From Methanolobus psychrophilus R15 (GTDB taxonomy: Archaea; Halobacteriota; Methanosarcinia; Methanosarcinales; Methanosarcinaceae), in contig CP003083.1 of NCBI GenBank assembly GCA_000306725.1, positions 682,001 to 746,000 on the forward strand: a stretch of 64,000 nt of DNA, in the 5' to 3' direction. How positions within the stretch are numbered: position 1 is the stretch's first letter; every line of letters starts with the position of its first letter. Below, one piece after another: positions 1-64,000 of the stretch. Made by a program: the position numbers and the translations under genes. The notes beneath the pieces were generated by a model. The model saw nothing but the letters and a program-made list of their open reading frames with translations, was not told the origin of the DNA and ran no database searches.

Positions 1-1926
1 ATCCCTATTATGGGAACTATCGGTTTTGTGATTGCAGACACCAGTACCCTCAGATTTGCGCCGGCGACCAGTAATCCCGTTTCCGGAAAGTACAAGATAC
101 GTGGCACTCTTGCTGAGGACGAGAACATGACATGGACTCCCTCAAACTTTGAAGGGTTTAAGTATAATATTTATTCAGACAATATCGACTCTGAACGGCT
201 GTTAATTCTAGCTGACCTTACGAAAGAACAAACAATTGTTCCTGCAGGAAGTCTCCTCTATGAGACAAAGATGCAAACATCATACTGTGGAGATGCGATC
301 CAATTCCAAAAGCTTGGATTGTTTGGGGAAGAATATATTCCACTAACAGACACCAGTCCAGACAAATTGGCACCACTCCTGATAAATGATGGTAATACAT
401 ATATTATGGAATCAAACCAGTCATTAATATTGGCAAATGGTTATTTTCTCCTTCCATATAAAATCGATATCGAAGGAAGTAAGGTATGGCTGAAACTTTA
501 CCAGGATGGAGAGTTCATAGACGATGAAATAATAGACACCAGCGGAACCTGGACATATCTACTGGATGGCATTCTCGGTGAAGATGATGTCGAGGTACTG
601 AAGATACATGTTGGTAGCATCTCATCTGTAACGGACTCTATTAGCATTAAGGGTGTCTGGATGATAGACTGGGAAAATACATTTGAAATTATGCCAGATG
701 ATGAATTTGGAATCCTTAAAGTAGAACCAATTAGTAATAACATGCTGCTCTTCACGAGCATACAGGATATTGACCTACGAGATAATACCGGCAGCAAGCA
801 AATTGCAGGCGATCTGTATTTCCAGGTAACAAACGACCCCGGACAACTCAGGTACTATCCTTTTATAATCCGGGATATTGTACCTGATCACGTCCTGAAC
901 AGAACCATCAGTATCCAGGAAATAAGCGGTCTGACACAGCCGATTACAAGTGCTTTTCCTGTATCCTCGATATGTGAGAACAGCCAATATACCGGCAATG
1001 TTACCTGGTCTCCTGCACATTCACCATTCCAAAGCAAAACCGTTTACACTGCAACCGTTTCGCTGACCCAGAAAGAAGGATTTGTATCAGAAGGGGTGAC
1101 TGCAGACTTCTTTACAGTTGCCGGTGCAGATACGGTGAGCAATGCCGCCAATTCCACGATTGTTACTGTAGTGTTCCCGGTAACTCTGCTCAATGACCAG
1201 ACTCCGGTATACTCGGGTGGCTCAGGTGGAAGTGGTGGCTCAAGTGGAGGCGGAGGAGGAATGACCAATGAACCCCATGAAAATATAAACGTTGTTGAAG
1301 TGAGATCAGAATCTGTTATGAGTGGCGTTCCTGTTAATTATCAGCTTGAAAAAGAGGATAACATTCTCAGTGAGATCTCCTTCACTGCCCTGCAGAACCT
1401 TGCCACATTGAAACTAAGGGTCGAGATCTTGCATGAAAGGTCCCAATTCGTGAATGCAGACCCTGAAGGAAAAGTTTACAAGCATGTAAACATCTGGTTT
1501 AATAGAGCCGGCTTTGCAGAAGGCCGACATTTCAAGGATGCTAAGGTCTCCTTTAAAGTCGAGAAAAAATGGATGGAAGAAAATGGCATCGACGTGAATT
1601 CTATAAGGTTGAACAGATATAACAATGGCAAATGGGGTCAACTGAATACAGTAATGGCTGATGCAGATATTCTCTACTATTATTTTGTTGCAGATGTTCC
1701 CGGATTCTCCCCCTTCTCTATAACAGGAGAAACAACAAAAGTCTCTGATAGTAACACAGACAAGACGATAATAGATGCTTCACTGAAAGGTCCAGACCAC
1801 ATTAAAACAAAGGAAGAGTCTTCCAGCAAAGATAAAAGGTTGATGCTATTGTATGGATCTTTTTTCGTGCTTTTAATAGCCGCAGCAGGCTATGGCCTGT
1901 TAGTAATGAGCAGGAAGAAGAGATAA
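1..1926 (+). CDS. S-layer-like surface protein with PGF-pre-PGF module (5' end cut by window)
   Basis: The frame is open to the first base, so the true start lies outside; the ATG at 10 is internal or accidental. The visible ~640 residues begin in a region resembling the S-layer family duplication domain of Methanosarcina surface proteins (about residues 1-295). A repeat of the YTATVSLTQKEGF type follows (about 300-395), then a Gly/Ser linker (about 400-420), a PGF-pre-PGF domain (about 425-580) and one C-terminal membrane helix followed by RKKR. No PEF or PGF-CTERM motif precedes the helix, so anchoring is probably by the helix itself. Role: cell-envelope structural protein, outside face of the membrane. 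The domain names are family knowledge; the surface location is inferred from the helix and composition. Confidence 0.82.
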   Translation: MPIMGTIGFVIADTSTLRFAPATSNPVSGKYKIRGTLAEDENMTWTPSNFEGFKYNIYSDNIDSERLLILADLTKEQTIVPAGSLLYETKMQTSYCGDAIQFQKLGLFGEEYIPLTDTSPDKLAPLLINDGNTYIMESNQSLILANGYFLLPYKIDIEGSKVWLKLYQDGEFIDDEIIDTSGTWTYLLDGILGEDDVEVLKIHVGSISSVTDSISIKGVWMIDWENTFEIMPDDEFGILKVEPISNNMLLFTSIQDIDLRDNTGSKQIAGDLYFQVTNDPGQLRYYPFIIRDIVPDHVLNRTISIQEISGLTQPITSAFPVSSICENSQYTGNVTWSPAHSPFQSKTVYTATVSLTQKEGFVSEGVTADFFTVAGADTVSNAANSTIVTVVFPVTLLNDQTPVYSGGSGGSGGSSGGGGGMTNEPHENINVVEVRSESVMSGVPVNYQLEKEDNILSEISFTALQNLATLKLRVEILHERSQFVNADPEGKVYKHVNIWFNRAGFAEGRHFKDAKVSFKVEKKWMEENGIDVNSIRLNRYNNGKWGQLNTVMADADILYYYFVADVPGFSPFSITGETTKVSDSNTDKTIIDASLKGPDHIKTKEESSSKDKRLMLLYGSFFVLLIAAAGYGLLVMSRKKR

Positions 1927-1933
1927 TCACTTT

Positions 1934-1969
1934 CACCTTGCCCGTGAAAAGGGCAATGGTGCTTTTCTT
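1934..1969 (+). terminator. Hairpin plus T-rich terminator of the S-layer-like gene
   Basis: Arms CACC+TTGCCC and GGGCAA+GGTG (one bulged T) enclose GTGAAAA and are followed by CTTTTCTT, eight bases after the stop codon. Typical of archaeal T-rich termination. Confidence 0.6.
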
Positions 1970-2052
1970 ACGATCATAATCGAAAAAAGGCAAAACGGTA
2001 ACTTAAAACTGAGAATGTATATTTTGTAGAAGCCCGTATTCAAGTTAAAAAG

Positions 2053-2071
2053 AAGGCTTGTGACAAGCCTT
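2053..2071. terminator. Hairpin between convergent genes
   Basis: AAGGCTTG-TGA-CAAGCCTT is a perfect 8-bp stem with a 3-base loop, followed by TTTAC on the plus strand. It lies between the convergent S-layer-like and slipin genes and could stop read-through in either direction. Confidence 0.45.
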
Positions 2072-2074
2072 TTA

Positions 2075-2102
2075 CAAAAAACAGATCACCCCTTATCGGG
2101 GT
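2075..2102 (-). terminator. Terminator of the slipin gene, stop codon in the loop
   Basis: On the minus strand ACCCC-GATAA-GGGGT carries the TAA stop in its loop and is followed by GATCTG and six T residues. Confidence 0.6.
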
Positions 2103-2860
2103 TTGTTCTGGAGAGCCTTGGACATGGCTGCGATCTCCCCCATCTCGATGGAGTTGGCCACAACTATCATGTTCCCTTCCCTTGCGATCTCTGCCAGTGT
2201 CTGCAGTTCCCTGAGCTTGATGGTTACAGGGACTTCCTCGTACAGACGGGCAGCTTCCATCATCTTCTGAGCTGCAATGAACTCACCGTCAGCAAGGATG
2301 ATACGGGCACGTTTCTCACGCTCTGCCTCTGCCTGCTTTGCGATGGCACGCAGCATTGTATCGTCAATGCTGACATCCCTGAGAGTTACAGCTGTTACCT
2401 TGATACCCCATGGGTCCGTGGAAATGTCAAGTGATTCCTGTATACTAAGATTGATCGCATCCCTTTTAGCCAGGACATCATCAAGGTCGATCTGACCTAC
2501 AACATCACGGAGCGTAGTCTGTGCAAGGGTGGAGGTCGCATACTTGTAGTTCTCAATTTCGTTGACAGCCCTTGAAGGATCGACAACCTTGTAATACACA
2601 ACAGCATCAACAGCAACGGTAACGTTGTCCCTGGTAATGACCGCCTGCTTGGGGACATCTATGGTAACGACACGAAGGTCCACTTTTACCACTGTGTCTA
2701 TAATAGGGATTATGAAGAACAGGCCGGGGCCTTTAATGCCGCTTAGTCTTCCAAGACGGAAAATAACAACACGTTCGTATTCATTGACTATCTGTATTGC
2801 CTTGGAAATAATAAAGATCGCAGCAATAGCTGCTATAATTACAATTTGATCTAATGCCAT
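2093..2860 (-). CDS. Slipin (stomatin-like SPFH/band 7 membrane protein)
   Basis: About 255 residues when started at MALDQIVII. The frame is open 18 codons further upstream, but those residues look non-conserved and the chosen start puts the hydrophobic N-terminal anchor (about residues 5-24) first, as in the family. Next come the SPFH domain (EYERVVIFRLGR, GPGLFFIIP, VDLR, VTVAVDAVVYYKV) and a charged helical segment (AIAKQAEAEREKRARII) that drives oligomerisation. Slipins form membrane-bound oligomeric rings. In many archaea they sit beside an NfeD-type protease partner, but none is visible here. Single-gene unit convergent with the S-layer-like gene. Confidence 0.9.
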   Translation of the reverse strand: MALDQIVIIAAIAAIFIISKAIQIVNEYERVVIFRLGRLSGIKGPGLFFIIPIIDTVVKVDLRVVTIDVPKQAVITRDNVTVAVDAVVYYKVVDPSRAVNEIENYKYATSTLAQTTLRDVVGQIDLDDVLAKRDAINLSIQESLDISTDPWGIKVTAVTLRDVSIDDTMLRAIAKQAEAEREKRARIILADGEFIAAQKMMEAARLYEEVPVTIKLRELQTLAEIAREGNMIVVANSIEMGEIAAMSKALQNKPR

Positions 2861-3323
2861 TTTCGGTACTCTTTGAATTAAAATATAATTATTGGCCAGC
2901 TCCATGGAGAGCATATCAAAACGATATCAACAAATCACAACGCCACAATCATTATCGATACGTGGAATTGCATTTGGAAACATTGCTGACTTTGTTTGTC
3001 ACATGGATATAGAAGTTTTCTGTGACTCTTATGAACTATAAGTATACGAATCTGGGTGTTAAAAAGACATCGCTACCATTTCCAATGGTTAAAAGTAATT
3101 GTAGCAGGCTGTAGCAGGCCAGATATTCACGACCCCTGCGCAATTATACGCTACCTACAGGCAGCTTAATTATAGCAAAGGTCGCGGGAGCAACTGTCCT
3201 GATGGCTACATTCCTCTGCGGGAACAGAAACGAAAAAGACATATAAATGAAATGTAACAATACGTCATAACTGAAATATCTTTATATGGTAAACGCGACA
3301 TATACCCAAGAGAGTGTGGGCAC
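2861..3323. other. Divergent intergenic region
   Basis: About 460 bases between the slipin and the sugar-nucleotide operon. I see no gene. It holds a small hairpin (CCATT-TCC-AATGG near 3075), the direct repeat GTAGCAGGC x2 near 3100-3120, and near its right end the TATA-like element of the rightward operon. Confidence 0.5.
3279..3290 (+). promoter_or_regulatory. TATA-like element of the diacetamido-sugar operon
   Basis: TCTTTATATGGT lies about 35-45 bases before the ATG at 3324, leaving a short leader. No strong ribosome binding site is seen before that ATG. Confidence 0.4.
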
Positions 3324-3995
3324 ATGCACAATAGTACGAACAGTTATATCCATGCATCTGCAAAGATATATGGCTCCACGACCATCGGGGAAAATTGTAC
3401 GGTCATGGAGAATGTGATCCTCGGATATCCGCAGCACGACATACTGCTCCAGGTAACTTCACAGGGAAAGATGATCGAGGACTTTGAGTTCCCAGGATGT
3501 GATATCGGCAGCGACTCTTTCATCCGGGCAGGTACGACCATCTTCAGCAATGTAAAGACCGGGAGCAGGTTCAGGACAGGTCACAATGCCATGATCAGGG
3601 AGAAAACGGTCTTTGGCGATAATGTACTGGTGGGGACCAACGTGATAATCGACGGCAATGTAAGTATCGGAAGCAATGTGAGCATCCAGGGGAACGTTTA
3701 CATTCCGACGCATGTGACCATAGAGGATAACGTCTTCATAGGACCATGTGCCGTGCTCGCGAACGATAAGTACCCTGTGAGAGGAGAATACCATCCTATA
3801 GGTCCTGTTATCAGGAAAGGAGCTTCTATCGGAGCCAACTCGACCCTGGTACCGGGAATAGAGGTAGGGGAGGGCGCCATGGTCGCAGCGGGCGCTCTTG
3901 TCACAAAGGACGTGCCTGCATGGAAACTTGCCCTTGGCTGTCCTGCCAGGATAACAGACCTGCCTGAAAGACTGCAAAGCCTGAACAAAATATAA
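3324..3995 (+). CDS. Left-handed beta-helix N-acetyltransferase, WbpD-like
   Basis: 223 residues made almost entirely of hexapeptide repeats ([63 protein letters not shown]), ending in the usual [14 protein letters not shown] element. Such trimers move an acetyl group from acetyl-CoA to an amino sugar. The neighbours are an aminotransferase, a Gfo/Idh/MocA oxidoreductase and a UDP-sugar 6-dehydrogenase, which matches the WbpA-B-E-D set. The likely reaction is therefore 3-N-acetylation of UDP-GlcNAc(3NH2)A. First gene of the operon, 45 bases before the aminotransferase. Substrate is inferred from context. Confidence 0.85.
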
Positions 3996-4040
3996 CTTAA
4001 CGTTATAGTGTTAACAAATTTGTAAACCTTTAGTGATAAC

Positions 4041-5123
4041 ATGATACTTGTAGCAAAGCCGCAACTTGACGAGGCCGAGATAGAGGCAGTCAGCGATGTA
4101 CTGCGCTCGGGAATGATAGCCCAGGGACAGCGCGTTGCCGATTTCGAACAGGCCTTCGCAGAATACAACGGTGTCGAACATGCTGTTGCAGTGAACTCGG
4201 GGACTGCTGCCCTGCATGCAGCCCTGCTGGCCCACGGAATAGGTAAAGGGGATGAGGTGATCACAAGCCCCTTCAGTTTCGTAGCTACTGCAAACTCCGT
4301 ACTGTTCACCGGTGCAACACCGGTCTTTGCAGATATTGAACCTGAGACGTTTAATATCGATCCGGACCTCATGGCCGAAAAGATAGGACCCAGGACAAAG
4401 GCCATTATGCCCGTCCACCTGTACGGCCACCCCGCAGAGATGGACGCTATCCGGGACATAGCAGAAGACAGGCATCTATTGATCATTGAGGATGCATGCC
4501 AGTCCCATGGAGCCACTTTCCAAGGCAAGAAGGTCGGTTCCTTTGGTACAGGGGCTTTCAGCTTTTATCCTACCAAGAACATGACCACCAGCGAAGGCGG
4601 CATGCTCACGACCAATAGCAAAAGTGTCGCTGAAAAAGCCCGTATGATCCGTGCCCATGGTTCCGCACAGCGTTACCTGCACGAGATGCTAGGGTACAAC
4701 CTGCGCATGACAGATATCTGTGCAGCTATCGGCCTGGTGCAGCTGCAGAAGCTGGACAGGTATACAGCACAGCGACAGCAGAATGCAGGCCGCCTGACTG
4801 AGGGGTTGCGTGGTACGGAGAACATCACATGCCCTACAGTAAAGAACGGGTGCGGCCATGTCTTCCATCAGTACACTGTGCGTACGACAAGAAGGGACGA
4901 CCTTGCGGCTTACCTTAACGACAAGGGCATAGGCACAGGCATACACTACCCCATTCCCATACACAGGCAGCCTTACTACCAGGAACTGGGATACACGGAC
5001 AGCATGCCGCTGTCTGAGAAGGCCAGCCGGGAAGTCCTCTCACTGCCGGTACATCCGCAGCTTACAGATAGCGATATTAACCATATCATAAGCAGTATAA
5101 AGGAATGGAGTGGTAACAGGTGA
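4041..5123 (+). CDS. DegT/DnrJ/EryC1 sugar aminotransferase, WbpE-like
   Basis: 360 residues, normal length for the family. PLP-enzyme landmarks are [11 protein letters not shown] (about 52-62), EDACQSHGA (150-158) and [14 protein letters not shown], in which K179 should form the internal aldimine. In the WbpE branch it transfers an amino group from glutamate to the 3-keto sugar made by the next gene product. Its stop overlaps the following start by four bases (GTGA), indicating translational coupling. The exact sugar is inferred from the gene set. Confidence 0.88.
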
Positions 5124-6052
5124 TAAGAGCAGGAGTCATTGGCGCAGGAGCAATGGGAAAGAACCACATTCGCATCTACAGCGAGATGCCGGGTGTGGAG
5201 CTTGTAGGTATCTCTGACATTGATCAGAACCTTGTGAACGGACTTGCCAAACAGTACGGGACCGAGGCGTTCACGGATTACAAACAGCTGCTGGCAAAGG
5301 GATTGGATGCAGTAAGTATCGTTGTACCAACCCGGATGCATCGCCAGGTAGCTATTGACGCTATAGAGGCAGGTGCTAATGTGCTGGTGGAAAAACCTAT
5401 TGCTGACAGCGTCGAGAACGCAGAGGCCATAGTCAACTCCGCAAAGGAACACAAACGCTTTGTGATGGTAGGCCATATAGAGCGATTCAATCCGGCAGTC
5501 ATCAGGCTCAAGGAAATAATCGATTCCGGGTTACTGGGAAAGATAGTGTCCATCTCTACAACCAGGGTCGGCCCCTACAACCCCAGGATAAGGGACGTGG
5601 GAGTCATCCTCGATATTGGAGTGCATGACATCGATGTGATATCCTATCTCTATAACAGGCATGCGAACCAGGTCTATGCTGTGGCAGGAGCTGACATCCA
5701 CTCGATGGAGGACCACGCCACGATACACATGCGTTTCGATAACGAATTCTCAGGGCTTGTGGAGGTTAACTGGCTTACCCCGCACAAAGTAAGGAAACTT
5801 ACGGCTGTGGGTGTCAAGGGGGTCGCCTACCTGGACTATGTTGACCAGACCGTGGAGCTCCACGACAGCGGCTGGGTCAGGAAGGCCAAGATAGAGCAGA
5901 GAGAGCCTCTCAGGAACGAGCTTGAACATTTCATCGATTGCATAAGGAACCGGACGCAGCCTTATCCTGCTGGCGAGGATGGCATGCACGCTCTGCAGGT
6001 CGGATTGTCTGCAATCAGGTCCTATAAAGAGAAACAATTGATACAAATTTGA
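5120..6052 (+). CDS. Gfo/Idh/MocA NAD-dependent sugar oxidoreductase, WbpB-like
   Basis: 310 residues starting at a GTG that overlaps the previous stop. Rossmann motif GVIGAGAMG (5-13), then VVPTRMH and the conserved EKP (91-93). [10 protein letters not shown] and [13 protein letters not shown] supply the usual catalytic-site residues. WbpB oxidises carbon 3 of UDP-GlcNAcA to the keto form that WbpE aminates. Third gene of the operon. Confidence 0.86.
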
Positions 6053-6125
6053 TCTGTATAGTTAAATGGTATTTCCATTGACAAATTCCATGATAAATTT
6101 ATTTAATTAAAGTCTACGTGATACT

Positions 6126-7577
6126 ATGAGCAGTAAACTTGAAAATATTTTAAGGGAAAGAGGCCCCATTAAGAAGATAGGGGTCATCGGTATGGGATAT
6201 GTGGGCATTCCGGCAGCAGCATTGTTCGCCGATTCGGACAGGTTCGACCATGTCCTGGGATTCCAGAGAGCTTCGCCTTCATCAGGCTATAAGATAGATA
6301 TGCTCAACAGCGGAGAGAGTCCGCTTAAGGGAGAGGAGCCCGGACTTGAGGAGCTACTGGCAAAGGTCGTCAGGGCAGGAAAGTTTGAGTGCACATCGGA
6401 TTTCTCAAGGATAGCCGAACTGGATGCCGTGGCGCTGGCAATTCAGACACCTTTTGCAGACTCCAAAGCCCTTGAGCCGGATTTCGGAGCCCTGAAGGAT
6501 GGCATACGCAACGTAGGAAAATACCTGCAGCCGGGCATGCTTGTGGTGCTTGAGTCCACTATCACGCCGGGGACAACCGACGGCATGGGCCGTGAGATAC
6601 TGGAGGAGGAATCCGGTCTTATTGCAGGCGAGGATTTCGCACTTGCCCACGCTCCCGAAAGGGTGATGGTCGGCAGGCTGCTGCGCAATATCCAGGAGCA
6701 CGACCGTATTGTGGGCGGTATCGACGCTCCCAGCACACAGAGAGCTGTCGAACTGTACTCTCCGGTCCTGACAAAGGGGAAAGTGATACCAATGTCCGCA
6801 ACAGCTGCCGAGGTCACAAAGACTGCCGAGAACACCTTCAGGGACCTGCAGATAGCAGCCGCCAACCAGCTTGCGCTCTACTGCGAGGCCATGGGGATCA
6901 ACGTATACGATGTGAGAGCAGGCATTGACAGCCTTAAGGGTGAGGGTATCACCAGGGCCATACTCTATCCCGGCGCCGGGGTGGGCGGGCACTGCCTTAC
7001 CAAGGATACCTATCACCTTGAGCGCGGCGTAAAACTTGGCCAGGAGCCACTGGACTATCCTGCAGATGCTGAGTCTATCTATGTTCTTGCAAGAAGGGTG
7101 AACGACTTCATGCCGATGCACATGTACAACCTCACAGAGGCAGCCCTCGTCAGAGTTAACAGGCAGGTGAAAGGCTCAAAGATAGCCATGCTGGGCTGGG
7201 CTTTCATCAACGATTCTGATGACGCACGCAACCCGCCTTCTGAGCCTTACAGGGACATGGCCAGGGATGCAGGGGCACAGGTTATCGTACACGACCCACA
7301 CGTACTCCAGTATCCTGATGTAGAAATACACAGGGACATAGATGAGGTCGTAAAGGGAGCAGACGCTGTTGTCATCCTTACCGGCCATAAGGAATACTTC
7401 GGCCTTGACCCGGAGAGACTGAAGGCGCTGACTGGCAAGAGTAACCCGGTGATAATAGACGGCAGGAATGTCATCAACCCTGACAGGTTCATTGATGCCG
7501 GCTTTGTCTACAAGGGCATAGGCCGCGGGGACAAGAACCAGCATGCGATAAAAACAGCAGTTAAACTAAGCACCTAA
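6126..7577 (+). CDS. UDP-N-acetyl sugar 6-dehydrogenase (WbpA/WecC type)
   Basis: 483 residues. NAD site GMGYVG (22-27), substrate and middle-domain motifs (HAPERVMVGR, AAEVTKTAENTFRDLQIA), catalytic Cys290 in GVGGHCLTKD, and the C-terminal domain from KIAMLGWAF. It oxidises the 6-hydroxyl of a UDP-HexNAc to the carboxylate in two NAD-dependent steps. With the three preceding genes it would complete UDP-GlcNAc(3NAc)A. UDP-ManNAc dehydrogenase activity is an alternative that sequence alone cannot exclude. It follows the other genes after 73 bases that include a possible own promoter (T/A-rich, about 6090-6108). Confidence 0.88.
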   Translation: MSSKLENILRERGPIKKIGVIGMGYVGIPAAALFADSDRFDHVLGFQRASPSSGYKIDMLNSGESPLKGEEPGLEELLAKVVRAGKFECTSDFSRIAELDAVALAIQTPFADSKALEPDFGALKDGIRNVGKYLQPGMLVVLESTITPGTTDGMGREILEEESGLIAGEDFALAHAPERVMVGRLLRNIQEHDRIVGGIDAPSTQRAVELYSPVLTKGKVIPMSATAAEVTKTAENTFRDLQIAAANQLALYCEAMGINVYDVRAGIDSLKGEGITRAILYPGAGVGGHCLTKDTYHLERGVKLGQEPLDYPADAESIYVLARRVNDFMPMHMYNLTEAALVRVNRQVKGSKIAMLGWAFINDSDDARNPPSEPYRDMARDAGAQVIVHDPHVLQYPDVEIHRDIDEVVKGADAVVILTGHKEYFGLDPERLKALTGKSNPVIIDGRNVINPDRFIDAGFVYKGIGRGDKNQHAIKTAVKLST

Positions 7578-7592
7578 TCGGTGCTTTCTTTT
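7568..7592 (+). terminator. Terminator hairpin spanning two convergent stop codons
   Basis: AAGCACC-TAATC-GGTGCTT (7-bp stem) is followed by TCTTTTT. The loop holds the TAA of the dehydrogenase, and the stop codon of the convergent VanZ-like gene overlaps it, so a single structure closes both transcripts. Confidence 0.6.
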
Positions 7593-8182
7593 TCGTGCTT
7601 TCTTTTTCTTCTTTCCTGCAGGCCCCACAGTATAAGCGAGAGGAGAATTATCTGGGCCAGTAAGAGACCAAGGCCGTTAGCGAACACATCGTGTACACTG
7701 CCTGTGCGTCCCGGTACGTATGTCTGGTGGATCTCGTCGCTTATGCCATAAAGGATACCCACAATGAAAGCAAAAGGAGCTGCATACTTACTCATAACAG
7801 GATTGTCCGAGTGCCTGAAGGTCATGTGCAGAAAGACACCCAGTCCAAAGTAGAGGAACATGTGGGCGACCTTGTCCTTATGCAGATAGGCATATTCCAC
7901 AAGATCCGTGACAAAATAGATACCTGCACCTTCAAGGAGATCCTGGATGGCGTACATCAGCGGTATCTTGAAGATATGTGTAGGCACCTGGATGTCAGAC
8001 CGTGATGACAGGTAGAATATCATTGCAGCATATGCAATGGTAATTGACAGGAAGATGTACTTCTTGTTGTTCCTGTAATCAAAGCTCAATACCTTGTTAA
8101 TGATATTAAGGAAACCCCTTACCAGGAGAAGCACCCAGAGCACTATCCGGGCGACCAGTTTATTCTCTAATAGGCTTGGCAT
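7574..8182 (-). CDS. VanZ-like family membrane protein
   Basis: 202 residues with about four or five hydrophobic segments. It carries the VanZ signature: DKVAHMFLYFGLGVF (about 103-117), then GISDEIHQTYVPGRTGSVHDVFANGLG (about 147-173), close to the consensus DE-HQ-FVPGR. VanZ proteins lower teicoplanin sensitivity in bacteria. In archaea the family is linked only loosely to envelope glycan metabolism and has no established activity. Its stop overlaps the convergent dehydrogenase stop. Confidence 0.85.
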   Translation of the reverse strand: MPSLLENKLVARIVLWVLLLVRGFLNIINKVLSFDYRNNKKYIFLSITIAYAAMIFYLSSRSDIQVPTHIFKIPLMYAIQDLLEGAGIYFVTDLVEYAYLHKDKVAHMFLYFGLGVFLHMTFRHSDNPVMSKYAAPFAFIVGILYGISDEIHQTYVPGRTGSVHDVFANGLGLLLAQIILLSLILWGLQERRKRKHEKESTD

Positions 8183-8228
8183 AGGATATTAGATAAACAG
8201 GCTTAATGTTAAAATAATTATCCCGCAA

Positions 8229-8279
8229 TTTGCCCTCATTTTACCCACATTTTACCTACATTTTGCCCACATCTTCCCG
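8229..8279. repeat. 11-bp tandem repeat
   Basis: Three full 11-base units (TTTTACCCACA, TTTTACCTACA, TTTTGCCCACA) are flanked by degenerate partial units. They lie upstream of the VanZ-like gene and after the epimerase stop. Four near-regular units and no spacers, so this is not CRISPR. Confidence 0.75.
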
Positions 8280-8319
8280 TACTTTATCGGATCTTATCTC
8301 CTGCATGGCCTATACTGGC

Positions 8320-9240
8320 CTATGCCTGACCCGGCTTTTGCGCTTGAATAACCTCGATAAGTCCACTTCGCAGATCCACTTTCGGGGAATAGCCTGCCTT
8401 TTTCGCCCTAGAGATATCGGAATAGCTGTCTCTGATGTCCCCTTGAACCGGGTCCCTGAACTCTATGCCTGCATCTGAGCCAAAAGCATCCAGTACCATC
8501 CTGGCAAGCTCATCTATTCTTGTGCTTATGCCTGTGCCCACATTGAACACTACACCTTGGGGCTGTTCATCATCCATGAGCATGGAGATCATATCAACAA
8601 CGTCATGGGCAGACACAAAGTCCCTTGTCTGTGAACCGTCCCCAAAGATGATGGGGGGTAAACCCTGGCTTACCCTGCTGATGAATTTGGAGATGACACC
8701 GGAATAGGGATTGGATGGGTCCTGGCGCGGGCTGTAGATGTTAAAGGGGCGTATGCAGACGGCTGGCAGGCCATAGGCCCTGTTATACATGATGCAGTAC
8801 TTCTCACCGCATAGCTTGCTTGCACCGTAGGGAGACATAGGATCCTGCGGGTGTTCCTCGTCTATCGGGAGATACTGAGGGTTACCGTATACGGCAGCAG
8901 AGCTGGTGTAGATGAACTTCCTTGCACCACCAAGACGTGCACCTTCAAGCAGGTTGAGAGTGCCAAATGCATTGTTCTGCGCGTCGAAAACAGGCTCCTG
9001 CATGGAGCGCACCACACTTATCTGGGCCGCGGTGTGGATCACCACATCATGGTCAGCTGCCAGATCCCGGGCTATGGGGGAGAGGATATCCTCTTTTACA
9101 AGACGTACACCTTCAGGGACAACATACCTGCTGCCGGATGACATATTATCCAGCACTGTGACCTGTGAGCATGCATGCAGCCTGTCCACAAGGTAACTTC
9201 CGATCTGCCCCAGACCACCTGTGATCAGAATTTTTTCCAT
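8320..9240 (-). CDS. NAD-dependent nucleotide-sugar epimerase/dehydratase (GalE-like)
   Basis: 306 residues, an extended short-chain dehydrogenase. NAD motif GGLGQIG (8-14), VVIHTAAQISV (66-76), catalytic Ser near TSSAAVYG (112-119) and Y138-x3-K142 in YGASK. IRPFNIYSPRQ and GDGSQTRDFVSAHDVV are typical of archaeal UDP-glucose/GlcNAc 4-epimerases. It would interconvert UDP-sugars for surface glycans. The exact substrate cannot be read from sequence. Monocistronic, leftward. Confidence 0.85.
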   Translation of the reverse strand: MEKILITGGLGQIGSYLVDRLHACSQVTVLDNMSSGSRYVVPEGVRLVKEDILSPIARDLAADHDVVIHTAAQISVVRSMQEPVFDAQNNAFGTLNLLEGARLGGARKFIYTSSAAVYGNPQYLPIDEEHPQDPMSPYGASKLCGEKYCIMYNRAYGLPAVCIRPFNIYSPRQDPSNPYSGVISKFISRVSQGLPPIIFGDGSQTRDFVSAHDVVDMISMLMDDEQPQGVVFNVGTGISTRIDELARMVLDAFGSDAGIEFRDPVQGDIRDSYSDISRAKKAGYSPKVDLRSGLIEVIQAQKPGQA

Positions 9241-9369
9241 GTAGGTTAATACAGGAAGAATTATAAAATATTAATGTAGCCGCAGAAAGAAGGAAAGAAA
9301 GATTACAACACTATAGAGAAAACCCAAAAATAGAAAATAAAAAGAAAAGCAGGTCCAAAGCAGGCCAGC

Positions 9370-9525
9370 TCAGCCAGCCAGTACTTCCAGTCTTTCCCTG
9401 CTTACTGCTTCAGAGCCTGAGTACATCATACAGTGAAGAGTACAATACATCTTCTCACGGATGAAATCCTCATAAACGTATATCGGACTACCACATGTTG
9501 CACATTTCGTTTCCACTAATTTCAC
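9370..9525 (-). CDS. Small CxxC...CxxxC putative zinc protein (51 aa, GTG start)
   Basis: The reading frame is open much further upstream, but those extra codons run through the promoter. I choose the GTG at 9525 because GGTGG lies five bases before it. The product has Cys8 and Cys11 (KCATCGS), Cys28 and Cys32 (YCTLHC), a compact four-cysteine zinc-binding pattern, and ends LEVLAG. No function is recognised; a regulator or small adaptor is possible. A TATA box at 9636-9650 and an ATCATCATAAT element at 9671-9681 lie upstream, as for three PEF-CTERM genes in this window. Confidence 0.62.
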   Translation of the reverse strand: MKLVETKCATCGSPIYVYEDFIREKMYCTLHCMMYSGSEAVSRERLEVLAG

Positions 9526-9635
9526 ATTTACCACCAATTGACTTCGATATGTGCAGCGCCTATAGATGCTGCATACCACCTGTGAATAGACAATAACCCA
9601 TTTGATCCTATTCAACTGCTTTATGCTAACACCTT

Positions 9636-9681
9636 CTATATAAATATATGCACAGTGTAAAAACTTCATCATTATGATGAT
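9636..9681 (-). promoter_or_regulatory. TATA box and CATCATCATAAT element of the 51-aa zinc gene
   Basis: Read on the minus strand: CATCATCATAATGATGA (part of a perfect TCATCAT-A-ATGATGA dyad), 21 bases, then CATATATTTATATAG as TATA box. The leader to the GTG would be about 90 bases. Confidence 0.55.
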
Positions 9682-9813
9682 GATTAGAAAATGCATTGGC
9701 AGGAAAGTGTGCCCGCGCAGCATAAAAAATATATACGATACATGTATAGGAAGTTCAAACCATTTACCTACACAGTTAAAAAATAATTATTCCTGAAAAA
9801 AGAGTGTTGTGTT

Positions 9814-10794
9814 ATGCTGGACATGAGTTCCCCTTCCGTGATCCTTGGATTAGTTCTGGCAAGTAGTTTCTTGGTACCGTTCTTTGCCACGTATATATCA
9901 ATGCCCTATTTCATCATGAAACTGACCGAAAAAGGGATCCTTGCAAAGGATTACTACAAACTGAAGCTCACCATGGTCCCTGATAGGGGCGGCATAGCCA
10001 TACTGCTTGTAGCGATGGTGTGCTTCTCCCTGAACACTCTCTTTTTCAAGTTCTCAACGACCAATTACGTTGCCCTTATCGTGGTGGCACTCTTTGGACT
10101 TTTTGGCATACTGGACGACATGATAGATATCGGCAGGGTGACAAAGCTCCTGCTTATGTACTATTGCTCCTATCCGCTGATACAGTATGCAACGACCACT
10201 GCCTTTGTGTTCCCGTCCATTGGAGATTTTGAGACAGGCATCCTTTACCTGCAGTTTGTGGTGCCCACGTTCGTCCTTGTAGCCTCAAACCTAGTCAACA
10301 TGCACTCAGGTTTCAATGGCCTGGCCTCAGGTCTCTCTACCATAATCCTGATCTCACTTATCATAAGGTCTGCACTTATCGGGGATGTAGAGAACATCTT
10401 TGCCATGGTGTGCATAGCAGGAGCGACACTCGCCTTCTTCCTCTATGACAGATACCCTTCCAGGATATTCTGGGGCAATGTGGGGTCCCTGACAATCGGT
10501 GCTGCCATCGGTGCACTTATAGTCATTCAGGGATTTGTGATCAGCGGGTTCATTATGCTGATACCGCACACCGCCAACTTCCTCCTGTACGTCTACTGGA
10601 GAGCCATGAAGTTCCCCGTTGCAAAGTTTGGCAAGACCCGCGAGGATGGCACGCTGGAAGTACCCAACCCACTTACCCTCAAATGGGTACTGCCATACTA
10701 CTACAGGGTCACTGAGAAACAGGCAACGTATGCAATGTACGCCGTAACGGGATTGTTCTGCCTGCTGGGCATAATGCTTCCGGGAAGGATGTAA
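9814..10794 (+). CDS. aglH: UDP-GlcNAc:dolichyl-phosphate GlcNAc-1-phosphate transferase (AglH/GPT-like)
   Basis: 326 residues with about ten membrane helices. Glycosyltransferase-4 superfamily motifs are present: PDRGGIAIL (56-64), GILDDMID with the metal-binding Asp pair at 101-102, NMHSGFNGL (162-170) and RIFWGNVGSL. The NMHSGFNGL form is closer to eukaryotic ALG7 and Methanococcus AglH than to bacterial WecA or MraY. It should attach the first GlcNAc-phosphate to dolichyl phosphate, the first membrane step of an N-glycan or other lipid-linked glycan. This fits the upstream diacetamido-uronate genes, since in Methanococcus voltae that sugar is the second residue of the N-glycan. Specificity is inferred. 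Confidence 0.85.
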   Translation: MLDMSSPSVILGLVLASSFLVPFFATYISMPYFIMKLTEKGILAKDYYKLKLTMVPDRGGIAILLVAMVCFSLNTLFFKFSTTNYVALIVVALFGLFGILDDMIDIGRVTKLLLMYYCSYPLIQYATTTAFVFPSIGDFETGILYLQFVVPTFVLVASNLVNMHSGFNGLASGLSTIILISLIIRSALIGDVENIFAMVCIAGATLAFFLYDRYPSRIFWGNVGSLTIGAAIGALIVIQGFVISGFIMLIPHTANFLLYVYWRAMKFPVAKFGKTREDGTLEVPNPLTLKWVLPYYYRVTEKQATYAMYAVTGLFCLLGIMLPGRM

Positions 10795-10857
10795 GGGATT
10801 TTATAATATTCTGAACTAGAACAAAATCTCTTTTATCGTCAGTGGTAACGGAACATG

Positions 10858-10887
10858 CCGCCTGCCGGCGGGATAGGTGCATTTTTT
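10858..10887 (+). terminator. Probable terminator of the aglH-like gene
   Basis: CCGCC-TGCC-GGCGG hairpin followed ten bases later by ATTTTTT, about 60 bases after the stop. The rest of 10795-11155 shows another weak hairpin (CCAAG...CTTGG near 10902) and A/T-rich promoter DNA but no gene. Confidence 0.4.
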
Positions 10888-11191
10888 CCAAATTCACAGA
10901 CCAAGCAACTTTCTCTTGGCATGTGAACCGTCTTATCTGAAAGTTAACCAAGTGAACTAATATTCCTTACACTAAAAAAAGGATTTTACAGGAAAAACTG
11001 CCATACCGGAACTTGCTCCAGCACAGAGCAAATTTTTGTGTGGAACATATAAATTTTTATGCATTCTGATACTAGATACTCTGAACCACCCTTTTACTAT
11101 TATTCGTTTTCAGTATTTTTTGATAATGCAAACTCAAAAGCATAATTAATTATATATGCAAATGCATATTTCCATGCAAATAGTGATGCTC

Positions 11192-11347
11192 ATGAAAAGG
11201 TTTACCATATCCATACCAGAAGACCTCAAAAAAGAAATGGATTCTTTACCGGATATCAACTGGCCCCAAGTTGCGAAAGAAAGTATTCAGAAGAAGATTC
11301 AGATGCTCGATGAATTCGAATGCTTTGAAAGGAATTATGAGGAATAA
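11192..11347 (+). CDS. Ribbon-helix-helix antitoxin-like protein 1
   Basis: About 51 residues from MKRFTISIPEDLKKEM. The frame is open to 11156, but the TATA-like TTATATATGC at about 11148-11157 makes those earlier ATGs implausible, and starting here places the DNA-binding beta strand (RFTISIP) at the N-terminus. A helix-turn-helix follows (DLKKEM, WPQVAKESIQKKI). Its stop overlaps the next start (TAATG), so the two genes are coupled. It is similar to the next protein in the TI-IP...W-KVA-E-I-K core, which points to tandem duplication. Likely role: antitoxin and autorepressor. Confidence 0.7.
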   Translation: MKRFTISIPEDLKKEMDSLPDINWPQVAKESIQKKIQMLDEFECFERNYEE

Positions 11348-11634
11348 TGCCTACTTTAACAATTCCAATAGATGACGATCTCTATGATAAGGTTCAGATT
11401 CACTCATGGGTAAAATGGTCTAAAGTTGCACAGGAGGGGATAAGAAAACGAAAGATACTTGAAATCTATATTCGGAATAAGACTATTTCAGAGGAAGATG
11501 CTGATTTTTGTGAGATGAGCGATTGGCATCCTGTTGATGAACTGCCAATGAAACAAGAATTGATCGAGAAAATTCAAAAGACCGATAAAAAATCATATGT
11601 AACCGTTAACAAAGTATCTGACATATTCAAGTGA
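11347..11634 (+). CDS. Ribbon-helix-helix antitoxin-like protein 2
   Basis: 95 residues. The N-terminal 40 residues (LTIPIDDDLYDKV, KWSKVAQEGIRKR) are the same fold as the previous protein. The rest is an acidic tail with DWHPVDELPMK and a C-terminal VNKVSDIFK that could wrap the toxin. It precedes the RelE-like toxin by 18 bases. Likely the cognate antitoxin. Confidence 0.7.
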   Translation: MPTLTIPIDDDLYDKVQIHSWVKWSKVAQEGIRKRKILEIYIRNKTISEEDADFCEMSDWHPVDELPMKQELIEKIQKTDKKSYVTVNKVSDIFK

Positions 11635-11652
11635 TCAAATCGGTGAATTATT

Positions 11653-11922
11653 TTGAGTTATTCCCTTTTCATCTCATCTGAATGTCAGAAGGAGATCAAG
11701 AAGCTGGCAAGGAAGAACCTTCAGCTTCAAACGGTACTTGAAAAGAAAATCAAAGACATCCTTGAAAATCCAACTCGATTTAAGCCATTACGTAACGAAC
11801 TCTCTGGCCATTATAGAGTACATATTATGACTAGTTTTGTGCTTATCTTCACTGTGGACGTTGAAGAAAAAACCGTTTTTCTTGTACATTTTTCTCATCA
11901 TGATGACGCCTATAAAAGGTAA
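11653..11922 (+). CDS. RelE/ParE-type toxin
   Basis: 89 residues beginning at TTG, with GGTGA six bases upstream as ribosome binding site. RelE-fold signs are SSECQKEIKKLARKN, an LEKKIKDILENP helix, the RFKPLRNELSGHYRVHI strand, FVLIFTVD and the terminal HFSHHDDAYKR, which resembles the end of the second toxin in this window (YAHHDDIYL). It would cleave ribosome-bound mRNA or poison gyrase; sequence cannot decide. Last gene of a three-gene module. Confidence 0.78.
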   Translation: MSYSLFISSECQKEIKKLARKNLQLQTVLEKKIKDILENPTRFKPLRNELSGHYRVHIMTSFVLIFTVDVEEKTVFLVHFSHHDDAYKR

Positions 11923-12032
11923 ATATCCTTTGGCGATTTAAAGTATCGTCCGCTCAAACTAGAATCAGCAAATTAAGCACTTGACTCACATGTCAATTGA
12001 CAACGATTTAGAGATGAATGGTGGGATTAACC

Positions 12033-12200
12033 GATGACATCTGAAGAGGATGTCTCTTCATTTCTATCAACTATCAAAAAAGTAACATGGGAAAGAGAAT
12101 AGTTATCATTCTTGACAATTTCAGGTCACAGCGGGCAAAAGATACAGTGGTTCTTGCACTGGCAAATGATATCTAATTGATCTATTATCCAAATCTTCTA
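12033..12200 (+). pseudogene. IS630-type transposase remnant
   Basis: A frameshifted fragment: first frame TSEEDVSSFLSTIKKVTW, then a second frame IVIILDNFRSQRAKDTVV followed by LIYYP. This matches the LDNARSH...LPPYSP catalytic block of IS630 transposases such as the one at 15671-16709, with a frameshift and a stop. Both ends are missing. Confidence 0.65.
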
Positions 12201-12237
12201 ATAATCAGCAAAACAAAAACAAAACTGGAGAATTAAT

Positions 12238-12945
12238 ATGAAAGTAACTGTTTTCAATGGTAGTCCCAGAGGAAGAAAAAGCAATACCCATCGAATCGTT
12301 GGTCCTTTACTGGAAGGAGCCAGACAAGCAGGTGCTCAGACAGAAGAGATATTCTTGGTAGAGCATAATATTAATAATTGTTGTGGTTGTTTTAGTTGCT
12401 GGACTAAAACCCCCGGAAAATGTGTGATCAATGATGATATGTCCGATTTCATAGATCTTTTTTTTGAATCGGATTATGTAGGAATGGCCACTCCTGTCTA
12501 TGGCTTGTTCATGACCTCAATACTAAAGAAATTCAATGAAAGACTTCTGCCTACTGCAACTCCACATATTCACAAAAATGAAGACGGAAGCTGTTACCAT
12601 GAGGAAAGAATGCACTATCCTCGTTTTTTTATGATCGCAAATGCAGGATTTCCCGGCGAACGTAATTTTGACTTATTAAAGACATATATGGCGCTCCAGA
12701 ATCCCATACTGGAAGTCTACCGTAATTGCGGAGGAGTATTAGAGGATTGGCCTGAAGAGAGTGTCAAAAAGAGAATAAACGAATTTTATGATGCGCTGCG
12801 AGAAGCCGGCAAAGAAATGGTCACCAAAGGGCAGGTTTCGGAAGCTATCAGTAAAAGAATTCATGCCGAATTAATCAGTGATGAGGAGTTTATGGCAGGA
12901 GCTAATCAGTACTGGGATGAAGAAATCTCAAAAAGAGAATCATAA
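12238..12945 (+). CDS. NAD(P)H-dependent FMN reductase / iron-sulfur flavoprotein-like
   Basis: 235 residues. Flavodoxin-like start KVTVFNGSPRGRKSNTHRI binds FMN phosphate. A compact cysteine cluster, NNCCGCFSCWTKTPGKC (about 47-63), resembles the [4Fe-4S] motif of methanogen iron-sulfur flavoproteins (Isf). TPVYGLFMTSILKKF is the typical second flavin loop. Isf proteins pass electrons to O2 or H2O2. The C-terminal ~90 residues are unusual and not assigned. The start is supported by GGAG seven bases upstream. Confidence 0.8.
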   Translation: MKVTVFNGSPRGRKSNTHRIVGPLLEGARQAGAQTEEIFLVEHNINNCCGCFSCWTKTPGKCVINDDMSDFIDLFFESDYVGMATPVYGLFMTSILKKFNERLLPTATPHIHKNEDGSCYHEERMHYPRFFMIANAGFPGERNFDLLKTYMALQNPILEVYRNCGGVLEDWPEESVKKRINEFYDALREAGKEMVTKGQVSEAISKRIHAELISDEEFMAGANQYWDEEISKRES

Positions 12946-13038
12946 GCAAACAAGAGGAATTTACAAAGAGGAATATGGACAGTTTGAGCAATCATAGGAG
13001 TAAACATGCAAAGACGGGGGAATGCATATCGTAATACT

Positions 13039-13120
13039 TCTTCAAAAGTCTCTCCAACTGCACTTGCTCTGCCTATTGCAACGGGAAGTGCTGCAAGCAG
13101 CATAACAAATGGTTTTGTTA
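13039..13120 (-). pseudogene. Relic of a PEF-CTERM gene (signal-peptide end only)
   Basis: The minus-strand stretch encodes LLAALPVAIGRASAVGETFEE, nearly the same as residues 9-29 of the PEF-CTERM protein at 20708-21295. The DNA match covers about 80 bases. The ATG and the body of the gene are gone. The rest of 12946-13304 shows no gene. Confidence 0.65.
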
Positions 13121-13290
13121 AAAGAGGAGTAATAGAGCGATTCTTTGCATATGGTTGAAGATGGGGGTCAGAAAATTAGCAACCAGGTATGAAAGACTTA
13201 GTATAATGTTCAAAGGACTATTGGATATTGCATGTTTTATGATGTGCTGGAAAAGGGGGTTCAGAGAGGTTATGAAATAGGCTCAGTAAC

Positions 13291-13321
13291 AAAAAAGGAA
13301 GTAAGAAGAGTTTTACTCTTC
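13291..13321 (-). terminator. Terminator at the stop codon of the first PEF-CTERM gene
   Basis: Minus strand GAAGAGT-AAA-ACTCTTC (7-bp stem with the stop codon at the loop), followed by TTACTTCC and six T. Confidence 0.6.
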
Positions 13322-14692
13322 TTTCTTTCTACCCAGTACAAAGGCCAGACCAAGTATTGCTGCTATAGGCAGGACCATTGTTGGAAATTCAGGAATTTCG
13401 TTTGTTGGTGGTGTTGTTTCAGTTATCCATGTCTTTGTGACCTCGTTCGAATAAACGGTCACCTGCTGGCTGTTTATAAAGCTGGCAACAATGGTATCAG
13501 TTCCCACAGTGTAACTAGTGTACGTCATCGAAGCTTGGCCATTGTTATCTGTCACAGTTGAAATCCCAGCTCCAGTGTTAGGCCCTGATATTACTTCAAT
13601 AGAGACCAATGTGCCTACCACAGGATTACCGGCATTGTCTTGAACTGTTGAGGTGACCGTATGAGAGGTTCCAACATTGTTGGTCGCTGAGGACGGACTG
13701 AGAACAATACCTTCTCCAACCACTGCCACTGTTGACTTGAGGTCGAAGTATGCAAAGAATATATTGTCGTCATTTGAAGGATTCTGTGTGAACACTGTTA
13801 TAGAGGTGTCGCCATCGTTTACCAGTCCTTTAATGTTGTATAGCTCATCGTCAAGACGTGGGTCACTATACGCTGTCTGGTAAGGATCTGCAGGGTTGGC
13901 AGTGCTGTCATCCAGACCTCCTACCGTTATGAGTCCGCCATTCGCGGAAAAACCATCATCTTCTCCACCGGCAGATGATGTTAGACGATTTCCATTCACA
14001 TCAATGATGCTGTACTGAGATGAACCAGACTGGTAACTGTATGAGATACCGAGTCCCATTATCAGATCTAGGTTAAGATTGCTCTTATCTATAGGCTCAG
14101 CCAGTAATATCTGGAAAGTATCCCCGCCTGTGGCCTGGGCACCGAACATCAGGACTATCGTGTTGACGCTGGCATTAGGATCTTCAAAGATCACGATCAG
14201 GATAACACCGTCAGCATAATAGTTTTCCACAATTGTAAAGTCTACCCTTCCCGCAGGAGCGGCATCTATCTTGGGTTTGACAAGAGTGGTGACATCTGCC
14301 CAGTGGTTGTTTGCACTTGCAGCAATTATTAAGTCCCAGTTGACTCCCTGTCCGTCAATGGTTATTGCACCGTCAGGTATCTGCCCGGAACCCCATACGT
14401 CGGCTGCTGCCATGTAAGCGCTCTTGACAGTTGCGCCTGCCGGCTTTTCAACCTGGATGATGCCGGGAACGCCATCATAAACGCCAAGCCCGTCAACAGA
14501 AAGAGTATATTTGCCGGTTTCTGTCACAACTGGCTGGAGGCTCGTTGAAGATGAGCTCGAAAGGGCGACCATGGTCTTTGCTTGCAGATCAACTGTTCCT
14601 GGTGTAACTTCAGCGGCACTTGCGGGTATTATCATTGAAAGGATAATAGCAAGGCCAATAAGGACACTTAAATAAGTTTTGCTTTTTTCCAT
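13313..14692 (-). CDS. PEF-CTERM surface protein with DUF3344-like and Big_1-like domains
   Basis: 459 residues. Signal peptide 1-26 (hydrophobic core, cleavage near ASAAE). A large domain (about 60-320) resembles DUF3344 surface modules. A Big_1-like Ig domain (about 325-410; VQDNAGNPVVGTLVSIEV, TDNNGQASMTYTSYTVG) follows. Then comes a TTPPTNEI linker and the sorting signal PEFPTMVLPIAAILGLAF plus a basic RKK tail. Family knowledge: PEF-CTERM tails are substrates of archaeosortase C, whose gene is at 41041. The start has GGTGG before it (GGTGGTACAATAATG). A TATATAAA box lies about 100 bases upstream, but the CATCAT element of the other PEF-CTERM genes is absent. Confidence 0.88.
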   Translation of the reverse strand: MEKSKTYLSVLIGLAIILSMIIPASAAEVTPGTVDLQAKTMVALSSSSSTSLQPVVTETGKYTLSVDGLGVYDGVPGIIQVEKPAGATVKSAYMAAADVWGSGQIPDGAITIDGQGVNWDLIIAASANNHWADVTTLVKPKIDAAPAGRVDFTIVENYYADGVILIVIFEDPNASVNTIVLMFGAQATGGDTFQILLAEPIDKSNLNLDLIMGLGISYSYQSGSSQYSIIDVNGNRLTSSAGGEDDGFSANGGLITVGGLDDSTANPADPYQTAYSDPRLDDELYNIKGLVNDGDTSITVFTQNPSNDDNIFFAYFDLKSTVAVVGEGIVLSPSSATNNVGTSHTVTSTVQDNAGNPVVGTLVSIEVISGPNTGAGISTVTDNNGQASMTYTSYTVGTDTIVASFINSQQVTVYSNEVTKTWITETTPPTNEIPEFPTMVLPIAAILGLAFVLGRKKEE

Positions 14693-15041
14693 TATTGTAC
14701 CACCTGTTATTAAGTAGGCTTTAATGCCTCGTAAAGGGTCTGTTCTCCATGTATTTAAACTTATCTAAATTTTTAAATAAGCAGATTTTTATATATCCTT
14801 TTTTTGGAAGTGCAACACAAGTTATGTCAAATTACAAATTTCTAGACGTTTTAGAGTTAAAATTCCAATATCAAGAGGTCAATTTTCTCTACGATTTACA
14901 AAAAATTAACTTGTAATGTACAGCAAATGTGGGACGCTGCCGGAAAACCTTGTTTGTATATAACTAGAGGAGATTTTCAGGGTTAGGCTTAATCTGAAAA
15001 TCGTACTTCTTGCCAACTTTATAATAATTAGTTAAATGTGC
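14693..15041. other. Intergenic region with promoter of the first PEF-CTERM gene
   Basis: About 350 bases. The leftward TATA box TATATAAA lies near 14788-14796. I see no coding potential or strong repeat in the remainder. Confidence 0.45.
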
Positions 15042-15305
15042 CTATAGATAAATATCATCATGGTGGGCATAATCTTCTAAGGTGACACTCTTGTTCTCTT
15101 CATCCACTGAAAAAGCCAGCACGAAATGCTTGTCAATATGCACTCTTTTCCAGTTATTCAAAGGAGCTCTCAGATTCTTGTATCTATGAGGATCCTCAAG
15201 GATCTCTTCTACCTTTGATAAAATGATCTCAACCTGTTTCTTGTTTTTCTTAGTCAGCTTCTTGAGTTTGTTTTCAAGATGTGGCTTGATCTTAAGGTTG
15301 TACAT
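15042..15305 (-). CDS. RelE/ParE-type toxin (second module)
   Basis: 87 residues: IKPHLENKLKKLTKKNKKQ, VEEILEDPHRYKNLRAPLNNWKRVHI, HFVLAFSVD, YAHHDDIYL. The same fold and the same HHDD ending as the toxin at 11653-11922. It follows its antitoxin after one base, so the genes are one operon. Likely an mRNA interferase; no catalytic residue can be proved by eye. Confidence 0.82.
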   Translation of the reverse strand: MYNLKIKPHLENKLKKLTKKNKKQVEIILSKVEEILEDPHRYKNLRAPLNNWKRVHIDKHFVLAFSVDEENKSVTLEDYAHHDDIYL

Positions 15306-15306
15306 C

Positions 15307-15546
15307 TCATATGCCTAATCTATTCTTCAGCTCATCAACCGTACCAACATCCACAGCCTCTTGAGTTGCGATCTTTTTTGCCTTTTCAATGTATTCAGGC
15401 TTTAGCTCTGGTTGCAGAAGTTCCTCCTCGTATTGTTTTGCCACTAGCTCAATGGCGGCGCTCTTGTCCTTTAAACCATACTTTGCCTTGACAATATTCA
15501 AGACTCGGTTGGTCCGATCATCGATGTCGATCAGTGCTTGAACCAT
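15307..15546 (-). CDS. Antitoxin of the second RelE module (DUF2683-like)
   Basis: 79 residues: ALIDIDDRTNRVLNIVKAKYGLKDKSAAIELVAKQYEEELL, a ribbon-helix-helix-like N-terminus, then a charged tail ending VDELKNRLGI. This pattern is common in methanogens directly upstream of RelE toxins. First gene of the pair; expected to repress its own promoter. Confidence 0.8.
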   Translation of the reverse strand: MVQALIDIDDRTNRVLNIVKAKYGLKDKSAAIELVAKQYEEELLQPELKPEYIEKAKKIATQEAVDVGTVDELKNRLGI

Positions 15547-15589
15547 AATATCATATTAACATTACATTAATGCAGTATTAATATGTTTC

Positions 15590-15657
15590 TCTTTTTTCCC
15601 AGCTCTATCAACAGCGATCTTTTTAGCTCCTCTAACTCCTGAACAGATCTCTTTATC
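15590..15657 (-). pseudogene. C-terminal part of an older transposase, split by IS630
   Basis: Minus strand encodes IKRSVQELEELKRSLLIELG directly after the IS630 left end. It continues in frame with the VQN fragment on the other side of IS630 (16759 onward) once the element and one TA are removed. Only a W-to-stop change (TGG to TAG) separates them. Confidence 0.55.
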
Positions 15658-16758
15658 TATAGTCCCTAACTCAACAAATCACACTTTTTATTTGTGCATT
15701 AAATGTTTCTATCCATTTTTTTGCAAACGATAATGAGCTCTCTACCCTCATAAATTCCATTTTGATAATATCCCTCAAATGTTCTTTTGATCTGACAAAT
15801 TTGACTGACACTTCTCTTTTGATTGTTTTCCAGACAAATTCTACTGGATTTAGATCAGGTGAATAAGGTGGTAGGAACACAAGTGTTATTTTTAAATCTC
15901 TCGCTTTACTTATCGTTTTCTTTGCATGATGCGATCTTGCATTATCGAGAACAAGAATTATTCTTTTCCCTGGGTTTTGCTCTACAATTTTTTCCAGGAA
16001 TTCACACACATCTTCTGTTTTTGAGCTTTTCATAAAATCAATGATACTGTTCCCGTTGATCGAATAAAACGCAAATGCATTTGCTTTAACGTAATCCGTA
16101 TTTTTTATTATCAACGGTTTTTTAAATGACCATAATCTTTGCGTGTTTGCTTTTGTTTGTGGTGAAGATTCATCCAGAAAACCTATGATATACTGCTCAT
16201 CTTGACCAATATGTTTTGGAATTGCTTCGGTTAGTTTTTTTTAAGATCTCTTCAGCGTTTTTAGGTCTTCTGTAGTCAAGGGGATATGGCTTTGAGTGAT
16301 ACATGTTAAAACTGTGAAGTATAACTCCTACTTGTTTCTCTGAATATTCTACGCCATATTTTTCCTTTATTAACTTCCAGACTTCTCTTGTAGTCCAGTA
16401 ATCCTTATTTTCCAACAAAGCTCTTAATTCCTTTTTTTGTTCATCAGTAAGTTTGGATTTCCTACCTCCGCCAAAATTTGGCATTAAGGCGGCATAGCCG
16501 CCTTTATTCCAACTTTCTTGCCAGCAATATCCTGTTTTCTTAGTCACTCCTACTTTAGTAGCAGCTTCTTCTACAGAATCCCCTAAATATCTAAATTTAA
16601 CAAAATAGAGCCTTTTCAGCACTCTTGAATTGTTCTCGTGTGTAATCAAATCGTTAATCTCGTCGAGAGTTACCTTTCGGTCAATCAGAATTTGTTCTTT
16701 CCCCACCATAAGACAAGATAAACATTAATACGTGTAGTAAGTTGCGTTGAACACTATA
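15658..16758 (-). mobile_element. IS630-family insertion sequence with terminal inverted repeats
   Basis: The ends are related inverted repeats of 27 bases (15658-15684 and 16732-16758). They share TATAGT, AAC, CAAC and ACAC at matching positions, with 17 of 27 identical. The outermost TA pairs fit the TA target duplication of this family, giving an element of about 1.1 kb. It contains one frameshifted transposase gene and has landed inside an older transposase relic. Confidence 0.8.
15671..16709 (-). CDS. IS630-family DDE transposase, frameshifted at an A8 run
   Basis: N-terminal part 16709 to about 16235: helix-turn-helix (EEAATKVGVTKKTGYCWQESW), winged segment (GGGRKSKLTDEQKKELRALL). C-terminal part 16240 to 15671: GFLDESS, LVLDNARSHHAKKT, LPPYSPDLNPVEF, which supply the D-D-E catalytic triad. 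The two parts are in different frames and join at an A8 run (T8 on plus, 16235-16242). Removing one A gives 345 residues, the usual length. The options are real inactivation, ribosomal or transcriptional slippage as known in some IS630 relatives, or a sequencing error. Confidence 0.8.
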
Positions 16759-16840
16759 GTTTTGAACAGAGGCATGACTCACTCCTAAGTAACGTCCTAT
16801 TAGACGAAATCCCAACCCTTCAACATGCTGTCCGACAATT
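16759..16840 (-). pseudogene. N-terminal part of an older transposase, split by IS630
   Basis: Minus strand encodes QHVEGLGFRLIGRYLGVSH then ASVQN, a helix-turn-helix found at the start of IS1-like transposases (EGLGFR-IGR-LGVSH-SV). It ends exactly at the IS630 junction. Further upstream the frame is broken by stops. Confidence 0.6.
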
Positions 16841-16944
16841 ACTATCAGTAATGAATAAGTTCCTTCGTTTGAGACTTAAAAGCTCTATATTCCTTCTTTT
16901 TTACCTTTTGCTCAGAAATTAGAATTGTTGGACAGCCTGTGAAA

Positions 16945-16960
16945 TGGAGGGAGTAGTCAC
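16945..16960 (+). repeat. Orphan IS200/IS605 right-end relic 1
   Basis: TGGAGGGAGTAGTCAC differs at one position from the right terminus of the intact element (45048-45063). No transposase is attached. Confidence 0.5.
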
Positions 16961-17048
16961 ATAACCTAATTTCTAACTACTACAGTTCTATTTTTATAAT
17001 ATTAAATATTATATTTAATAACTAATACACTACAATCCAGGTGAGGTC

Positions 17049-19696
17049 ATGACAATTAACAAATCATGCTTGATTAAATACGCTGCATTGTTAACGCTTT
17101 TTGTCTCTATCATAGGAATGGCATCAGCAGTAACTATCACAGTGGAAGCGAAACAGGAAATACTACTATCAGTGCTGCACTTGCAAATGCGACTGACGGC
17201 GCTACTATCCTTGTGACCGATGGAAATTACACAGAAGATGATCTGATCATTGATACGGAAGTAACAATTATTTCTGAGAATGGATCACAATATACAAGCA
17301 TAATATCTAATTCATCCAGTGTTACTCTAATCAACATAACTGCCAATAATGTAACTATTAATGGTTTTTCCATTAGAGGTAATGGTTATTCTGAAAATGA
17401 TGGAATCTACTTGAATTCTGTTTCAAATACAAATATTTCAAACAATGAGATATATGAATTCGACGAAGGATTACGTACATTTGAATCTAATAACACTCTA
17501 ATAGCCAACAACGATTTTTCCTTTAATTTCCAGAGCATATTCTTTGACCGCTCAACGAACAATACTATGGTCAATAACACAATGCATTTCCCTCTACTGG
17601 GTTTTGGTGTTGATGGATTCGAATTAGAACATTTCATTCATACCATCGACAATAACACCATTAATACTAAAAAACTCTATTACTGGATAAATGCCTCAGA
17701 TGCCCAAATACCCTCTGATGCGGGTCAGGTATATGTTATCAATTCTACCAACATAACTGTCAAGGACCTTGAGTTGATCTGTACTTATGATGGTGTTGCG
17801 TTTATATTCACAGATAATTCAAGAATTGAAAATGTTACGGTAGGCCTAAGTAGTTATGGTCTCACTCTCATAGGTTCAAATAACAACACGTTGAATGACA
17901 ATACCATTGTACTTTGTTTATATGATGGTATTTATGTTGTAGAATCGGACAACAATACCCTGATCGATAACATAGCCACTTTAACATGTCTACTTTCAGA
18001 GCAAGAGGCATGTTCAGGTATTTTCCTTGGTGGCTCTAATAATAACAGTTTGATCAACAACATTGCAAACTTCAATGGAGAATCAGGTATTCATCTGTGG
18101 AACTCAGACAACAATACCTTAAGAGGAAACGATGCAAGTGAAAACTATTTAAGTGGCATTTATCTACTGGAATCAACAAACAATACCTTGGTAGATAACC
18201 TCGTGAATGGCGCATACGATGGCTTTTTCTTCTCAACAAATGCAGGTATGAACGCAGCATCTTTTGAAGACGATACATACCCTGATAATTTGATCAATAA
18301 CATTCTGGTAGATAATATTGGCAATGAGAATTCTTTCAGCGATCTCTTCTCCGAAACCATATCTATGGATATTGGATTCTTTGAGAGCGCTCTGCAGACC
18401 AAGCACGTTGTCAGTAAAAGGAACCCGGTTATGGACGATATCAGCATAAACAGCATTTCGATTAATGCTATAGAAATAGGACTACTACATGGCTCTGGTA
18501 TCTTTTTAGCTTCCAGTCCAAATAATGTCCTGACAGGGAACCAAGTTCTACTCAATGAATACGATTTTGCTACCATCGATTCTGAAAATGTAGAAGTGAA
18601 CAAGCTGATGCTGACCGAGGGCCAGGCACAGATGTCTTTCACAACCGATAGATACAGTCTTTACTTGAAAGGCACTGATTCAAATTCTGTGTCACTGCCA
18701 GGAAAGACAAATGTCAATGGTTATATTGACTTATTTTATTCTCCGGACTCATTTAACATTCGTGATCAGCCATTAGATGCTGAGATCAATATATTTACCA
18801 CAAACATGGACCTAAAGTTTTTGTATGACGATTCTGGAATGAGCACAGCAGATGAATCTTCAATAGGACTCTACAAGCTAAACGGTACTCAATGGACAAA
18901 GATCCCAAATGCCACTCTTCATACACCTGACAACTATGTCTCCGCAACATTGGCCTCTACTGAAAATGGTTTCTCAATAAATGGAATAGCGTCTTACGAA
19001 GCCACATTAGCTCTCTTCAAAGATCCGGAACCTTCTACCAGTCGTTCTGGTAGTTCTGTCATTGCAAGGGAAATAAGCCAGGGTAGATCCACTGATCTGC
19101 CGGTAGGTAACGATGGAGAAGTAACAGGTGATACTGTTGTAAAGTCATCCAATGCAGCTACCACGCTTACCCTTTACAAAGGAACAAAAGCAGTAGATGC
19201 TTCAGGAAACCCAGTAAACAGGATAATTGTCACAACACCATCTTCCCTGCCTTCAGATACTCCTGCAGAAGTAGTTGAATCCGGCCTGTACTTCAGGTTC
19301 GGGCCATCAGGCACTACATTCAGCCAGGATGTCATGATAACGATGGACTTCGATCCTGAAGACTTTGAGGGAAGAGCTCCAGTTATCTATACATACACGT
19401 CAGAAGATGGATGGATAGCCCTTGAGACAACAGTTGACTGGGAAAACGGCAGAGCAACTGCAATGATCAGCCACTTCTCATTGTATGCACTGTTTGGAAC
19501 CGATGGTGAAGAGGCACCAGTGATAGCAGCTGAGACACAAGGGAAGGATACCGATGTTCATGTTGTCCAGGAAGAAGGAAACCCTGTTGAGACGGAAAAA
19601 GGATCAGGCATTCTTTTCTGGGTTGTTGGCCTCGTACTTGTCCTGGGGATAGGAGCTGCTATTTTAATGAATAAGAAGAAACATGGAGAGCTTTAA
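17049..19696 (+). CDS. NosD-like right-handed beta-helix surface protein with apparent frameshift
   Basis: A clear start at 17049 (AGGTGAGG upstream) gives a signal peptide, MTINKSCLIKYAALL to GMASA. About 32 codons in, at 17142-17146, the frame must shift to continue as SGSETGNTTISAALANATDG and the long reading frame. One extra G would restore it and give 882 residues. Body: NosD/CASH parallel beta-helix repeats (NNTLIDNIATL, NNSLINNIANF, NNTLVDNLV; about 60-500). After that come a beta-rich region (EVTGDTVVKSSNA...MISHFSLYALFG) similar to PGF-pre-PGF-type modules, and a C-terminal membrane helix followed by NKKKHGEL. Likely an anchored cell-surface adhesin or glycan-binding protein. Confidence 0.8.
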
Positions 19697-19714
19697 GCTC
19701 TCTACATCTTTTTT
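19686..19714 (+). terminator. Terminator with stop codon at its centre
   Basis: GAGAGCTT-T-AAGCTCTC (8-bp arms) contains the TAA stop of the NosD-like gene and is followed by TACATCTTTTTT. Confidence 0.6.
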
Positions 19715-19777
19715 CCGAATGGTCTGATTTCAATTTCTCGGAAGCGCCATTTAAAGTGCTTTGTATTTTGCAGGCAG

Positions 19778-20127
19778 CTAACTGAGCTTTTGCTCTTCTA
19801 CAATCCTCTGCGCTTCTATTTTCAGATTGTCAAGGTGATTCTCGACTACATCCCATATGATCTCAATGTCAATTCCAAAGTACTCGTGTATAAGGATGTT
19901 TCTAAGTCCTACTATCTTTTTCCATGGAATGTCTGGATACTCATCTCTGGTCCCTGGAGGGATTTTGCCTGCTGCTTCGCCAATGATCTCAAGGTTGCGG
20001 ACAACGGCATCGATTCTCATGTCGTCTTCCAGAAACTCCGCAAAAGAAGCATTCTCAAGATATCTCTGAATTTTTTTTCAATTGCACCAAGCATGTCTGC
20101 AAAGAAAACCAGCTGGTTTCTAGGCAT
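19778..20127 (-). pseudogene. hepT: HepT-family (DUF86) toxin of a MntA/HepT pair, frameshifted
   Basis: The start at 20127 (MPRNQLVFFADMLGAIEK) and the rest (QRYLENASFAEFLEDDMRIDAVVRNLEIIGEAAG) are in different frames that meet at an A8 run (20071-20078). One more A gives 116 residues, the normal length. The toxin motif R-x4-H-x-Y is present in RNILIHEYFGID. HepT is a HEPN RNase that MntA silences by adding AMP to its tyrosine. The frameshift may be decay, slippage or sequencing error. Confidence 0.78.
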
Positions 20128-20403
20128 AAACGGCCTCTTTCAGGATTGCTTCCCTTAAAATTGGCTTTATTGCTGTCTCAATAACAAGGTCCACCTTTCT
20201 TCCAAATATGTTTTCAAGATAGAACTTCAACTCCATATAGTTATCAAAAGTCTTTCTGCCTTCCTTGAACACATTCAGAACATCAACGTCACTATCTATG
20301 TGCTCTTCTCCCTTGGCAAAAGAACCAAAAATAGCTATTTTTTTACGCCAAAACGCTCTATTACCACTTTTTCATGTTCTCTTAATATCCGAAGGGCATC
20401 CAT
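20120..20403 (-). pseudogene. mntA: MntA-family minimal nucleotidyltransferase antitoxin, frameshifted
   Basis: MDALRILREHEKVVIERFGVKK, then, after a needed +1 A in a 7-base run (20338-20344), IAIFGSFAKGEEHIDSDVDV. This is the GSF...D-x-D nucleotidyltransferase active site. It continues to KEAVYA and overlaps the hepT start by eight bases. With one base added the gene is 94 residues, normal for MntA. It sits directly upstream of hepT, as in the known toxin-antitoxin pair. Confidence 0.78.
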
Positions 20404-20557
20404 AATTAATACTCGCTGACAAAGTTTAAATCCTTAACTGAACATTGCCAAAATCAGTTGGCTGGTTATTAAAAGACAAAAGTATTCGCTGCCCTTTTCG
20501 CTTTCAAAAACTACTGCCAGAATACTATTTCACGTCCCCGAAACTTGAGTTGTCAAG

Positions 20558-20573
20558 TGGAGGGAGTAGTCAC
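20558..20573 (+). repeat. Orphan IS200/IS605 right-end relic 2
   Basis: TGGAGGGAGTAGTCAC, identical to relic 1 and in the same orientation. A small CTTGA-GTTG-TCAAG hairpin lies directly before it, at the place where the intact element has its right-end hairpin. The surrounding 20404-20661 shows no gene. Confidence 0.5.
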
Positions 20574-20661
20574 TTGAGTGGTAGTTCACGCAAATTGAAG
20601 AAAGAAATATGCTGGATAAATCGTACTGATAGTTTTTCCAACAGATAAGTTTAGACCAAAC

Positions 20662-20695
20662 AAAAAAAAATAGATGATGAGGATCTGTGATCCTC
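20662..20695 (-). terminator. Terminator of the second PEF-CTERM gene
   Basis: Minus strand GAGGATC-ACA-GATCCTC (7-bp stem) then ATCATCTA and nine T. Confidence 0.7.
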
Positions 20696-20707
20696 TAAGG
20701 TTTCAGA

Positions 20708-21295
20708 TCAGTCCTTCCTTCTCTGCATAATAAATGCCAGTCCAAGGATGGCTGCGATTGGCAATACCATAGTCGGGAACTCGGGGATCTCCTGGCACTG
20801 TCCTGGGACAACATCCTCGTACATATTTGTTGAGGTCCACTTTGCCCAGTCTGCAGGGAAATAGTTCTGTGGAGAGTTGGAATTTCCTGGCCAGGAAGCT
20901 TCTGTGAACACTGCCCAGCAGAAAGATGCACAGGGGCCACCAAGATATTCCTTGCTAATTCTTATTTCATAGCTGTCCTGGTTTGCAGATCCACTGACAG
21001 ACATGTGGTTCTCATCAGGTACAAGCTTTCCGTTCACAGTATCCCATCCAACCTGGACAATACCTTCATCATCGCAAAGGATAACTTTTGCACCGGTACT
21101 CCAGTGGCCATCGATCCCGTCCATCTCGATCACCCATACAATGTCATCTCCATCTTCGTATGTTGACACCGTTGTATCGAAATCGGCCTTTACCCATGTG
21201 AACTGGTCATCTTCAAAGGTCTCTCCAACCGCACTTGCCGTACCTATTGTAACGAAAAGTGCTGCAAGCAGCATAACAAATAGTTTTGTGTTCAT
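20708..21295 (-). CDS. PEF-CTERM surface protein, single-domain
   Basis: 195 residues. Signal peptide 1-22 (GTASA cleavage region), then an acidic, tryptophan-rich beta domain (FTWVKADFDTTVSTYEDGDDIVWVIEMDG, about 30-160). Two cysteines (PCASFC) could form a disulfide. The tail at about 171-195 is PEFPTMVLPIAAILGLAF plus QRRKD. No known enzymatic motif. GGTGAT serves as ribosome binding site. The promoter has the shared ATCATCATAAT element. A decayed copy of its 5' end lies at 13039-13120. Confidence 0.88.
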   Translation of the reverse strand: MNTKLFVMLLAALFVTIGTASAVGETFEDDQFTWVKADFDTTVSTYEDGDDIVWVIEMDGIDGHWSTGAKVILCDDEGIVQVGWDTVNGKLVPDENHMSVSGSANQDSYEIRISKEYLGGPCASFCWAVFTEASWPGNSNSPQNYFPADWAKWTSTNMYEDVVPGQCQEIPEFPTMVLPIAAILGLAFIMQRRKD

Positions 21296-21355
21296 ATCTT
21301 ATCACCATACTTAATGCGCTATTACCTAGCAGCTAAATAAAGTACCATAAGTGGG

Positions 21356-21405
21356 AATATATACTTATCGCATTATTTTCAAATGATGCGTATTATTATG
21401 ATGAT
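21356..21405 (-). promoter_or_regulatory. TATA box and CATCATCATAAT element of the second PEF-CTERM gene
   Basis: Minus strand: CATCATCATAATAATACGC (core at 21395-21405), 31 bases, then AGTATATATT (21356-21365), about 60 bases before the ATG. The second half of the dyad is imperfect here (GCATCATT instead of ATGATGATG). Confidence 0.55.
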
Positions 21406-21560
21406 GGAAGATCAGTATCCCATATCAGAAATTAAGGTAGTGCAGGTTTCGGGTTCCCATAGAATAGGCTGTCTGATAAAATGAACATTAAATATTGAAA
21501 ATAGTAGCATCATTTAGTAAATTCACTTAAAGAGTCTGTTGTATAGTTCATCCATAATAT

Positions 21561-21595
21561 AAAAAAGTGCCACCGTCCGCTGCGACGGCCGGTGG
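21561..21595 (-). terminator. Strong terminator after the PKD protein gene
   Basis: CCACCG and CGGTGG arms enclose an inner CCG/CGG stem; the minus-strand reading is followed by CACTTTTTTATATT. Confidence 0.65.
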
Positions 21596-21632
21596 TTGTT
21601 CAAATAGCATAGATTCTGCCTGCTCCGCGGGA

Positions 21633-24500
21633 TCAAGATGTTCTGACAGAACCCGGCACGTCAGTGTTAACGGGGTTTACCTGAACTGTGACAGTATGTG
21701 ATGAACTCTGACCGATAGTGTCAGTGACCGTCAGTGTAACAGTATAGGTTTTCGCCGTATAGAACATAGTGGAAACATACATACCCACAGCGTCAGCCTG
21801 TATGCCGTTGGAGGCGTCAAAGTCCCATGAATATGAAGAGATGCCTTTGTCATCTGTCGAGCGGTCACCACCAAAATACACTTTTTGCCCTACTGTAGTG
21901 ACACGATCATAACCGGCATTAGCGATCGGCTTTTCATCAGGGATAGAGACTACAGGAGCATTTACCGTGACGATCAGGGTATCGGAAGATCTCTGCCCCG
22001 CAGTATCAGTAACTGTCAGGGTCACAGTGAACTTTCCAGCTTTACTGAATACTTTGGAAACAGTCTTACCGGTAGCATCGCTCTGGATTCCGTTGGAGGA
22101 GTCAAAGTCCCAGGAATATGAGGAAATACCTTTATCGTCAGTAGATGCTCCGCCATTGAAAGTTACGGAGGAGCCAGTTGTGATGGTGACATCAGGACCT
22201 GCTTTTGCTATAGGGGCTTTGTCAGGAGCGTTCACGGTCAGAATAAGAGTATCTGACGACTTCTGACCAATCGTATCGGTTACTGTTAGTGTTACAGTGA
22301 ACTTCCCGGCAGTATTGAACACTCGTGAGACAGTCTTACCGGTAGCGTCACCCTGGATGCCATTGGAGGCGTCGAAGTCCCAGGAGTAGGAAGAGATGCC
22401 TTTATCATCAGTGGATGCTCCGCCATTGAAAGTGACAGAAGATCCGGTCGTGATGGTGACATCAGGACCGGCATTGGCAACCGGAAGCTTATCAGGAATG
22501 GAAGTTGCAGGAGCAGATACGACGACAAGAACGGTGTCAGAGGACTTCTGACCGATCGTGTCAGTGACCGTCAGTGTAACAGTATAGGTTTTTACTGTAT
22601 CGAACGTAGTGGAAACATACATGCCCACAGCGTCGGCCTGTATGCCGTTTGAGGCGTCAAAGTCCCATGAGTAGGAGGAAATACCCTTGTCGTCGGTGGA
22701 ACGGTCCCCGCCAAAGTAGACCTTTTGTCCTACCGTAGTGACCCGATCATAACCGGCATTAGCTATCGGCTTTTCATCAGGGATATAGATTACAGGGGCA
22801 TTTACAGTGACTATCAGGGTATCGGAAGATCTCTGCCCAATAGTATCCGTAACTGTAAGTGTTACAGTGAACTTTCCAGCTTTACTGAACACTTTGGAAA
22901 CGGTCTTACCGGTAGCATCTTTCTGGATTCCGTTGGAGGCGTCGAAGTCCCAAGAATATGAGGATATACCTTTATCATCAGTAGATGCCCCGCCATTAAA
23001 AGTGACAGAAGATCCGGCTGTGATGGTGATATCAGGACCTGCTTTGGCAACCGGAAACTTGTCAATGGCATTTACCGTGAGGATGAGGGTATCAGAGGAT
23101 CTTTGCCCGCTGGTATCGGTAACTGTGAGTGTTACAGTAAACTTCCCGGCAGTATTGAACGTACGAGAGACAGTCTTACCGGTAGCATCACTCTGGATTC
23201 CGTTGGAGGCGTCGAAGTCCCAGGAGTAGGAAGAAATACCCTTGTCGTCAGTGGATGCTCCGCCATTGAAAGTTACAGAGGAGCCTGCATTTATGGTAAC
23301 ATCAGCTCCAGCGTTAGCGATAGGTGGCTTGTCTGTAACAGGAGAGGTAATATATGGAGAAGCTGCAATATCTTTAACAGTATAATACTTATTCCTGCTT
23401 GTAAGTATCTGAGGGAAACCGGAATTACCCGACAGCGCGACATAATGCTGATTCGGGACAAGGTAGTCTTTATTCAATACTTTAAGATAATTGTTATCGA
23501 CCAAATCAAGATTCCTGAATTTGCTATCAGCCGCCCAAAAGGCGAATGCATAGTTGACATTATCGAAGGTGTTGCCCTTGAAAACAGAGTCAAATACGCC
23601 GAACTCATCATCATAGCCCTGGATACCTGCCAGGAAAATGGCTCTTCCGTTGATATTCCTGAAAGTGTTATCGAGCACCTGCACATTATTGGAATTATAT
23701 ATCTCAACAGGTCTTCCGAAATCATGGAAGTAATTATTTTTTATTACAATGTTATCTGTATTGCCGTTGTGTAAATATACGCCAACATCCTTGACTCCGG
23801 TATAATCAAGTGTATAAAAGAACTCATTGTTCTCAACCAGGACATCGGTTACATTAGTGTGTATATCCAGCAGGTTGTGAGGAGCATTGGAAATGGCAGA
23901 ATTCTTCACAGTTATATGTTGTGACCTTCCCGGATGATTCTGGTTCCATATGTGTATCCCATGACTACCCGTGTTCTTAACAGTAACCGAATCAATGATC
24001 ATATAGTCCACGTCGTTCCAGAGAGTAATCCCATCAAGGGAAGTATCCGAAAATTCACATCTTGTTATTTTAAGGTTATTGGATAAGCTTGTCCAGTAAC
24101 CATATTGATAATTCTTTACCTTTATACCTTCAATGTTAATCCAGCTGCTGGAATAGATCTTAATGCCAATACCGGTCTTATCGACACCATCCAGCGTTGG
24201 CGTTCCGCTGTAGGCTTTTACGTTTATAGGAGCTGTAGACGTCCCCTTTTTATTAAAGACCAGATGCTGATCATACCATATGCCATTCATAAGATAGATA
24301 GTATCCCCGGCTACAGCCTTTGAAGCAGCATAAGCGGGATTCTTCCAGGCGGCAGATGTTGAAAGGCCGCTGTTGGCATCATTCCCGGAGGGAGAAACAT
24401 AATAGGTGGCAGCAAGCGCAGACTGGGATAAGAACAGAAGGAAGCAGACTGCGATGATCGGTAAAACAATGATGTTACGTATTCGTTTACTTTTATTCAA
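21633..24500 (-). CDS. Secreted parallel beta-helix protein with six PKD domains
   Basis: 955 residues. Signal peptide 1-30 (LSQSALAA). Right-handed beta-helix domain, about 32-385, starting TYYVSPSGNDANSGLSTSAAWKNP, a motif of polysaccharide lyase-like and adhesin helices. Then six PKD domains (about 391-955) with the STDDKGISSYSWDFDASNGIQ core. The order is PKD types a, a, b, a, a, b, suggesting duplication of a block. No PEF-CTERM, membrane helix or S-layer motif follows, so attachment must rely on other contacts. Possible role: adhesin or glycan-binding matrix protein. Confidence 0.88.
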   Translation of the reverse strand: MNKSKRIRNIIVLPIIAVCFLLFLSQSALAATYYVSPSGNDANSGLSTSAAWKNPAYAASKAVAGDTIYLMNGIWYDQHLVFNKKGTSTAPINVKAYSGTPTLDGVDKTGIGIKIYSSSWINIEGIKVKNYQYGYWTSLSNNLKITRCEFSDTSLDGITLWNDVDYMIIDSVTVKNTGSHGIHIWNQNHPGRSQHITVKNSAISNAPHNLLDIHTNVTDVLVENNEFFYTLDYTGVKDVGVYLHNGNTDNIVIKNNYFHDFGRPVEIYNSNNVQVLDNTFRNINGRAIFLAGIQGYDDEFGVFDSVFKGNTFDNVNYAFAFWAADSKFRNLDLVDNNYLKVLNKDYLVPNQHYVALSGNSGFPQILTSRNKYYTVKDIAASPYITSPVTDKPPIANAGADVTINAGSSVTFNGGASTDDKGISSYSWDFDASNGIQSDATGKTVSRTFNTAGKFTVTLTVTDTSGQRSSDTLILTVNAIDKFPVAKAGPDITITAGSSVTFNGGASTDDKGISSYSWDFDASNGIQKDATGKTVSKVFSKAGKFTVTLTVTDTIGQRSSDTLIVTVNAPVIYIPDEKPIANAGYDRVTTVGQKVYFGGDRSTDDKGISSYSWDFDASNGIQADAVGMYVSTTFDTVKTYTVTLTVTDTIGQKSSDTVLVVVSAPATSIPDKLPVANAGPDVTITTGSSVTFNGGASTDDKGISSYSWDFDASNGIQGDATGKTVSRVFNTAGKFTVTLTVTDTIGQKSSDTLILTVNAPDKAPIAKAGPDVTITTGSSVTFNGGASTDDKGISSYSWDFDSSNGIQSDATGKTVSKVFSKAGKFTVTLTVTDTAGQRSSDTLIVTVNAPVVSIPDEKPIANAGYDRVTTVGQKVYFGGDRSTDDKGISSYSWDFDASNGIQADAVGMYVSTMFYTAKTYTVTLTVTDTIGQSSSHTVTVQVNPVNTDVPGSVRTS
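21660..23330 (-). repeat. Six tandem PKD-coding repeats of about 265-285 bp
   Basis: Six units, very similar at DNA level; for example the stretch coding for DDKGISSYSWDFD recurs almost unchanged near 21840, 22110, 22380, 22660, 22950 and 23220. Units of the GYDRVTTVGQKVYFGG type (third and sixth) alternate with GPDVTITTGSSVTFNGG types. Confidence 0.85.
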
Positions 24501-24880
24501 ATAAGCACCTCGTTTTAAGGATTATGCCAATTAGCTATCGCATAACTAAGCTAATGACAGGAATATACGCATAAAAATTATGCAGTTACCAGAAACAATC
24601 CATAATATATAAATTATTCGATTTATTTATAATAGTAAATAATATTAAGGGAATAGGCAGATGATTATATTAGAGAGCAGAAATAAGTTATAATGTAGTA
24701 ATCAGAGGATAAGAAACAGACATCAGTTATTAAATAGAACTCGTGGGGTTTACAAAAAATGAAAGATATCTGGAAAAATAGAATCCAGATCATGATATTT
24801 ATAGTGTGCTGTGAGATATGTTATATGGTTGCTTTTGTTATTGATATATCTCTTTTCTCGGGTCTTGTGTTAACAGATGA
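24501..24880. other. Intergenic region upstream of the PKD protein gene
   Basis: About 380 bases. A leftward TATA-like AATTTATATATTATGG lies at about 24600-24616, roughly 100 bases from the ATG at 24500. A rightward frame from 24759 runs into the next gene and has no coding character. No repeat is seen. Confidence 0.45.
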
Positions 24881-27800
24881 TCACTGGACCGTTTCTCCGA
24901 AATGTGCTGCCACGATAGACAGATCCTGTACGTTCACGATACCGTCCTGGTTGACATCCCAGCGCGGGAGGTCTTCAGAATAGGTGTTGCCATAGTTCTG
25001 TCCCACAAGGGTGATGTCAAGGATGTTCACAACACCATCCTGATTAACATCCCATCTCGGATGCACGTCAAGGATCATAATGGTGTGTGTCTGGCTTACC
25101 TGGCTGTTCCCGTCGCTTACGGTGACACCTATTGAGTGTGTGCCTGCGCAGGAGTAGTCAGTGACCCATTGGTAGCCCGCAGAGCTGCTCACCTGGACGC
25201 CGTTGATGGTCAGTGAATAGCTGAGTGGCTCTCCCTCCGGGTCTTCTGCGACCACGCTTATGTCAATTACCTGGCCCTCCTCGAACTCAGAGCCTGAAGC
25301 CGGCTCAAAGAGAGTGATCACCGGTGCACTGTTCAGACTTGTGACGGTGATGGCTGCAGTGGCGATGTCATTGAGGTAGCCGTCAGTGGCTTCGAATCCC
25401 ATGGTGTATGTGCCTGCCTGGCCTCTTGCCGGAGTCCAACTGAAGGTCCCGGATGCAGCATTGAATGTGGCACCCTGTGGCAGGGATGTACCGGAGTAGG
25501 TCAGCGTGTCACCATCCGCGTCGGTTGCACTCACTGCAAATGTGAGGGCAGACTCTTCCTCTACAGACATCGCAGGGATGGCATTGAACACAGGCGCAGT
25601 GTCCACCAGTATAGAAGCATAGGTGATATCGTACGGTGCAGGATTAGAGTATGCATCGCTGAGCACTACATTGGAGAGTGTCAGCTCAAGCATCCCGCTG
25701 GATGCACCCGCGACCATATCCACCGTGGCCATGCTGCCAGGCGTTGAAACTGTCCCGGAACCCACAATGGCAGAGTATACGTTCCTCAGTACTCCTGCGG
25801 AATTATCTATGGTACCGCTCTGGAAGGTGTTGCTCAGGCCGCCCATCTTGAAGAGCCCTCCATCCCTGACCGATGTAACTGAAGCAAGCGTGCTGTAGTG
25901 CATGTTTAACTGCGCCCCGGTCACGGGCTGCTTCGGATCGATGTACACATCAAGCGAGAATGTCTCACCCGGCGCCACCACGCCTGCTGATGGCACTACA
26001 CTGATAGCCGAATACTCAGACCCCGTAACTACTACGTTCCATGTTCTGGTAGTTGTGCCAAGGTCCGTGGTTCCTTCAAAGCTCACAGTGAACGATCCGG
26101 ATGCGTCCCAGTTCTGTGTATAGCTAGTTGTATCACTTGCGACTGCAGCTCCATTGAAGTACCACTGTGTACTTGTGAACTGCTCGTCGGTGTTCACGAT
26201 GAAGTTGGTGGACTCACCGATACTGGCTGTAAAGGAGGTTGCGGAGGGAATGTAGGAGGTGCCTGAACCGGAGGATTCCGGAGCCTTTGGCCCTTCAGGA
26301 ACCTGCGATTTCTCGGATATGGACCAGCTCTGCATTACAGCGCCGTTGCCATTTGCTCCCTCGAAGTTTATGGTGTGAGATCCTTCCAGGATACTCCAGT
26401 CATATTCCAGTAAGCCTGAGGATACCTGAACACCGTCGACATACCAATTCATGTTAGTTAGCACCTCATCCGTCCATACCCTGAACTTCTTTGTGCTGCC
26501 TGGCACGAATGGATTATCTTCGCTCGGGGCAAAGCCTATGATACTGGGACCGCTAGTGCTGTTGTTTGGGATGATGGCTGTGATGGTATAGGTAGGGATA
26601 TTAGGATTCTCACGGTACCATGTAGGGTCTGGGGAGATGCCAGTGAGGGATACTGACTGTCCACTCGGAGCATTGGCAGTGAGAGTGTAGGTCAGCGACT
26701 CCTTTTTCAGATTGCCAGCATCGCTTGTCAACACATAGTCTATCAGGACTACGGAGTTCTTTGGATTGCCAGAGTTTGGCAGGGCTGTGCGTCCATTGGA
26801 ATCTGTAAATGCTGTGCCGAGTGGCAGTGCATTGTACCATCGAGTATGGACGCCACCGCTATATTGCTCGTATGAAGCATGATTTACACCATAATTAGTT
26901 ACGCCACCTTGACCCGGACCATAAGCATCAATAATGTAATCTCGATATTGAAGGAGGCTTTCTGCAGGAAGCAAAGCATTTGATGAATGAATGAGTATTT
27001 CTGCATTATTAATAGGGCCTTCTGTTGCTCCTTCTATAAGCAGATCAGAATAATATTTTGTTTGTACAGATGCATTATCTGTTGCAACATTCAAGTTCCC
27101 CTCTAGATACTTACAATTAAGCAAAGCCAGCGTGGAGGGTTCAGTATCATCCCTGTAATCAACAAAGTATTCAAACTTATATGCCTTCTTAGCAGAAATG
27201 CTAACTTCAGTGAGATCACTATCCTTAAAAGTTGTTGCGTTTTGTATCCAGTGTCCTCCTATTACTTTCAAATCTACTTTTGTAGTTGGATTTACGAAGG
27301 AGATATTTTCAATAGTAAATCTGGTCAAATCCATCCGAGGCGCAATCCATATTCCTTTTTCTCCTTTGGACTGGATTTTTTTATTGTTGTGATTTACATA
27401 CGCTCCTCTGAGAGTGTAATCTCCATAATCCACCGAACTGTGATTGTGGAACACAGTGTTTTTTATAATTACTTCATAAGGAGCATCAAGAAATAAATTA
27501 CAGGTATTATCAATTATGGAATCCTCAACTATGAATCTTCCACGATAATCATAGACACCATTATTTCTCTCAGTTCCTGTCTGTTCTACTACATTTCTAA
27601 TGTTATCAGGATCAAATATGTTTTGAGATACAGAACTTGCAAAATTCCATATCATTGGATTATCAGTTGCGGTGATGGTAGAGTTGATAATCTTTAGTGT
27701 TGCACCTACTTTAGGGTTAATGCTGAGAGAACCACTTGAAGTATCCATTATTAATTTTTCATTGTTAATAACAAGCCCGCTACCATCAGACAATGTAAGA

Positions 27801-29494
27801 TTGGTCTTCAAAATAGCTGTTTTTGTCTCTTTATCGTAGCTTATTATAGCATTGTTATTAATAGTCTGAGATATTTGATCAAGAGTTACATTATTACCAG
27901 ATACACGAATTCCAGTATCGTCTACTGGATCATACCTGCCTGAAGACAACGATCCAATATACCACCATTTTGCATAAGTGCCATATTCTATGATTGTTTC
28001 AGGATACAAGTACTTATTTTCGTAAACCTGTATGCAATCCATTTCAAGAATTCCATTAGCAGCCAATTCTAGCCTCGTAGCATTATTGAATGCATCTTCA
28101 AAATTTGCATATGCATAAGGTAACATCACACCATTATCCCATGCACTCCACCAGTCGTCCTCAGTTCTGATTATAGTAATTTCACGCCACTCATCACCTA
28201 TCCACCAGTGACTGCCTGGTGCTTGTCCAAGCCATCTTCTAGAAATTGGTATATATGCAGTATCTCCCCAATCTCTTCCTTCAAAACCGATGCGGTGGCT
28301 TACTATTGAGAAATAATCATGGAATTCATTAGCAGTCCATTCTAAAGTCCATCGCGGTGCTAAAGGTGCTCCACCATTGTAACGGGGTTCCTTTTCACCC
28401 CATACCCGGAAATATGCTATTTGAAGTATACCAGGATTGCGTACTTTGAATTTGAAAGTACCATAATTGATGTCAAATTTTGAAACTAGTAACATGCCAG
28501 AACTTGTAGAACTACCGGTATAATAACCATTTTCAATAAGGTTTTCTGACCTTGAATAACTTGGGAACTCCCTGCCCCATGGATCAGACACGTAACCTGT
28601 TCTCCAACTGCTATTCCGGTCAATGAAATAATCAATATAATCAGGGGCGTATTCATTAGGGAGAGTCGATATCAACCATTCCCTTATTAGCTTAGTCCCA
28701 TTATTGTAAGTCGCAACCGTCCTAATCTCCCATAGACAGTTAGAAGGCTGAGAGAAGTCACTTTCCGGCACAGTAAAACTGAAAGATTCTGTAGTACTGG
28801 ACTGCTTTTCCTTATTTACATGCCATACGTAATTAGCAATTTCTTCTTTGTTTGGCGGTAAGATGGAAAATTGAATAGTGTCACCACTTTCGACTAAAAA
28901 AGAATAATCATCATTACCAGTTTTGGTATTGTGGACAATATCAATGTCCCGGTTGCGGGTGTTTATTTGCATATATGGAGTGTTTGAAGAAGCTCTTGAG
29001 GAGCTATAAGTATAAGCACCTCCCCAACTAGGCTTTACAAGGAAAGAATAATACCCAGGCTCATTAATTACCGAACTTACATCAAAAGCATGCCAGCTAC
29101 CAGCCGAACCTGATGGAATCTCAGTTATTTTTGCATTAATGTTCTCTTTTATGGGCCTTCCATAATCCCATGTTATCTCGTTTGCATTCCAGTCAGGTGA
29201 AGTCCTTGATATTTCTGCATTTACGCCACTCACTTTATCGATCATATACAAATAGATCATAGCTGAATCAGTGTACTCAGGCACATAAAAATTAAGGTAT
29301 ACGTATTGGTTTTGAGTAGAAGACCATCGAGCTTTCAAAACAGACTCTTCTTCAAAGCTTTGTGTTGGATATAAGCTGTTAATATAGGTATCATTAACAG
29401 GTATGATTGTCAAAGATGTCGCTCCTGCCAATTGAGAAATAAATAAACACAAACAGAGCACAAAGAATTGCTTTTTCCAAGATTTAAGAGACAT
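24881..29494 (-). CDS. Giant secreted protein with a cohesin domain and a C-terminal dockerin
   Basis: 1537 residues. Signal peptide 1-25. N-terminal DNRLRE/disaggregatase-related beta domain (about 28-185; TYINSLYPTQSFEEESVLKARW). Ig-like and lectin-like segments follow (about 190-520), then a beta-helix-like part (about 560-900; AILKTNLTLSDGSGLVINNEKL). Two Ig-like SEDNPFVPG/ASIGESTNFIV modules span about 1000-1155. The cohesin is at about 1160-1298 (VVPSAGVVAPGETFSLDVYI, GAQLNMHYSTLASV) and two cadherin/Ig-type domains at about 1299-1475. The dockerin is at about 1480-1537, with duplicated calcium loops DVNQDGVVNILDI and DVNQDGIVNVQDL. Cohesin-dockerin pairs dock proteins with high affinity. 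Having both in one chain suggests a self-assembling or scaffold-linking surface protein. Substrate unknown. Confidence 0.87.
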   Translation of the reverse strand: MSLKSWKKQFFVLCLCLFISQLAGATSLTIIPVNDTYINSLYPTQSFEEESVLKARWSSTQNQYVYLNFYVPEYTDSAMIYLYMIDKVSGVNAEISRTSPDWNANEITWDYGRPIKENINAKITEIPSGSAGSWHAFDVSSVINEPGYYSFLVKPSWGGAYTYSSSRASSNTPYMQINTRNRDIDIVHNTKTGNDDYSFLVESGDTIQFSILPPNKEEIANYVWHVNKEKQSSTTESFSFTVPESDFSQPSNCLWEIRTVATYNNGTKLIREWLISTLPNEYAPDYIDYFIDRNSSWRTGYVSDPWGREFPSYSRSENLIENGYYTGSSTSSGMLLVSKFDINYGTFKFKVRNPGILQIAYFRVWGEKEPRYNGGAPLAPRWTLEWTANEFHDYFSIVSHRIGFEGRDWGDTAYIPISRRWLGQAPGSHWWIGDEWREITIIRTEDDWWSAWDNGVMLPYAYANFEDAFNNATRLELAANGILEMDCIQVYENKYLYPETIIEYGTYAKWWYIGSLSSGRYDPVDDTGIRVSGNNVTLDQISQTINNNAIISYDKETKTAILKTNLTLSDGSGLVINNEKLIMDTSSGSLSINPKVGATLKIINSTITATDNPMIWNFASSVSQNIFDPDNIRNVVEQTGTERNNGVYDYRGRFIVEDSIIDNTCNLFLDAPYEVIIKNTVFHNHSSVDYGDYTLRGAYVNHNNKKIQSKGEKGIWIAPRMDLTRFTIENISFVNPTTKVDLKVIGGHWIQNATTFKDSDLTEVSISAKKAYKFEYFVDYRDDTEPSTLALLNCKYLEGNLNVATDNASVQTKYYSDLLIEGATEGPINNAEILIHSSNALLPAESLLQYRDYIIDAYGPGQGGVTNYGVNHASYEQYSGGVHTRWYNALPLGTAFTDSNGRTALPNSGNPKNSVVLIDYVLTSDAGNLKKESLTYTLTANAPSGQSVSLTGISPDPTWYRENPNIPTYTITAIIPNNSTSGPSIIGFAPSEDNPFVPGSTKKFRVWTDEVLTNMNWYVDGVQVSSGLLEYDWSILEGSHTINFEGANGNGAVMQSWSISEKSQVPEGPKAPESSGSGTSYIPSATSFTASIGESTNFIVNTDEQFTSTQWYFNGAAVASDTTSYTQNWDASGSFTVSFEGTTDLGTTTRTWNVVVTGSEYSAISVVPSAGVVAPGETFSLDVYIDPKQPVTGAQLNMHYSTLASVTSVRDGGLFKMGGLSNTFQSGTIDNSAGVLRNVYSAIVGSGTVSTPGSMATVDMVAGASSGMLELTLSNVVLSDAYSNPAPYDITYASILVDTAPVFNAIPAMSVEEESALTFAVSATDADGDTLTYSGTSLPQGATFNAASGTFSWTPARGQAGTYTMGFEATDGYLNDIATAAITVTSLNSAPVITLFEPASGSEFEEGQVIDISVVAEDPEGEPLSYSLTINGVQVSSSAGYQWVTDYSCAGTHSIGVTVSDGNSQVSQTHTIMILDVHPRWDVNQDGVVNILDITLVGQNYGNTYSEDLPRWDVNQDGIVNVQDLSIVAAHFGETVQ

Positions 29495-29982
29495 ATTTAC
29501 CTCAAATTGTAAAGTGCTATTGAAGATAGATCACAAATTAGTATTCTATTAGTGCTCAGAAAGTATGGACATAGATATAAAAAGCATGAACATGCTATTA
29601 GCGACCAAAAACAGAGGATTATAAAAATATATATCTGGCTCGTAGAAATTCTCAATATTCAAGTAATCAGTCGGGACAACAATACTTTAAACCTGAGTTC
29701 CCAAAGTTTAAACGCATATCAGCAGGAGACGTAAATAGAATATGCCAGCGTGGGGTGATTTTAGCTTCTTGCCAAACCGAATAGTGTGCTAACTTATAAG
29801 CGCATAATTCGACATCATTATACGTTTATGTGCCTAATAATGAGGAAGTCAGGTTTAAATGTACTTCCACATCTTGATGATAATTGCTATTTTTAGCCCT
29901 ATATTGCCGATTTTGACAGGTGTTCTACAGAGCCACAAAATAATAGGTAAAGGTAACTTTACATAATGTTGGAGACTTCCCT
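29495..29982. other. Intergenic region between giant protein gene and glycan cluster
   Basis: About 490 A/T-rich bases. A leftward TATA-like TTTTTATATC near 29574-29583 would serve the giant protein gene. The 3' end of the glycan gene run shows no clear terminator hairpin. No gene is seen. Confidence 0.45.
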
Positions 29983-31413
29983 TTATACTATCTTTTTTAA
30001 ACGAAATATTTTATTAAACGCTTTTATATCATAAGAGTCGATCCATCCCGTATAATAAAGGATGCCTACATATAATGGAACAGAGAAAGGACAAAGGACT
30101 AACATATTATATTGCCCTAGTCCGAATAGAAATACTGATACAGAAAATGCACCGAATAAAGGATAACTTAATTCGCGAGTGAGAGGTACATTAATTACAT
30201 TTTTGTATATCCAATATATTCCGAAGACCATTACAATCATTTCTGTTAACAAAGTAGCAATGGCAGCACCATTATAACTATAATGGGGAATCAAACTCGC
30301 ATTCATAATAACATTTAAAAAAGCTGCAAAAGCTGAAATCTTGGCAATCATCTTCTGGTTATTACTCGATATATAAGTGAAACTCAAAAGAATATTAATA
30401 AACATCACGGCTGTGGCCCAAATAAGTATTCTTAATACAGTTACCGAGTTATTGTACTCAGTACCATACATGAAGGAGATAATCCATTCAGCAAATGTTG
30501 TGGCAAGGACAGCTAAAAAAAGACCGGAAGCTAGCAGATATTTAAAGGATCTGATATAAGATTGAGTAAAATTAGTGTGTGAAGACTTGTAATATTGCGA
30601 CATTAAAGGAAAAACAGAAGTCATAAATACTGAGGGAACAAATACTAAAGCTTCTGTCAGCCTGTATGCTGCACTGTAGTAACCTACTGCTATGTTTGAT
30701 TTCATGAACTGTAACATCACGACATCAATACGGAAATAAATCATTGTAAAAACTGATGCTACCGCTATAGGTAATGCTTCTAACATTATGTTTTTTAGTA
30801 GCGCAGTGTTTAATTTAAAAGATGGAACTACAAATCTCTTTGAAAATAAATACATAAGCAGATTATGGATCAAATCTGAAACAATAGATGCAAGTACAAA
30901 ATAGCCAAGCGACTGATTGTAATAGATTCCAGCATAAACAGCTATCAAAAAGAATATTCGACTGGCAATGCTAAAGAAAACAGAATACTCCATCTTTAAT
31001 TTTGTTTCATAGATGACACCATATGCACTAACACTAGTGATTAAAAGCCCTAAACTTGCAATATAAAGAGTACTTTCAATATGGCTAGGATAATCCAAAA
31101 AATAGATTGTTGATAATGACAAAACGAAAGCTACAAAAGATAAAATAACTTTCAGTATTGTTGCGTTCCCAATTAAAATGCTAGCATCTTCAGGTTTCTT
31201 TGAAATCTCTCTAACCAAAACATTATGCACTCCCATATCAGGTATAAACCCAAAAAAGTAAATAAATGCAAAAGCAAAAGAAAATGTTCCAAATTCTTCA
31301 GGTCCTAAATATCGTGCAATATAGAGTAATATTAAAAAACTTATTATTTTTGTTGCAACTCTTCCGAATAGTAAATAACCTGAGTTGCGTGCAATTTTTA
31401 AGATAGTGGACAT
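29983..31413 (-). CDS. Polysaccharide/oligosaccharide flippase (MOP superfamily, Wzx-like)
   Basis: 476 residues with 12-14 predicted membrane helices. The start resembles the family pattern: GYLLFGRVATKIISFLILLYIARYLGPEEFGTFSFAFAF, i.e. N-terminal amphipathic helix and YLGPEEFG. It would flip lipid-linked glycans across the membrane. Twelve bases downstream of a glycosyltransferase gene and last in the run. Could also be called AglR-like by role, which is inference. Confidence 0.87.
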   Translation of the reverse strand: MSTILKIARNSGYLLFGRVATKIISFLILLYIARYLGPEEFGTFSFAFAFIYFFGFIPDMGVHNVLVREISKKPEDASILIGNATILKVILSFVAFVLSLSTIYFLDYPSHIESTLYIASLGLLITSVSAYGVIYETKLKMEYSVFFSIASRIFFLIAVYAGIYYNQSLGYFVLASIVSDLIHNLLMYLFSKRFVVPSFKLNTALLKNIMLEALPIAVASVFTMIYFRIDVVMLQFMKSNIAVGYYSAAYRLTEALVFVPSVFMTSVFPLMSQYYKSSHTNFTQSYIRSFKYLLASGLFLAVLATTFAEWIISFMYGTEYNNSVTVLRILIWATAVMFINILLSFTYISSNNQKMIAKISAFAAFLNVIMNASLIPHYSYNGAAIATLLTEMIVMVFGIYWIYKNVINVPLTRELSYPLFGAFSVSVFLFGLGQYNMLVLCPFSVPLYVGILYYTGWIDSYDIKAFNKIFRLKKIV

Positions 31414-31425
31414 GGAATGAACTCC

Positions 31426-32553
31426 TTAAGGTTTTAGCAAGGAGGAATAGAGATCAAGAGTTTGCTTACAAATGATTTCCCATGAATAGTCCAATACTCT
31501 CTTCATACCTTTTTCACTTAACTCTTTTTTCATTGAAGTATTGGAAAGCAAAAGTAAAATACATCTTGCCATATCTTGCACATCTTCTTGATTAAACAAA
31601 ATTCCATATTTCCCATACTCTAAAATATCAGGGATTCCACCAACATTTGACGCTACAACAGGAATGCCTGCTTCTAAGGCTTCTAGAACTACAATTCCAA
31701 AAGTTTCATATCTAGAAGGAATCACGAAAACATCACATTCATGTAAAAAAACCTGTTTATCGTGTTCAGATAAGAAACCTAGGAAAGTTATATTGCTTTC
31801 CAAACCTAACTTTTGTGCTAATTTCTTTAAATTTGATGCTTGAGGACCTTGCCCTGCAACATATAAATGAATATCGGGAACTTGTTTTTTTACATAGTAT
31901 AAAGAAGATATTAGCAAATCAACTCCTTTAAATTTTATAAGTCTCCCTATGAAAAATAGAGAAGGGTGAGAGACTGAAGGATTTTCAAATTTTGACCCCC
32001 CTTCTTGAAGTGCAGAGAAATTAATTCCATTGGGTAGATAGATGATTTTAGGATTCGGACCAATTGCCAACTCTACTTCATTTTTTATCCATTTAGAAAC
32101 TGCAATAATAGAATCTGCATTTTTCAAAGCCTCCTTTTCAAAAAAGGGATTTAAGAAAAAGCTTAAATTTAGGTATGCTCGTATTGCATGTGAGCGTTTT
32201 ACTTTTATTGAAGCCAATCCATGAGTAGTAATTACAATAGGAAATGGCATTTTTGCCAAGGGCGAATAGGGAGGATATGTAAAATGCAAATGCACTATAT
32301 CAGGATTTATTTCAATTATTTTATTTTGTATACTTTTATAAGAATACCAGTATCCGGAAGTTGGAAAAGAGACTTTTTTTACTAAATGAACAGTATATCC
32401 TTGCATGTGAAGGATTTCATTCGTGTCTGCAAAAGACACAACATGGAAATCAATAGCAGAATTTATTTTTAAAGAATTAGAAATCAAGTTATTAACAACT
32501 GTATAAGCACCACCACTCAGTTCATTCCATTCGGCAACGTGAACAATTCTCAT
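31426..32553 (-). CDS. Glycosyltransferase family 4 (GT-B)
   Basis: 375 residues. The N-terminal half has HVAEWNELSGGAYTVVNNL and HLHFTYPP. The C-terminal GT1/4 nucleotide-sugar domain has FIGRLIKFKGVDLLI, LYVAGQGPQ, FLGFLSEHDK and PSRYETFGIVVLEALEAGIPVVAS, with the E-x7-E retaining signature in the last motif. Donor and acceptor cannot be read. Directly followed by the flippase gene. Confidence 0.88.
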   Translation of the reverse strand: MRIVHVAEWNELSGGAYTVVNNLISNSLKINSAIDFHVVSFADTNEILHMQGYTVHLVKKVSFPTSGYWYSYKSIQNKIIEINPDIVHLHFTYPPYSPLAKMPFPIVITTHGLASIKVKRSHAIRAYLNLSFFLNPFFEKEALKNADSIIAVSKWIKNEVELAIGPNPKIIYLPNGINFSALQEGGSKFENPSVSHPSLFFIGRLIKFKGVDLLISSLYYVKKQVPDIHLYVAGQGPQASNLKKLAQKLGLESNITFLGFLSEHDKQVFLHECDVFVIPSRYETFGIVVLEALEAGIPVVASNVGGIPDILEYGKYGILFNQEDVQDMARCILLLLSNTSMKKELSEKGMKRVLDYSWEIICKQTLDLYSSLLKP

Positions 32554-32687
32554 AATAATTCTCCTTTCAGAATTTCGTTTTTAGTACAAAATAAATCTAA
32601 TTAGTAAATATACGAATGTATATATAAATAGTACATCATTTGCCCTTATTTAAACACAAATTGTAATCTCTCCATTTGAATTTAAAA

Positions 32688-33827
32688 TTACATAATCGAT
32701 AGATACAGAGAATAATAATTGTCCAAACATTGATGTAATGTAAACTTTTCTTTAAAAATTGTAATAGATTTCTCTTTCATTGATGAATAATTACCATAGT
32801 TAAATAAATCTATAACTTTTTGTGCTAGTAAATCGATGTCTCGTTTAATTATATAACCCGTAATTCCATCCACAACAACTTCTTTTGTACCACCTGAATC
32901 ATAGCCTATTACAGGAATTCCAATGGACATAGCCTCAATTGCAGTATACGGACAAGCTTCCTCAAAAAGAGAAGGCATTACAACACAGGAAGAAATACTA
33001 TATATCTCATAAATATCTGGAACATTGCCTGTAAATACAAAATAATCTTCAATGTTTAACTCTTTTATTTTACTTTTTATATGATTTTCACATTCACCAC
33101 TTCCCACAAGCACAAATTTAACATTGCGGACTTGAGCTATAATCTGAGGAGCTGCTTTTACTAAGTGATACGCACCCTTGTCTTTTCGGAGACTTACGCA
33201 TGTCACAACAAATTCATTAGATAGTCCAAGCTTCTGTTTTATATTATCTAAGTTGTAACTCTGTTCTAGAATTTTAGCATCAATTCCATTGTATATCACT
33301 AGCGATTTTTTTGTCTTAATGCAATACTGTTTAAAATAGTTATCTCTTACAAATTGAGAAACACATACTATTTTCTCAATTCCATGATCGAAAAGGATCG
33401 AATTTATCAAGTAGTAAATTTTGCGCAAATTATTATGTAATCGGTTTTTTGCTGTTTTACCACCCATATGACCTGTATAAATAATTTTAGTAGTGCATAT
33501 GTATTTTAAATAATTAACTATTGTATGGATTGGATAGAAATGAAGATGCATTATTATGGGATTATATATCTTAATTAAAGTATAAATTTTAACAACATTA
33601 AAAATATTATATTTTGAGGGTTTGATTATTTCTATTTTAGCTCCAGCTTCCAGTAAGAGTAATTCAACTTCTGGTATGGGTTCATCTCTAAATACAACAA
33701 TATGTTGGAACCCATTTACTGTGAGAATTTCAGTCATTCCAATCATAAACTTTTCAAAAGAACCCAGTCGCTTGGGAGATATATCGCATATAGAGATAAT
33801 ACAGTCTTTAGGGCAATCATTAATCAT
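32688..33827 (-). CDS. Glycosyltransferase family 4 (GT-B)
   Basis: 379 residues. Landmarks are ICDISPKRLGSFEKFMIGM at the start, IYTGHMGGKT, VSLRKDKGAYHLVKAAP, FVLVGSGECE, FTGNVPDI and PSLFEEACPYTAIEAMSIGIPVIGYDSGG (E-x7-E). Strong A/T-rich codon use compared with the upstream cluster genes (37.5-40.8 kb) suggests a different origin. Its start overlaps the stop of the next upstream gene by one base (TAATG). Confidence 0.87.
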   Translation of the reverse strand: MINDCPKDCIISICDISPKRLGSFEKFMIGMTEILTVNGFQHIVVFRDEPIPEVELLLLEAGAKIEIIKPSKYNIFNVVKIYTLIKIYNPIIMHLHFYPIHTIVNYLKYICTTKIIYTGHMGGKTAKNRLHNNLRKIYYLINSILFDHGIEKIVCVSQFVRDNYFKQYCIKTKKSLVIYNGIDAKILEQSYNLDNIKQKLGLSNEFVVTCVSLRKDKGAYHLVKAAPQIIAQVRNVKFVLVGSGECENHIKSKIKELNIEDYFVFTGNVPDIYEIYSISSCVVMPSLFEEACPYTAIEAMSIGIPVIGYDSGGTKEVVVDGITGYIIKRDIDLLAQKVIDLFNYGNYSSMKEKSITIFKEKFTLHQCLDNYYSLYLSIM

Positions 33828-34957
33828 TATTTCACATCTCTTTCCAAAAATTGTGAGTAAACATCAATATAATCTCCTATAACATAATTCCATCTATATG
33901 CAGAGGCGAAACATTTTTGTCTTTTTATTAGCGCTTCATCAAATGCATTTAAATAACTATTATGAAGAACCTCAAATATAGTATCTACACTTGGTTCAAA
34001 TGAACACAACTGATGATTACCCATAACTGTAAAATCATAAATTCCTGCTTTTCTAGAAAAATAAACTGGACAATTTGCAGATGCAAAAGCCTCAATGCAT
34101 GATATTGGAACATTATCCCAAATAGAAGGATATATAGCAAGGTTTACTTTTTCCAGATAATTTTTTATTGTTTCTTTGCCAACATTGCCAAGCAAAAATA
34201 CATTGGCTTTCAAATTTAAATCATGAACTAGTTTTGCGATATGCTTTTCTTGTGGACCACTGCCTGCAATATATAGGAAAGCGGATTTTACATTATCCAC
34301 TGATAAAAACTTGCTAAAACCTTTAATTAGAAGGTCAACTCCTTTTTCGGGAGATAAACGACCATGATAAAATACTTCGAAGTGAGACTCATCTCTGCAT
34401 AATGAATTGCACTCCTGCAAGTACCAGAAATCTTCTATGCCATTAGGAATGACCTTTGGGGTCTTTACACCATATTTCTCTGTAACTAATGTTTTAAAAA
34501 GATAAGAATTAACAATTAGTTGATCGGAACTTTTTAAAAGTTGAGGTAATGCTAGATAGGTTGGTATATAAGAATAGTCAATTATATGATTATGCTTATA
34601 ATTAAGGTTTACTTCAGTTCTAATCTCTCCATGATAATTCAGAATTAAAGAGTTTTTATTTATCTTGCTGTACAAATGCAATAAAAACTTACTGTTTGGA
34701 AATAAATGGGGACTCAGAGGAATATGGATAATATCGCTATTCTTTACAGAAACTATTTCTCTCCCAGTATATACATGTATATCTTGGAACTTCTTTTTCA
34801 GTTCCTCTTTATTCTGAGACGAAGAGAAAATAGAAATATCATTAAAAGGCAACTCATCTCTTAATTCAAGAAGAGATAAAAAAATGTTTCTTCCTACTGC
34901 TGAAGGAGCACCTGTGCTTAAAGGGTAATAGAATATTAAATTAATATTATCTTTCAT
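33827..34957 (-). CDS. Glycosyltransferase family 4 (GT-B)
   Basis: 376 residues. YYPLSTGAPSAVGRNIF at the start and HYHG-type FYHGRLSPEKGVDLLIKGF, LYIAGSGPQEKHI, LLGNVGKETI, YPSIWDNVPISCIEAFASANCPVYFSRKAG further on. The final motif is a weakened E-x7-E form. Coupled to the downstream transferase gene by a TAATG overlap. A/T-rich like its partner. Confidence 0.85.
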   Translation of the reverse strand: MKDNINLIFYYPLSTGAPSAVGRNIFLSLLELRDELPFNDISIFSSSQNKEELKKKFQDIHVYTGREIVSVKNSDIIHIPLSPHLFPNSKFLLHLYSKINKNSLILNYHGEIRTEVNLNYKHNHIIDYSYIPTYLALPQLLKSSDQLIVNSYLFKTLVTEKYGVKTPKVIPNGIEDFWYLQECNSLCRDESHFEVFYHGRLSPEKGVDLLIKGFSKFLSVDNVKSAFLYIAGSGPQEKHIAKLVHDLNLKANVFLLGNVGKETIKNYLEKVNLAIYPSIWDNVPISCIEAFASANCPVYFSRKAGIYDFTVMGNHQLCSFEPSVDTIFEVLHNSYLNAFDEALIKRQKCFASAYRWNYVIGDYIDVYSQFLERDVK

Positions 34958-35094
34958 ATGATATCCTGCGATTTTTAACTGGAAGGTATTGAAATGCCAC
35001 TTTCCATCATTATATAATAGTACTTGTCAATTTTCTCATTTATCTTAATAATCGAGTATTAAAAATGTCACTAATGCAAGAGACATAAAATCCA

Positions 35095-36663
35095 CTAAAT
35101 TTGTTCATCATGATTGAAATACCATAAAGCTATTCTGGTATTATCATAAATTTTATTGTAGTGTTGATTTACTACACTTGTGACAGGTTTTGCATAATAT
35201 TTGTCTTGAACGAAATAGTTAAACCCTTTCAACTGACTAAGTGATGTAGCTGTTTGTCTTAACCATTCCATACGGCCTTCTATAGTAGTGCCTGATTTAA
35301 CAGCATATGGCCCCTCAAAGTAAAAATCCTTTTCTCTGTAAGTGTGTCGGACATATTCGATTTCACTTGCGTTAATGAATCCATAAGCCAAATTACCAGC
35401 GCCTATAGAGGGTGTAATTGGACGGCCTTCAGAAATAGCGAACATTCTCCCTGTTTCAAATGCGGTATCCAATCCATAAGAGTTTGAAGGGACATGAGTC
35501 CTACTCCACATACCCGCCACATGAGTTTCATCCCTCATGTACCAATATGCATCAGATTCTCCGGTTCTATTGTGATTATAATAGCCTGAAAAAGCCACGG
35601 TCGATAATATTGCTACTACTAGAACTGATGTTACAAACTTTTTGTGAACTGCAATTATAGTCATATTGTAAAAAGATATACCAATGAATAAGACAATAAA
35701 CAATAATAAAATATAAGCTCCATAAGCATGAGAATAAATAGCAGGGATTAAAAACGTTATAATCGTAAGTAAGAAAATTTCTTTTGTAGACTTGTCTTTT
35801 TTAAACAAAGTATAAATAAAGCCCCCTACTGCTAGAATCAATAATGGACCGGTTTGCCTTAAAATACTTATTGAAGAGGTTATGAGCCAACTATATCTAG
35901 AGCCTGAATCAACTAATGATCGAGTGATAAAAGGCATCCCAATAAATGCTATTATTAAGAAAATGATTATATAATGAGTATATGGTTTCAATCTATCAAG
36001 ATATGTGGTCTTTTCCAATATCAAGAGACTTATGTATACTGCAATTATCGGGATAAGGAAAAAGCCATAATGATGGATAGAAAACAGAAATACACTTAAC
36101 AGGAACAGAAGAAGCGCTTTCTTTAGCAGACTCATTTCTACCAGAAGAAGGTAAATGAACAAAGGCAAAGTGATTATAAAAAGACCTCTAGTGCTTACTT
36201 CCCAAGTAGAGAAAAGCATAACACCAGGTGCAATTGAAAAGAACAAAGCTACTCCATATTTGTAAATGAAATTAGAGAAAAATCTGCCTGCTAAAACATA
36301 CGCAGTGAAAATGGAAATAACACCAGTAACTACACAGTAGATTAATATCACTATCTCCATCTCTATTCCCATAAGTTGATGCATACCGGATAGAATAAAA
36401 GGTACTGCGCTGGCATATGAAAGTGCATAAAAACCGAATGCAGAAAGCCAATGAATCCACCATTGAGCATCACCAAAGATTGATATTGAATTTGCAAGTG
36501 AGTGAATGAAGAAAGAGTCATATCCTTTTTCATGGGGGATACTGGGAATACGTATCACTAAATTGAGCAAAACCAGTAAAGAAAGCAAAACTAGTTTGGC
36601 GCTCTTGCCTCTGAGAAAGAAGTTTTTAGCAGCAGAGAGAGTTTTTTGTTCCATGTTAATCAA
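35095..36663 (-). CDS. Polytopic GT-C-like membrane protein (glycosyltransferase candidate)
   Basis: 522 residues with about ten to twelve helices in the first 380, then a soluble C-terminal part (about 385-522). The acidic segment PHEKGYDSFFIHSLANSIS after the first helix is where GT-C enzymes place their catalytic acidic loop. Repeated helix pairs and HHYGFF also fit. It lacks the WWDYG motif of STT3/AglB oligosaccharyltransferase, so a dolichyl-phosphate-sugar-dependent transferase is more likely. Overlaps the upstream GT2 gene by eight bases. Confidence 0.65.
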   Translation of the reverse strand: MINMEQKTLSAAKNFFLRGKSAKLVLLSLLVLLNLVIRIPSIPHEKGYDSFFIHSLANSISIFGDAQWWIHWLSAFGFYALSYASAVPFILSGMHQLMGIEMEIVILIYCVVTGVISIFTAYVLAGRFFSNFIYKYGVALFFSIAPGVMLFSTWEVSTRGLFIITLPLFIYLLLVEMSLLKKALLLFLLSVFLFSIHHYGFFLIPIIAVYISLLILEKTTYLDRLKPYTHYIIIFLIIAFIGMPFITRSLVDSGSRYSWLITSSISILRQTGPLLILAVGGFIYTLFKKDKSTKEIFLLTIITFLIPAIYSHAYGAYILLLFIVLFIGISFYNMTIIAVHKKFVTSVLVVAILSTVAFSGYYNHNRTGESDAYWYMRDETHVAGMWSRTHVPSNSYGLDTAFETGRMFAISEGRPITPSIGAGNLAYGFINASEIEYVRHTYREKDFYFEGPYAVKSGTTIEGRMEWLRQTATSLSQLKGFNYFVQDKYYAKPVTSVVNQHYNKIYDNTRIALWYFNHDEQI

Positions 36664-37516
36664 AAAATTCCTTATACTTATTTCTGTAGTAACATCTTAC
36701 TTCTGGAATATGAATCTTTTCTTTAATAAAGAACACTCCATAAACAAAACCGTACAAATAAGCAACGCCTATGTAGTAAGGACGCTTTAAACAATATTTT
36801 ACAGACTTAAATAGTACATATAAAGGATGATAGCCCCGATAATAGTCAGATTTACCACGGGTTTTATAGCCTTTCCAGAAGCCTTCGGTGCTGGTTGTAG
36901 GGCGAGCGGTGATGGCTATTATGTCATTGTATTTCATGATCTTCCAGCCACCCAGGATGGCCAATACATTTGACACAGAATCTGCAGAGTAACTTTGGGG
37001 GAAACCGCCGGAATCTTCGAAGCATTTCTTTCTCCAGACCCGCAGACCGCCTATTGGATTTTGTGAACGTCCGGTCTCATTGACCAAGGAACCATTCAGG
37101 TAATAAGCAGCCGAACCGCTACACACGCCTATACACGGATCACTGTTCATGCGTTCAAGTATCGACTCGAAGAAGTCTTTCCCCAGAAGCATATCGGCAT
37201 CTATCAAAGAGATAAAATCACAAGGGATGTCATTATTCTCACAAAAGCCAATTGCATACTTTATTGCATGATCTACAATCTTAGAGTAATGAAAAGTGAG
37301 GTCCCTCACTGATTCGACCCCGTGGATTATGTGGACCCACCCATATTTCCCCTCAAAATCTCTCAGGATATCAGGGGTTGAGTCCGTACTGCCGTCATCA
37401 ACGATTACCCATAGATTTGGCTTAATAGTATTATTAAGAACCGATTCGATCAGTCCCGGTAATGACTTCTCTTCGTTTTTACAAGGAGTCACGATAATAT
37501 AATCATTTTTTCCCAT
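36656..37516 (-). CDS. Glycosyltransferase family 2 (GT-A)
   Basis: 286 residues: YIIVTPCKNEEKSLPGLIESVL, VDDGSTDSTPDIL, the metal-binding LIDADMLL, GGLRVWRKKCFEDSGGFP, and a C-terminal hydrophobic stretch (about 245-265) that may dip into the membrane. GT2 enzymes of this kind use polyprenyl-phosphate or nucleotide-sugar acceptors. Between the DUF354 gene (11 bases upstream) and the GT-C-like gene (overlap). Confidence 0.88.
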   Translation of the reverse strand: MGKNDYIIVTPCKNEEKSLPGLIESVLNNTIKPNLWVIVDDGSTDSTPDILRDFEGKYGWVHIIHGVESVRDLTFHYSKIVDHAIKYAIGFCENNDIPCDFISLIDADMLLGKDFFESILERMNSDPCIGVCSGSAAYYLNGSLVNETGRSQNPIGGLRVWRKKCFEDSGGFPQSYSADSVSNVLAILGGWKIMKYNDIIAITARPTTSTEGFWKGYKTRGKSDYYRGYHPLYVLFKSVKYCLKRPYYIGVAYLYGFVYGVFFIKEKIHIPEVRCYYRNKYKEFFD

Positions 37517-37527
37517 AACTCACCCGA

Positions 37528-38565
37528 TCAAGATCTTTCTTTGATGATGTTTTCCTCAATAGAATCTACAATGAACTTAACTATATCAGTTGCACTATCG
37601 TATAGTCTTTGAGTCTTTACTTGCCATTTATCATTTAGTTCCTTATCCTGTAGGAGCATTTCTGCTTTTGCAATGGCCTCATGTTTGTCTACTATAGTAT
37701 AGCAAAGATCGTATTTAGTCTCAAGCTCATCCAGATAGCCCCGGCGGGTGTTAGAAACATAGATGGAGGGAACGCCCAATATTGCAGACTCTGAGGCCAT
37801 GGTTGCTCCTTCACCGATGTACAGTTTGGCGAAGTGCAATATATGATGCAGATGAGCAGGGTCTATCTCAAGCTTGTGCTCTTCAATCAGCGGCCAGTGA
37901 TCAGTTTCCGAGAAGATGATGACCCTGCCATATTCCTTAAGCCGGGAAATGAAATCACGCAGCTCTTCTTCTGATCCAAAACTGAACCCATGGGCCCCTA
38001 TATCGTGATGCGAAGCAAGAGCAGATAACCTCAGGACGATGTAGTCCCCTTCAAGGCCATATTTTTCAATAACTGTCCTGTCAGGAGTAAAGTGATCCGG
38101 ATGCAGGTATGCTAACTCATAATAGCCTTCAAATCGCACCTGCTTGGGCCCAAGATACACGTAGAAGCTTGTTGAAGTGTATATCTTATCGGTGAACGGG
38201 AAAGTCAGCTTCATGACAAGACCGGCTATTTCAGTATCAGGGAATGCTATGTGGGGTCTCCCGAGCAACCTGCTGACGTGTGCGGAATACGGAGAACCAG
38301 GGCTTACAAAGATATCCGGCCTGAACTTACTTGCAAACTGATATAAACGGAAGTCATTGACCAGGATACCAAGAGCCTTTCCTCCGATGTTTGAATAATA
38401 AGGGCATAAGTGATGATCTATGCCAAGGTCCTCAAGCATTCTTCGGGTATTCTCTTTCGCCCTTGCAAAAACCTTAACTTCATGGCCTTTGTCTTGAAGT
38501 TCTGCAATAACATCCTTGAAGACATTCACATCTTTGGGATGACCAATATCAAGCAATATTTTCAT
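37528..38565 (-). CDS. DUF354 family GT-B-like protein
   Basis: 345 residues: KILLDIGHPKDVNVFKDVIAEL, KVFARAKENTRRMLEDLG, PDIFVSPGSPYSAHVSRLLGRPHIAFPDTE, IGEGATMASESAILGVPSIYVS. The last motif is the GT-B donor-binding site also found in MurG and UDP-GlcNAc 2-epimerases. DUF354 proteins are frequent in archaeal and bacterial surface-glycan loci; activity not established. Overlaps the acyltransferase gene start by 17 bases, so the two are coupled. Confidence 0.85.
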   Translation of the reverse strand: MKILLDIGHPKDVNVFKDVIAELQDKGHEVKVFARAKENTRRMLEDLGIDHHLCPYYSNIGGKALGILVNDFRLYQFASKFRPDIFVSPGSPYSAHVSRLLGRPHIAFPDTEIAGLVMKLTFPFTDKIYTSTSFYVYLGPKQVRFEGYYELAYLHPDHFTPDRTVIEKYGLEGDYIVLRLSALASHHDIGAHGFSFGSEEELRDFISRLKEYGRVIIFSETDHWPLIEEHKLEIDPAHLHHILHFAKLYIGEGATMASESAILGVPSIYVSNTRRGYLDELETKYDLCYTIVDKHEAIAKAEMLLQDKELNDKWQVKTQRLYDSATDIVKFIVDSIEENIIKERS

Positions 38566-39007
38566 TCATATTCACATCCCCTATCTTTCTGGCAGGCACT
38601 CCTGCAACGATTGCATAAGCCGCTACATCTTTTGTAACAACTGAGCCTGCCCCGACAACAGCCCCTGCACCAACATAGACATCCGGCATGATGATAGCAC
38701 CTGCACCTATCCAGGCATCATCTCCAATGGTCACTTTCCCTCTCTGGACCTTCACATACGGATATATCCAGGAATTATTAGGATCAGAAGAGGATAACAA
38801 TATCACATTAGGTCCGATTGCTGCCCTGTTGCCAATTATCACATTTCCCCGGTCTTCAAGCTTTTCTGCGATTGTCAGGCCTTCCGCAATATAAGCCTGG
38901 GTACCGATATGGTAGCCACACCTTCTGTAGAGAAATAAGCGCAAAGAAGCGGACGGGATATTTTTCGCGATCCATTTAAATATCTTTTTTCGGAAGCGCC
39001 AGAGCAA
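38549..39007 (-). CDS. Left-handed beta-helix acyltransferase (maltose/galactoside O-acetyltransferase-like)
   Basis: 152 residues with hexapeptide repeats (IGTQAYIAEGLTI, IGNRAAIGPNVILL, IGDDAWIGAGAIIMPDVYVGAGAVVGAGSVVTKDV) and the AIVAGVPARKIGDV ending. It would O- or N-acetylate a sugar residue of the glycan made by this cluster. Six bases after the FemAB-like gene. Confidence 0.87.
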   Translation of the reverse strand: MLWRFRKKIFKWIAKNIPSASLRLFLYRRCGYHIGTQAYIAEGLTIAEKLEDRGNVIIGNRAAIGPNVILLSSSDPNNSWIYPYVKVQRGKVTIGDDAWIGAGAIIMPDVYVGAGAVVGAGSVVTKDVAAYAIVAGVPARKIGDVNMNENIA

Positions 39008-39013
39008 TTGCGA

Positions 39014-40018
39014 TCACACCATGAGTTTTTTATAAACTGAAAAGCCAAAGCCTGCAATACTGCTTCTTGCCCGTGAATGCACCTTCTCATATCTCCCGAA
39101 ATTGACCATCTCCCCACCAAACCTTCTCTTGAACTCCCGCACTCCATAAGGTTTATCGGGGTGACCGGCTCCACCGAAATCAAAGACCTTGTACTTGCCG
39201 GCGTTTTCCTTGAGGACATGCCAGACAAGAAGCTCATCTACATAGTCGATCTCCGGTTTTGACCCAGCATACCAGTCGTAGACCATGTCCTTATAGTTCA
39301 GCGTGATCCTTGTGCCTATAGCCTCATTGTCCAGCACTGCTATGAAAAAATCTGCAAAGCCGGTAGGTGCAAGATCTTCGTAGACTGCCTCAAAGAGAGA
39401 GATGTCTGCGATGGGGACCTTGAACCTTTTGTAAGTGTCATCCACCAGATCATAGCAGGCTGTGAGTTCTTCCATGCTGCTGACCTTTCGAACGACCATG
39501 CCGTTCTTTTCAGCGCGGTTTATACCTTTCCTGCGGGACTTGTGGATGTCCTGCCATATATCTTCTTCATTTCGGTAAAGATCTATCAGAAAATCCAGGT
39601 GCTGGTCATATTCATACCCAAGGACAGCAAGCATTTGAGCAGAATCCTGCGTGTCCCACATGTTACGTATCTGGGTGTAAACGACCTTGCTCCCCACGAG
39701 ACGGTTATAGTGCTCCACCAACAGCCTGGCAGCTTCCCGGCCTGGCGGCGAATCAACGAAAAGGGGCCCTCCCTGTAGTATCGAACGGGATGAGAACGCG
39801 GACAGCAAGCCGCCAAACTCTGAAATGATAGTTGCCTGCATGACTGCAAGTATATCTCCGGAGACTGATTCTACCGCTGCAAGACACACAGGATTATAAT
39901 TTCTGGTCTTCCTATAGGCCTCTGTCATCATAAAAGACTGGAAAACATTACCCTGAGGGTGGGAAAGAACGAAATCTTCCCAGCGGGAAGCATCAATAGA
40001 ATCTGTGATCTCTATCAT
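39014..40018 (-). CDS. FemAB/GNAT-superfamily aminoacyl- or acyl-transferase
   Basis: 334 residues. The fold is a double GNAT: N-terminal SFMMTEAYRKTRNYNPVCLAAV, middle DIHKSRRKGINRAEKNGMVVRKV (very like the FemX/lipid II:glycine transferase hinge), and C-terminal YDWYAGSKPEIDYVDELLVWHVLKENAGKYKVFDFGGAG. In bacteria these enzymes add amino acids to peptidoglycan precursors. In an archaeon without murein it may add an amino acid or acyl group to a glycan. A link to Methanococcus-type threonine-bearing uronates is speculative. Confidence 0.75.
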   Translation of the reverse strand: MIEITDSIDASRWEDFVLSHPQGNVFQSFMMTEAYRKTRNYNPVCLAAVESVSGDILAVMQATIISEFGGLLSAFSSRSILQGGPLFVDSPPGREAARLLVEHYNRLVGSKVVYTQIRNMWDTQDSAQMLAVLGYEYDQHLDFLIDLYRNEEDIWQDIHKSRRKGINRAEKNGMVVRKVSSMEELTACYDLVDDTYKRFKVPIADISLFEAVYEDLAPTGFADFFIAVLDNEAIGTRITLNYKDMVYDWYAGSKPEIDYVDELLVWHVLKENAGKYKVFDFGGAGHPDKPYGVREFKRRFGGEMVNFGRYEKVHSRARSSIAGFGFSVYKKLMV

Positions 40019-40024
40019 AGCACA

Positions 40025-40837
40025 TCATCCAGTCCTGCTTTTGGCACGTTCGCCTGATATCTTCCTGTAGTGTATGATCCCCGCCTTCCCCACATTCTTC
40101 ACGTTCTGCATCACCAGTTCCTTAGTCCACCCGGACATACTGTCGCACCACCTGTTGGGATGGGCGAGGATGCAGATCTGTGCGAATTCACGGCTTTTGA
40201 CCAGCCGGATCACATCATCTGTGGTCCTTACGTTGCAGGCGAGCTTACCATTTGAACCGCCGGAGCATCCTTCAAGGACGTCCTTGACACGTATCTTCCT
40301 GTCTGCCCAGGTCCTGCCGGTATCTGTGAGGTATAGTACCCGGGAGTAATCCAGGGAAAAGTAGGGTTCGCCTATCAGTCCCATATCCCTGAAATCGTGA
40401 TCTTCCCACAGGTCCCTGTTGGACCATGAAGCAAGAGGGTTGCCGTGCATGCAGGCAGTTGTGACCTGCGCATATTTTCGAAGGTCTTCAAGCTCCTCTT
40501 TAAAGATCTCCAGTGCCTTTTGCTTATCACCCTTTGCCTTATCCATGACCTCGTAATGGAATCCCACTTCATGACCCATGGAGGCAACCTCCCTGATAGC
40601 CTCGGGGATGAAGACATCCTTCACGTGCCTGAAGTAGTAAGTGGACCTGATGCCCATACTGTGCTCCAGGCGAGCCATTGCAAGATTGCGCCCGACCTCC
40701 CGGTCCACGTCGTGGCGCAGGATGACAGACCTCTCTGCAGGTGCCACAAGGTGATCATGTACCGGCATTGGAAGGTAATCTGCTAAGAGTATGGCCTCCA
40801 GAAGCTCCCTGTATTTGGACAATGTGAAATCTCGCAC
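40025..40837 (-). CDS. Polysaccharide deacetylase-like protein (NodB/CE4 fold)
   Basis: 270 residues. ILRHDVDREVGRNLAMARLEHSMGIRSTYYFR holds the first CE4 motif (HDVD). GHEVGFHYEVMDKAKGDKQKAL replaces the HxxxH metal site with GFHYE, and ILAHPNRWCD is the C-terminal histidine motif. Such proteins are common in archaeal surface-glycan clusters, often uncharacterised. First gene of the ten-gene leftward run; the next gene follows after six bases. Confidence 0.75.
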   Translation of the reverse strand: MRDFTLSKYRELLEAILLADYLPMPVHDHLVAPAERSVILRHDVDREVGRNLAMARLEHSMGIRSTYYFRHVKDVFIPEAIREVASMGHEVGFHYEVMDKAKGDKQKALEIFKEELEDLRKYAQVTTACMHGNPLASWSNRDLWEDHDFRDMGLIGEPYFSLDYSRVLYLTDTGRTWADRKIRVKDVLEGCSGGSNGKLACNVRTTDDVIRLVKSREFAQICILAHPNRWCDSMSGWTKELVMQNVKNVGKAGIIHYRKISGERAKSRTG

Positions 40838-40983
40838 TTTCAGACCTCGGTTTTTAACTCTGAAGGAACAACGTTACATCAAATGGTTCCGGTTTTATCA
40901 GGAATTATTTTTCTTAAATATATTACATTATACTATATAAAAAATGGCTAGACCCAACACCAACTCTGTAAAAATTTAATCAT

Positions 40984-41035
40984 TAGACTTATATCCTATG
41001 GAAAGCAATAAAGGTCACTCACGTCAGGCAAGGTA
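40984..41035 (+). promoter_or_regulatory. TATA box and ribosome binding site of the archaeosortase gene
   Basis: GACTTATATCC at about 40984-40994 and AAGGT at 41031-41035, five bases before the ATG. The rest of the 200-base divergent region shows nothing recognisable and no CATCAT element. Confidence 0.45.
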
Positions 41036-41040
41036 ACAAT

Positions 41041-41886
41041 ATGCAGGGTGAAAACAAAAACATAATTCTGATCCTACTTGTGCTTGCACTTTTCACGGGA
41101 GCTACCATCGAGCTCAGTGAAGGTTCAACCATCATCGGCATTGTTCTGTTCATAATCGCAGCAGTTCTTATTTCAAGGATCAAGCTCACTGGAGAGAATG
41201 CAGCCTTCAAGAACTCAAAGACATATTTCTTCGCGGGCCTGTTCATCATGGCGGCAGTTACAGTATTCAACCTTGCCACCAAAGGCGGCATAGGCACCCT
41301 GGACTCCATGACGTTCCTCATAGGTGCTTCCCTTCTTGCGATGGGCACCGCCAGGAAAGACATGAGACAGCTCGGGGAATTCGGCCTGTACATATCCGTC
41401 ATTTTCACAGCACTTTACCTTGTGTTCTACACATTCTTCGGGCTATTCAATATAGATTTTGTTCATCTGTTCAATCACTACTTCGTACTTATGCCGACGG
41501 TCTCCCTGCTGAAGCTCACAAGCATTCCTGTAGAGATCATCGCCATTGAGACCATCACCCTGTACGGCATCAAGGAAACAATGACCATTATTATCGGCGG
41601 GCCCTGCTCCGGACTCTACTCCATGTTCCTGCTGATAGGCATAGTGGCTGCTTACTCCCGTATGGAGAGAATCCAGCTCAAAAAGTCACTCATGATACTC
41701 GTTTTCGCCATATGCGTCGCTTATATCTCCAATCTGGTGAGGGTATTTACATTGTACGTGGTAGCTTATTATTACGGAATCCAAACAATGATGGTCTTCC
41801 ATACCCACCTGGGATGGATACTCTTTGCGGGGACTGCGGCCCTTATCATGTACATAATGAACCGCAAGGACCTGCTCCGTAAATAA
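41041..41886 (+). CDS. artC: Archaeosortase C (PEF-CTERM type)
   Basis: 281 residues, about eight membrane helices. The exosortase/archaeosortase catalytic residues are visible: Cys189 in GGPCSGLYS, Arg234 in SNLVRVFTLYV and His254/His256 in VFHTHLGWILF. Family knowledge: the C variant co-occurs with PEF-CTERM proteins, and four such proteins lie in this window. It would cut or transfer their C-terminal signal on the outer side of the membrane, probably coupling them to a lipid. Monocistronic and rightward, convergent with the pseudo-M48 pair. Confidence 0.9.
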   Translation: MQGENKNIILILLVLALFTGATIELSEGSTIIGIVLFIIAAVLISRIKLTGENAAFKNSKTYFFAGLFIMAAVTVFNLATKGGIGTLDSMTFLIGASLLAMGTARKDMRQLGEFGLYISVIFTALYLVFYTFFGLFNIDFVHLFNHYFVLMPTVSLLKLTSIPVEIIAIETITLYGIKETMTIIIGGPCSGLYSMFLLIGIVAAYSRMERIQLKKSLMILVFAICVAYISNLVRVFTLYVVAYYYGIQTMMVFHTHLGWILFAGTAALIMYIMNRKDLLRK

Positions 41887-42012
41887 CTTCGTCGGATGGA
41901 TCTGCGGCCCATCTCAAGGACCGCAGATAAAAAAAGCAATACAACCACACGCCCAAGGCGGCACATTTCACCACTTTTAAATTAAAGCTCTGTAGAAATC
42001 CACATATTTATC

Positions 42013-42107
42013 GTTAACCACGAAGAACACAGAGAACAAACATCGTGAAGAAGCCCCCATGGAAATGCCAACAGAAACTCTTTGTGTACTCCGCATCCTT
42101 GTGGTTA
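42013..42107. repeat. Imperfect long inverted repeat (mini-element)
   Basis: TTAACCACGAAGAACACAGAG and, 40 bases later, a complementary CTCTTTGTGTACTCC...CTTGTGGTTA. Intergenic repeats of this ACCACGAAGAACACAGAG type are scattered through Methanosarcina-like genomes. The other parts of 41887-42195 hold no gene. Confidence 0.55.
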
Positions 42108-42195
42108 CCTTTACTGATTTACATTTATTAGATTTCTTTAAACCTTAAGGTACCCGTAATTAACAACCCTTCAAAAAAATAGCAAGGCATATGCC

Positions 42196-42438
42196 TCACT
42201 CTTCTATCAGTCTCTTTTTGAACAGGTACCAAGCTATCAGCATTGCTAACAAAAGCAGGAATATATAGGCAACAGTTGTGCCCATCAATATAGGCAGGTT
42301 CCTGGAAAAGCCTTTAAGGATAAAGACAATGGCCACAATGATACCGAAAAGCACCGCCATGTAAGAGACAAAGCTGAAAAGCAAGGCCTTCTTCCAGTTT
42401 TTAATGGATCTGAAGATATCGGATATTATCGCAAACAT
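42196..42438 (-). CDS. Small two-helix membrane protein
   Basis: 80 residues from MFAIISDIFRSIKNW. An earlier in-frame ATG at 42468 would overlap the upstream gene by 26 bases, whereas AAGGT lies six bases before the chosen ATG. Two membrane helices (SFVSYMAVLFGIIVAIVFIL; MGTTVAYIFLLLLAMLIAWYLF) with a basic N-terminus (KNWKK) and RLIEE tail. No family recognised. Transcribed with the pseudo-M48 gene, four bases after its stop, so it may act with it in the membrane. Confidence 0.7.
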   Translation of the reverse strand: MFAIISDIFRSIKNWKKALLFSFVSYMAVLFGIIVAIVFILKGFSRNLPILMGTTVAYIFLLLLAMLIAWYLFKKRLIEE

Positions 42439-42442
42439 AACA

Positions 42443-43297
42443 TTACCTTTGGCAGTTACCTGCATCAATTACTTTTTTTATTGCCCTCAGGCGCCGCTCA
42501 AATTCGGGTTTGATCATGAACATTGAAGAATAGACATCAAACATGTTATTGACCCTTAGGGGATTAATTAGGAACATGTGGACATGACCCGGATTGAAGT
42601 CCTCTATGCAATGCAGCCGGATATAATTATTCATCCTGCACAGAGCCTCCTCCAGATAACTTGCATCTGCCATAATTCTGGCTGCTGTTTCATCCGATCT
42701 TAAGGTGGAGTTGACACTGAACAGATGTACCAGCAAGGCGGCAGGCAGGGATACAAGGCCCATGCCAAGGAACCGGGCAAAACGGGGAGCAGCATCTTTC
42801 TCATGGCCGAAGCCGGCAAGCATGGACATCCACATAGCCGCAGTGGACAGCGATGCGACACTCCCTGCAACAAGGGCCACAATTGTATTCAATGGAACAG
42901 ATCCGCTTGCAATCTTTGCAGCCTCACATGTTAGCACTGCCTTCATCTCACCCTCATCCAGGATATCCAGTGCACCCTCTGAAAGTACTACAGAGAAATT
43001 CCTGCCACTTCCCACTGTGAATACGATAGGCACGGAAGATGCAAACGTATATGCTTTCGGGCATGGTATAGAGAATTTTGATGCCAGGAAGAATAACGCA
43101 GAGTCTATATCAATATTTTTGACAGGAAGCATCTTCTTGCATTTATACCACCTGAGCAGTAATCCGGGTGAATAACGGTAAACAGCAATGCTGAGCAACA
43201 CTGCCAGTGCCAGAGCGACAGCTGCTATATAGAAACCGCCAAAATAGAAAGCAACAGGGGCTATTGCCAGTAAAGGTATACCAAGCAGGACGTACAT
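42443..43297 (-). CDS. M48 (HtpX-like) peptidase homologue with destroyed zinc site
   Basis: 284 residues. Two N-terminal helices (about 1-42), then YSPGLLLRWYKCKKMLP, PCPKAYTFASSVPIVFTVGSG, FSVVLSEGALDILDEGEMKAVLTCEAAKIASGS. This tracks the HtpX layout (LLDEDELRAVLAHELAHVKNRD), but the zinc motif HExxH reads C124-E-A-A-K128, and the third ligand region is LRSDETAARI. Two more helices follow (about 135-180). The protein should therefore lack M48 catalysis and act as a binding or assembly factor. It is next to the archaeosortase gene. Confidence 0.75.
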   Translation of the reverse strand: MYVLLGIPLLAIAPVAFYFGGFYIAAVALALAVLLSIAVYRYSPGLLLRWYKCKKMLPVKNIDIDSALFFLASKFSIPCPKAYTFASSVPIVFTVGSGRNFSVVLSEGALDILDEGEMKAVLTCEAAKIASGSVPLNTIVALVAGSVASLSTAAMWMSMLAGFGHEKDAAPRFARFLGMGLVSLPAALLVHLFSVNSTLRSDETAARIMADASYLEEALCRMNNYIRLHCIEDFNPGHVHMFLINPLRVNNMFDVYSSMFMIKPEFERRLRAIKKVIDAGNCQR

Positions 43298-43343
43298 TCT
43301 TTTATATATAATAATACCTCTTTTTATGTTACTTTGGCTGTAT

Positions 43344-43363
43344 AACTAATTGTATAATTAGTT
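43344..43363. promoter_or_regulatory. AACTAATT-N4-AATTAGTT palindrome upstream of the pseudo-M48 gene
   Basis: Perfect 8-bp arms with GTAT between, 47 bases upstream of the ATG at 43297. The size and place fit a dimeric repressor site. No other copy noticed. Confidence 0.4.
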
Positions 43364-43514
43364 TTATAATTATTTGTACTAGAATAGCAAGCCATACTTA
43401 TATATTTTAGGATAAAGAAAGAGCTCATTCCCACCATTTCAAAGATGAGATACAGCCCGTCAACTGTTCAGAGACAAATATAAATACTCATGATAACCAT
43501 ATGTATCATGAACA

Positions 43515-43925
43515 ATGACAAAGAATGAACATTGGGTAAGTGCTAGAGGGTGTGTGTACAATGCCAATTACCATTTCGTATGGTCTACAAAATACAGACG
43601 AAATGTGTTGATAGGAAAAGTAGCAGAGGATCTACATGCCCTCCACAAAGAAATTGCAGCACAAAAAGGTGTTACTTTGATCGCACAAGAAATAATGCCA
43701 GATCACGTCCATCTTTTCATAACCATGCATCCAAAATTTGCACCGGCTAATATAGTCAAAATATTCAAAGGAATAACTGCTAAGAAACTTTTTGAGTCAC
43801 ACCCTGAATTAAAAAGCAGACTGTGGAAGGGACATCTTTGGAATCCGTCATACTATCTGGGAACTTGTGGTGACACAACAAAAGATGTCATTCAAATGTA
43901 TATAGAAACCCAGAAGGTGAAATGA
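43515..43925 (+). CDS. tnpA: IS200/IS605 HUH tyrosine transposase TnpA
   Basis: 136 residues, normal length. HUH metal motif at His64-Val-His66 (PDHVHLFIT), catalytic Tyr129 in MYIETQ, FVWSTKYRR at the N-terminus. It cuts single strands at the element ends and joins them as circles. Stop and tnpB start overlap (ATGA). Confidence 0.93.
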   Translation: MTKNEHWVSARGCVYNANYHFVWSTKYRRNVLIGKVAEDLHALHKEIAAQKGVTLIAQEIMPDHVHLFITMHPKFAPANIVKIFKGITAKKLFESHPELKSRLWKGHLWNPSYYLGTCGDTTKDVIQMYIETQKVK

Positions 43926-45031
43926 TCTTGAATAAAGTGTTTCGTTATCGCCTTTATCCCACAAAAGTTCAAACAACTATGCTTGCTAATACACTTGAGC
44001 TTTGCAGATGGACATATAATGAAACACTTGCCCTGAGGAAGAATGCGTGGGAGTTCGAGCAAGAGAATATCGGATACTATGAATCCAAGAAGATGCTTCC
44101 TGGATGGAAACTAATTAAACCTGAGCTCAAGGATGTACACTCTCAAGTATTACAGGACGTGGTCAAGCGAGTGAACCTTGCTTTTCAGGCATTTTTCAGA
44201 CGATGTAAAAACGGAGAGGATCCAGGCTACCCCAGATTCAAGGGTAAGAACAGATACGACAGTATCACTTATACTCAGTCTGGTTTTGAACTGCAGGATA
44301 ACAAACTCTGGTTGTCAAAGATAGGCGCGATCAAGATAAAATTGCACAGGCCAGTAACCGGAGATATCAAGAGACTTACCATCCGAAAGACTTCTTCCGG
44401 GAAATGGTTTGTATCTTTCCTTGTTAATACTGATGTTCAGGAAACAATACCTTCTACCGGTCATTCAGTTGGAGTGGATGTAGGCATAAAAAGTTTTCTT
44501 ACATTATCAAATGGTCAGGATATCCCAAATCCCAGATACTTTGTTAGCGAAGAAGAGAACCTGGCAAAAGCACAAAGAAAACTATCAAAGGCTATCAAGG
44601 GTTCACCTGAATGGAGGAAAGCACTTAAGGTTGTAGGGCACATTTATGAACGAATAACCAATAAGCGACACGATTTTGTACACAAGGTGAGTCTGGTTCT
44701 TGTCAGAGCATATGACCTGATAGTCTTTGAGAACTTAAACATCAAGGGAATGATTAGAAACCATTACCTTGCAAAACACATTGCTGATGTTTCATGGAAT
44801 AAGTTGATAAGTATCACTACTTACAAGGCAGAATGGGCCGGTAAGCGTGTAGAACTTGTCAATCCTAGAAATACATCTCAAATGTGTTCCGGTTGTGGTC
44901 AGATAGTCAGAAAAGAACTGTCAGAAAGAATACACAGTTGTCCTTTCTGCAGTCTTATCTTGGACAGAGACCAGAACGCGGCTATCAATATACTCAGACT
45001 GGGGCTACAGTCTGTAGCACAAAAAGCTTAA
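43922..45031 (+). CDS. tnpB: RNA-guided endonuclease TnpB
   Basis: 369 residues. N-terminal OrfB helix-turn-helix domain (FRYRLYPTKVQTTMLANTL). RuvC catalytic residues Asp186 (GVDVGIKSF), Glu270 (VFENLNIKG) and Asp350 (DRDQNAA) are all present, with the zinc ribbon Cys322, Cys325, Cys340 and Cys343 between the last two. It should therefore be an active nuclease that protects the element at its donor site, guided by an omega RNA from the right end. Confidence 0.93.
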   Translation: MILNKVFRYRLYPTKVQTTMLANTLELCRWTYNETLALRKNAWEFEQENIGYYESKKMLPGWKLIKPELKDVHSQVLQDVVKRVNLAFQAFFRRCKNGEDPGYPRFKGKNRYDSITYTQSGFELQDNKLWLSKIGAIKIKLHRPVTGDIKRLTIRKTSSGKWFVSFLVNTDVQETIPSTGHSVGVDVGIKSFLTLSNGQDIPNPRYFVSEEENLAKAQRKLSKAIKGSPEWRKALKVVGHIYERITNKRHDFVHKVSLVLVRAYDLIVFENLNIKGMIRNHYLAKHIADVSWNKLISITTYKAEWAGKRVELVNPRNTSQMCSGCGQIVRKELSERIHSCPFCSLILDRDQNAAINILRLGLQSVAQKA

Positions 45032-45034
45032 ATA

Positions 45035-45063
45035 CTCTCCACTTCAGTGGAGAGAGTAGTCAC
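45035..45063 (+). ncRNA. Right-end hairpin; probable omega-RNA 3' region
   Basis: CTCTCCAC-TTCA-GTGGAGAG then AGTAGTCAC. In this family the omega RNA overlaps the 3' end of tnpB and the right end, with the guide taken from flanking DNA. The exact 5' limit cannot be seen. Confidence 0.45.
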
Positions 45064-45152
45064 CAAATGATTACCTTCAGCCAGCAATATAAAACCCATA
45101 AATACTAAAACAATTCCAGATGCTATGAAATAATTCAGGATAACGTGAGTCG

Positions 45153-47876
45153 ATGCCAAGCTCTAAAAAATGTCTATACAAACAGGATCTGTTGCTCATG
45201 CTGGTCCTGTCCTTCCTGTCAATTGTCTTTATTCTGGTATCTCCTTTGAATGAGACGCCGCTGAGGATAGTTTTCGCACTTCTGATGATATTCTTCATAC
45301 CAGGATACGCTTTCATATCAGCCCTGTTCCCCGGCAACCGGGAGATCTCAGGCATCGAGAGATTCACCCTGAGCGTAGGTTTCAGCATAGTGATAATGGT
45401 CTTTGACGGATTCATTATCAGCGTTACCCAATGGAAGTTCAGGCCAGATTCTATCACTATATCACTCGCACTACTGACCTTTGCATTTGTTTTCCTGGCG
45501 TACCTTTCACGCAGCCGCCTGCCTCAGGAGGAACAGTTCAGCTTTTCATACGCAGCCTTTATCAGATCCCTGAAAGAAGAAGAGAACGATGATGAAGAAC
45601 TGGATGGTGCGGAGGAGTATGAACAGGACATCCCTCTGCCAGGGAACAAGAAATTCAAGGCAAAGACACGCACAAAGATATCCGCTGTGAAGACAGCTCC
45701 TGAAAGGAAAACACCACGCTCTGAGAAGAACATACCTGACAGGATCCCTCCTGCCGTGACAAAGGCCCTGATGATCGCAATGGTACTCTCTATCATCATT
45801 GCAGGTGCAATGTTCGTCTATGCAAAGGAAACTAGAGAAAAAGAGACCTTCACTGCACTTTACATACTGGGAGATGGCGGTAAGGCAGAGAACTATCCTT
45901 CCACGCTTTCGATGACCCAGCCTACAAGTATAATAGTAGGTATTGAGAACTATGAACATGAAAACGTGAACTATATACTTCGTGTACGGCTGGACGGGAC
46001 GGTCCTGGGTCAGCGAGAGATATCCCTACAGCATAAAGAAAAGTGGGAGCAGGAGCTTCAGCTAAAACCCGAAGCGTACAAACAGGGCAGGCAAAGACTG
46101 GATTTCCTCCTGTATAAGGAAACAGCCACTGGAGGAGCGTACCGTTCAGTACACCTCTGGGTAACACAGGAATTTGGCTCAGCACCAGTGCCTGAAGAGA
46201 CCACTACTACGATCGATTCCATTACCATCGTTAACCCAACCATGGACCTTAACAGCGGATGGGAATTCATCACCACTAATGAGACCGTTGCCAATGGCTC
46301 TTATGTTGAAGCTGCCGGCATATATTCCGGCAGGGCATATGTCATCAACAGCTCATACCGAGGACTATTGCCAATCTCTGAAAGGCACTCCATATCCCAG
46401 GAGTTCCAAAGTGACAGCGAAGAGAATGTCCTCCTGTCCGTATACCTGAGAGATACATACACCAAAGGTACTGCCGGTAAGGACGAAGTCCAGTTCAAGC
46501 AGGTACTGCTTAACGGTGTAATCGTGTGGACCGACGGTATCAATGGCAATGAAGGATGGCAGCGCTTGCAGGTGCCTGTAACGTTAAGAGAAGGAACGAA
46601 CACTCTTATGTTCGCACTGGCGCAGAACAGGAACCTGATGCTTGAGCCGGTGGAAATGACAATTGATGAGATCAGTTTCCAGCCGATCTCAGAGGTTTCT
46701 CCCTATCTCAGGGAAGACTATACCATTGAGTTCGACCTGCCGGTATCAAAGGTCCTCCCCCTACCCCCATCCGTCAGCAATGAGAACTTCATGGTCAGCT
46801 GGAACGGGACGGACATTGGTTCGGGAATAGCATATTACAATATAGACTACAGTACAGACGGCACTACCTGGCAGAGATGGCTTAGCGGCACGACAGAGAC
46901 CGCTGCTCAGTTCAGCGGAAAAGCTGGCACTACATATTACTTCAGGTCAATGGCAGTAGATAACGCCCAGAACAGGGAGCCCATACATCCTCTCCCCGAC
47001 ACCAGCACAACCATAGATGTCGCCAGGCTGGAAGTGACACTGGATATCACTCCAAACCCCACCAGCGAGTCCACGAACCTGATAGTTGAGGCGACCAGGC
47101 CGCTAAGTGAGGTCACCTGCAACCTGAACTCCCAGAATTTCGGAGTCTCGGACACTCTCAAGCTGACCACCAAGGATGGCGGTATCACCTGGACTGGCAA
47201 GTACACCCTTAAAGTCAAAGATAATGTCAATGTAGAGGTCATCGCTAAAGACTTCTCGAACAACACAGCACACACATTCGGTACCATCTACTCTGATACC
47301 TCACTTGAGAAACTCGTTATAAAGGTCTATCCAGAGAAGACATCCTCAGATGTCGAGATAGGTGTCACACCTTCCGTTGCCCTTCAGGAGACTCCCAAAA
47401 TCACTGTAAGGGACAGGAACGGTAAGGTCCTCGAAGTTGAATACAAGAGCCTGTCCGGCAACGAGTACATGTACAGTGCAACTATAAACAGCAGCATTGC
47501 AGACGGTGCTGCGCGGATCACTGCCACAGCAAAGACATCCGCCTCCGAAAGTCTTTATAAAGAGCAGACCTTCGTTATTGACAGGGTGAAACCTACAATC
47601 CAGAGTAATAGCCCGGCAAGTGGTGAGACTGTGACCACAGACAGTCCGACGATCAGGGCATCGTACTCCGATGACCGCGCGGGCATAGACAGGAGCAGTA
47701 TAATATTGCGTGTCAATGGCATTGATGTGACATCCTCTGCGGAAGTGGGGACAAGCTCTATATTATACACAGCCGCCGGGCTTGGGAACGGACAGGTAGA
47801 GGTGTATCTTAGCGTGACAGATCAGGCAGGTAACAGCAGGGAGAAGACATGGACATTCACCGTCAATACAATTTGA
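45153..47876 (+). CDS. DUF1616 membrane protein with large Ig/FN3-like ectodomain
   Basis: 907 residues. About four helices in the first 120 residues and the DUF1616 pattern (FFIPGYAFISALFPGNREISGIERFTLSVGFS). An acidic/basic cytoplasmic loop follows (about 130-205) and a further helix (207-226). Then comes the DUF1616 extracellular part (TALYILGDGGKAENYPSTLSMTQPTSIIVGIEN, about 235-345). The remainder consists of beta-sandwich modules, including FN3-like MVSWNGTDIGSGIAYYNIDYSTDGTTW (about 545-570) and two Ig-like domains near the end. DUF1616 proteins often neighbour archaeosortases and glycan genes. Function unknown. Confidence 0.85.
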   Translation: MPSSKKCLYKQDLLLMLVLSFLSIVFILVSPLNETPLRIVFALLMIFFIPGYAFISALFPGNREISGIERFTLSVGFSIVIMVFDGFIISVTQWKFRPDSITISLALLTFAFVFLAYLSRSRLPQEEQFSFSYAAFIRSLKEEENDDEELDGAEEYEQDIPLPGNKKFKAKTRTKISAVKTAPERKTPRSEKNIPDRIPPAVTKALMIAMVLSIIIAGAMFVYAKETREKETFTALYILGDGGKAENYPSTLSMTQPTSIIVGIENYEHENVNYILRVRLDGTVLGQREISLQHKEKWEQELQLKPEAYKQGRQRLDFLLYKETATGGAYRSVHLWVTQEFGSAPVPEETTTTIDSITIVNPTMDLNSGWEFITTNETVANGSYVEAAGIYSGRAYVINSSYRGLLPISERHSISQEFQSDSEENVLLSVYLRDTYTKGTAGKDEVQFKQVLLNGVIVWTDGINGNEGWQRLQVPVTLREGTNTLMFALAQNRNLMLEPVEMTIDEISFQPISEVSPYLREDYTIEFDLPVSKVLPLPPSVSNENFMVSWNGTDIGSGIAYYNIDYSTDGTTWQRWLSGTTETAAQFSGKAGTTYYFRSMAVDNAQNREPIHPLPDTSTTIDVARLEVTLDITPNPTSESTNLIVEATRPLSEVTCNLNSQNFGVSDTLKLTTKDGGITWTGKYTLKVKDNVNVEVIAKDFSNNTAHTFGTIYSDTSLEKLVIKVYPEKTSSDVEIGVTPSVALQETPKITVRDRNGKVLEVEYKSLSGNEYMYSATINSSIADGAARITATAKTSASESLYKEQTFVIDRVKPTIQSNSPASGETVTTDSPTIRASYSDDRAGIDRSSIILRVNGIDVTSSAEVGTSSILYTAAGLGNGQVEVYLSVTDQAGNSREKTWTFTVNTI

Positions 47877-47896
47877 GAACAAACAAAGGATGATTA

Positions 47897-47948
47897 GATG
47901 ATTATTATCATCATAATCATCCCATATTTGCCCGAATCATTTATATAC
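47897..47948 (+). promoter_or_regulatory. TATA box and CATCATAAT dyad of the third PEF-CTERM gene
   Basis: Arms GATGATTAT (47897-47905) and ATAATCATC (47913-47921) with the core ATCATCATAAT at 47907-47917. After 22 bases comes TTTATATAC (47940-47948), about 60 bases before the ATG. Confidence 0.6.
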
Positions 47949-48009
47949 GAACACTTGCAGAAAGGGCCACTGTTCATAAAATATTGAACATCAAAAAGGT
48001 GGTATAAAA

Positions 48010-48522
48010 ATGAGAAGATTGCTTATAGTAGCTTTAATTGCTCTTGTAGCCATGATAGGAACTGCTTCAGCATATACTCCTGATATATGGAATGCTGTAG
48101 GTGAGGGTCCCGCAGGAGACCTCACACTTAAACCAGGGGAAACAGTCACGCTTAGTTACAGGATGCAAAGCATCAGCATTATAGAGTATGGAATGGTTCT
48201 GCCATACACATCACAGGTAACTGTGTTCAGCGGACCTGGGTCAGCCTCTGACATAACGATCACGACACCCGAGAACGTCACAGTTCCTAATGCAAACGAA
48301 TACACAGACATCGGTGCCATAACCATCAGCATAGCTGCCAATGCACCGGCAGGAACTATCTACAGGGTTAGCATCGGTGCAGGTCCTGTAATAATAGAGT
48401 CCGAGATAGACTCCGCATCAAGATATGTTAACTCAGAGATTCCTGAGTTCCCAACCATTGCTCTCCCGGTAGCAGCAATCCTCGGTCTTGCATTCTTCAT
48501 GCAGCGCCGCAAGGAAGAGTAA
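48010..48522 (+). CDS. PEF-CTERM surface protein (paralogue A)
   Basis: 170 residues. Signal peptide 1-21 (GTASA). Ig/cohesin-like beta domain (about 22-140; DLTLKPGETVTLSYRMQSI, GAITISIAANAPAGTIYRVSI). Tail from residue 145: PEFPTIALPVAAILGLAF then RRKEE. About half of its residues match the protein at 53281. GGTGGTATAAAAATG gives a good ribosome binding site. It carries the shared promoter element. Likely an abundant small surface or fimbria-like protein, anchored by archaeosortase C. Confidence 0.88.
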   Translation: MRRLLIVALIALVAMIGTASAYTPDIWNAVGEGPAGDLTLKPGETVTLSYRMQSISIIEYGMVLPYTSQVTVFSGPGSASDITITTPENVTVPNANEYTDIGAITISIAANAPAGTIYRVSIGAGPVIIESEIDSASRYVNSEIPEFPTIALPVAAILGLAFFMQRRKEE

Positions 48523-48552
48523 GCCAATAACTTACTCCCTTTTTTCTTTTTA
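48517..48552 (+). terminator. Terminator of paralogue A, overlapping its stop codon
   Basis: GAGTAAG-CCAATAA-CTTACTC (7-bp stem) begins inside the last codons and is followed by CCTTTTTTCTTTTT. The same structure ends paralogue B. Confidence 0.7.
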
Positions 48553-48679
48553 GAAACAACTGCTTTTTTACATTCTTCAATATTAAGTCAGGGACACATT
48601 ATGCCAGATGTGCAATACTTCACTATCTAAAGTATTTGTTTTAAATCCAGTTCCATCAACTTAAAGTGTGCTTAGCCTT

Positions 48680-48719
48680 TACACGACGAAGGTTAGGAAT
48701 TCGAATCCCCTCGGCCCCA
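48680..48719 (+). tRNA. Decayed 3' fragment of a tRNA
   Basis: The last 40 bases of a tRNA-like sequence: TTCGAAT T-loop, CCCCT, 3' acceptor CGGCCCC and A73. Two of five T-stem pairs are broken (AGGAA opposite CCCCT), and no matching 5' half (GGGGCCG) exists upstream. It is thus not functional and probably an attachment-site relic. The rest of 48553-48739 shows nothing else. Confidence 0.5.
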
Positions 48720-48739
48720 TGACTCTTTACAAACCCCTA

Positions 48740-50239
48740 TCAGGAAGATGAAGTTGGGAACAAGTTCTCTGAAAAGCCATATCTGCAGCAGTTCTTTATT
48801 TCTGAAAGGGTGCCACGGCTGGTGTTATAATTCCACGTTTTGTCAAAGACCTCTTCATTAGTTTCGCAAGTAGCGAAAGAACTGATGGCTAATGCGAAAA
48901 AATGATTCTCATTTTGTTTTTGCTCTTTGCATAAGGAAATAATATCAGAAGATAATGGGGAAAATAAAAAGTCAGACATGACCAATAAATCTGCTTTTTC
49001 ATAATTCTCACTCTGCATCATTCGTACTCCTTCGTATAAGGCCGGTACAACGTCGGTAGTACCATGAAAACTCATTTTCAGGAAGTGTATCAAGTCTCGA
49101 ATACCTTTTGGAGGAGTAAGATCAAATGTGTCTATTGAATTACTGAAATTGATTAAATAACATTTTCTTTTTTGCGAAGCTGCCTGAGATGTTATACTGA
49201 GAGTCAATGCTTTAGCTATATATTCCGGCGGACCTGACATCGAGTTACTTGTATCGAGGCAGATGATGATTGGCCCCATTTTATCTTCGCCAACGACTGT
49301 TGCGGTTTGTTGGATAGTTTCTTCAAAGACATCATTTTTGTAGCTTTGCCTGGAAAAACACATCAGTAGCTTTTCAACATATTTAAGGTCAAAAAGCAAT
49401 GCAAGATCAGAATCGCTTAACAGGGCCAGCTCATGTGGTATCACATTTTCCAGATCTCTGCCAAGCTCAATACCAACAACCATCTCATTGGAGGTGATAT
49501 CCGGTTTTCTGATATAGTGCTTGATAGTTGAATTAATGATCTCTGTGCGTTCTGATTGTTGTTCCTTTCTTAATCTTCCCATCATCTCGCACAGCTCACG
49601 TACTCCTTTGGCCCTATTCAAGTATTCAGCCCACTGTTTAAGAAAAGAGATATCCTGTTCACTTAATTCATCGGCACTTAGATCCCACAGGAGCCCCGGC
49701 TCAATATCCAGCTCATCAAATACCTCTTTCATTTGCCGTATGGTTTCAAACCACTCTTCCAAATCCTTAAAAAAGCTTGCGCGAAGCCTGTGGAATTCAG
49801 TAAGTTGCCATTCAAGTAACTCTTTCTCATAATCTTTCCTCCATGCTTCCTGTTCATTTCTACGAATAGCATTGAGTACTTTTGTGATGGACTTGCTTTC
49901 TTTCCAGTTCACTTCCCTTTGCGCATCAAGTAGTTTTCGTTCCCAGAATGTAGCATTTACATAGGGATGAAGCAACTTAAAATTGTTCAGGTCCTTTAAT
50001 ATTGACTCTTCAGAAGCACCGTGTTCATTGAAGTCCCATTCTGCAAAATTCAATTTAGACAGGTGTTTTTTAAAAGGATTCATATTTTCTAAATAGGTGC
50101 ATGTCGAGGTCTCCCAGTTACTGACTTTTCTGCTTAGCACAGTTCTAAACCTTTCATCTGTTAGGTCAGAGTATCTCTCTGAATGAAGGATCCCGACAAG
50201 CTCTTTTGCTTCAGCAATCTGCTGATTTATAGACTGCAT
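48740..50239 (-). CDS. viaA: ViaA-like VWA-domain protein
   Basis: 499 residues. Alpha-helical, charged N-terminal two thirds (1-320) and a C-terminal von Willebrand A domain with MIDAS D329-T-S331-N-S333 (IIICLDTSNSMSG), DVVPALYEGVRMM and LLVMSDFLF. ViaA binds the MoxR-type ATPase RavA. In E. coli the pair affects respiratory complexes and aminoglycoside uptake. Its start overlaps the ravA-like gene end by 29 bases, so they form one operon. Role in an archaeon unknown. Confidence 0.85.
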   Translation of the reverse strand: MQSINQQIAEAKELVGILHSERYSDLTDERFRTVLSRKVSNWETSTCTYLENMNPFKKHLSKLNFAEWDFNEHGASEESILKDLNNFKLLHPYVNATFWERKLLDAQREVNWKESKSITKVLNAIRRNEQEAWRKDYEKELLEWQLTEFHRLRASFFKDLEEWFETIRQMKEVFDELDIEPGLLWDLSADELSEQDISFLKQWAEYLNRAKGVRELCEMMGRLRKEQQSERTEIINSTIKHYIRKPDITSNEMVVGIELGRDLENVIPHELALLSDSDLALLFDLKYVEKLLMCFSRQSYKNDVFEETIQQTATVVGEDKMGPIIICLDTSNSMSGPPEYIAKALTLSITSQAASQKRKCYLINFSNSIDTFDLTPPKGIRDLIHFLKMSFHGTTDVVPALYEGVRMMQSENYEKADLLVMSDFLFSPLSSDIISLCKEQKQNENHFFALAISSFATCETNEEVFDKTWNYNTSRGTLSEIKNCCRYGFSENLFPTSSS

Positions 50240-51842
50240 GGGATTGCACCTTTTCTAACAGATGTTCGGCATTTAATTTATGATTTTCCAAGTCCTGGAG
50301 AAAAGCATCGAATGCATCAAGTATTAATTCTCTCTTTTCTGCAGGTACGAATGGTGTTTCATTCAACTTTCTTTGAGTATCAACATAATGGATTGTATCA
50401 TTGATGATTTCCTCAAGCTCGATCAGTGAATTTTTACAAGCATCCTCAAAAGCATATTTAACTCTTGGGCATACGCTTTTTTGAGTACCCCTTTTAAACT
50501 TTACAGGCGGAGTTGCGTCAAACCACTTGACATCTGGTGTACCCTTGATAGGATAATCCCAACCACTTTTTAGCAGTTTTTCCTGTATTTTTATCTCACA
50601 GGACTTACTCCCATTGAAATTGCATTCCACCCGGGTTTGAGGATTTCCATTCTCATTAATTGGAGCAAATGGTTCATAAGTTCCGATCTTTTCTACTGGG
50701 ACATAAAAACGAATTTTTGTCTTAACAGGATCAGGACTATTAGGGCTTTTCGCTATTTCAGGGGAAGTAACAGAAAAATACTGCTTCCCTGAAATTTCTT
50801 TTGTATCGTAAATATCCTCTGAATGATATAGCGTATCGAAAATACCATTTTCAATATCCTGGTAATTCAATACCCAACTGCTCAACTTCTCATAACTTGG
50901 ACAGCCATATTGCATTACACACTTAACAACGATTTCATCAATTTGTTCTCTGTTCTCTTCAAGTGTCCACAGGCAATGTCTCAGTATGAATGCATCAACA
51001 GGTATCACTTCTGTTCTATCACATAGAAATGCTGAAGCTTTTAATATGAATGCAATTTTTTGCCATCTGCGATCAGAAGCATAAACCGCGATTTTAGGAT
51101 TAGCTCTGTTGAATCCATCAATAGAAACTCTGATCGAATTAATGATAGCAAATACTTCTCTGGAAATAGTTATCCTGTATATTTCACTCGGAATTTGCTC
51201 CCATTCAGCATTAGAGAATTGCAGGCCGTCCGGAACTTGTATGTCAATGGGAACAGGCCCTCCGTAAAGCAATTTTTCAAAATTCTCTCTCTCTTGCATA
51301 GGATTTACTGCTATTCGCATCACAAAACGGTCATAGAGGGCTTCCAGACCTTGGTTGACCGGAGGTGTTTCATTGCTTGCAGCAATCAATGCCTTTAGCG
51401 GGACTTTTTCGGCCTTACCATTATTTCGATAGATCCTTTCGTTTATAATTGTCAGTAGTGTGTTTAAAATAGCCGGACTGCTTTTCCATATCTCATCAAG
51501 AAAAGCAAAGTCGGCAGCAGGCAAATATCCATCTGTTTTACGAACATAATTGTCTTTTTTTAGTTCCTGAATACTAACCGGTCCAAAAACATCTTCAGGA
51601 GTACTGAAGCTCTGCATCAGATATTCAAAATGGTTTGTGTCTCTGAACACCTTTGATAAACGGCGGGCAATCAGGCTTTTCGCTGTGCCTGGTAACCCGT
51701 ATAGAAAAACAGGTTGTCCGGAAATGGCTGAAAGAAGTGAAACTGCAACAATCTCTTCTCTTTCATACAGTCCGTCAGAGCAGATATTAATCAGATATGT
51801 AACTCTCTTTTTCATAGAAATGTTTGATTGATGGGAATTCAT
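50211..51842 (-). CDS. ravA: RavA-like MoxR-family AAA+ ATPase
   Basis: 543 residues. Walker A GLPGTAKS (49-56), Walker B DFAFLDEIWK (111-120), sensor 1 LIAASNETPP (about 152-161), arginine-finger region YDRFVMRI. These make a competent MoxR ATPase. The C-terminal part (about 330-543) contains a RavA-type LARA-like insertion (YFSVTSPEIAKS...CEIKIQEKLLKSGWDYP) and a helical tail. Acts as a hexameric chaperone with ViaA. An inverted repeat lies in its 310-base upstream region. Confidence 0.85.
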   Translation of the reverse strand: MNSHQSNISMKKRVTYLINICSDGLYEREEIVAVSLLSAISGQPVFLYGLPGTAKSLIARRLSKVFRDTNHFEYLMQSFSTPEDVFGPVSIQELKKDNYVRKTDGYLPAADFAFLDEIWKSSPAILNTLLTIINERIYRNNGKAEKVPLKALIAASNETPPVNQGLEALYDRFVMRIAVNPMQERENFEKLLYGGPVPIDIQVPDGLQFSNAEWEQIPSEIYRITISREVFAIINSIRVSIDGFNRANPKIAVYASDRRWQKIAFILKASAFLCDRTEVIPVDAFILRHCLWTLEENREQIDEIVVKCVMQYGCPSYEKLSSWVLNYQDIENGIFDTLYHSEDIYDTKEISGKQYFSVTSPEIAKSPNSPDPVKTKIRFYVPVEKIGTYEPFAPINENGNPQTRVECNFNGSKSCEIKIQEKLLKSGWDYPIKGTPDVKWFDATPPVKFKRGTQKSVCPRVKYAFEDACKNSLIELEEIINDTIHYVDTQRKLNETPFVPAEKRELILDAFDAFLQDLENHKLNAEHLLEKVQSHAVYKSADC

Positions 51843-52018
51843 AAGCCTGCTCTCATTTTAAGATCAAACGGTAAAGCCTTGCGTAATCCAAATGAAATCG
51901 ATGCTAGCTCATTTTCAACATTCTGTAAGCAGTTTTGCAATCAGTGTATATTGGTGTAAAAGTGTTCCAGCACTTTGTTCACTTAAAGCTGCGCCTATTG
52001 AGCAATACATTTCTATAA

Positions 52019-52041
52019 ATATGGAATCCTTATTTCCATAT
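52019..52041. promoter_or_regulatory. ATATGGAA-N7-TTCCATAT operator candidate
   Basis: Perfect 8-bp arms in the 308-base region between the divergent ravA-like and CobW-like genes, beside a TATA-like TCTATAAAT. No other feature is seen in 51843-52150. Confidence 0.45.
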
Positions 52042-52150
52042 AAGTAAATAACGCTTTGGAAAAGTTGATGCAGGACGTTCATAAGCGTTTCCAGAACTGA
52101 TACCTGTCATCTTTATGAGATGCATATAGCACTAATTAAGAGGGAATTTA

Positions 52151-52747
52151 ATGCAAGTTGTTTTGATAGGTGGTTTTGCAAGCATGGAAAAGAAAAATGT
52201 TCTTTGCTCAGTCGGGAATGAGCTTGTTGCGAGAGATGAAAAAGTGGGTGCAGTGGTTATTGAAGATATGCAAAATTGTGAAGATGGATCAGTCAGCATG
52301 GATCCTGCCATCCTTGTCAGAGAGATGATGAACATCCCATGTACATTTATAACTGATCTGGTGAATGAAATGCCGGTGATCTATAAACGATTACTTTTTG
52401 ACTACCTTTTGATTGAGGTTCCTTTCAGTCTACAGCCTGGAAAAGTCAAGAAAGCTCTTGTAAATCTTGAACTCAATAATCTGTCCTTTGCACCCATCAT
52501 CTATGTTTTCAATACCAATATGCTCAAAAGTGATGCAAAGATGATCCCAAAGATAATTAGTACCCAGATCATAGAATCAGAGATTATATTTGCAAATGCT
52601 GATTCAGCTGATCAGAAAATGCTAGCTGCATTGAACAGGACATTTGAAGGAATAAATACTGCTGCAAAGGTGTTTAAGATTGCTACAGGCCCGGATGAGC
52701 GTGAAATTAGTGATTTTGTTGACATGATCATCAACTGGAACAATTGA
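52151..52747 (+). CDS. CobW/HypB-like protein lacking the P-loop
   Basis: 198 residues; AGAGGGA before the ATG. The order of motifs follows CobW GTPases: VVLIGGF at the N-terminus, KVGAVVIEDMQ, MDPAILVREMM, LLIEVPFSLQPGKVKKALVN. However, GxxGxGKT is replaced by GGFASMEKKN, and the metal-binding CxCC region reads IPCTFITDL. It probably cannot bind GTP in the normal way or carry metal by the usual motif. The gene is intact, so a retained non-GTPase role is likely. Single gene. Confidence 0.65.
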   Translation: MQVVLIGGFASMEKKNVLCSVGNELVARDEKVGAVVIEDMQNCEDGSVSMDPAILVREMMNIPCTFITDLVNEMPVIYKRLLFDYLLIEVPFSLQPGKVKKALVNLELNNLSFAPIIYVFNTNMLKSDAKMIPKIISTQIIESEIIFANADSADQKMLAALNRTFEGINTAAKVFKIATGPDEREISDFVDMIINWNN

Positions 52748-53168
52748 AATCTGGCAGTACTATTTGCAAAAGTTCCAAAAACAACGGCTCTGTAAAAATC
52801 TCCTATATTCGGGCAATAATTAGAGTAACAATAATTCATAATGTACTGCCAGTTATTGATAATATTTGTCGACAAATTAAATATAGATCTTGAAATGATG
52901 GGACCACATCAAATTAGAATTGGTACTATCAGTACCAATGTGACATCTTAGTTTCATCTTATTCAGATAGTAACAAAAACCTGCGCATTCAAAAGGACAT
53001 TTGCCACACGTATACAAACCTACTCAAAAACAGTAAATTGTGTTGGAGTCATCCGCTAACTGATAAGAGCTCAGGAAAAAGGCTATGATAGTATAGAATA
53101 ATCTTTTGCCACTAGTGACCTGGAAAAACGTAGAAAAGGATACTCTCCTAACTGTGCAAATCATGGTA
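52748..53168. other. Intergenic region with two inverted repeats
   Basis: CTGGCAGTAC (52751-52760) pairs with GTACTGCCAG (52843-52852), 82 bases apart, right after the CobW-like stop. ATTGGTACT-ATC-AGTACCAAT (52919-52939) is a perfect 9-bp dyad with a 3-base centre. No coding potential. Confidence 0.5.
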
Positions 53169-53220
53169 CATCATCATAATGATGATGACCACTTCGGGCT
53201 CTTTTTGCAAATGTATATAT
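53169..53220 (+). promoter_or_regulatory. TATA box and CATCATCAT-A-ATGATGATG dyad of the fourth PEF-CTERM gene
   Basis: Perfect 9-bp arms with a single central A (53169-53187), then about 26 bases, then GTATATAT (53213-53220), about 60 bases from the ATG. This is the best copy of the element. Confidence 0.65.
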
Positions 53221-53280
53221 AGGAACAAAGATGAGTATGCATGTTTAAGACAAACTTTACTAAAGTAAAGGTGGTACAAA

Positions 53281-53790
53281 ATGAAAAGAACATTAGCAAT
53301 ACTATTCGTCGCCATTATGGCCATGGCAGGAACTGCATCAGCATATGATGCATTCATATGGAACGCAGCAGGAACAGGAGCAGCACCACAACCTCTCGTA
53401 CTCAAGGCAGGTGACTCAATAACATTGAGTTTCCGTGCTGAGAACATTGCGCCAGCAGCCGTTGGTGTTCCATTAGTTTACGACTATACTGTTGTTGCCC
53501 TTGCAGGAGGAGCACAGGTTTCTGATATCACCGTGAATCTTCCAGCAGCATTTACTCCAACTGCCACAACTGACACTGATATTGGAGCCATAGAAGTTAC
53601 ATTGGATGCAGCGGCACTATATGGTGCAGAATACCGTGTAACAATTAAAGCAGGCGATGAACAAGTGGACATAGACTTTGGATCAGCTTCAAGGAACATT
53701 GAATCCATCCCTGAGTTCCCAACCATTGCGCTCCCAATAGCAGCAATCCTCGGTCTTGCATTCTTCATGCAGCGCCGCAAGGAAGAGTAA
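53281..53790 (+). CDS. PEF-CTERM surface protein (paralogue B)
   Basis: 169 residues. Signal peptide 1-21 (GTASA), beta domain with the same pattern as paralogue A (PLVLKAGDSITLSFRAENI, IGAIEVTLDAAALYGAEYRVTI), tail from residue 144 PEFPTIALPIAAILGLAF then RRKEE. The 3' 100 bases, including the stop and terminator, are almost identical to those of paralogue A, pointing to duplication or gene conversion. GGTGG precedes the ATG by seven bases. Confidence 0.88.
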   Translation: MKRTLAILFVAIMAMAGTASAYDAFIWNAAGTGAAPQPLVLKAGDSITLSFRAENIAPAAVGVPLVYDYTVVALAGGAQVSDITVNLPAAFTPTATTDTDIGAIEVTLDAAALYGAEYRVTIKAGDEQVDIDFGSASRNIESIPEFPTIALPIAAILGLAFFMQRRKEE

Positions 53791-53830
53791 GCCAATAACT
53801 TACTCTCAACTTTTTTCCTTTCTTTTTTCT
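53785..53830 (+). terminator. Terminator of paralogue B, overlapping its stop codon
   Basis: GAGTAAG-CCAATAA-CTTACTC followed by TCAACTTTTTTCC and further T-runs; the same hairpin as at 48517. Confidence 0.7.
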
Positions 53831-53897
53831 TTTATCCTTCCTCATTACTCAAACCTTATATTCCTGCAACCCCATTCTTTTCTGAAAATACCAGAAG

Positions 53898-54953
53898 ATG
53901 ATTATTATGGAAGAACTGATCACTAAATTATCAAATGCACACGGCATATCCGGCAGCGAAGGGAACATCCGGGCAATCCTTGAAGAGGAACTCAGACCCT
54001 ATGTGGACGAAATGAGAGTGGACAAGATGGGTAATCTCATCACGGTCAAAAAAGGCGATGGCCCATCAATTATGCTTGCTGCACACATGGACGAGATCGG
54101 GCTCATGGTCAAGTATATCGACGACAAGGGCTTCCTCAGGTTTGTCAAGATCGGAGGATGGTTCGATCCCACCCTGCACAGCCAGAGGGTAATTGTACAT
54201 ACCGAGAAAGGTCCCATACCAGGAGTCATCGGATCAAAGCCTCCGCATGTCATGAAGGATGAGGACAGGAAGAAACCGGTCAATGCGGATGATATGTTCA
54301 TTGATGTAGGTGCTAACGACAAGGAAGATGCACTGAATATGGGAATCATTATAGGTACCCCTGTTTCCATGGACCGTGAGGTCAAAAAGCTCGCAAACGG
54401 GAAGATAACCGGAAAGGCCTTTGATAACAGGGCAGGCTGTGCCATTATCATCGATGTCATGCGCCAGATATCAAAGATGGACATCAAAGCAACAGTCTAT
54501 GCAGTCGGTACAGTGCAGGAAGAAGTAGGCCTCAAGGGTGCCAGGACATCTGCATTCGGACTCAATCCCGACCTTGCCATAGCGATCGACACGACCATCC
54601 CTGGCGACCATCCGGGAATCGATAAGAAGGATTCAGTGCTGGACATCGGCAAAGGAGGAGCCATCACCATAGCAGATGCAGCAGGAAGAGGCTTGATCGC
54701 CGCACCGCAAGTGGTCAAATGGCTTACCGAGACAGCTAAGAAGAACGACATCCCATTCCAGACAGATGTCGGGGACGGTGGCACAACAGACGCCACAGCC
54801 ATCCACCTTACAAGGGAAGGCATTCCCTCCACCGTGGTCAGTGTTGCAACAAGGTACATCCATTCACCAGTAGAGGTCCTTGATGTTGCCGACCTGAAGC
54901 ATTGCTCAGACCTCATAGCAAAGGCAGTGCTCAGTGTGAATGACTATTTCTGA
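53898..54953 (+). CDS. M42 family metallopeptidase (TET-type aminopeptidase)
   Basis: 351 residues (348 if the second ATG at 53907 is used). Di-zinc site residues: His63 and Asp65 in AAHMDEIGLM, Asp in FDNRAGC, Glu-Glu in VQEEVGLKGA, Asp in AIDTTIPGD and His in RYIHSPVE. SNAHGISGSEGNIR is the family N-terminus. TET enzymes are cytosolic dodecamers that trim peptides from the N-terminus. Monocistronic; a short GGGT-TCAC-ACCC hairpin and T-run follow the stop. Confidence 0.92.
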   Translation: MIIMEELITKLSNAHGISGSEGNIRAILEEELRPYVDEMRVDKMGNLITVKKGDGPSIMLAAHMDEIGLMVKYIDDKGFLRFVKIGGWFDPTLHSQRVIVHTEKGPIPGVIGSKPPHVMKDEDRKKPVNADDMFIDVGANDKEDALNMGIIIGTPVSMDREVKKLANGKITGKAFDNRAGCAIIIDVMRQISKMDIKATVYAVGTVQEEVGLKGARTSAFGLNPDLAIAIDTTIPGDHPGIDKKDSVLDIGKGGAITIADAAGRGLIAAPQVVKWLTETAKKNDIPFQTDVGDGGTTDATAIHLTREGIPSTVVSVATRYIHSPVEVLDVADLKHCSDLIAKAVLSVNDYF

Positions 54954-55027
54954 GCGGATAGGGGGTTCACACCCTTTCTTTTTTATTTCTTGTCCTTCAA
55001 AAAAGGTATTTTCATAGTTTTTTTAGA

Positions 55028-55125
55028 CACAGATTTACACCGATTAACACGGATTACGGAAAAACAATAGTTCTCAGAATCTTTTTGGACCAAATCGGTG
55101 TAAATCAGCGTTAATCCGTGTGTGG
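55028..55125. repeat. Long imperfect inverted repeat (mini-element)
   Basis: Arm 1 at 55028-55057 contains GATTTACACCGATTAACACG. The complementary arm at 55092-55125 reads AATCGGTGTAAATC...GTTAATCCGTGTG. It is the second such element in the window (compare 42013). The rest of 54975-55300 holds a TATA-like ACATATATAG near 55243 for the next operon. Confidence 0.6.
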
Positions 55126-55323
55126 AATACAATCCCAGGAATTGCCTGGCAATTGTTAGATGAGAAGATTTTTGAAAGATGATTTCTTCAAACATCCTTA
55201 TAATCTGACATCACGTGAACAATCGTGATAGAATAATCGTCATACATATATAGCACTTCAGTATATCCCTCTACGCTGTTATTTGAACAGACAACAAATT
55301 GTGAGGGATTATATTATTTAAAA

Positions 55324-56786
55324 ATGTCCGGTTTTTAGACACGACTCTCAGAGACGGCGAACAGACACCAGGTGTAGCGCTCAGCAGCGATGACAAGGTA
55401 GCTATTGCCAGAAAGCTGGACGAACTGGGCGTGAATGTGATCGAGGCAGGCTCTGCCATCACATCCGAAGGTGAGCGCGAGTCCATCAGAGCCGTTGCAG
55501 CGGAAAGATTGAACGCCGAGATCTGCAGCTATTGCAGGATCATGAAGCAGGATGTGGATTTTGCCCTGGCGTGTAACGTGGATTCGATTCATCTCGTAGC
55601 GCCCGTATCCGACCTGCACATCCAGGTGAAACTGCGCAAGGACAGGGAGACCGTGAGGCAGATGGCTATTGAGACCACCGAGTATGCCAAAGAGCACGGC
55701 CTCATCGTAGAACTGAGCGGAGAGGATGCTTCAAGAGCAGATATGGATTTCCTCAAGTCCCTTTACATTGACGGTATACAGGCAGGCGCAGACAGATTAT
55801 GTTTCTGTGACACCGTAGGATTGCTTGTCCCGGAGCGGACAGATGCCATATTCAGGGATATGACATCTGCCATCAGCACACCCATTAGCATTCACTGCCA
55901 CGACGACTTCGGGCTTGGCACCGCGAACACCGTTGCAGCCCTTCGCGCAGGCGCCAGCCAGGCACATGTGACCATCAACGGCATCGGTGAAAGGTCTGGC
56001 AATACCTCGCTGGAAGAAGTGGTAATGACCATTGAGTGGTTATACAAGTGTAAGACCGGCATTAATACAAAAGAGATCTTCAAGACCTCAAGACTTGTGA
56101 GCAGGCTGACAGGCATACCCGTGGCCCCTAACAAATCCCTCGTCGGAGGGAATGCATTCACCCATGAGGCAGGTATCCATGTACATGGCCTCCTGGCAGA
56201 CACATCCACATACGAGCCCATCCGGCCCGAAGTCATAGGCAGGGAGCGCAAGATAGTACTTGGCAAACACGCGGGCAAAAGCTCGGTCACCCTTGCTGTA
56301 AAAGAAATGGGACTGACTGTTGATGACAGCCAGCTCCAGGAGATCCTCGACAGGATAAAGGAGCTTGGAGACCACGGAAAAAGAGTTACTGACGCAGACC
56401 TGCAGACCATTACAGAAACCGTGCTCAACATCCAGAGAGAGGCAAAGGTCGTCCTGGAAGAATACACAGTAGTTTCAGGCAACAGGGTCATACCGACAGC
56501 TTCTGTGAGAATGAGGGTGGATGGTGTAGAAGTCATAGAGGCAAGTGTGGGCGACGGACCTGTGGATGCAACCCTTGCCAGCATCAAGAAAGGTATCAAG
56601 AGCCTTGGTGATGTACAGCTGGAAGAGTACCATGTGGATGCTATCACCGGCGGCACCGATGCGCTTGTAGAAGTACTTGTAAAGCTCTCCAAGGACGGAA
56701 AGATGGTGACATCCAGAGGTGCACGAACAGATATTGTGATGGCGTCCGTGGAAGCCGTGCTCAACGGCATCAATCGCCTGATCTGA
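55324..56786 (+). CDS. leuA: 2-isopropylmalate synthase (LeuA; CimA possible), start disturbed
   Basis: About 485 residues. The conserved beginning (R)FLDTTLRDGEQTPGV is coded in frame, but upstream of it the frame has no ATG, GTG or TTG before a stop at 55302. ATGTCCGG at 55324 is one base out of frame: ATGGTCCGG would give MVRFLDTTLRDGEQ. Catalytic landmarks are the HCHDDFGLGTANTVAALRAGA metal motif, NGIGERSGNTSLEEVV and GGNAFTHEAGIHVHG. A C-terminal LeuA regulatory domain (from VVSGNRVIPTASV) follows. It condenses acetyl-CoA with 2-oxoisovalerate (LeuA) or pyruvate (CimA); the ilv neighbours fit both. First gene of a branched-chain amino acid operon. Confidence 0.82.
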
Positions 56787-56840
56787 AAACATATTTGCTT
56801 GCATACTCATTAAAAAAGTAATCATAATCAGAGGATTCAT

Positions 56841-58535
56841 ATGACCGGATCTACCGAAAGAATGACAGGAGCCAGAGCCCTCATCGAGTGCCTGTACAGG
56901 GAAGGAGTTGATACCATCTTCGGATACCCCGGAGGAGTTCTGCTCCCTATATACGATGAACTGTACAGTTCCAACATCCGCCACATACTGGTAAGGCACG
57001 AGCAGGCCGCCGCACATGCAGCGGAGGGGTATGCACGGGCCACTGGCAAGACAGGTGTCTGCCTTGCAACCTCAGGACCAGGAGCAACCAATCTGGTCAC
57101 AGGCATAGCGAACGCATACATGGATTCCATACCCATGGTAGCACTTACCGGGCAGGTGCCCAGTTCAATGATAGGTAACGACGCGTTCCAGGAAGCTAAC
57201 ATCACGGGCATAACCATGCCCATTACAAAGCACAACTACCTTGTACAGGATGTCAAGGAACTGCCAAGGATCATCAAAGAGGCTTTCCACATCGCATCCA
57301 CCGGGAGGCCCGGACCTGTACTTGTTGACCTGCCCAAGGACATTACAACAGATATGATCGATTTCTATTACCCGGACAAGGTGGAACTGAGAGGCTACAA
57401 CCCCACATATCAGGGAAATCTCCAGCAGATCAAGAAAGCCGCCGTAGAGATAGAGAGATCTTCAAAACCTGTGATATATGCAGGCGGAGGAGTGATCAGC
57501 GCAAATGCTGCTGCTGAACTGAAAAAACTTGCCGAGAAGATCCAGGCACCTGTGACCACAACCCTCACCGGCATGGGGGGTTTCCCTGGAAACCATCCCC
57601 TGTTCATCGGAATGCCGGGCATGCACGGCACAAAGTATGCGAATTACGCCATCCAGGAATCAGATCTGCTGATCGCTGTGGGTGTAAGGTTCGATGACAG
57701 GGTCACAGGTAAAATAAAATCCTTTGCCTCGAATGCAAAGATAATCCACATTGACATCGACCCTGCAGAGATATCAAAGAACGTGAAGGTCGACATACCC
57801 ATTGTAGGGGATGCAAAGTGGATACTTTCCCACATCATGAAGTACACAGGGAAATCCCAGTCAGAGGAATGGCTGGAAAAGATAGAAGGATGGAAGAAGC
57901 AATATCCCCTCCACTACATGGAACCTGCCGGGGACGAGATCAAGCCCCAGTATATCGTCGAGCAGATCAATGCAGTATGCCCCGATGCCATCGTAGTCAC
58001 AGAGGTCGGACAGCACCAGATGTGGGCTGCCCAGTATTTCAAATACACAGAGCCTAGGACCTTCATATCCTCAGGCGGGCTCGGGACCATGGGCTACGGG
58101 TTCCCTGCCGCCATAGGCGCAAAGGTAGCCAGGCCTGACAAGGTGGTCATCGATGTTTCAGGCGACGGTTCCTTCCAGATGAACTCGCAGGAGATGGCGA
58201 CCATCGTGCAGAACAATATCCCTGTCATCATTGCCATATTCAACAACGGATTCCTGGGCATGGTCAGGCAGTGGCAGGAGATATTCTACGGTAAGAGGTA
58301 TTCCTCTACCTGTATAAGAGACAGCGTCGACTTTGTCAAGCTTGCCGAAGCGTACGGTGCCCTGGGAATAAGGGCAACAAAACGTGATGAGGTCCGCCCT
58401 GCTATTGAAAAGGCCATCGCATCAGGCAGACCCACCCTTATTGACTTCATAGTTGAGTGCGAGGAAAATGTTTCACCCATGGTCCCGGCTGGTGCTGCTA
58501 TCAATGAAATACTTGACCTGGAGAGGAAAGAATGA
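56841..58535 (+). CDS. ilvB: Acetolactate synthase, large catalytic subunit
   Basis: 564 residues, three-domain ThDP enzyme. Catalytic Glu54 in [27 protein letters not shown], the FAD-binding middle domain (about 190-340; [11 protein letters not shown]) and the ThDP motif [16 protein letters not shown]...NN. It condenses two pyruvates, or pyruvate and 2-oxobutyrate, the first step to valine and isoleucine. Its stop overlaps ilvN by four bases (ATGA). Confidence 0.95.
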
Positions 58536-59023
58536 GGCACACACTTTCAGTTCTGGTTGAGAACAGGCATGGGGTACTCGCAAGGGTCGCAGGCATGTTC
58601 GCAAGGAGAGGATATAACATTGACAGCCTGACTGTCGGGGTCACAGAAGACCCCACCATTTCCCGCATGACAATTGTGGTCAGGGGAGATGACCAAGTCC
58701 TCGAGCAGGTCACAAAACAGCTCAACAAGCTCATCGATGTCATCCGTGTCAGCGACCTTAAAGCAGAAGATACCGTTGAGAGGGAAATGGCACTGTTCAA
58801 AGTGAGTTCGGATGTCAACAACAGGTCCGAGATCATGCAGATAGTGGACATATTCCGCGCAAGGATAATCGACGTGGCTCCAAAGTCAATGATCGTGGAA
58901 GTGACGGGCGACGAAACCAAGATAGAGGCAATAGAGCAGCTCCTGCGTCCTTTCGGGATAAAGGAAATGGTCAGGACCGGCAAGGTCGCCCTGAGAAGAG
59001 GGGCGAAAGGTGTTTCAAGCTGA
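58532..59023 (+). CDS. ilvN: Acetolactate synthase, small regulatory subunit
   Basis: 163 residues: N-terminal ACT domain ([31 protein letters not shown], about 2-75) and the C-terminal ALS small-subunit domain ([10 protein letters not shown] to MVRTGKVAL). It binds valine and activates or inhibits IlvB. Translationally coupled to ilvB. Confidence 0.95.
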
Positions 59024-59100
59024 AAGCACAGTTAACACCATATTTTTATTTACGGATAAGATTCATTCATATAAATATTCACATAAAGAGGTACTAGATA

Positions 59101-60108
59101 ATGGCACAGATGTTCTACGATAATGATGCAGACCTTACTGCACTGAAAGGGAAGAAAATAGCAGTTATGGGTTATGGAAGCCAGGGGCACGCCCAGGCAC
59201 AGAATCTTCATGACTCCGGCCTTGACGTGGTCGTGGGCTTAAGAAAGGGCAGCAAGCGCTGGAAACAGGCCGAGGATGATGGCCTTAAGGTCATGACAGT
59301 GGCAGATGCAGCAAAAGCTGCAGACATCATACAGATACTCCTGCCTGACGAGACACAGTCCCAGGTATATTACAGCGAGATCGAGCCAGGACTTGAAGCT
59401 GGGAATGCCATTGTGTTCTCACATGGATTCAACATCCATTACAACCAGATAGTGCCCCAGAAGGACATTGACGTCTACATGGTCGCACCAAAGAGCCCCG
59501 GGCACCTGGTCAGAAGAACCTACAGGGAAGGCGCAGGAGTCCCCGGACTTATCGCAGTTTACCAGGATGCCACAGGCAATGCAAAGAACCTTGCACTTGC
59601 ACACGCAAAGGGTGTCGGATGCACACGTGCCGGAGTATACGAGACAAGCTTCCGAGAGGAAACCGAGACCGATCTCTTTGGAGAGCAGGTCGACCTGTGT
59701 GGTGGAGTAGCCTCACTTATCAAGATGTCATTTGAAGTGCTGACCGAGGCAGGATACCAGCCTGAAATGGCATACTTTGAGACATGCCACGAGCTCAAGC
59801 TCATTATCGACCTTATCTACGAGGGCGGGCTTGAGAAGATGTGGTACTCCGTTTCCAACACTGCAGAATACGGCGGCATGACAGTGGGACCTAAGGTCAT
59901 TAACGAACTGTCCAGGGAAGCCATGTACGATGCATTGGAAAGGATCCAGAACGGAGAATTTGCCCGTGAGTTCGTGCTTGAAGGCAGGGCGAACAGGCCT
60001 GTGCTCACAGCCATGGAAAGGATGGACAGGGAACACCCCGTGGAAATCATCGGCAAGCAGATCAGAGCAAAGATGCCCTGGCTCAACAGCGGACTTAACG
60101 AAAAGTAG
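59101..60108 (+). CDS. ilvC: Ketol-acid reductoisomerase
   Basis: 335 residues, class I short form. NADP motif [17 protein letters not shown] (24-40), [20 protein letters not shown], the metal site [14 protein letters not shown] and [11 protein letters not shown]-type [15 protein letters not shown], all present. It converts acetolactate to dihydroxyisovalerate. An 80-base gap after ilvN contains ATATAAATATT (about 59070-59080) and AGAGGT before the ATG, so it may also be transcribed on its own. Confidence 0.95.
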
Positions 60109-60173
60109 GCCTTCAGCCTGCATCTATTTCTATTTTTGATCTTAAAACATTGACCATTAACCGGAGGTTTGCA

Positions 60174-60698
60174 ATGCCAGGAACTATCGAGACGATTCTA
60201 TCAAGACGCAGCATACGGGAATTCACGCAAGCAAAGGTCCCAAGGGAAGACATCACCACCATCCTCAACGCAGGCAGATGGGCACCTTCGGGACTTAACA
60301 ACCAGCCATGGAAATTCATAGTCATCCAGCAGAAAGAGACAATGGAAAAGATGGCCGCGTGCACTCATTACAGCAAGGTCGTAAGCAATGCACCCCTGCT
60401 AATAGCTGTGTACCTTGATCGGGACACAATGTACAACCGGACAAAGGACCTGCAGGCCGTGGGCGCTGCCATACAGAATATGCTGCTTGCCTGCTGCGAG
60501 CTGGGGCTTGGAGCGGTCTGGCTTGGAGAGATATTGAACAACAAAGATAAAGTTAACTTGATTCTTAGTTGTCCCGAATCCATGGAGCTTATGGCCGTGC
60601 TTGCCATAGGGTATCCGGGAGAAAAAAATGCCAAATCCTCAAGAAAGCACATAAAAGATATCTGCTACGAAGAAAAGTATGCAGAAGAATGGAAGTAA
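60174..60698 (+). CDS. Nitroreductase family FMN oxidoreductase
   Basis: 174 residues from MPGTIETILSRRSIREF. The upstream in-frame ATG at 60150 is less likely because GGAGG sits eight bases before 60174. FMN-binding RRSIREF, AGRWAPSGLNNQPWKF and the GLGAVWLGEI loop are typical. It uses NAD(P)H to reduce nitro or quinone compounds or has another flavin role. Substrate cannot be told. It follows ilvC by 66 bases. Confidence 0.88.
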   Translation: MPGTIETILSRRSIREFTQAKVPREDITTILNAGRWAPSGLNNQPWKFIVIQQKETMEKMAACTHYSKVVSNAPLLIAVYLDRDTMYNRTKDLQAVGAAIQNMLLACCELGLGAVWLGEILNNKDKVNLILSCPESMELMAVLAIGYPGEKNAKSSRKHIKDICYEEKYAEEWK

Positions 60699-60713
60699 AA
60701 TATATGGAGGCTA

Positions 60714-60827
60714 GGAGACGAAGACAATGATTGTGGAGAAAGGAGGTATTTTTTTCGCAGACCCAACCAAAGAAGGGTTATGATTGCGATTTATTTCTAT
60801 TGTGTAGTATGGACAGTCTTCGTCTCC
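60714..60827. ncRNA. 114-base element with perfect 12-bp terminal inverted repeats (structured RNA or mini-transposon)
   Basis: GGAGACGAAGAC (60714-60725) and GTCTTCGTCTCC (60816-60827) pair without mismatch around 90 bases. Inside lies a possible 18-codon frame (60727-60783, MIVEKGGIFFADPTKEGL) with GGAG nine bases before it, and a small AACC/GGTT hairpin. No transposase or terminator T-run adjoins. Cannot be assigned to a known RNA family by eye. Confidence 0.4.
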
Positions 60828-60919
60828 AAATCATAGAATGTGTTCCATATATTTAAGTTTTTTTCAAATTTGGAGTAATACAAGATTGTTTGATTTAATG
60901 CTAAATCAAATTTGATTGA

Positions 60920-63253
60920 TTAATCCTTTTTTAACCTTCTGGAGACACACTGCCGGTTTATACACAACTCCCTTGCATCCTTATCTTTTTCCTTTATCCC
61001 CAGTTTCTTCCAGCCGCACTGCTCGCACTCACCGGCGATCGTCAGTTTGCCTTCTTTTGGAAGGGATTGCGTAAACCCGCACTTCTGGGTACATGCCAGA
61101 AAACGGGTATCCTTCATGGCAAGAATGAACATCGATCCCTCACATTTAGGGCAGGTACCTACGACATCTGGCGGGAAGCAAGCCTTCTCAAGCTCGCACG
61201 TAAAACACGGACCTATACCCACCGACCAGTAATACTTTGTACCCACTTTCAGGACAGCGATTCCCGACTTGTTGCACTGCTTCGACCTGGCTATTACAAG
61301 AGCACCCTCCTTAGGAAGCGGATAAGTCTTCCTGCAATCCGGATAACCGCTGCAGCCCACGAACCTGCCCTTGTCGGTCTTGACTATACGTAGCATCCGG
61401 CCACATTCAGGGCACTGGCCGATAAAGTTCTTCTTGTCAGCAGCAACCTGCTCATCGGTGATCGTCCCGGCCATTTTCCGGACTATCTGCTCCCTGTTTG
61501 TGATCAGATGTGAATACATATCCCGGATAAGCACGGAGCCCTCTTCAAGCGCACCCTCAAAGCCTTTTTTCCCATCCTCCACATCCTGGATAAGAGCCTC
61601 AATACGAGACCGGACATCAGGCTTCACAAGTATCGGAACCGTGGAGTCAAGAGCCTCCATAAGCGTAAACCCGGTATCAAGGATAGAGATGGTCTTGCCC
61701 TTTGTTTCAAAATATCCGCGTTTTTTGTTGGTCTCTATATGAGAGGGAGCTGTGGCTTTGGTGCCTATCCCGTATTTGTCCATCAGGGTCAGCAGCTCTG
61801 CCTCTGTCAGCCTTTTGGGAGGGGTTGTCTGTGATTTGGTATTGCTCAGTTTTTTGATCGCTATTTCCTCTTTCACAGCTATATCGGGAAGGAACTTGTC
61901 GTTCTTCGTCTCAAAGGGATATACGGCCAGCCAGCCTGCATTTTTCATTACAGAACCCGTGGCATCGAATATCTCTTCCTTGACGCTTATCTCAAGATGG
62001 GTCTTTTCAAAGATTGCAGGCTGCATGAGGTTGGCGAGGAAATGCCGGGCTACCAGATCATACACTTTCCAGGCATCAGGCATCCTTACACTTTTCTCGA
62101 CATCTGCTTTCGTAGCTGCCCGGATAGGATGTATGGGCGGGTGGTCATGCCCGTCACGTGTCCCGTTCCTGCATGTAATGGGCAGCCTGGAAAGAATGGC
62201 CATCGCATACTCCCGGTATTCCCCCGAAGCAAAGCCCAGGACCTTCATCTTAAAATCGAAATCATCTGCATACTTATTGGTCTCGGTCCTCGGATAGCTG
62301 GTAAAACCCGACAGATAAAGCTGCTCTGCGATCTCAAGGGCATTTTCCGGGCTTATCCCAAGGAACTTGGAAGCACGCTTGAGGAACTCAGTAGTATTAA
62401 GCGGATAAGGAGGACTTGTTATGGATTCCTTTACGCTTTTCTTTGCAAGGATTCCTGTTTTGGAGCCTTTTATACGGCTGAAGATCTCATCGGCCTTTGC
62501 CTTATCGTGGATATGACCACTGCGATGGGTACCCGTAAAATCGATGTTCGAATGGCTAAAGGTCCCCTCTATCTTCCAGAAGTCCTTTGACTTGAAATCA
62601 AGTATAAGTTTTTCACGCTCGTAAACGAACCCGCATGTAGGCGTCTGGCAGGGACCGATGGAAATGATATCCTTGGTACGCGCCCTTTGCTGGACTGCCA
62701 GAGTCAGGAACCGGGTGAAGGCTGCACCCATCTTAAGGTCCAGTATCTGACGTGCCTCTGCAGACATCGCAAGGTTGAAGTCCGGTTCCACAAGATTGCT
62801 AAATGCCTGTCTGATCTCGCTTTCGGACAGCGAGGAAAAACGTGCCCTTTTCACGGGGGACTTTGATACCTTCTCCGCAAGGGATTTGGCCTCAAAGCCA
62901 ATGTTCTCACCTTCCCGGTCAAAGTCACATGCAAGTATTATCTCATCGGCACCTTTTGAAACTAATGCTATGGCTGCTGCATAGGGCTGCTTGGTCACGT
63001 TCTTCACAGGAGGGGTATCAAGAAGCACTGCAGGATCGCAGCCACGCCAGTTGTTTAGTTCGGGAGGAAAATCATATCCCATGATATGACCTGATAGCCC
63101 CATTATCCTCCATTCCTTCCCATCTTTTTTGAAGTCGTATACCGGAATGCCCTCTATTGATGCCCGGTTGAACCCCCCTTCGCTCAGTATACCGGCAATC
63201 TGTGCCGCTGCTTTGTTCTTTTCCGTGAATACGACGATGGACATGCATGCCAT
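60920..63253 (-). CDS. topA: DNA topoisomerase I (type IA, archaeal TopA)
   Basis: 777 residues. Toprim domain with TEKNKAAAQIA (10-20) and the acidic metal triad D110-F-D112-R-E114 followed by GE116. Catalytic Tyr320 in GFTSYPRTETNKY. SIGPCQTPTCG and KYGIGTKATAPSHIE are other active-site strands. The C-terminal ~190 residues carry four cysteine zinc modules (CPECGRMLRIV...CSGYPDC; CFTCELEKAC; CPKC...CTQKC; CEQCGW...C). It relaxes negative supercoils. Start may be at MACM or three codons later. Single gene, leftward. Confidence 0.93.
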   Translation of the reverse strand: MACMSIVVFTEKNKAAAQIAGILSEGGFNRASIEGIPVYDFKKDGKEWRIMGLSGHIMGYDFPPELNNWRGCDPAVLLDTPPVKNVTKQPYAAAIALVSKGADEIILACDFDREGENIGFEAKSLAEKVSKSPVKRARFSSLSESEIRQAFSNLVEPDFNLAMSAEARQILDLKMGAAFTRFLTLAVQQRARTKDIISIGPCQTPTCGFVYEREKLILDFKSKDFWKIEGTFSHSNIDFTGTHRSGHIHDKAKADEIFSRIKGSKTGILAKKSVKESITSPPYPLNTTEFLKRASKFLGISPENALEIAEQLYLSGFTSYPRTETNKYADDFDFKMKVLGFASGEYREYAMAILSRLPITCRNGTRDGHDHPPIHPIRAATKADVEKSVRMPDAWKVYDLVARHFLANLMQPAIFEKTHLEISVKEEIFDATGSVMKNAGWLAVYPFETKNDKFLPDIAVKEEIAIKKLSNTKSQTTPPKRLTEAELLTLMDKYGIGTKATAPSHIETNKKRGYFETKGKTISILDTGFTLMEALDSTVPILVKPDVRSRIEALIQDVEDGKKGFEGALEEGSVLIRDMYSHLITNREQIVRKMAGTITDEQVAADKKNFIGQCPECGRMLRIVKTDKGRFVGCSGYPDCRKTYPLPKEGALVIARSKQCNKSGIAVLKVGTKYYWSVGIGPCFTCELEKACFPPDVVGTCPKCEGSMFILAMKDTRFLACTQKCGFTQSLPKEGKLTIAGECEQCGWKKLGIKEKDKDARELCINRQCVSRRLKKD

Positions 63254-63414
63254 TATGAGTTGATATTAGATAAGAGTTGAGCTTGCGGAGTGAAAGTAAT
63301 ATTATCATCGTGCCCTGTTGAAAGCTCCTAAAAAAATATACCATCCATATAACTTATTATTAGCATTATTATAAAATGTGTATACTTTGAGGTCTGTATA
63401 TAAAATGTCAACGA

Positions 63415-63434
63415 CTCCCGACTGAAGTCGAGAG
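63415..63434 (-). repeat. Right-end hairpin of the second tnpB element
   Basis: Minus strand CTCTCGAC-TTCA-GTCGGGAG (8 pairs, one wobble) then TCGTTGAC, 16 bases after the tnpB stop. Same stem length, loop TTCA and spacing as the hairpin at 45035-45054, with a different stem sequence. It is probably the omega-RNA 3' hairpin of this element. The DNA from 63254 to 63414 shows no gene. Confidence 0.5.
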
Positions 63435-63450
63435 CTTGCACTTCAAGTTC

Positions 63451-64000
63451 TCAGCTTCCTGAGCAGAATGCAATAGGCTGGTTGATGACAGCCCTTAAAG
63501 CAAGGTTTTTGCTTGCATTGAAATCTGCATTTTCTGTATGGCCACATTTCTGACATGAGAATATGCCCTGTTTCTTCCTGTTCATATCTGAAATATGAGT
63601 ACATACCGAACATTGCTTTGATGTATATGCAGGATTCACGAACCTGACAATAACTCCATGTATCCTTGCCTTGTATTCTATGAAGTTTCTCAGTTCGTTG
63701 AATGCCCATTTGACATGTTTGTCCCTATCTGCTTTTCTAACCATTGTCCTTTCACGAATCCCTGTCAGTTCTTCCAGGGCTATCGATCTGTTTGTGTCTT
63801 TAGCAGCTTTGACAATATCTTTGGAGATGACGTGATTTGTATCTTTCTTGAATCTCCTTTCTCTACCACTTACCTTTCTCAGATGCTTTTTTGCTGAATA
63901 AGTTCCAAATGATTGTAGTTTCGACTTTATCCCCGCATACTTTTCCCTTACTTCCTGGCATTTCTCTCCGGAATATATCTTTCCGTCAGAAGTTGCTGCA
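63451..64000 (-). CDS. tnpB: TnpB (IS605/IS1341-type) nuclease, N-terminal part beyond window
   Basis: The last ~180 residues of a TnpB; the frame runs on to the window edge, and an internal ATG at 63744 is not the start. RuvC Glu in SIALEELTGIRERT, zinc ribbon Cys pairs CSVC and CQKC, third catalytic Asp in NADFNASKNLA. Ends AFCSGS. It differs from the tnpB at 43922 in sequence, so it belongs to another subgroup. Whether a tnpA accompanies it cannot be seen. Confidence 0.88.
   Translation of the reverse strand, partial: AATSDGKIYSGEKCQEVREKYAGIKSKLQSFGTYSAKKHLRKVSGRERRFKKDTNHVISKDIVKAAKDTNRSIALEELTGIRERTMVRKADRDKHVKWAFNELRNFIEYKARIHGVIVRFVNPAYTSKQCSVCTHISDMNRKKQGIFSCQKCGHTENADFNASKNLALRAVINQPIAFCSGS

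Follow-up and report, generated by a model that had tools for sequence, protein, structure and literature searches.

A secreted Methanolobus protein with a cohesin and a dockerin in one chain, and its possible tethering at the cell surface

Within a 64,000-nucleotide stretch of the complete 3.07-Mb genome of Methanolobus psychrophilus R15 (hereafter 'the window') lies the gene for a secreted, carbohydrate-binding protein of 1537 amino acids that carries both a cohesin and, at its extreme C-terminus, the only dockerin detected in the genome. On balance we think it probable that this protein is tethered, through its dockerin, to a membrane-anchored cohesin at the cell surface. That an archaeal chain can hold both a cohesin and a dockerin is already known; what is new here is the genus-wide conservation of the cassette that holds them, the one-dockerin inventory of the genome, and the finding of disaggregatase-family relatives that carry a dockerin.

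Domain architecture of the 1537-residue protein

The features of the gene, its product and the adjoining gene run are as follows (window coordinates, all on the minus strand).

24881..29494, minus: gene for the cohesin and dockerin protein (P0001); open reading frame with ATG start, 1537 aa
29420..29494, minus: putative signal peptide, residues about 1-25, read by inspection (KSWKK, hydrophobic stretch, AGA-TS)
28958..29410, minus: CBM96 carbohydrate-binding module, residues 29-179 (PF24517, 57.7 bits, E 1.7e-15, cut-off 26)
27965..28627, minus: beta-rich region, residues about 290-510; conservation limited to full-length orthologues (four-row alignment)
27668..27910, minus: possible start of a beta-helix, residues 529-609 (pLDDT about 63-93, short repeating strands, no Pfam match)
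26024..26632, minus: conserved Ig/PKD-like pair, residues 955-1157, from the alignment; start of the shared C-terminal module
25604..26023, minus: cohesin, residues 1158-1297 (PF00963, 33.2 bits, E 7.2e-8; also the relatives' profile)
25340..25597, minus: He_PIG Ig-like domain, residues 1300-1385 (PF05345, E 2.8e-14)
25127..25324, minus: Big_7 Ig-like domain, residues 1391-1456 (PF17957, E 1.2e-8)
24884..25057, minus: type I dockerin, residues 1480-1537, extreme C-terminus (PF00404, E 1.1e-9)
25016..25051, minus: dockerin calcium loop 1, DVNQDGVVNILD (strict loop pattern)
24923..24958, minus: dockerin calcium loop 2, DVNQDGIVNVQD (strict loop pattern)
29983..40837, minus: polysaccharide-synthesis gene run (flippase, glycosyltransferases), upstream and in the same direction; homologues flank the cassette gene in relatives

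A preliminary description of the window had placed a cohesin (about residues 1160-1298) and a complete two-loop dockerin (1480-1537) in one secreted chain, and Pfam bears out both domains; a putative signal peptide reads, by inspection, MSLKSWKKQFFVLCLCLFISQLAGA-TS. The Dockerin_1 match spans residues 1482-1531 (38.8 bits against a cut-off of 22.9, E 1.1e-9), and both loops, DVNQDGVVNILD and DVNQDGIVNVQD, have the arrangement D1/N3/D5/N9/D12, that is, the calcium ligands at positions 1, 3, 5, 9 and 12 that mark a type I dockerin with two F-hands. Cohesin and dockerin stand some 180 residues apart, with two Ig-like domains between them.

The cohesin call requires a little more care. When residues 1158-1297 are scanned by themselves, PF00963 gives 33.2 bits, above its cut-off of 24.1; the whole-chain Pfam scan does not list a cohesin, and a PF00963 search of the organism's own genome did not recover this one, misses that apparently stem from the filters of HMMER or from a loose first look, and which we do not read as a refutation. 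A Pfam cohesin above the cut-off is also present in L022 and L025, two homologues of full length, and in an extended fragment of a third, L140. A profile built from the relatives' cohesins matches solved cohesin structures (best 5lxv, E 2.5e-7) and recovers the window cohesin from the genome at E 1.2e-57, a value to be read with the fact that the profile includes that very sequence; with the single cohesin as query, phmmer returned from the solved structures only a chance-like match to a tail protein, such that the relatives' profile was needed to reach the cohesins. Given the isolated-domain score, the homologues above cut-off and the profile match to solved cohesins, the call stands.

As to the N-terminal cargo, the lectin-like half of the 'beta-helix/lectin-like region' described earlier is upheld by the CBM96 match (about residues 29-179), and the beta-helix half in part: Pfam gives no such match here, related cargo at two other loci (L045, L042) does match Beta_helix, and helix-like strand repeats appear in one small part of a structure model that is otherwise poor. 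That model has a mean pLDDT of 45, with confidence over residues about 290-510 too low for use, and a Pfam scan of the protein finds no match in the same region. We consider the body between the CBM96 module and the C-terminal cassette likely to be a beta-helix; the cargo as a whole comprises CBM96 and a beta-rich, probably beta-helical body. No catalytic domain was recognised by Pfam in the 1537-residue chain, nor are Disaggr_assoc or Disaggr_repeat among its matches.

The cassette among relatives and the modules of the genome

The cassette cohesin-He_PIG-Big_7-dockerin is found at full length in 25 of the 86 family genomes, Methanolobus accounting for 17, and in all 20 aligned cassettes the dockerin sits at the C-terminus or within a few residues of it. 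No other domain of the cassette is as conserved as the dockerin, whose mean pairwise identity across Methanolobus is 83%, against 65-69% for the others; the cassette cohesin, at 67%, is about equal to its Ig neighbours. Full-length orthologues of the window protein align along the entire chain; in most relatives the family match begins near residues 955-1157, and the N-terminal cargo carried on the cassette varies, being beta-helix (L045, L042), PA14 (L037) or, just below cut-off, DUF4082-like (L017). In Methanolobus halotolerans, a disaggregatase-family protein (PF06848, E 1.3e-169; PF08480, E 1.6e-54) bears the same dockerin type; this protein (L049:5868-9317) and a second with PF06848 and PF08480 (L167:3021-5594) both end in Big_7 plus that dockerin, the latter belonging to the species (G016) with the closest full-length orthologue of the window protein. 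Across the class, dockerins are present in 85 of 156 genomes.

A second dockerin subtype, with loops such as NFFDFVEFA or NILDFSAFA, occurs in other Methanolobus and was not found in this genome; its carriers include a 531-aa open reading frame that looks S-layer-like by eye (L110:1471-3066), a 251-aa minimal cohesin and dockerin protein (L114:1474-2229), a 442-aa one (L109:1471-2799) and a CAP-domain protein (L169:1328-2275). Several Methanolobus also have a scaffoldin-like locus, absent here, in which a gene with three tandem cohesins (L166:8176-10428, L176:4810-7107) lies near a one-cohesin gene, that of L166 having a terminal helix. Within the same phylum, one open frame, 9331 aa long, contains a cohesin match (G215:C1:1096348).

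At the sensitivity used, the M. psychrophilus genome holds one dockerin and three cohesins. The counts are to be taken as lower bounds, since the first look of the search is loose and let a genuine cohesin escape the Pfam model. The single dockerin is agreed upon by the Pfam model, the relatives' profile and the strict loop pattern, for which the two loops of the window dockerin are the genome's only matches; a weak dockerin match at C1:1217612 (L004) was rejected for its haem-protein look (CxxCH motifs). Profile and strict loop pattern searches likewise agree with the earlier statement that the window contains no other cohesin or dockerin. The genome-wide search that had been proposed for further modules thus gave no second dockerin, and did give two more cohesins that are candidate separate partners. 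One, at C1:447277 (L001), has a signal, a cohesin exactly at the PF00963 cut-off (24.1 bits), a PGF-pre-PGF domain (E 2.1e-52) and a C-terminal hydrophobic helix with a basic tail. The other, at C1:1489913-1490328, belongs to a short cohesin protein with a terminal helix (L002:1354-1985, G000:C1:1489817-1490448) whose frame is broken mid-cohesin, either as a true pseudogene or through sequencing error; its orthologues at L157, L158 and L159 are intact. Anchored cohesins (L150-L159, L001, L033) share a recurring GQN (or AGH) motif, hydrophobic helix and basic tail at the end, which resembles a sorting signal.

The cassette gene adjoins glycosyltransferase or flippase genes in most of the named relatives; on its other side, several of them have a conserved glycosyltransferase-4 gene, whose homologue in the window is at 9814-10794. 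Here, the next gene downstream (21633-24500, minus strand) encodes a beta-helix protein with six PKD repeats; as this slot is taken by the glycosyltransferase-4 gene in several relatives, about 14 kb looks to have been inserted or rearranged. At 10-1926 (plus strand) the window also encodes an S-layer protein (PF07752) with a PGF-pre-PGF domain, as in the anchored cohesins. In relatives the dockerin gene is followed immediately by a cohesin gene at 18 loci, some possibly overlapping (L022, L024, L025, L042, L043, L045, L046, L047, L077, L078, L124, L129, L138, L140, L144, L147, L148 and L171), and at a further locus, L170. This pairing is seen in Methanosarcina-type genomes, in another family of the order (L025) and in others, with several of the downstream cohesins bearing PGF-pre-PGF or a terminal helix.

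Known systems for comparison

From its gene content and the published dockerin boundaries, L170, in a genome of 2,178,400 bp, is what we take to be the noncellulosomal ORF2375/ORF2376 pair of Archaeoglobus fulgidus. Its first gene resembles the window gene in that one exported chain combines cargo and a cohesin and ends in a dockerin; the gene after it encodes a short cohesin protein with a membrane helix at its C-terminus, and a separate membrane-anchored cohesin is present in the M. psychrophilus genome too (L001). The two differ in that the A. fulgidus cargo is not CBM96 (it looks propeller-like by eye) and that its anchor gene is adjacent, whereas L001 lies about 260 kb from the window gene. 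Our archaeal profiles score the two modules of L170 weakly (7.4 and 13.6 bits), and the Pfam cohesin model gives its cohesin 66.4 bits. Strong binding has been reported between the ORF2375 dockerin and the cohesin that ORF2376, the following gene, encodes (PMC9705933); in the literature searched there is no statement as to whether this single dockerin binds both cohesins.

ANME archaea, some from the same order, have surface chains with both modules, in which one dockerin is joined by up to five cohesins (PMC9012536), but they possess many dockerins, against one here. Adaptor scaffoldins also carry cohesin and dockerin in one chain (PMC4959524, PMC5301203). Among them, the monovalent ScaC of Ruminococcus flavefaciens (PMC5301203, PMC4959524) is likewise an adaptor that bears a cohesin and is in turn attached to a further scaffoldin, and no solved structure matches the archaeal cohesin profile better than that of a scaffoldin C cohesin, 5lxv; the window protein differs from it in having its own carbohydrate-binding cargo and in that the genome, with its single dockerin, supplies no set of dockerin-bearing enzymes for it to recruit. 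Since adaptor scaffoldins, ANME proteins and L170 all carry both modules, the earlier argument that the one-chain layout is surprising, cellulosome modules being usually on separate proteins, is weak, and the A. fulgidus and ANME proteins rule out any idea that it is unprecedented. Cohesins and dockerins were in fact listed for Methanolobus tindarius in a 2017 table (PMC5244752). The Methanosarcina disaggregatase family (PF06848, PF08480) offers a further comparison through its dockerin-bearing members in M. halotolerans and G016; the window protein, unlike these, has CBM96 only and no Disaggr domain.

A surface tether and its rivals

Synthesis of these findings leads us to the following model, which we hold to be probable. 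A protein with CBM96 and beta-rich cargo would be exported on a conserved C-terminal attachment cassette, whose dockerin, presumably loaded with calcium, would dock onto the cohesin of a membrane-anchored protein (here that at C1:447277), such that the carbohydrate-binding part is held in the polysaccharide coat of the cell; the protein's own cohesin might then serve as a further docking site, to which additional copies could attach in turn. The cohesin that is bound, the activity of the cargo, calcium loading and chain growth are all things that we infer. Gene order in the relatives and the published A. fulgidus pair make the anchored cohesin the better candidate for the dockerin; in the cohesin tree, the cohesin beside the Methanosarcina gene groups with the short anchored cohesins of Methanolobus (98/95). 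Taken with the anchored cohesin of this genome, the cargo, the polysaccharide-gene setting and the constraint on the dockerin, that gene pairing makes the tether, as judged from sequence, the best supported reading. Counting against it are the distance to L001, the broken frame of the short anchored cohesin, the cohesins that relatives keep without dockerins, the want of a recognised catalytic domain in the window protein, and a search of the genome for PF08480 that gave no match.

The preliminary description raised head-to-tail polymerisation. In such a scheme the dockerin of one copy would enter the cohesin of the next, and the anchored cohesin might seed the resulting filament or matrix at the surface; we regard this as unlikely. 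The genome's one detectable dockerin does sit on a cohesin-bearing chain, as it does in five other Methanolobus with one dockerin match and the cassette (G005, G006, G010, G017 and G026), and the cassette cohesin is maintained across the genus; with a single detectable dockerin, and provided that none is undetected, chain growth would be the only cognate use for that cohesin. In such a minimal one-dockerin system, copies of the protein might assemble head to tail on the anchored cohesin, forming a filament on the cell surface with its carbohydrate-binding units exposed in the coat, a picture to which we give only about one chance in several. Set against this, cassette and anchored cohesins fall for the most part into distinct branches of the cohesin tree and differ in their conserved residues, so that a single dockerin would not have to fit both types. 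Moreover, in a neighbouring genus (g3; loci L129 and L147) the dockerin cargo is without a cohesin, and a small separate cohesin and dockerin gene adjoins it. Nor does structure lend support, as an AlphaFold prediction of the cassette gave the dockerin a pLDDT of about 27-50; a fold search with the same model led to multi-Ig adhesion proteins, from which nothing can be learnt.

The two modules could also close upon each other within one chain, masking both until competed, and their spacing of two Ig-like domains would bring this to mind; two such domains in series probably keep the modules apart, and, with the cassette model uninformative on the dockerin, we think this highly improbable. It seems to us somewhat less improbable, yet still a poor prospect, that the cassette cohesin is degenerate or repurposed, with some divergent cohesin or other surface ligand as the partner of the dockerin, or that the modules pair across neighbouring cells or species. 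Methanolobus genomes G008, G015 and G024 keep cohesins although no convincing dockerin is found in them, and in G018 the cohesin is kept with the dockerin broken (L026), from which it follows that the partner of some cohesins must be something else, if they have one at all; retention of the cohesin in the dockerin-bearing cassette of 25 genomes, with little decay, speaks against this reading.

The role of archaeal, non-cellulosomal cohesins and dockerins is a question that has stood since they were first reported, and the Methanolobus lineage provides a small test case. The presence of one dockerin and few cohesins, and of the same dockerin on disaggregatase-family proteins in two relatives, suggests a system that keeps polysaccharide-active proteins at the cell surface, an idea with a bearing on the ways in which methanogens make their coats and aggregates and break them down again.

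Follow-up and report, generated by a model that had tools for sequence, protein, structure and literature searches.

A conserved intergenic element of Methanolobus and related methanogens as a probable small RNA gene with a Shine-Dalgarno-complementary motif

The 64,000-nucleotide stretch of Methanolobus psychrophilus R15 analyzed here (the window) contains, between two converging genes, a 114-base element whose ends are perfect inverted repeats. The question is what kind of element this is. An earlier note, made from the letters of the window, offered three options, namely a structured RNA, a leader-peptide-type regulator and a non-autonomous mini-transposon. In this work, we compare the element among related genomes and argue that the first option stands, but with the RNA encoded on the opposite strand to that read in the note, and that the other two do not hold. 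The argument uses what can be read from sequence: conservation, covariation, strand, promoter position, conservation of a motif and its predicted accessibility, and siblings that share the same core.

The locus consists of the following features.

60174..60698, plus strand: nitroreductase-family gene (PF00881, E 4.3e-31), the constant neighbour of the element
60920..63253, minus strand: topA, DNA topoisomerase I (PF01131, E 3.5e-106), upstream of the RNA and on the same strand
60727..60783, plus strand: 18-codon frame of the earlier note, not conserved as a frame

The description given in the note is accurate as far as the letters are concerned: both arms of the 12-bp repeat are exact (GGAGACGAAGAC at 60714-60725 and GTCTTCGTCTCC at 60816-60827) and enclose a spacer of 90 nt, and the element lies between convergent genes whose stops are at 60698 and 60920 and whose identities are supported by Pfam. 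As a chance event, the repeat is only mildly unusual: perfect inverted repeats of 12-mers with a spacer of 30-150 nt are found at 3 places in the window, against a mean of 0.53 (maximum 3) in 30 dinucleotide-type shuffles of the window. The distinguishing feature of this repeat is its conservation.

A 301-base probe run against 60 genomes located this intergenic stretch in many Methanolobus genomes, flanked by nitroreductase and topA in 20 of 20 loci (L002-L021, including the window's own). The model built for the RNA (CM R1) matches in 25 of 27 Methanolobus genomes and in 42 of 111 genomes of the family, including ANME-3. With strict filters across the order, it matches in 42 of 185 genomes, all belonging to this family and distributed over 6 of 27 genera, and no match was found in the order outside the family. 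Among the model-matched loci examined, the nitroreductase gene adjoins the RNA in 22 of 22 and topA was also seen in 16 of 22; note that the 20-locus and 22-locus lists overlap in part and that some of the 22 stretches are cut short. Neither gene was seen in one further stretch, the 23rd, which was assigned to G003, a genome with no model match. When the region downstream of the nitroreductase gene was inspected in named records, the same arrangement was seen in Methanomethylovorans, Methanosalsum and ANME-3 archaea and was not found in records of Methanosarcina and Methanococcoides, with the exception of a record labelled Methanococcoides, EBM-47, which carries a Methanomethylovorans-like copy. 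A laxer search of four genomes of genus g11 (presumed Methanosarcina) gave one weak match (E 0.7), and the viral contigs searched contain no relative of the nitroreductase. Typically, there is one copy of the RNA per matched genome; the exceptions are two genomes with tandem pairs, and the tandem copies are in ANME-3-like genomes (L049:2553-2668 and 3096-3211; G132:C32; G133:C271). In the window genome, a search with the model for a second copy returned only noise (E 2.3).

To describe the arms and the gene that they delimit, we use the following coordinates.

60827 to 60714, minus strand: core of the putative sRNA gene, about 114 nt (CM R1 match at G000:C1:742712-742830(-), E 1.4e-9, the window's own sequence being included in the model)
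60816..60827, minus strand: 5' arm of the terminal helix P1 (12 pairs, covariation)
60714..60725, minus strand: 3' arm of P1 (12 pairs, covariation)

Alignment A1 contains 34 sequences (33 distinct) and was calculated by MAFFT without structure; L043 (ANME-3), whose right arm is degraded, was excluded. In this alignment, changes on both sides are observed in 9 of the 12 pairs of P1, including G-C to U-A, G-C to A-U and C-G to U-A, in separate genera. Standard pairs occupy 94.9% of the 393 cells, compared with a mean of 82.9% in shuffles and 43-56% in slid versions of the helix, and the covariation score is 0.383 compared with 0.174 in shuffles. None of 500 shuffles reaches any of the observed values, although this is not a probability because the shuffles leave relatedness in place. 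RNAalifold independently recovers the same helix. The covarying pairs that the note had proposed to look for in relatives are therefore present, the stem is kept, and P1 provides a conserved secondary structure of the kind that characterizes archaeal trans-acting sRNAs.

The same alignment indicates the strand. Read as minus-strand RNA, P1 contains 25 G-U cells and 5 A-C cells, and reading the plus strand swaps these numbers; the excess of G-U cells points to the minus strand, as does the TATA box found about 31 nt upstream on that strand. Judged from these sequence features, the element is very likely an sRNA gene on the minus strand. The signals around it are as follows.

60850..60857, minus strand: TATA box CTTAAATA, beginning 30 nt upstream of P1
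60891..60910, minus strand: upstream dyad TTTGATTTA-N3-TTAAATCA, putative operator (20 aligned intergenic regions)
60706..60711, minus strand: GCCUCC tail directly 3' of P1 (tail CCUCC in 28 of 43 orthologues)

The promoter was examined in 43 sequences, obtained by adding 11 further model matches to the 34 of A1 and removing 2 duplicates; other model matches were left out. On the RNA strand, at -34..-29 from the helix, the TATA score is 8/8 in 32 of the 43, 7/8 in 10 and 6 in the remaining one; on the opposite (plus) strand, no sequence scores 8/8 and one scores 7/8. The corresponding fractions in shuffles are 1% for a score of 8 and 11% for a score of 7. The element thus appears to have a promoter of its own, as is characteristic of archaeal intergenic sRNAs, and from the position of the TATA box, transcription would be expected to start on the first base of P1 or close to it. 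For comparison, promoters of M. psychrophilus are described as lying about 19-22 nt from the transcription start site (PMC5378194). Upstream of the TATA box, the dyad (TTGATTTA...TAAATCA) is conserved in the genus. It might be the 'cold box' of PMC5378194 or another operator. As a genome-wide operator, however, it was rejected: allowing up to 3 mismatches, it occurs at 14 places per strand compared with 13 for the control, and we claim no regulon. A run of at least five U follows the helix in 19 of 43 sequences. The 3' end is uncertain in the window because this run is absent from the window's own sequence. In some species, the tail CCUCC overlaps the 3' codons of the nitroreductase gene.

These results bear directly on the remaining options of the note. 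A miniature inverted-repeat transposon (MITE) would explain the perfect 12-bp terminal repeats and the length of 114 bp. However, several dispersed copies would then be expected, and the element DNA is single-copy in the 3.07-Mb genome; moreover, its site next to the nitroreductase gene is the same across many species and genera, and its arms show compensatory changes, which together make a transposon scarcely credible. Equally negligible is a plus-strand leader peptide or attenuator that uses the 18-codon frame. GGAGG and ATG do occur in this order on the plus strand, but the frame is not conserved as such: a frameshift disrupts it in L006, a stop truncates it to 10 codons in L007, and the frame of more distant orthologues bears no relation to it; the helix, by contrast, is retained. 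In addition, a correctly placed TATA box is absent from the plus strand, and there is no co-directional gene downstream for a leader to control, since topA faces the frame.

The region enclosed by P1 is divided into two parts, which are a folded 5' half and a 3' half for which almost no folding is predicted.

60755..60789, minus strand: inner hairpin P2 in the 5' half, with GGGUC at 60760-60764 (fold of the window RNA)
60735..60748, minus strand: UACCUCC-UUU-CUCC, predicted to be unpaired and complementary to Shine-Dalgarno sequences (motif conservation and predicted accessibility)

At the position of P2, relatives have a hairpin with z below -1 in 25 of 42 sequences (mean z -1.0, with a cut point that split this hairpin in the window group). 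The fold is no better than that of shuffles in the Methanomethylovorans group, and the sequence of P2 varies by subgroup, for example GACCUAUUU/AAAUGGGUC and UGCUUGAA/UUCAGGCA. The C-rich motif is better conserved. In the loop, CCUCC occurs in 38 of 43 sequences (shuffles, mean 8.3, maximum 16), ACCUCC in 35 of 43 (mean 2.7, maximum 9) and CUCC in 41 of 43 (mean 22.2, maximum 29), so that five lack CCUCC and two lack even CUCC there; these counts lean slightly toward the motif because the model that detected the 11 added sequences itself contains the sequence of the loop. The predicted unpaired probability averages 0.90 over the motif and 0.61 over the rest of the loop. An unpaired segment complementary to ribosome-binding sites is thus predicted in most of these RNAs. 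The UACCUCC/CUCC motif reproduces the anti-Shine-Dalgarno sequence at the end of 16S rRNA.

The same core, GGGUC...UACCUCC...CUCC, is also present within different stems at two other intergenic loci. The pattern TACCTCCN{2,10}CTCC occurs 11 times in the genome, compared with 9 for a reversed-pattern control; 8 of the occurrences are inside open frames and 3 are intergenic, and in all three of the latter GGGTC lies 6-30 nt before the core. These three are the RNA described here and the loci that we call siblings B (G000:C1:2917258) and C (G000:C1:758736). Sibling B (G000:C1:2917210-2917330; L173, L196) is a stem-loop 3' of mtaB (PF12176) with the loop GGGUCAC...UCUACCUCCAACUCCAC. BLAST detects it in 23 of 27 Methanolobus genomes (E below 1e-9), and its closing helix is its own and nearly invariant (alignment of 19, with one reverse-strand duplicate, L186-); it is possibly a 3'UTR-derived sRNA linked to methanol metabolism. 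Sibling C (G000:C1:758627-758876; L199, L208) is intergenic, has a TATA box, is present in 10 of 27 genomes of the genus and carries 1 to 3 tandem UACCUCC repeats (ACCUCC motif), the number of which varies by species. Both siblings resemble the RNA described here in having a stem that encloses an open loop with GGGUC followed by UACCUCC and CUCC; in contrast, their stems and neighbours differ, and no promoter is identified for B. The three may share a common ancestor or may have arrived at this loop by convergence. Two further loci from a search with the GGGTC-core pattern (six matches at five places) were judged to be chance matches: L194 overlaps the start of an opposite-strand open frame, and L195 is inside frames.

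Taken as a whole, we read the locus, with reasonable confidence, as a minus-strand intergenic sRNA gene whose product probably blocks ribosome-binding sites in trans; judging from the sequence of the loop, we lean slightly toward Shine-Dalgarno pairing as its main mode of action. Under this mechanism, the gene would use an archaeal promoter of its own, with the centre of the TATA box about 27 nt upstream of the predicted start, and transcription would begin at 60827 or within a few nucleotides. The RNA would fold into a terminal helix of about 12 bp that encloses a hairpin on the 5' side and, on the 3' side, an unpaired stretch rich in C, which would display one or two UACCUCC/CUCC motifs. These motifs would pair with the GGAGG Shine-Dalgarno sequences of mRNAs and block their ribosome-binding sites. 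Transcription, target pairing and the effect on translation are steps that we infer. The nitroreductase gene has GGAGGT 5 nt before its ATG, and this type of Shine-Dalgarno sequence is therefore in use. However, CCUCC is a short motif with a weak form in some species, and scanning the 64-kb window for duplexes revealed no convincing ribosome-binding-site target, the best non-self sites being mostly within genes or away from gene starts. A crude count finds Shine-Dalgarno-like motifs before 8 of 48 naive open reading frames of the window, which says little because many of these frames are spurious, but which still gives no support for the mechanism.

Alternatively, the C-rich loop of the same sRNA might bind an RNA-binding protein, as a sponge or scaffold, instead of acting as an antisense to ribosome-binding sites. 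The conserved motif is short, repeated and recurrent in three RNAs with different stems, as a protein-binding site might be, and the window scan revealed no mRNA target; yet ACCUCC is the exact complement of GGAGGU, and the sRNAs of a related methanogen are described as acting by ribosome-binding-site antisense (PMC5867862), so that we regard protein binding as unlikely. The constancy of the nitroreductase neighbour noted above, compared with the less regular topA, raises another alternative, in which the RNA overlaps the 3' end of the convergent nitroreductase mRNA and controls its stability in cis, as an antisense or bidirectional 3' element. The tail of the RNA covers the last nitroreductase codons in several species, as this alternative would suggest. 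Nevertheless, it is quite improbable, since the helix pairs better as minus-strand RNA with its own promoter, the siblings adjoin other genes, and antisense to the neighbour leaves the conserved loop unexplained. Coding of a short minus-strand peptide, by a small mRNA or a dual-function RNA, has a precedent in the sRNA154 of M. mazei, for which a 20-aa frame is described (PMC11456600). In fact, many species of one Methanolobus subgroup (L008, L011, L012, L016 and others) retain a frame (MGQADLLPPIYLQF...). However, it is absent in the window species, whose RNA is without any ATG or GTG, and the frames in other genera are unrelated; we therefore consider a peptide very improbable.

The preferred reading, an sRNA that masks ribosome-binding sites, would place the RNA beside known intergenic trans-acting sRNAs of M. 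mazei, which are described as masking such sites (PMC5867862, PMC3510493): sRNA154 acts by loop 2 on glnA2 and sRNA162 by its linker on MM2441 (PMC5867862, PMC11456600, PMC3510493), and sRNA41 masks the ribosome-binding site of the ACDS operon (PMC5867862). The three are like the RNA described here in being intergenic, with their own promoter, a stable stem and an unpaired segment. This RNA differs in lying beside the nitroreductase gene, the comparison being made by description. Moreover, sRNA154 is described as highly conserved in Methanosarcina (PMC5867862) and BLAST found sRNA162 in only two further Methanosarcina (PMC3510493), whereas this RNA gave just one weak match (E 0.7) in the four g11 genomes and was not seen beside the nitroreductase gene in the Methanosarcina records. 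In M. psychrophilus R15 itself, one report describes 195 intergenic sRNAs, including nine cold-induced ones with a 'cold box', which is located upstream of the promoter and accompanied by induction at 8 C (PMC5378194). This set comes from the same genus, and its list may include the RNA described here. With E values up to 1 allowed, no Rfam 15 family matches window positions 58000-63000, and none matches 8 loci including orthologues and siblings. Among the main texts searched, no paper was found that describes an RNA at this locus, although the supplementary list of 195 sRNAs may contain the transcript.

The structure or mechanism has been worked out for few archaeal sRNAs. The RNA described here is conserved in six genera, including methylotrophic methanogens and ANME-3 methane oxidisers. 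A calibrated model of it now exists, together with an assigned strand, a predicted promoter and a small set of bases that can be tested. To judge from its siblings, these organisms may use Shine-Dalgarno mimicry by RNA repeatedly. As a tentative and still doubtful generalization, an archaeal RNA family might exist in which different stems display an iterated UACCUCC, a mimic of the 16S anti-Shine-Dalgarno sequence, in a species-variable number of repeats that compete with the ribosome. If true, the family would act as adjustable ribosome competitors for Shine-Dalgarno sites, selecting the mRNAs to be translated according to condition, such as cold, and sibling B, located behind mtaB, would tie this competition to methanol metabolism.

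Several minor observations concern the surroundings of the element and the loci found on the way. An outer inverted repeat is also present (60693-60708 / 60844-60859). It was rejected as a part of the RNA and taken as coincidental because its right arm coincides with the TATA-box region of the minus-strand promoter and conservation of its left arm ends with the nearest relatives. A BLAST overlap pointed to G000:C1:301768 as a target, but what lies there is not a ribosome-binding site: it is an intergenic hairpin whose loop contains CCUCC. The same lead revealed sibling B in G006 and G024. This minus-strand hairpin (G000:C1:301768-301793; L165) has the form GGGAAA...UACCUCC...UUUCCC and is also present in G022 and G009. 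Elsewhere in the window, a long imperfect inverted repeat at 55030-55125, with arms like ACACAGATTTACACCGATTAACACGGATT, resembles an interspersed repeat. Finally, a minus-strand open frame at 63451-63999 runs off the end of the window and, by a motif, resembles the C-terminal part of a TnpB-type protein.
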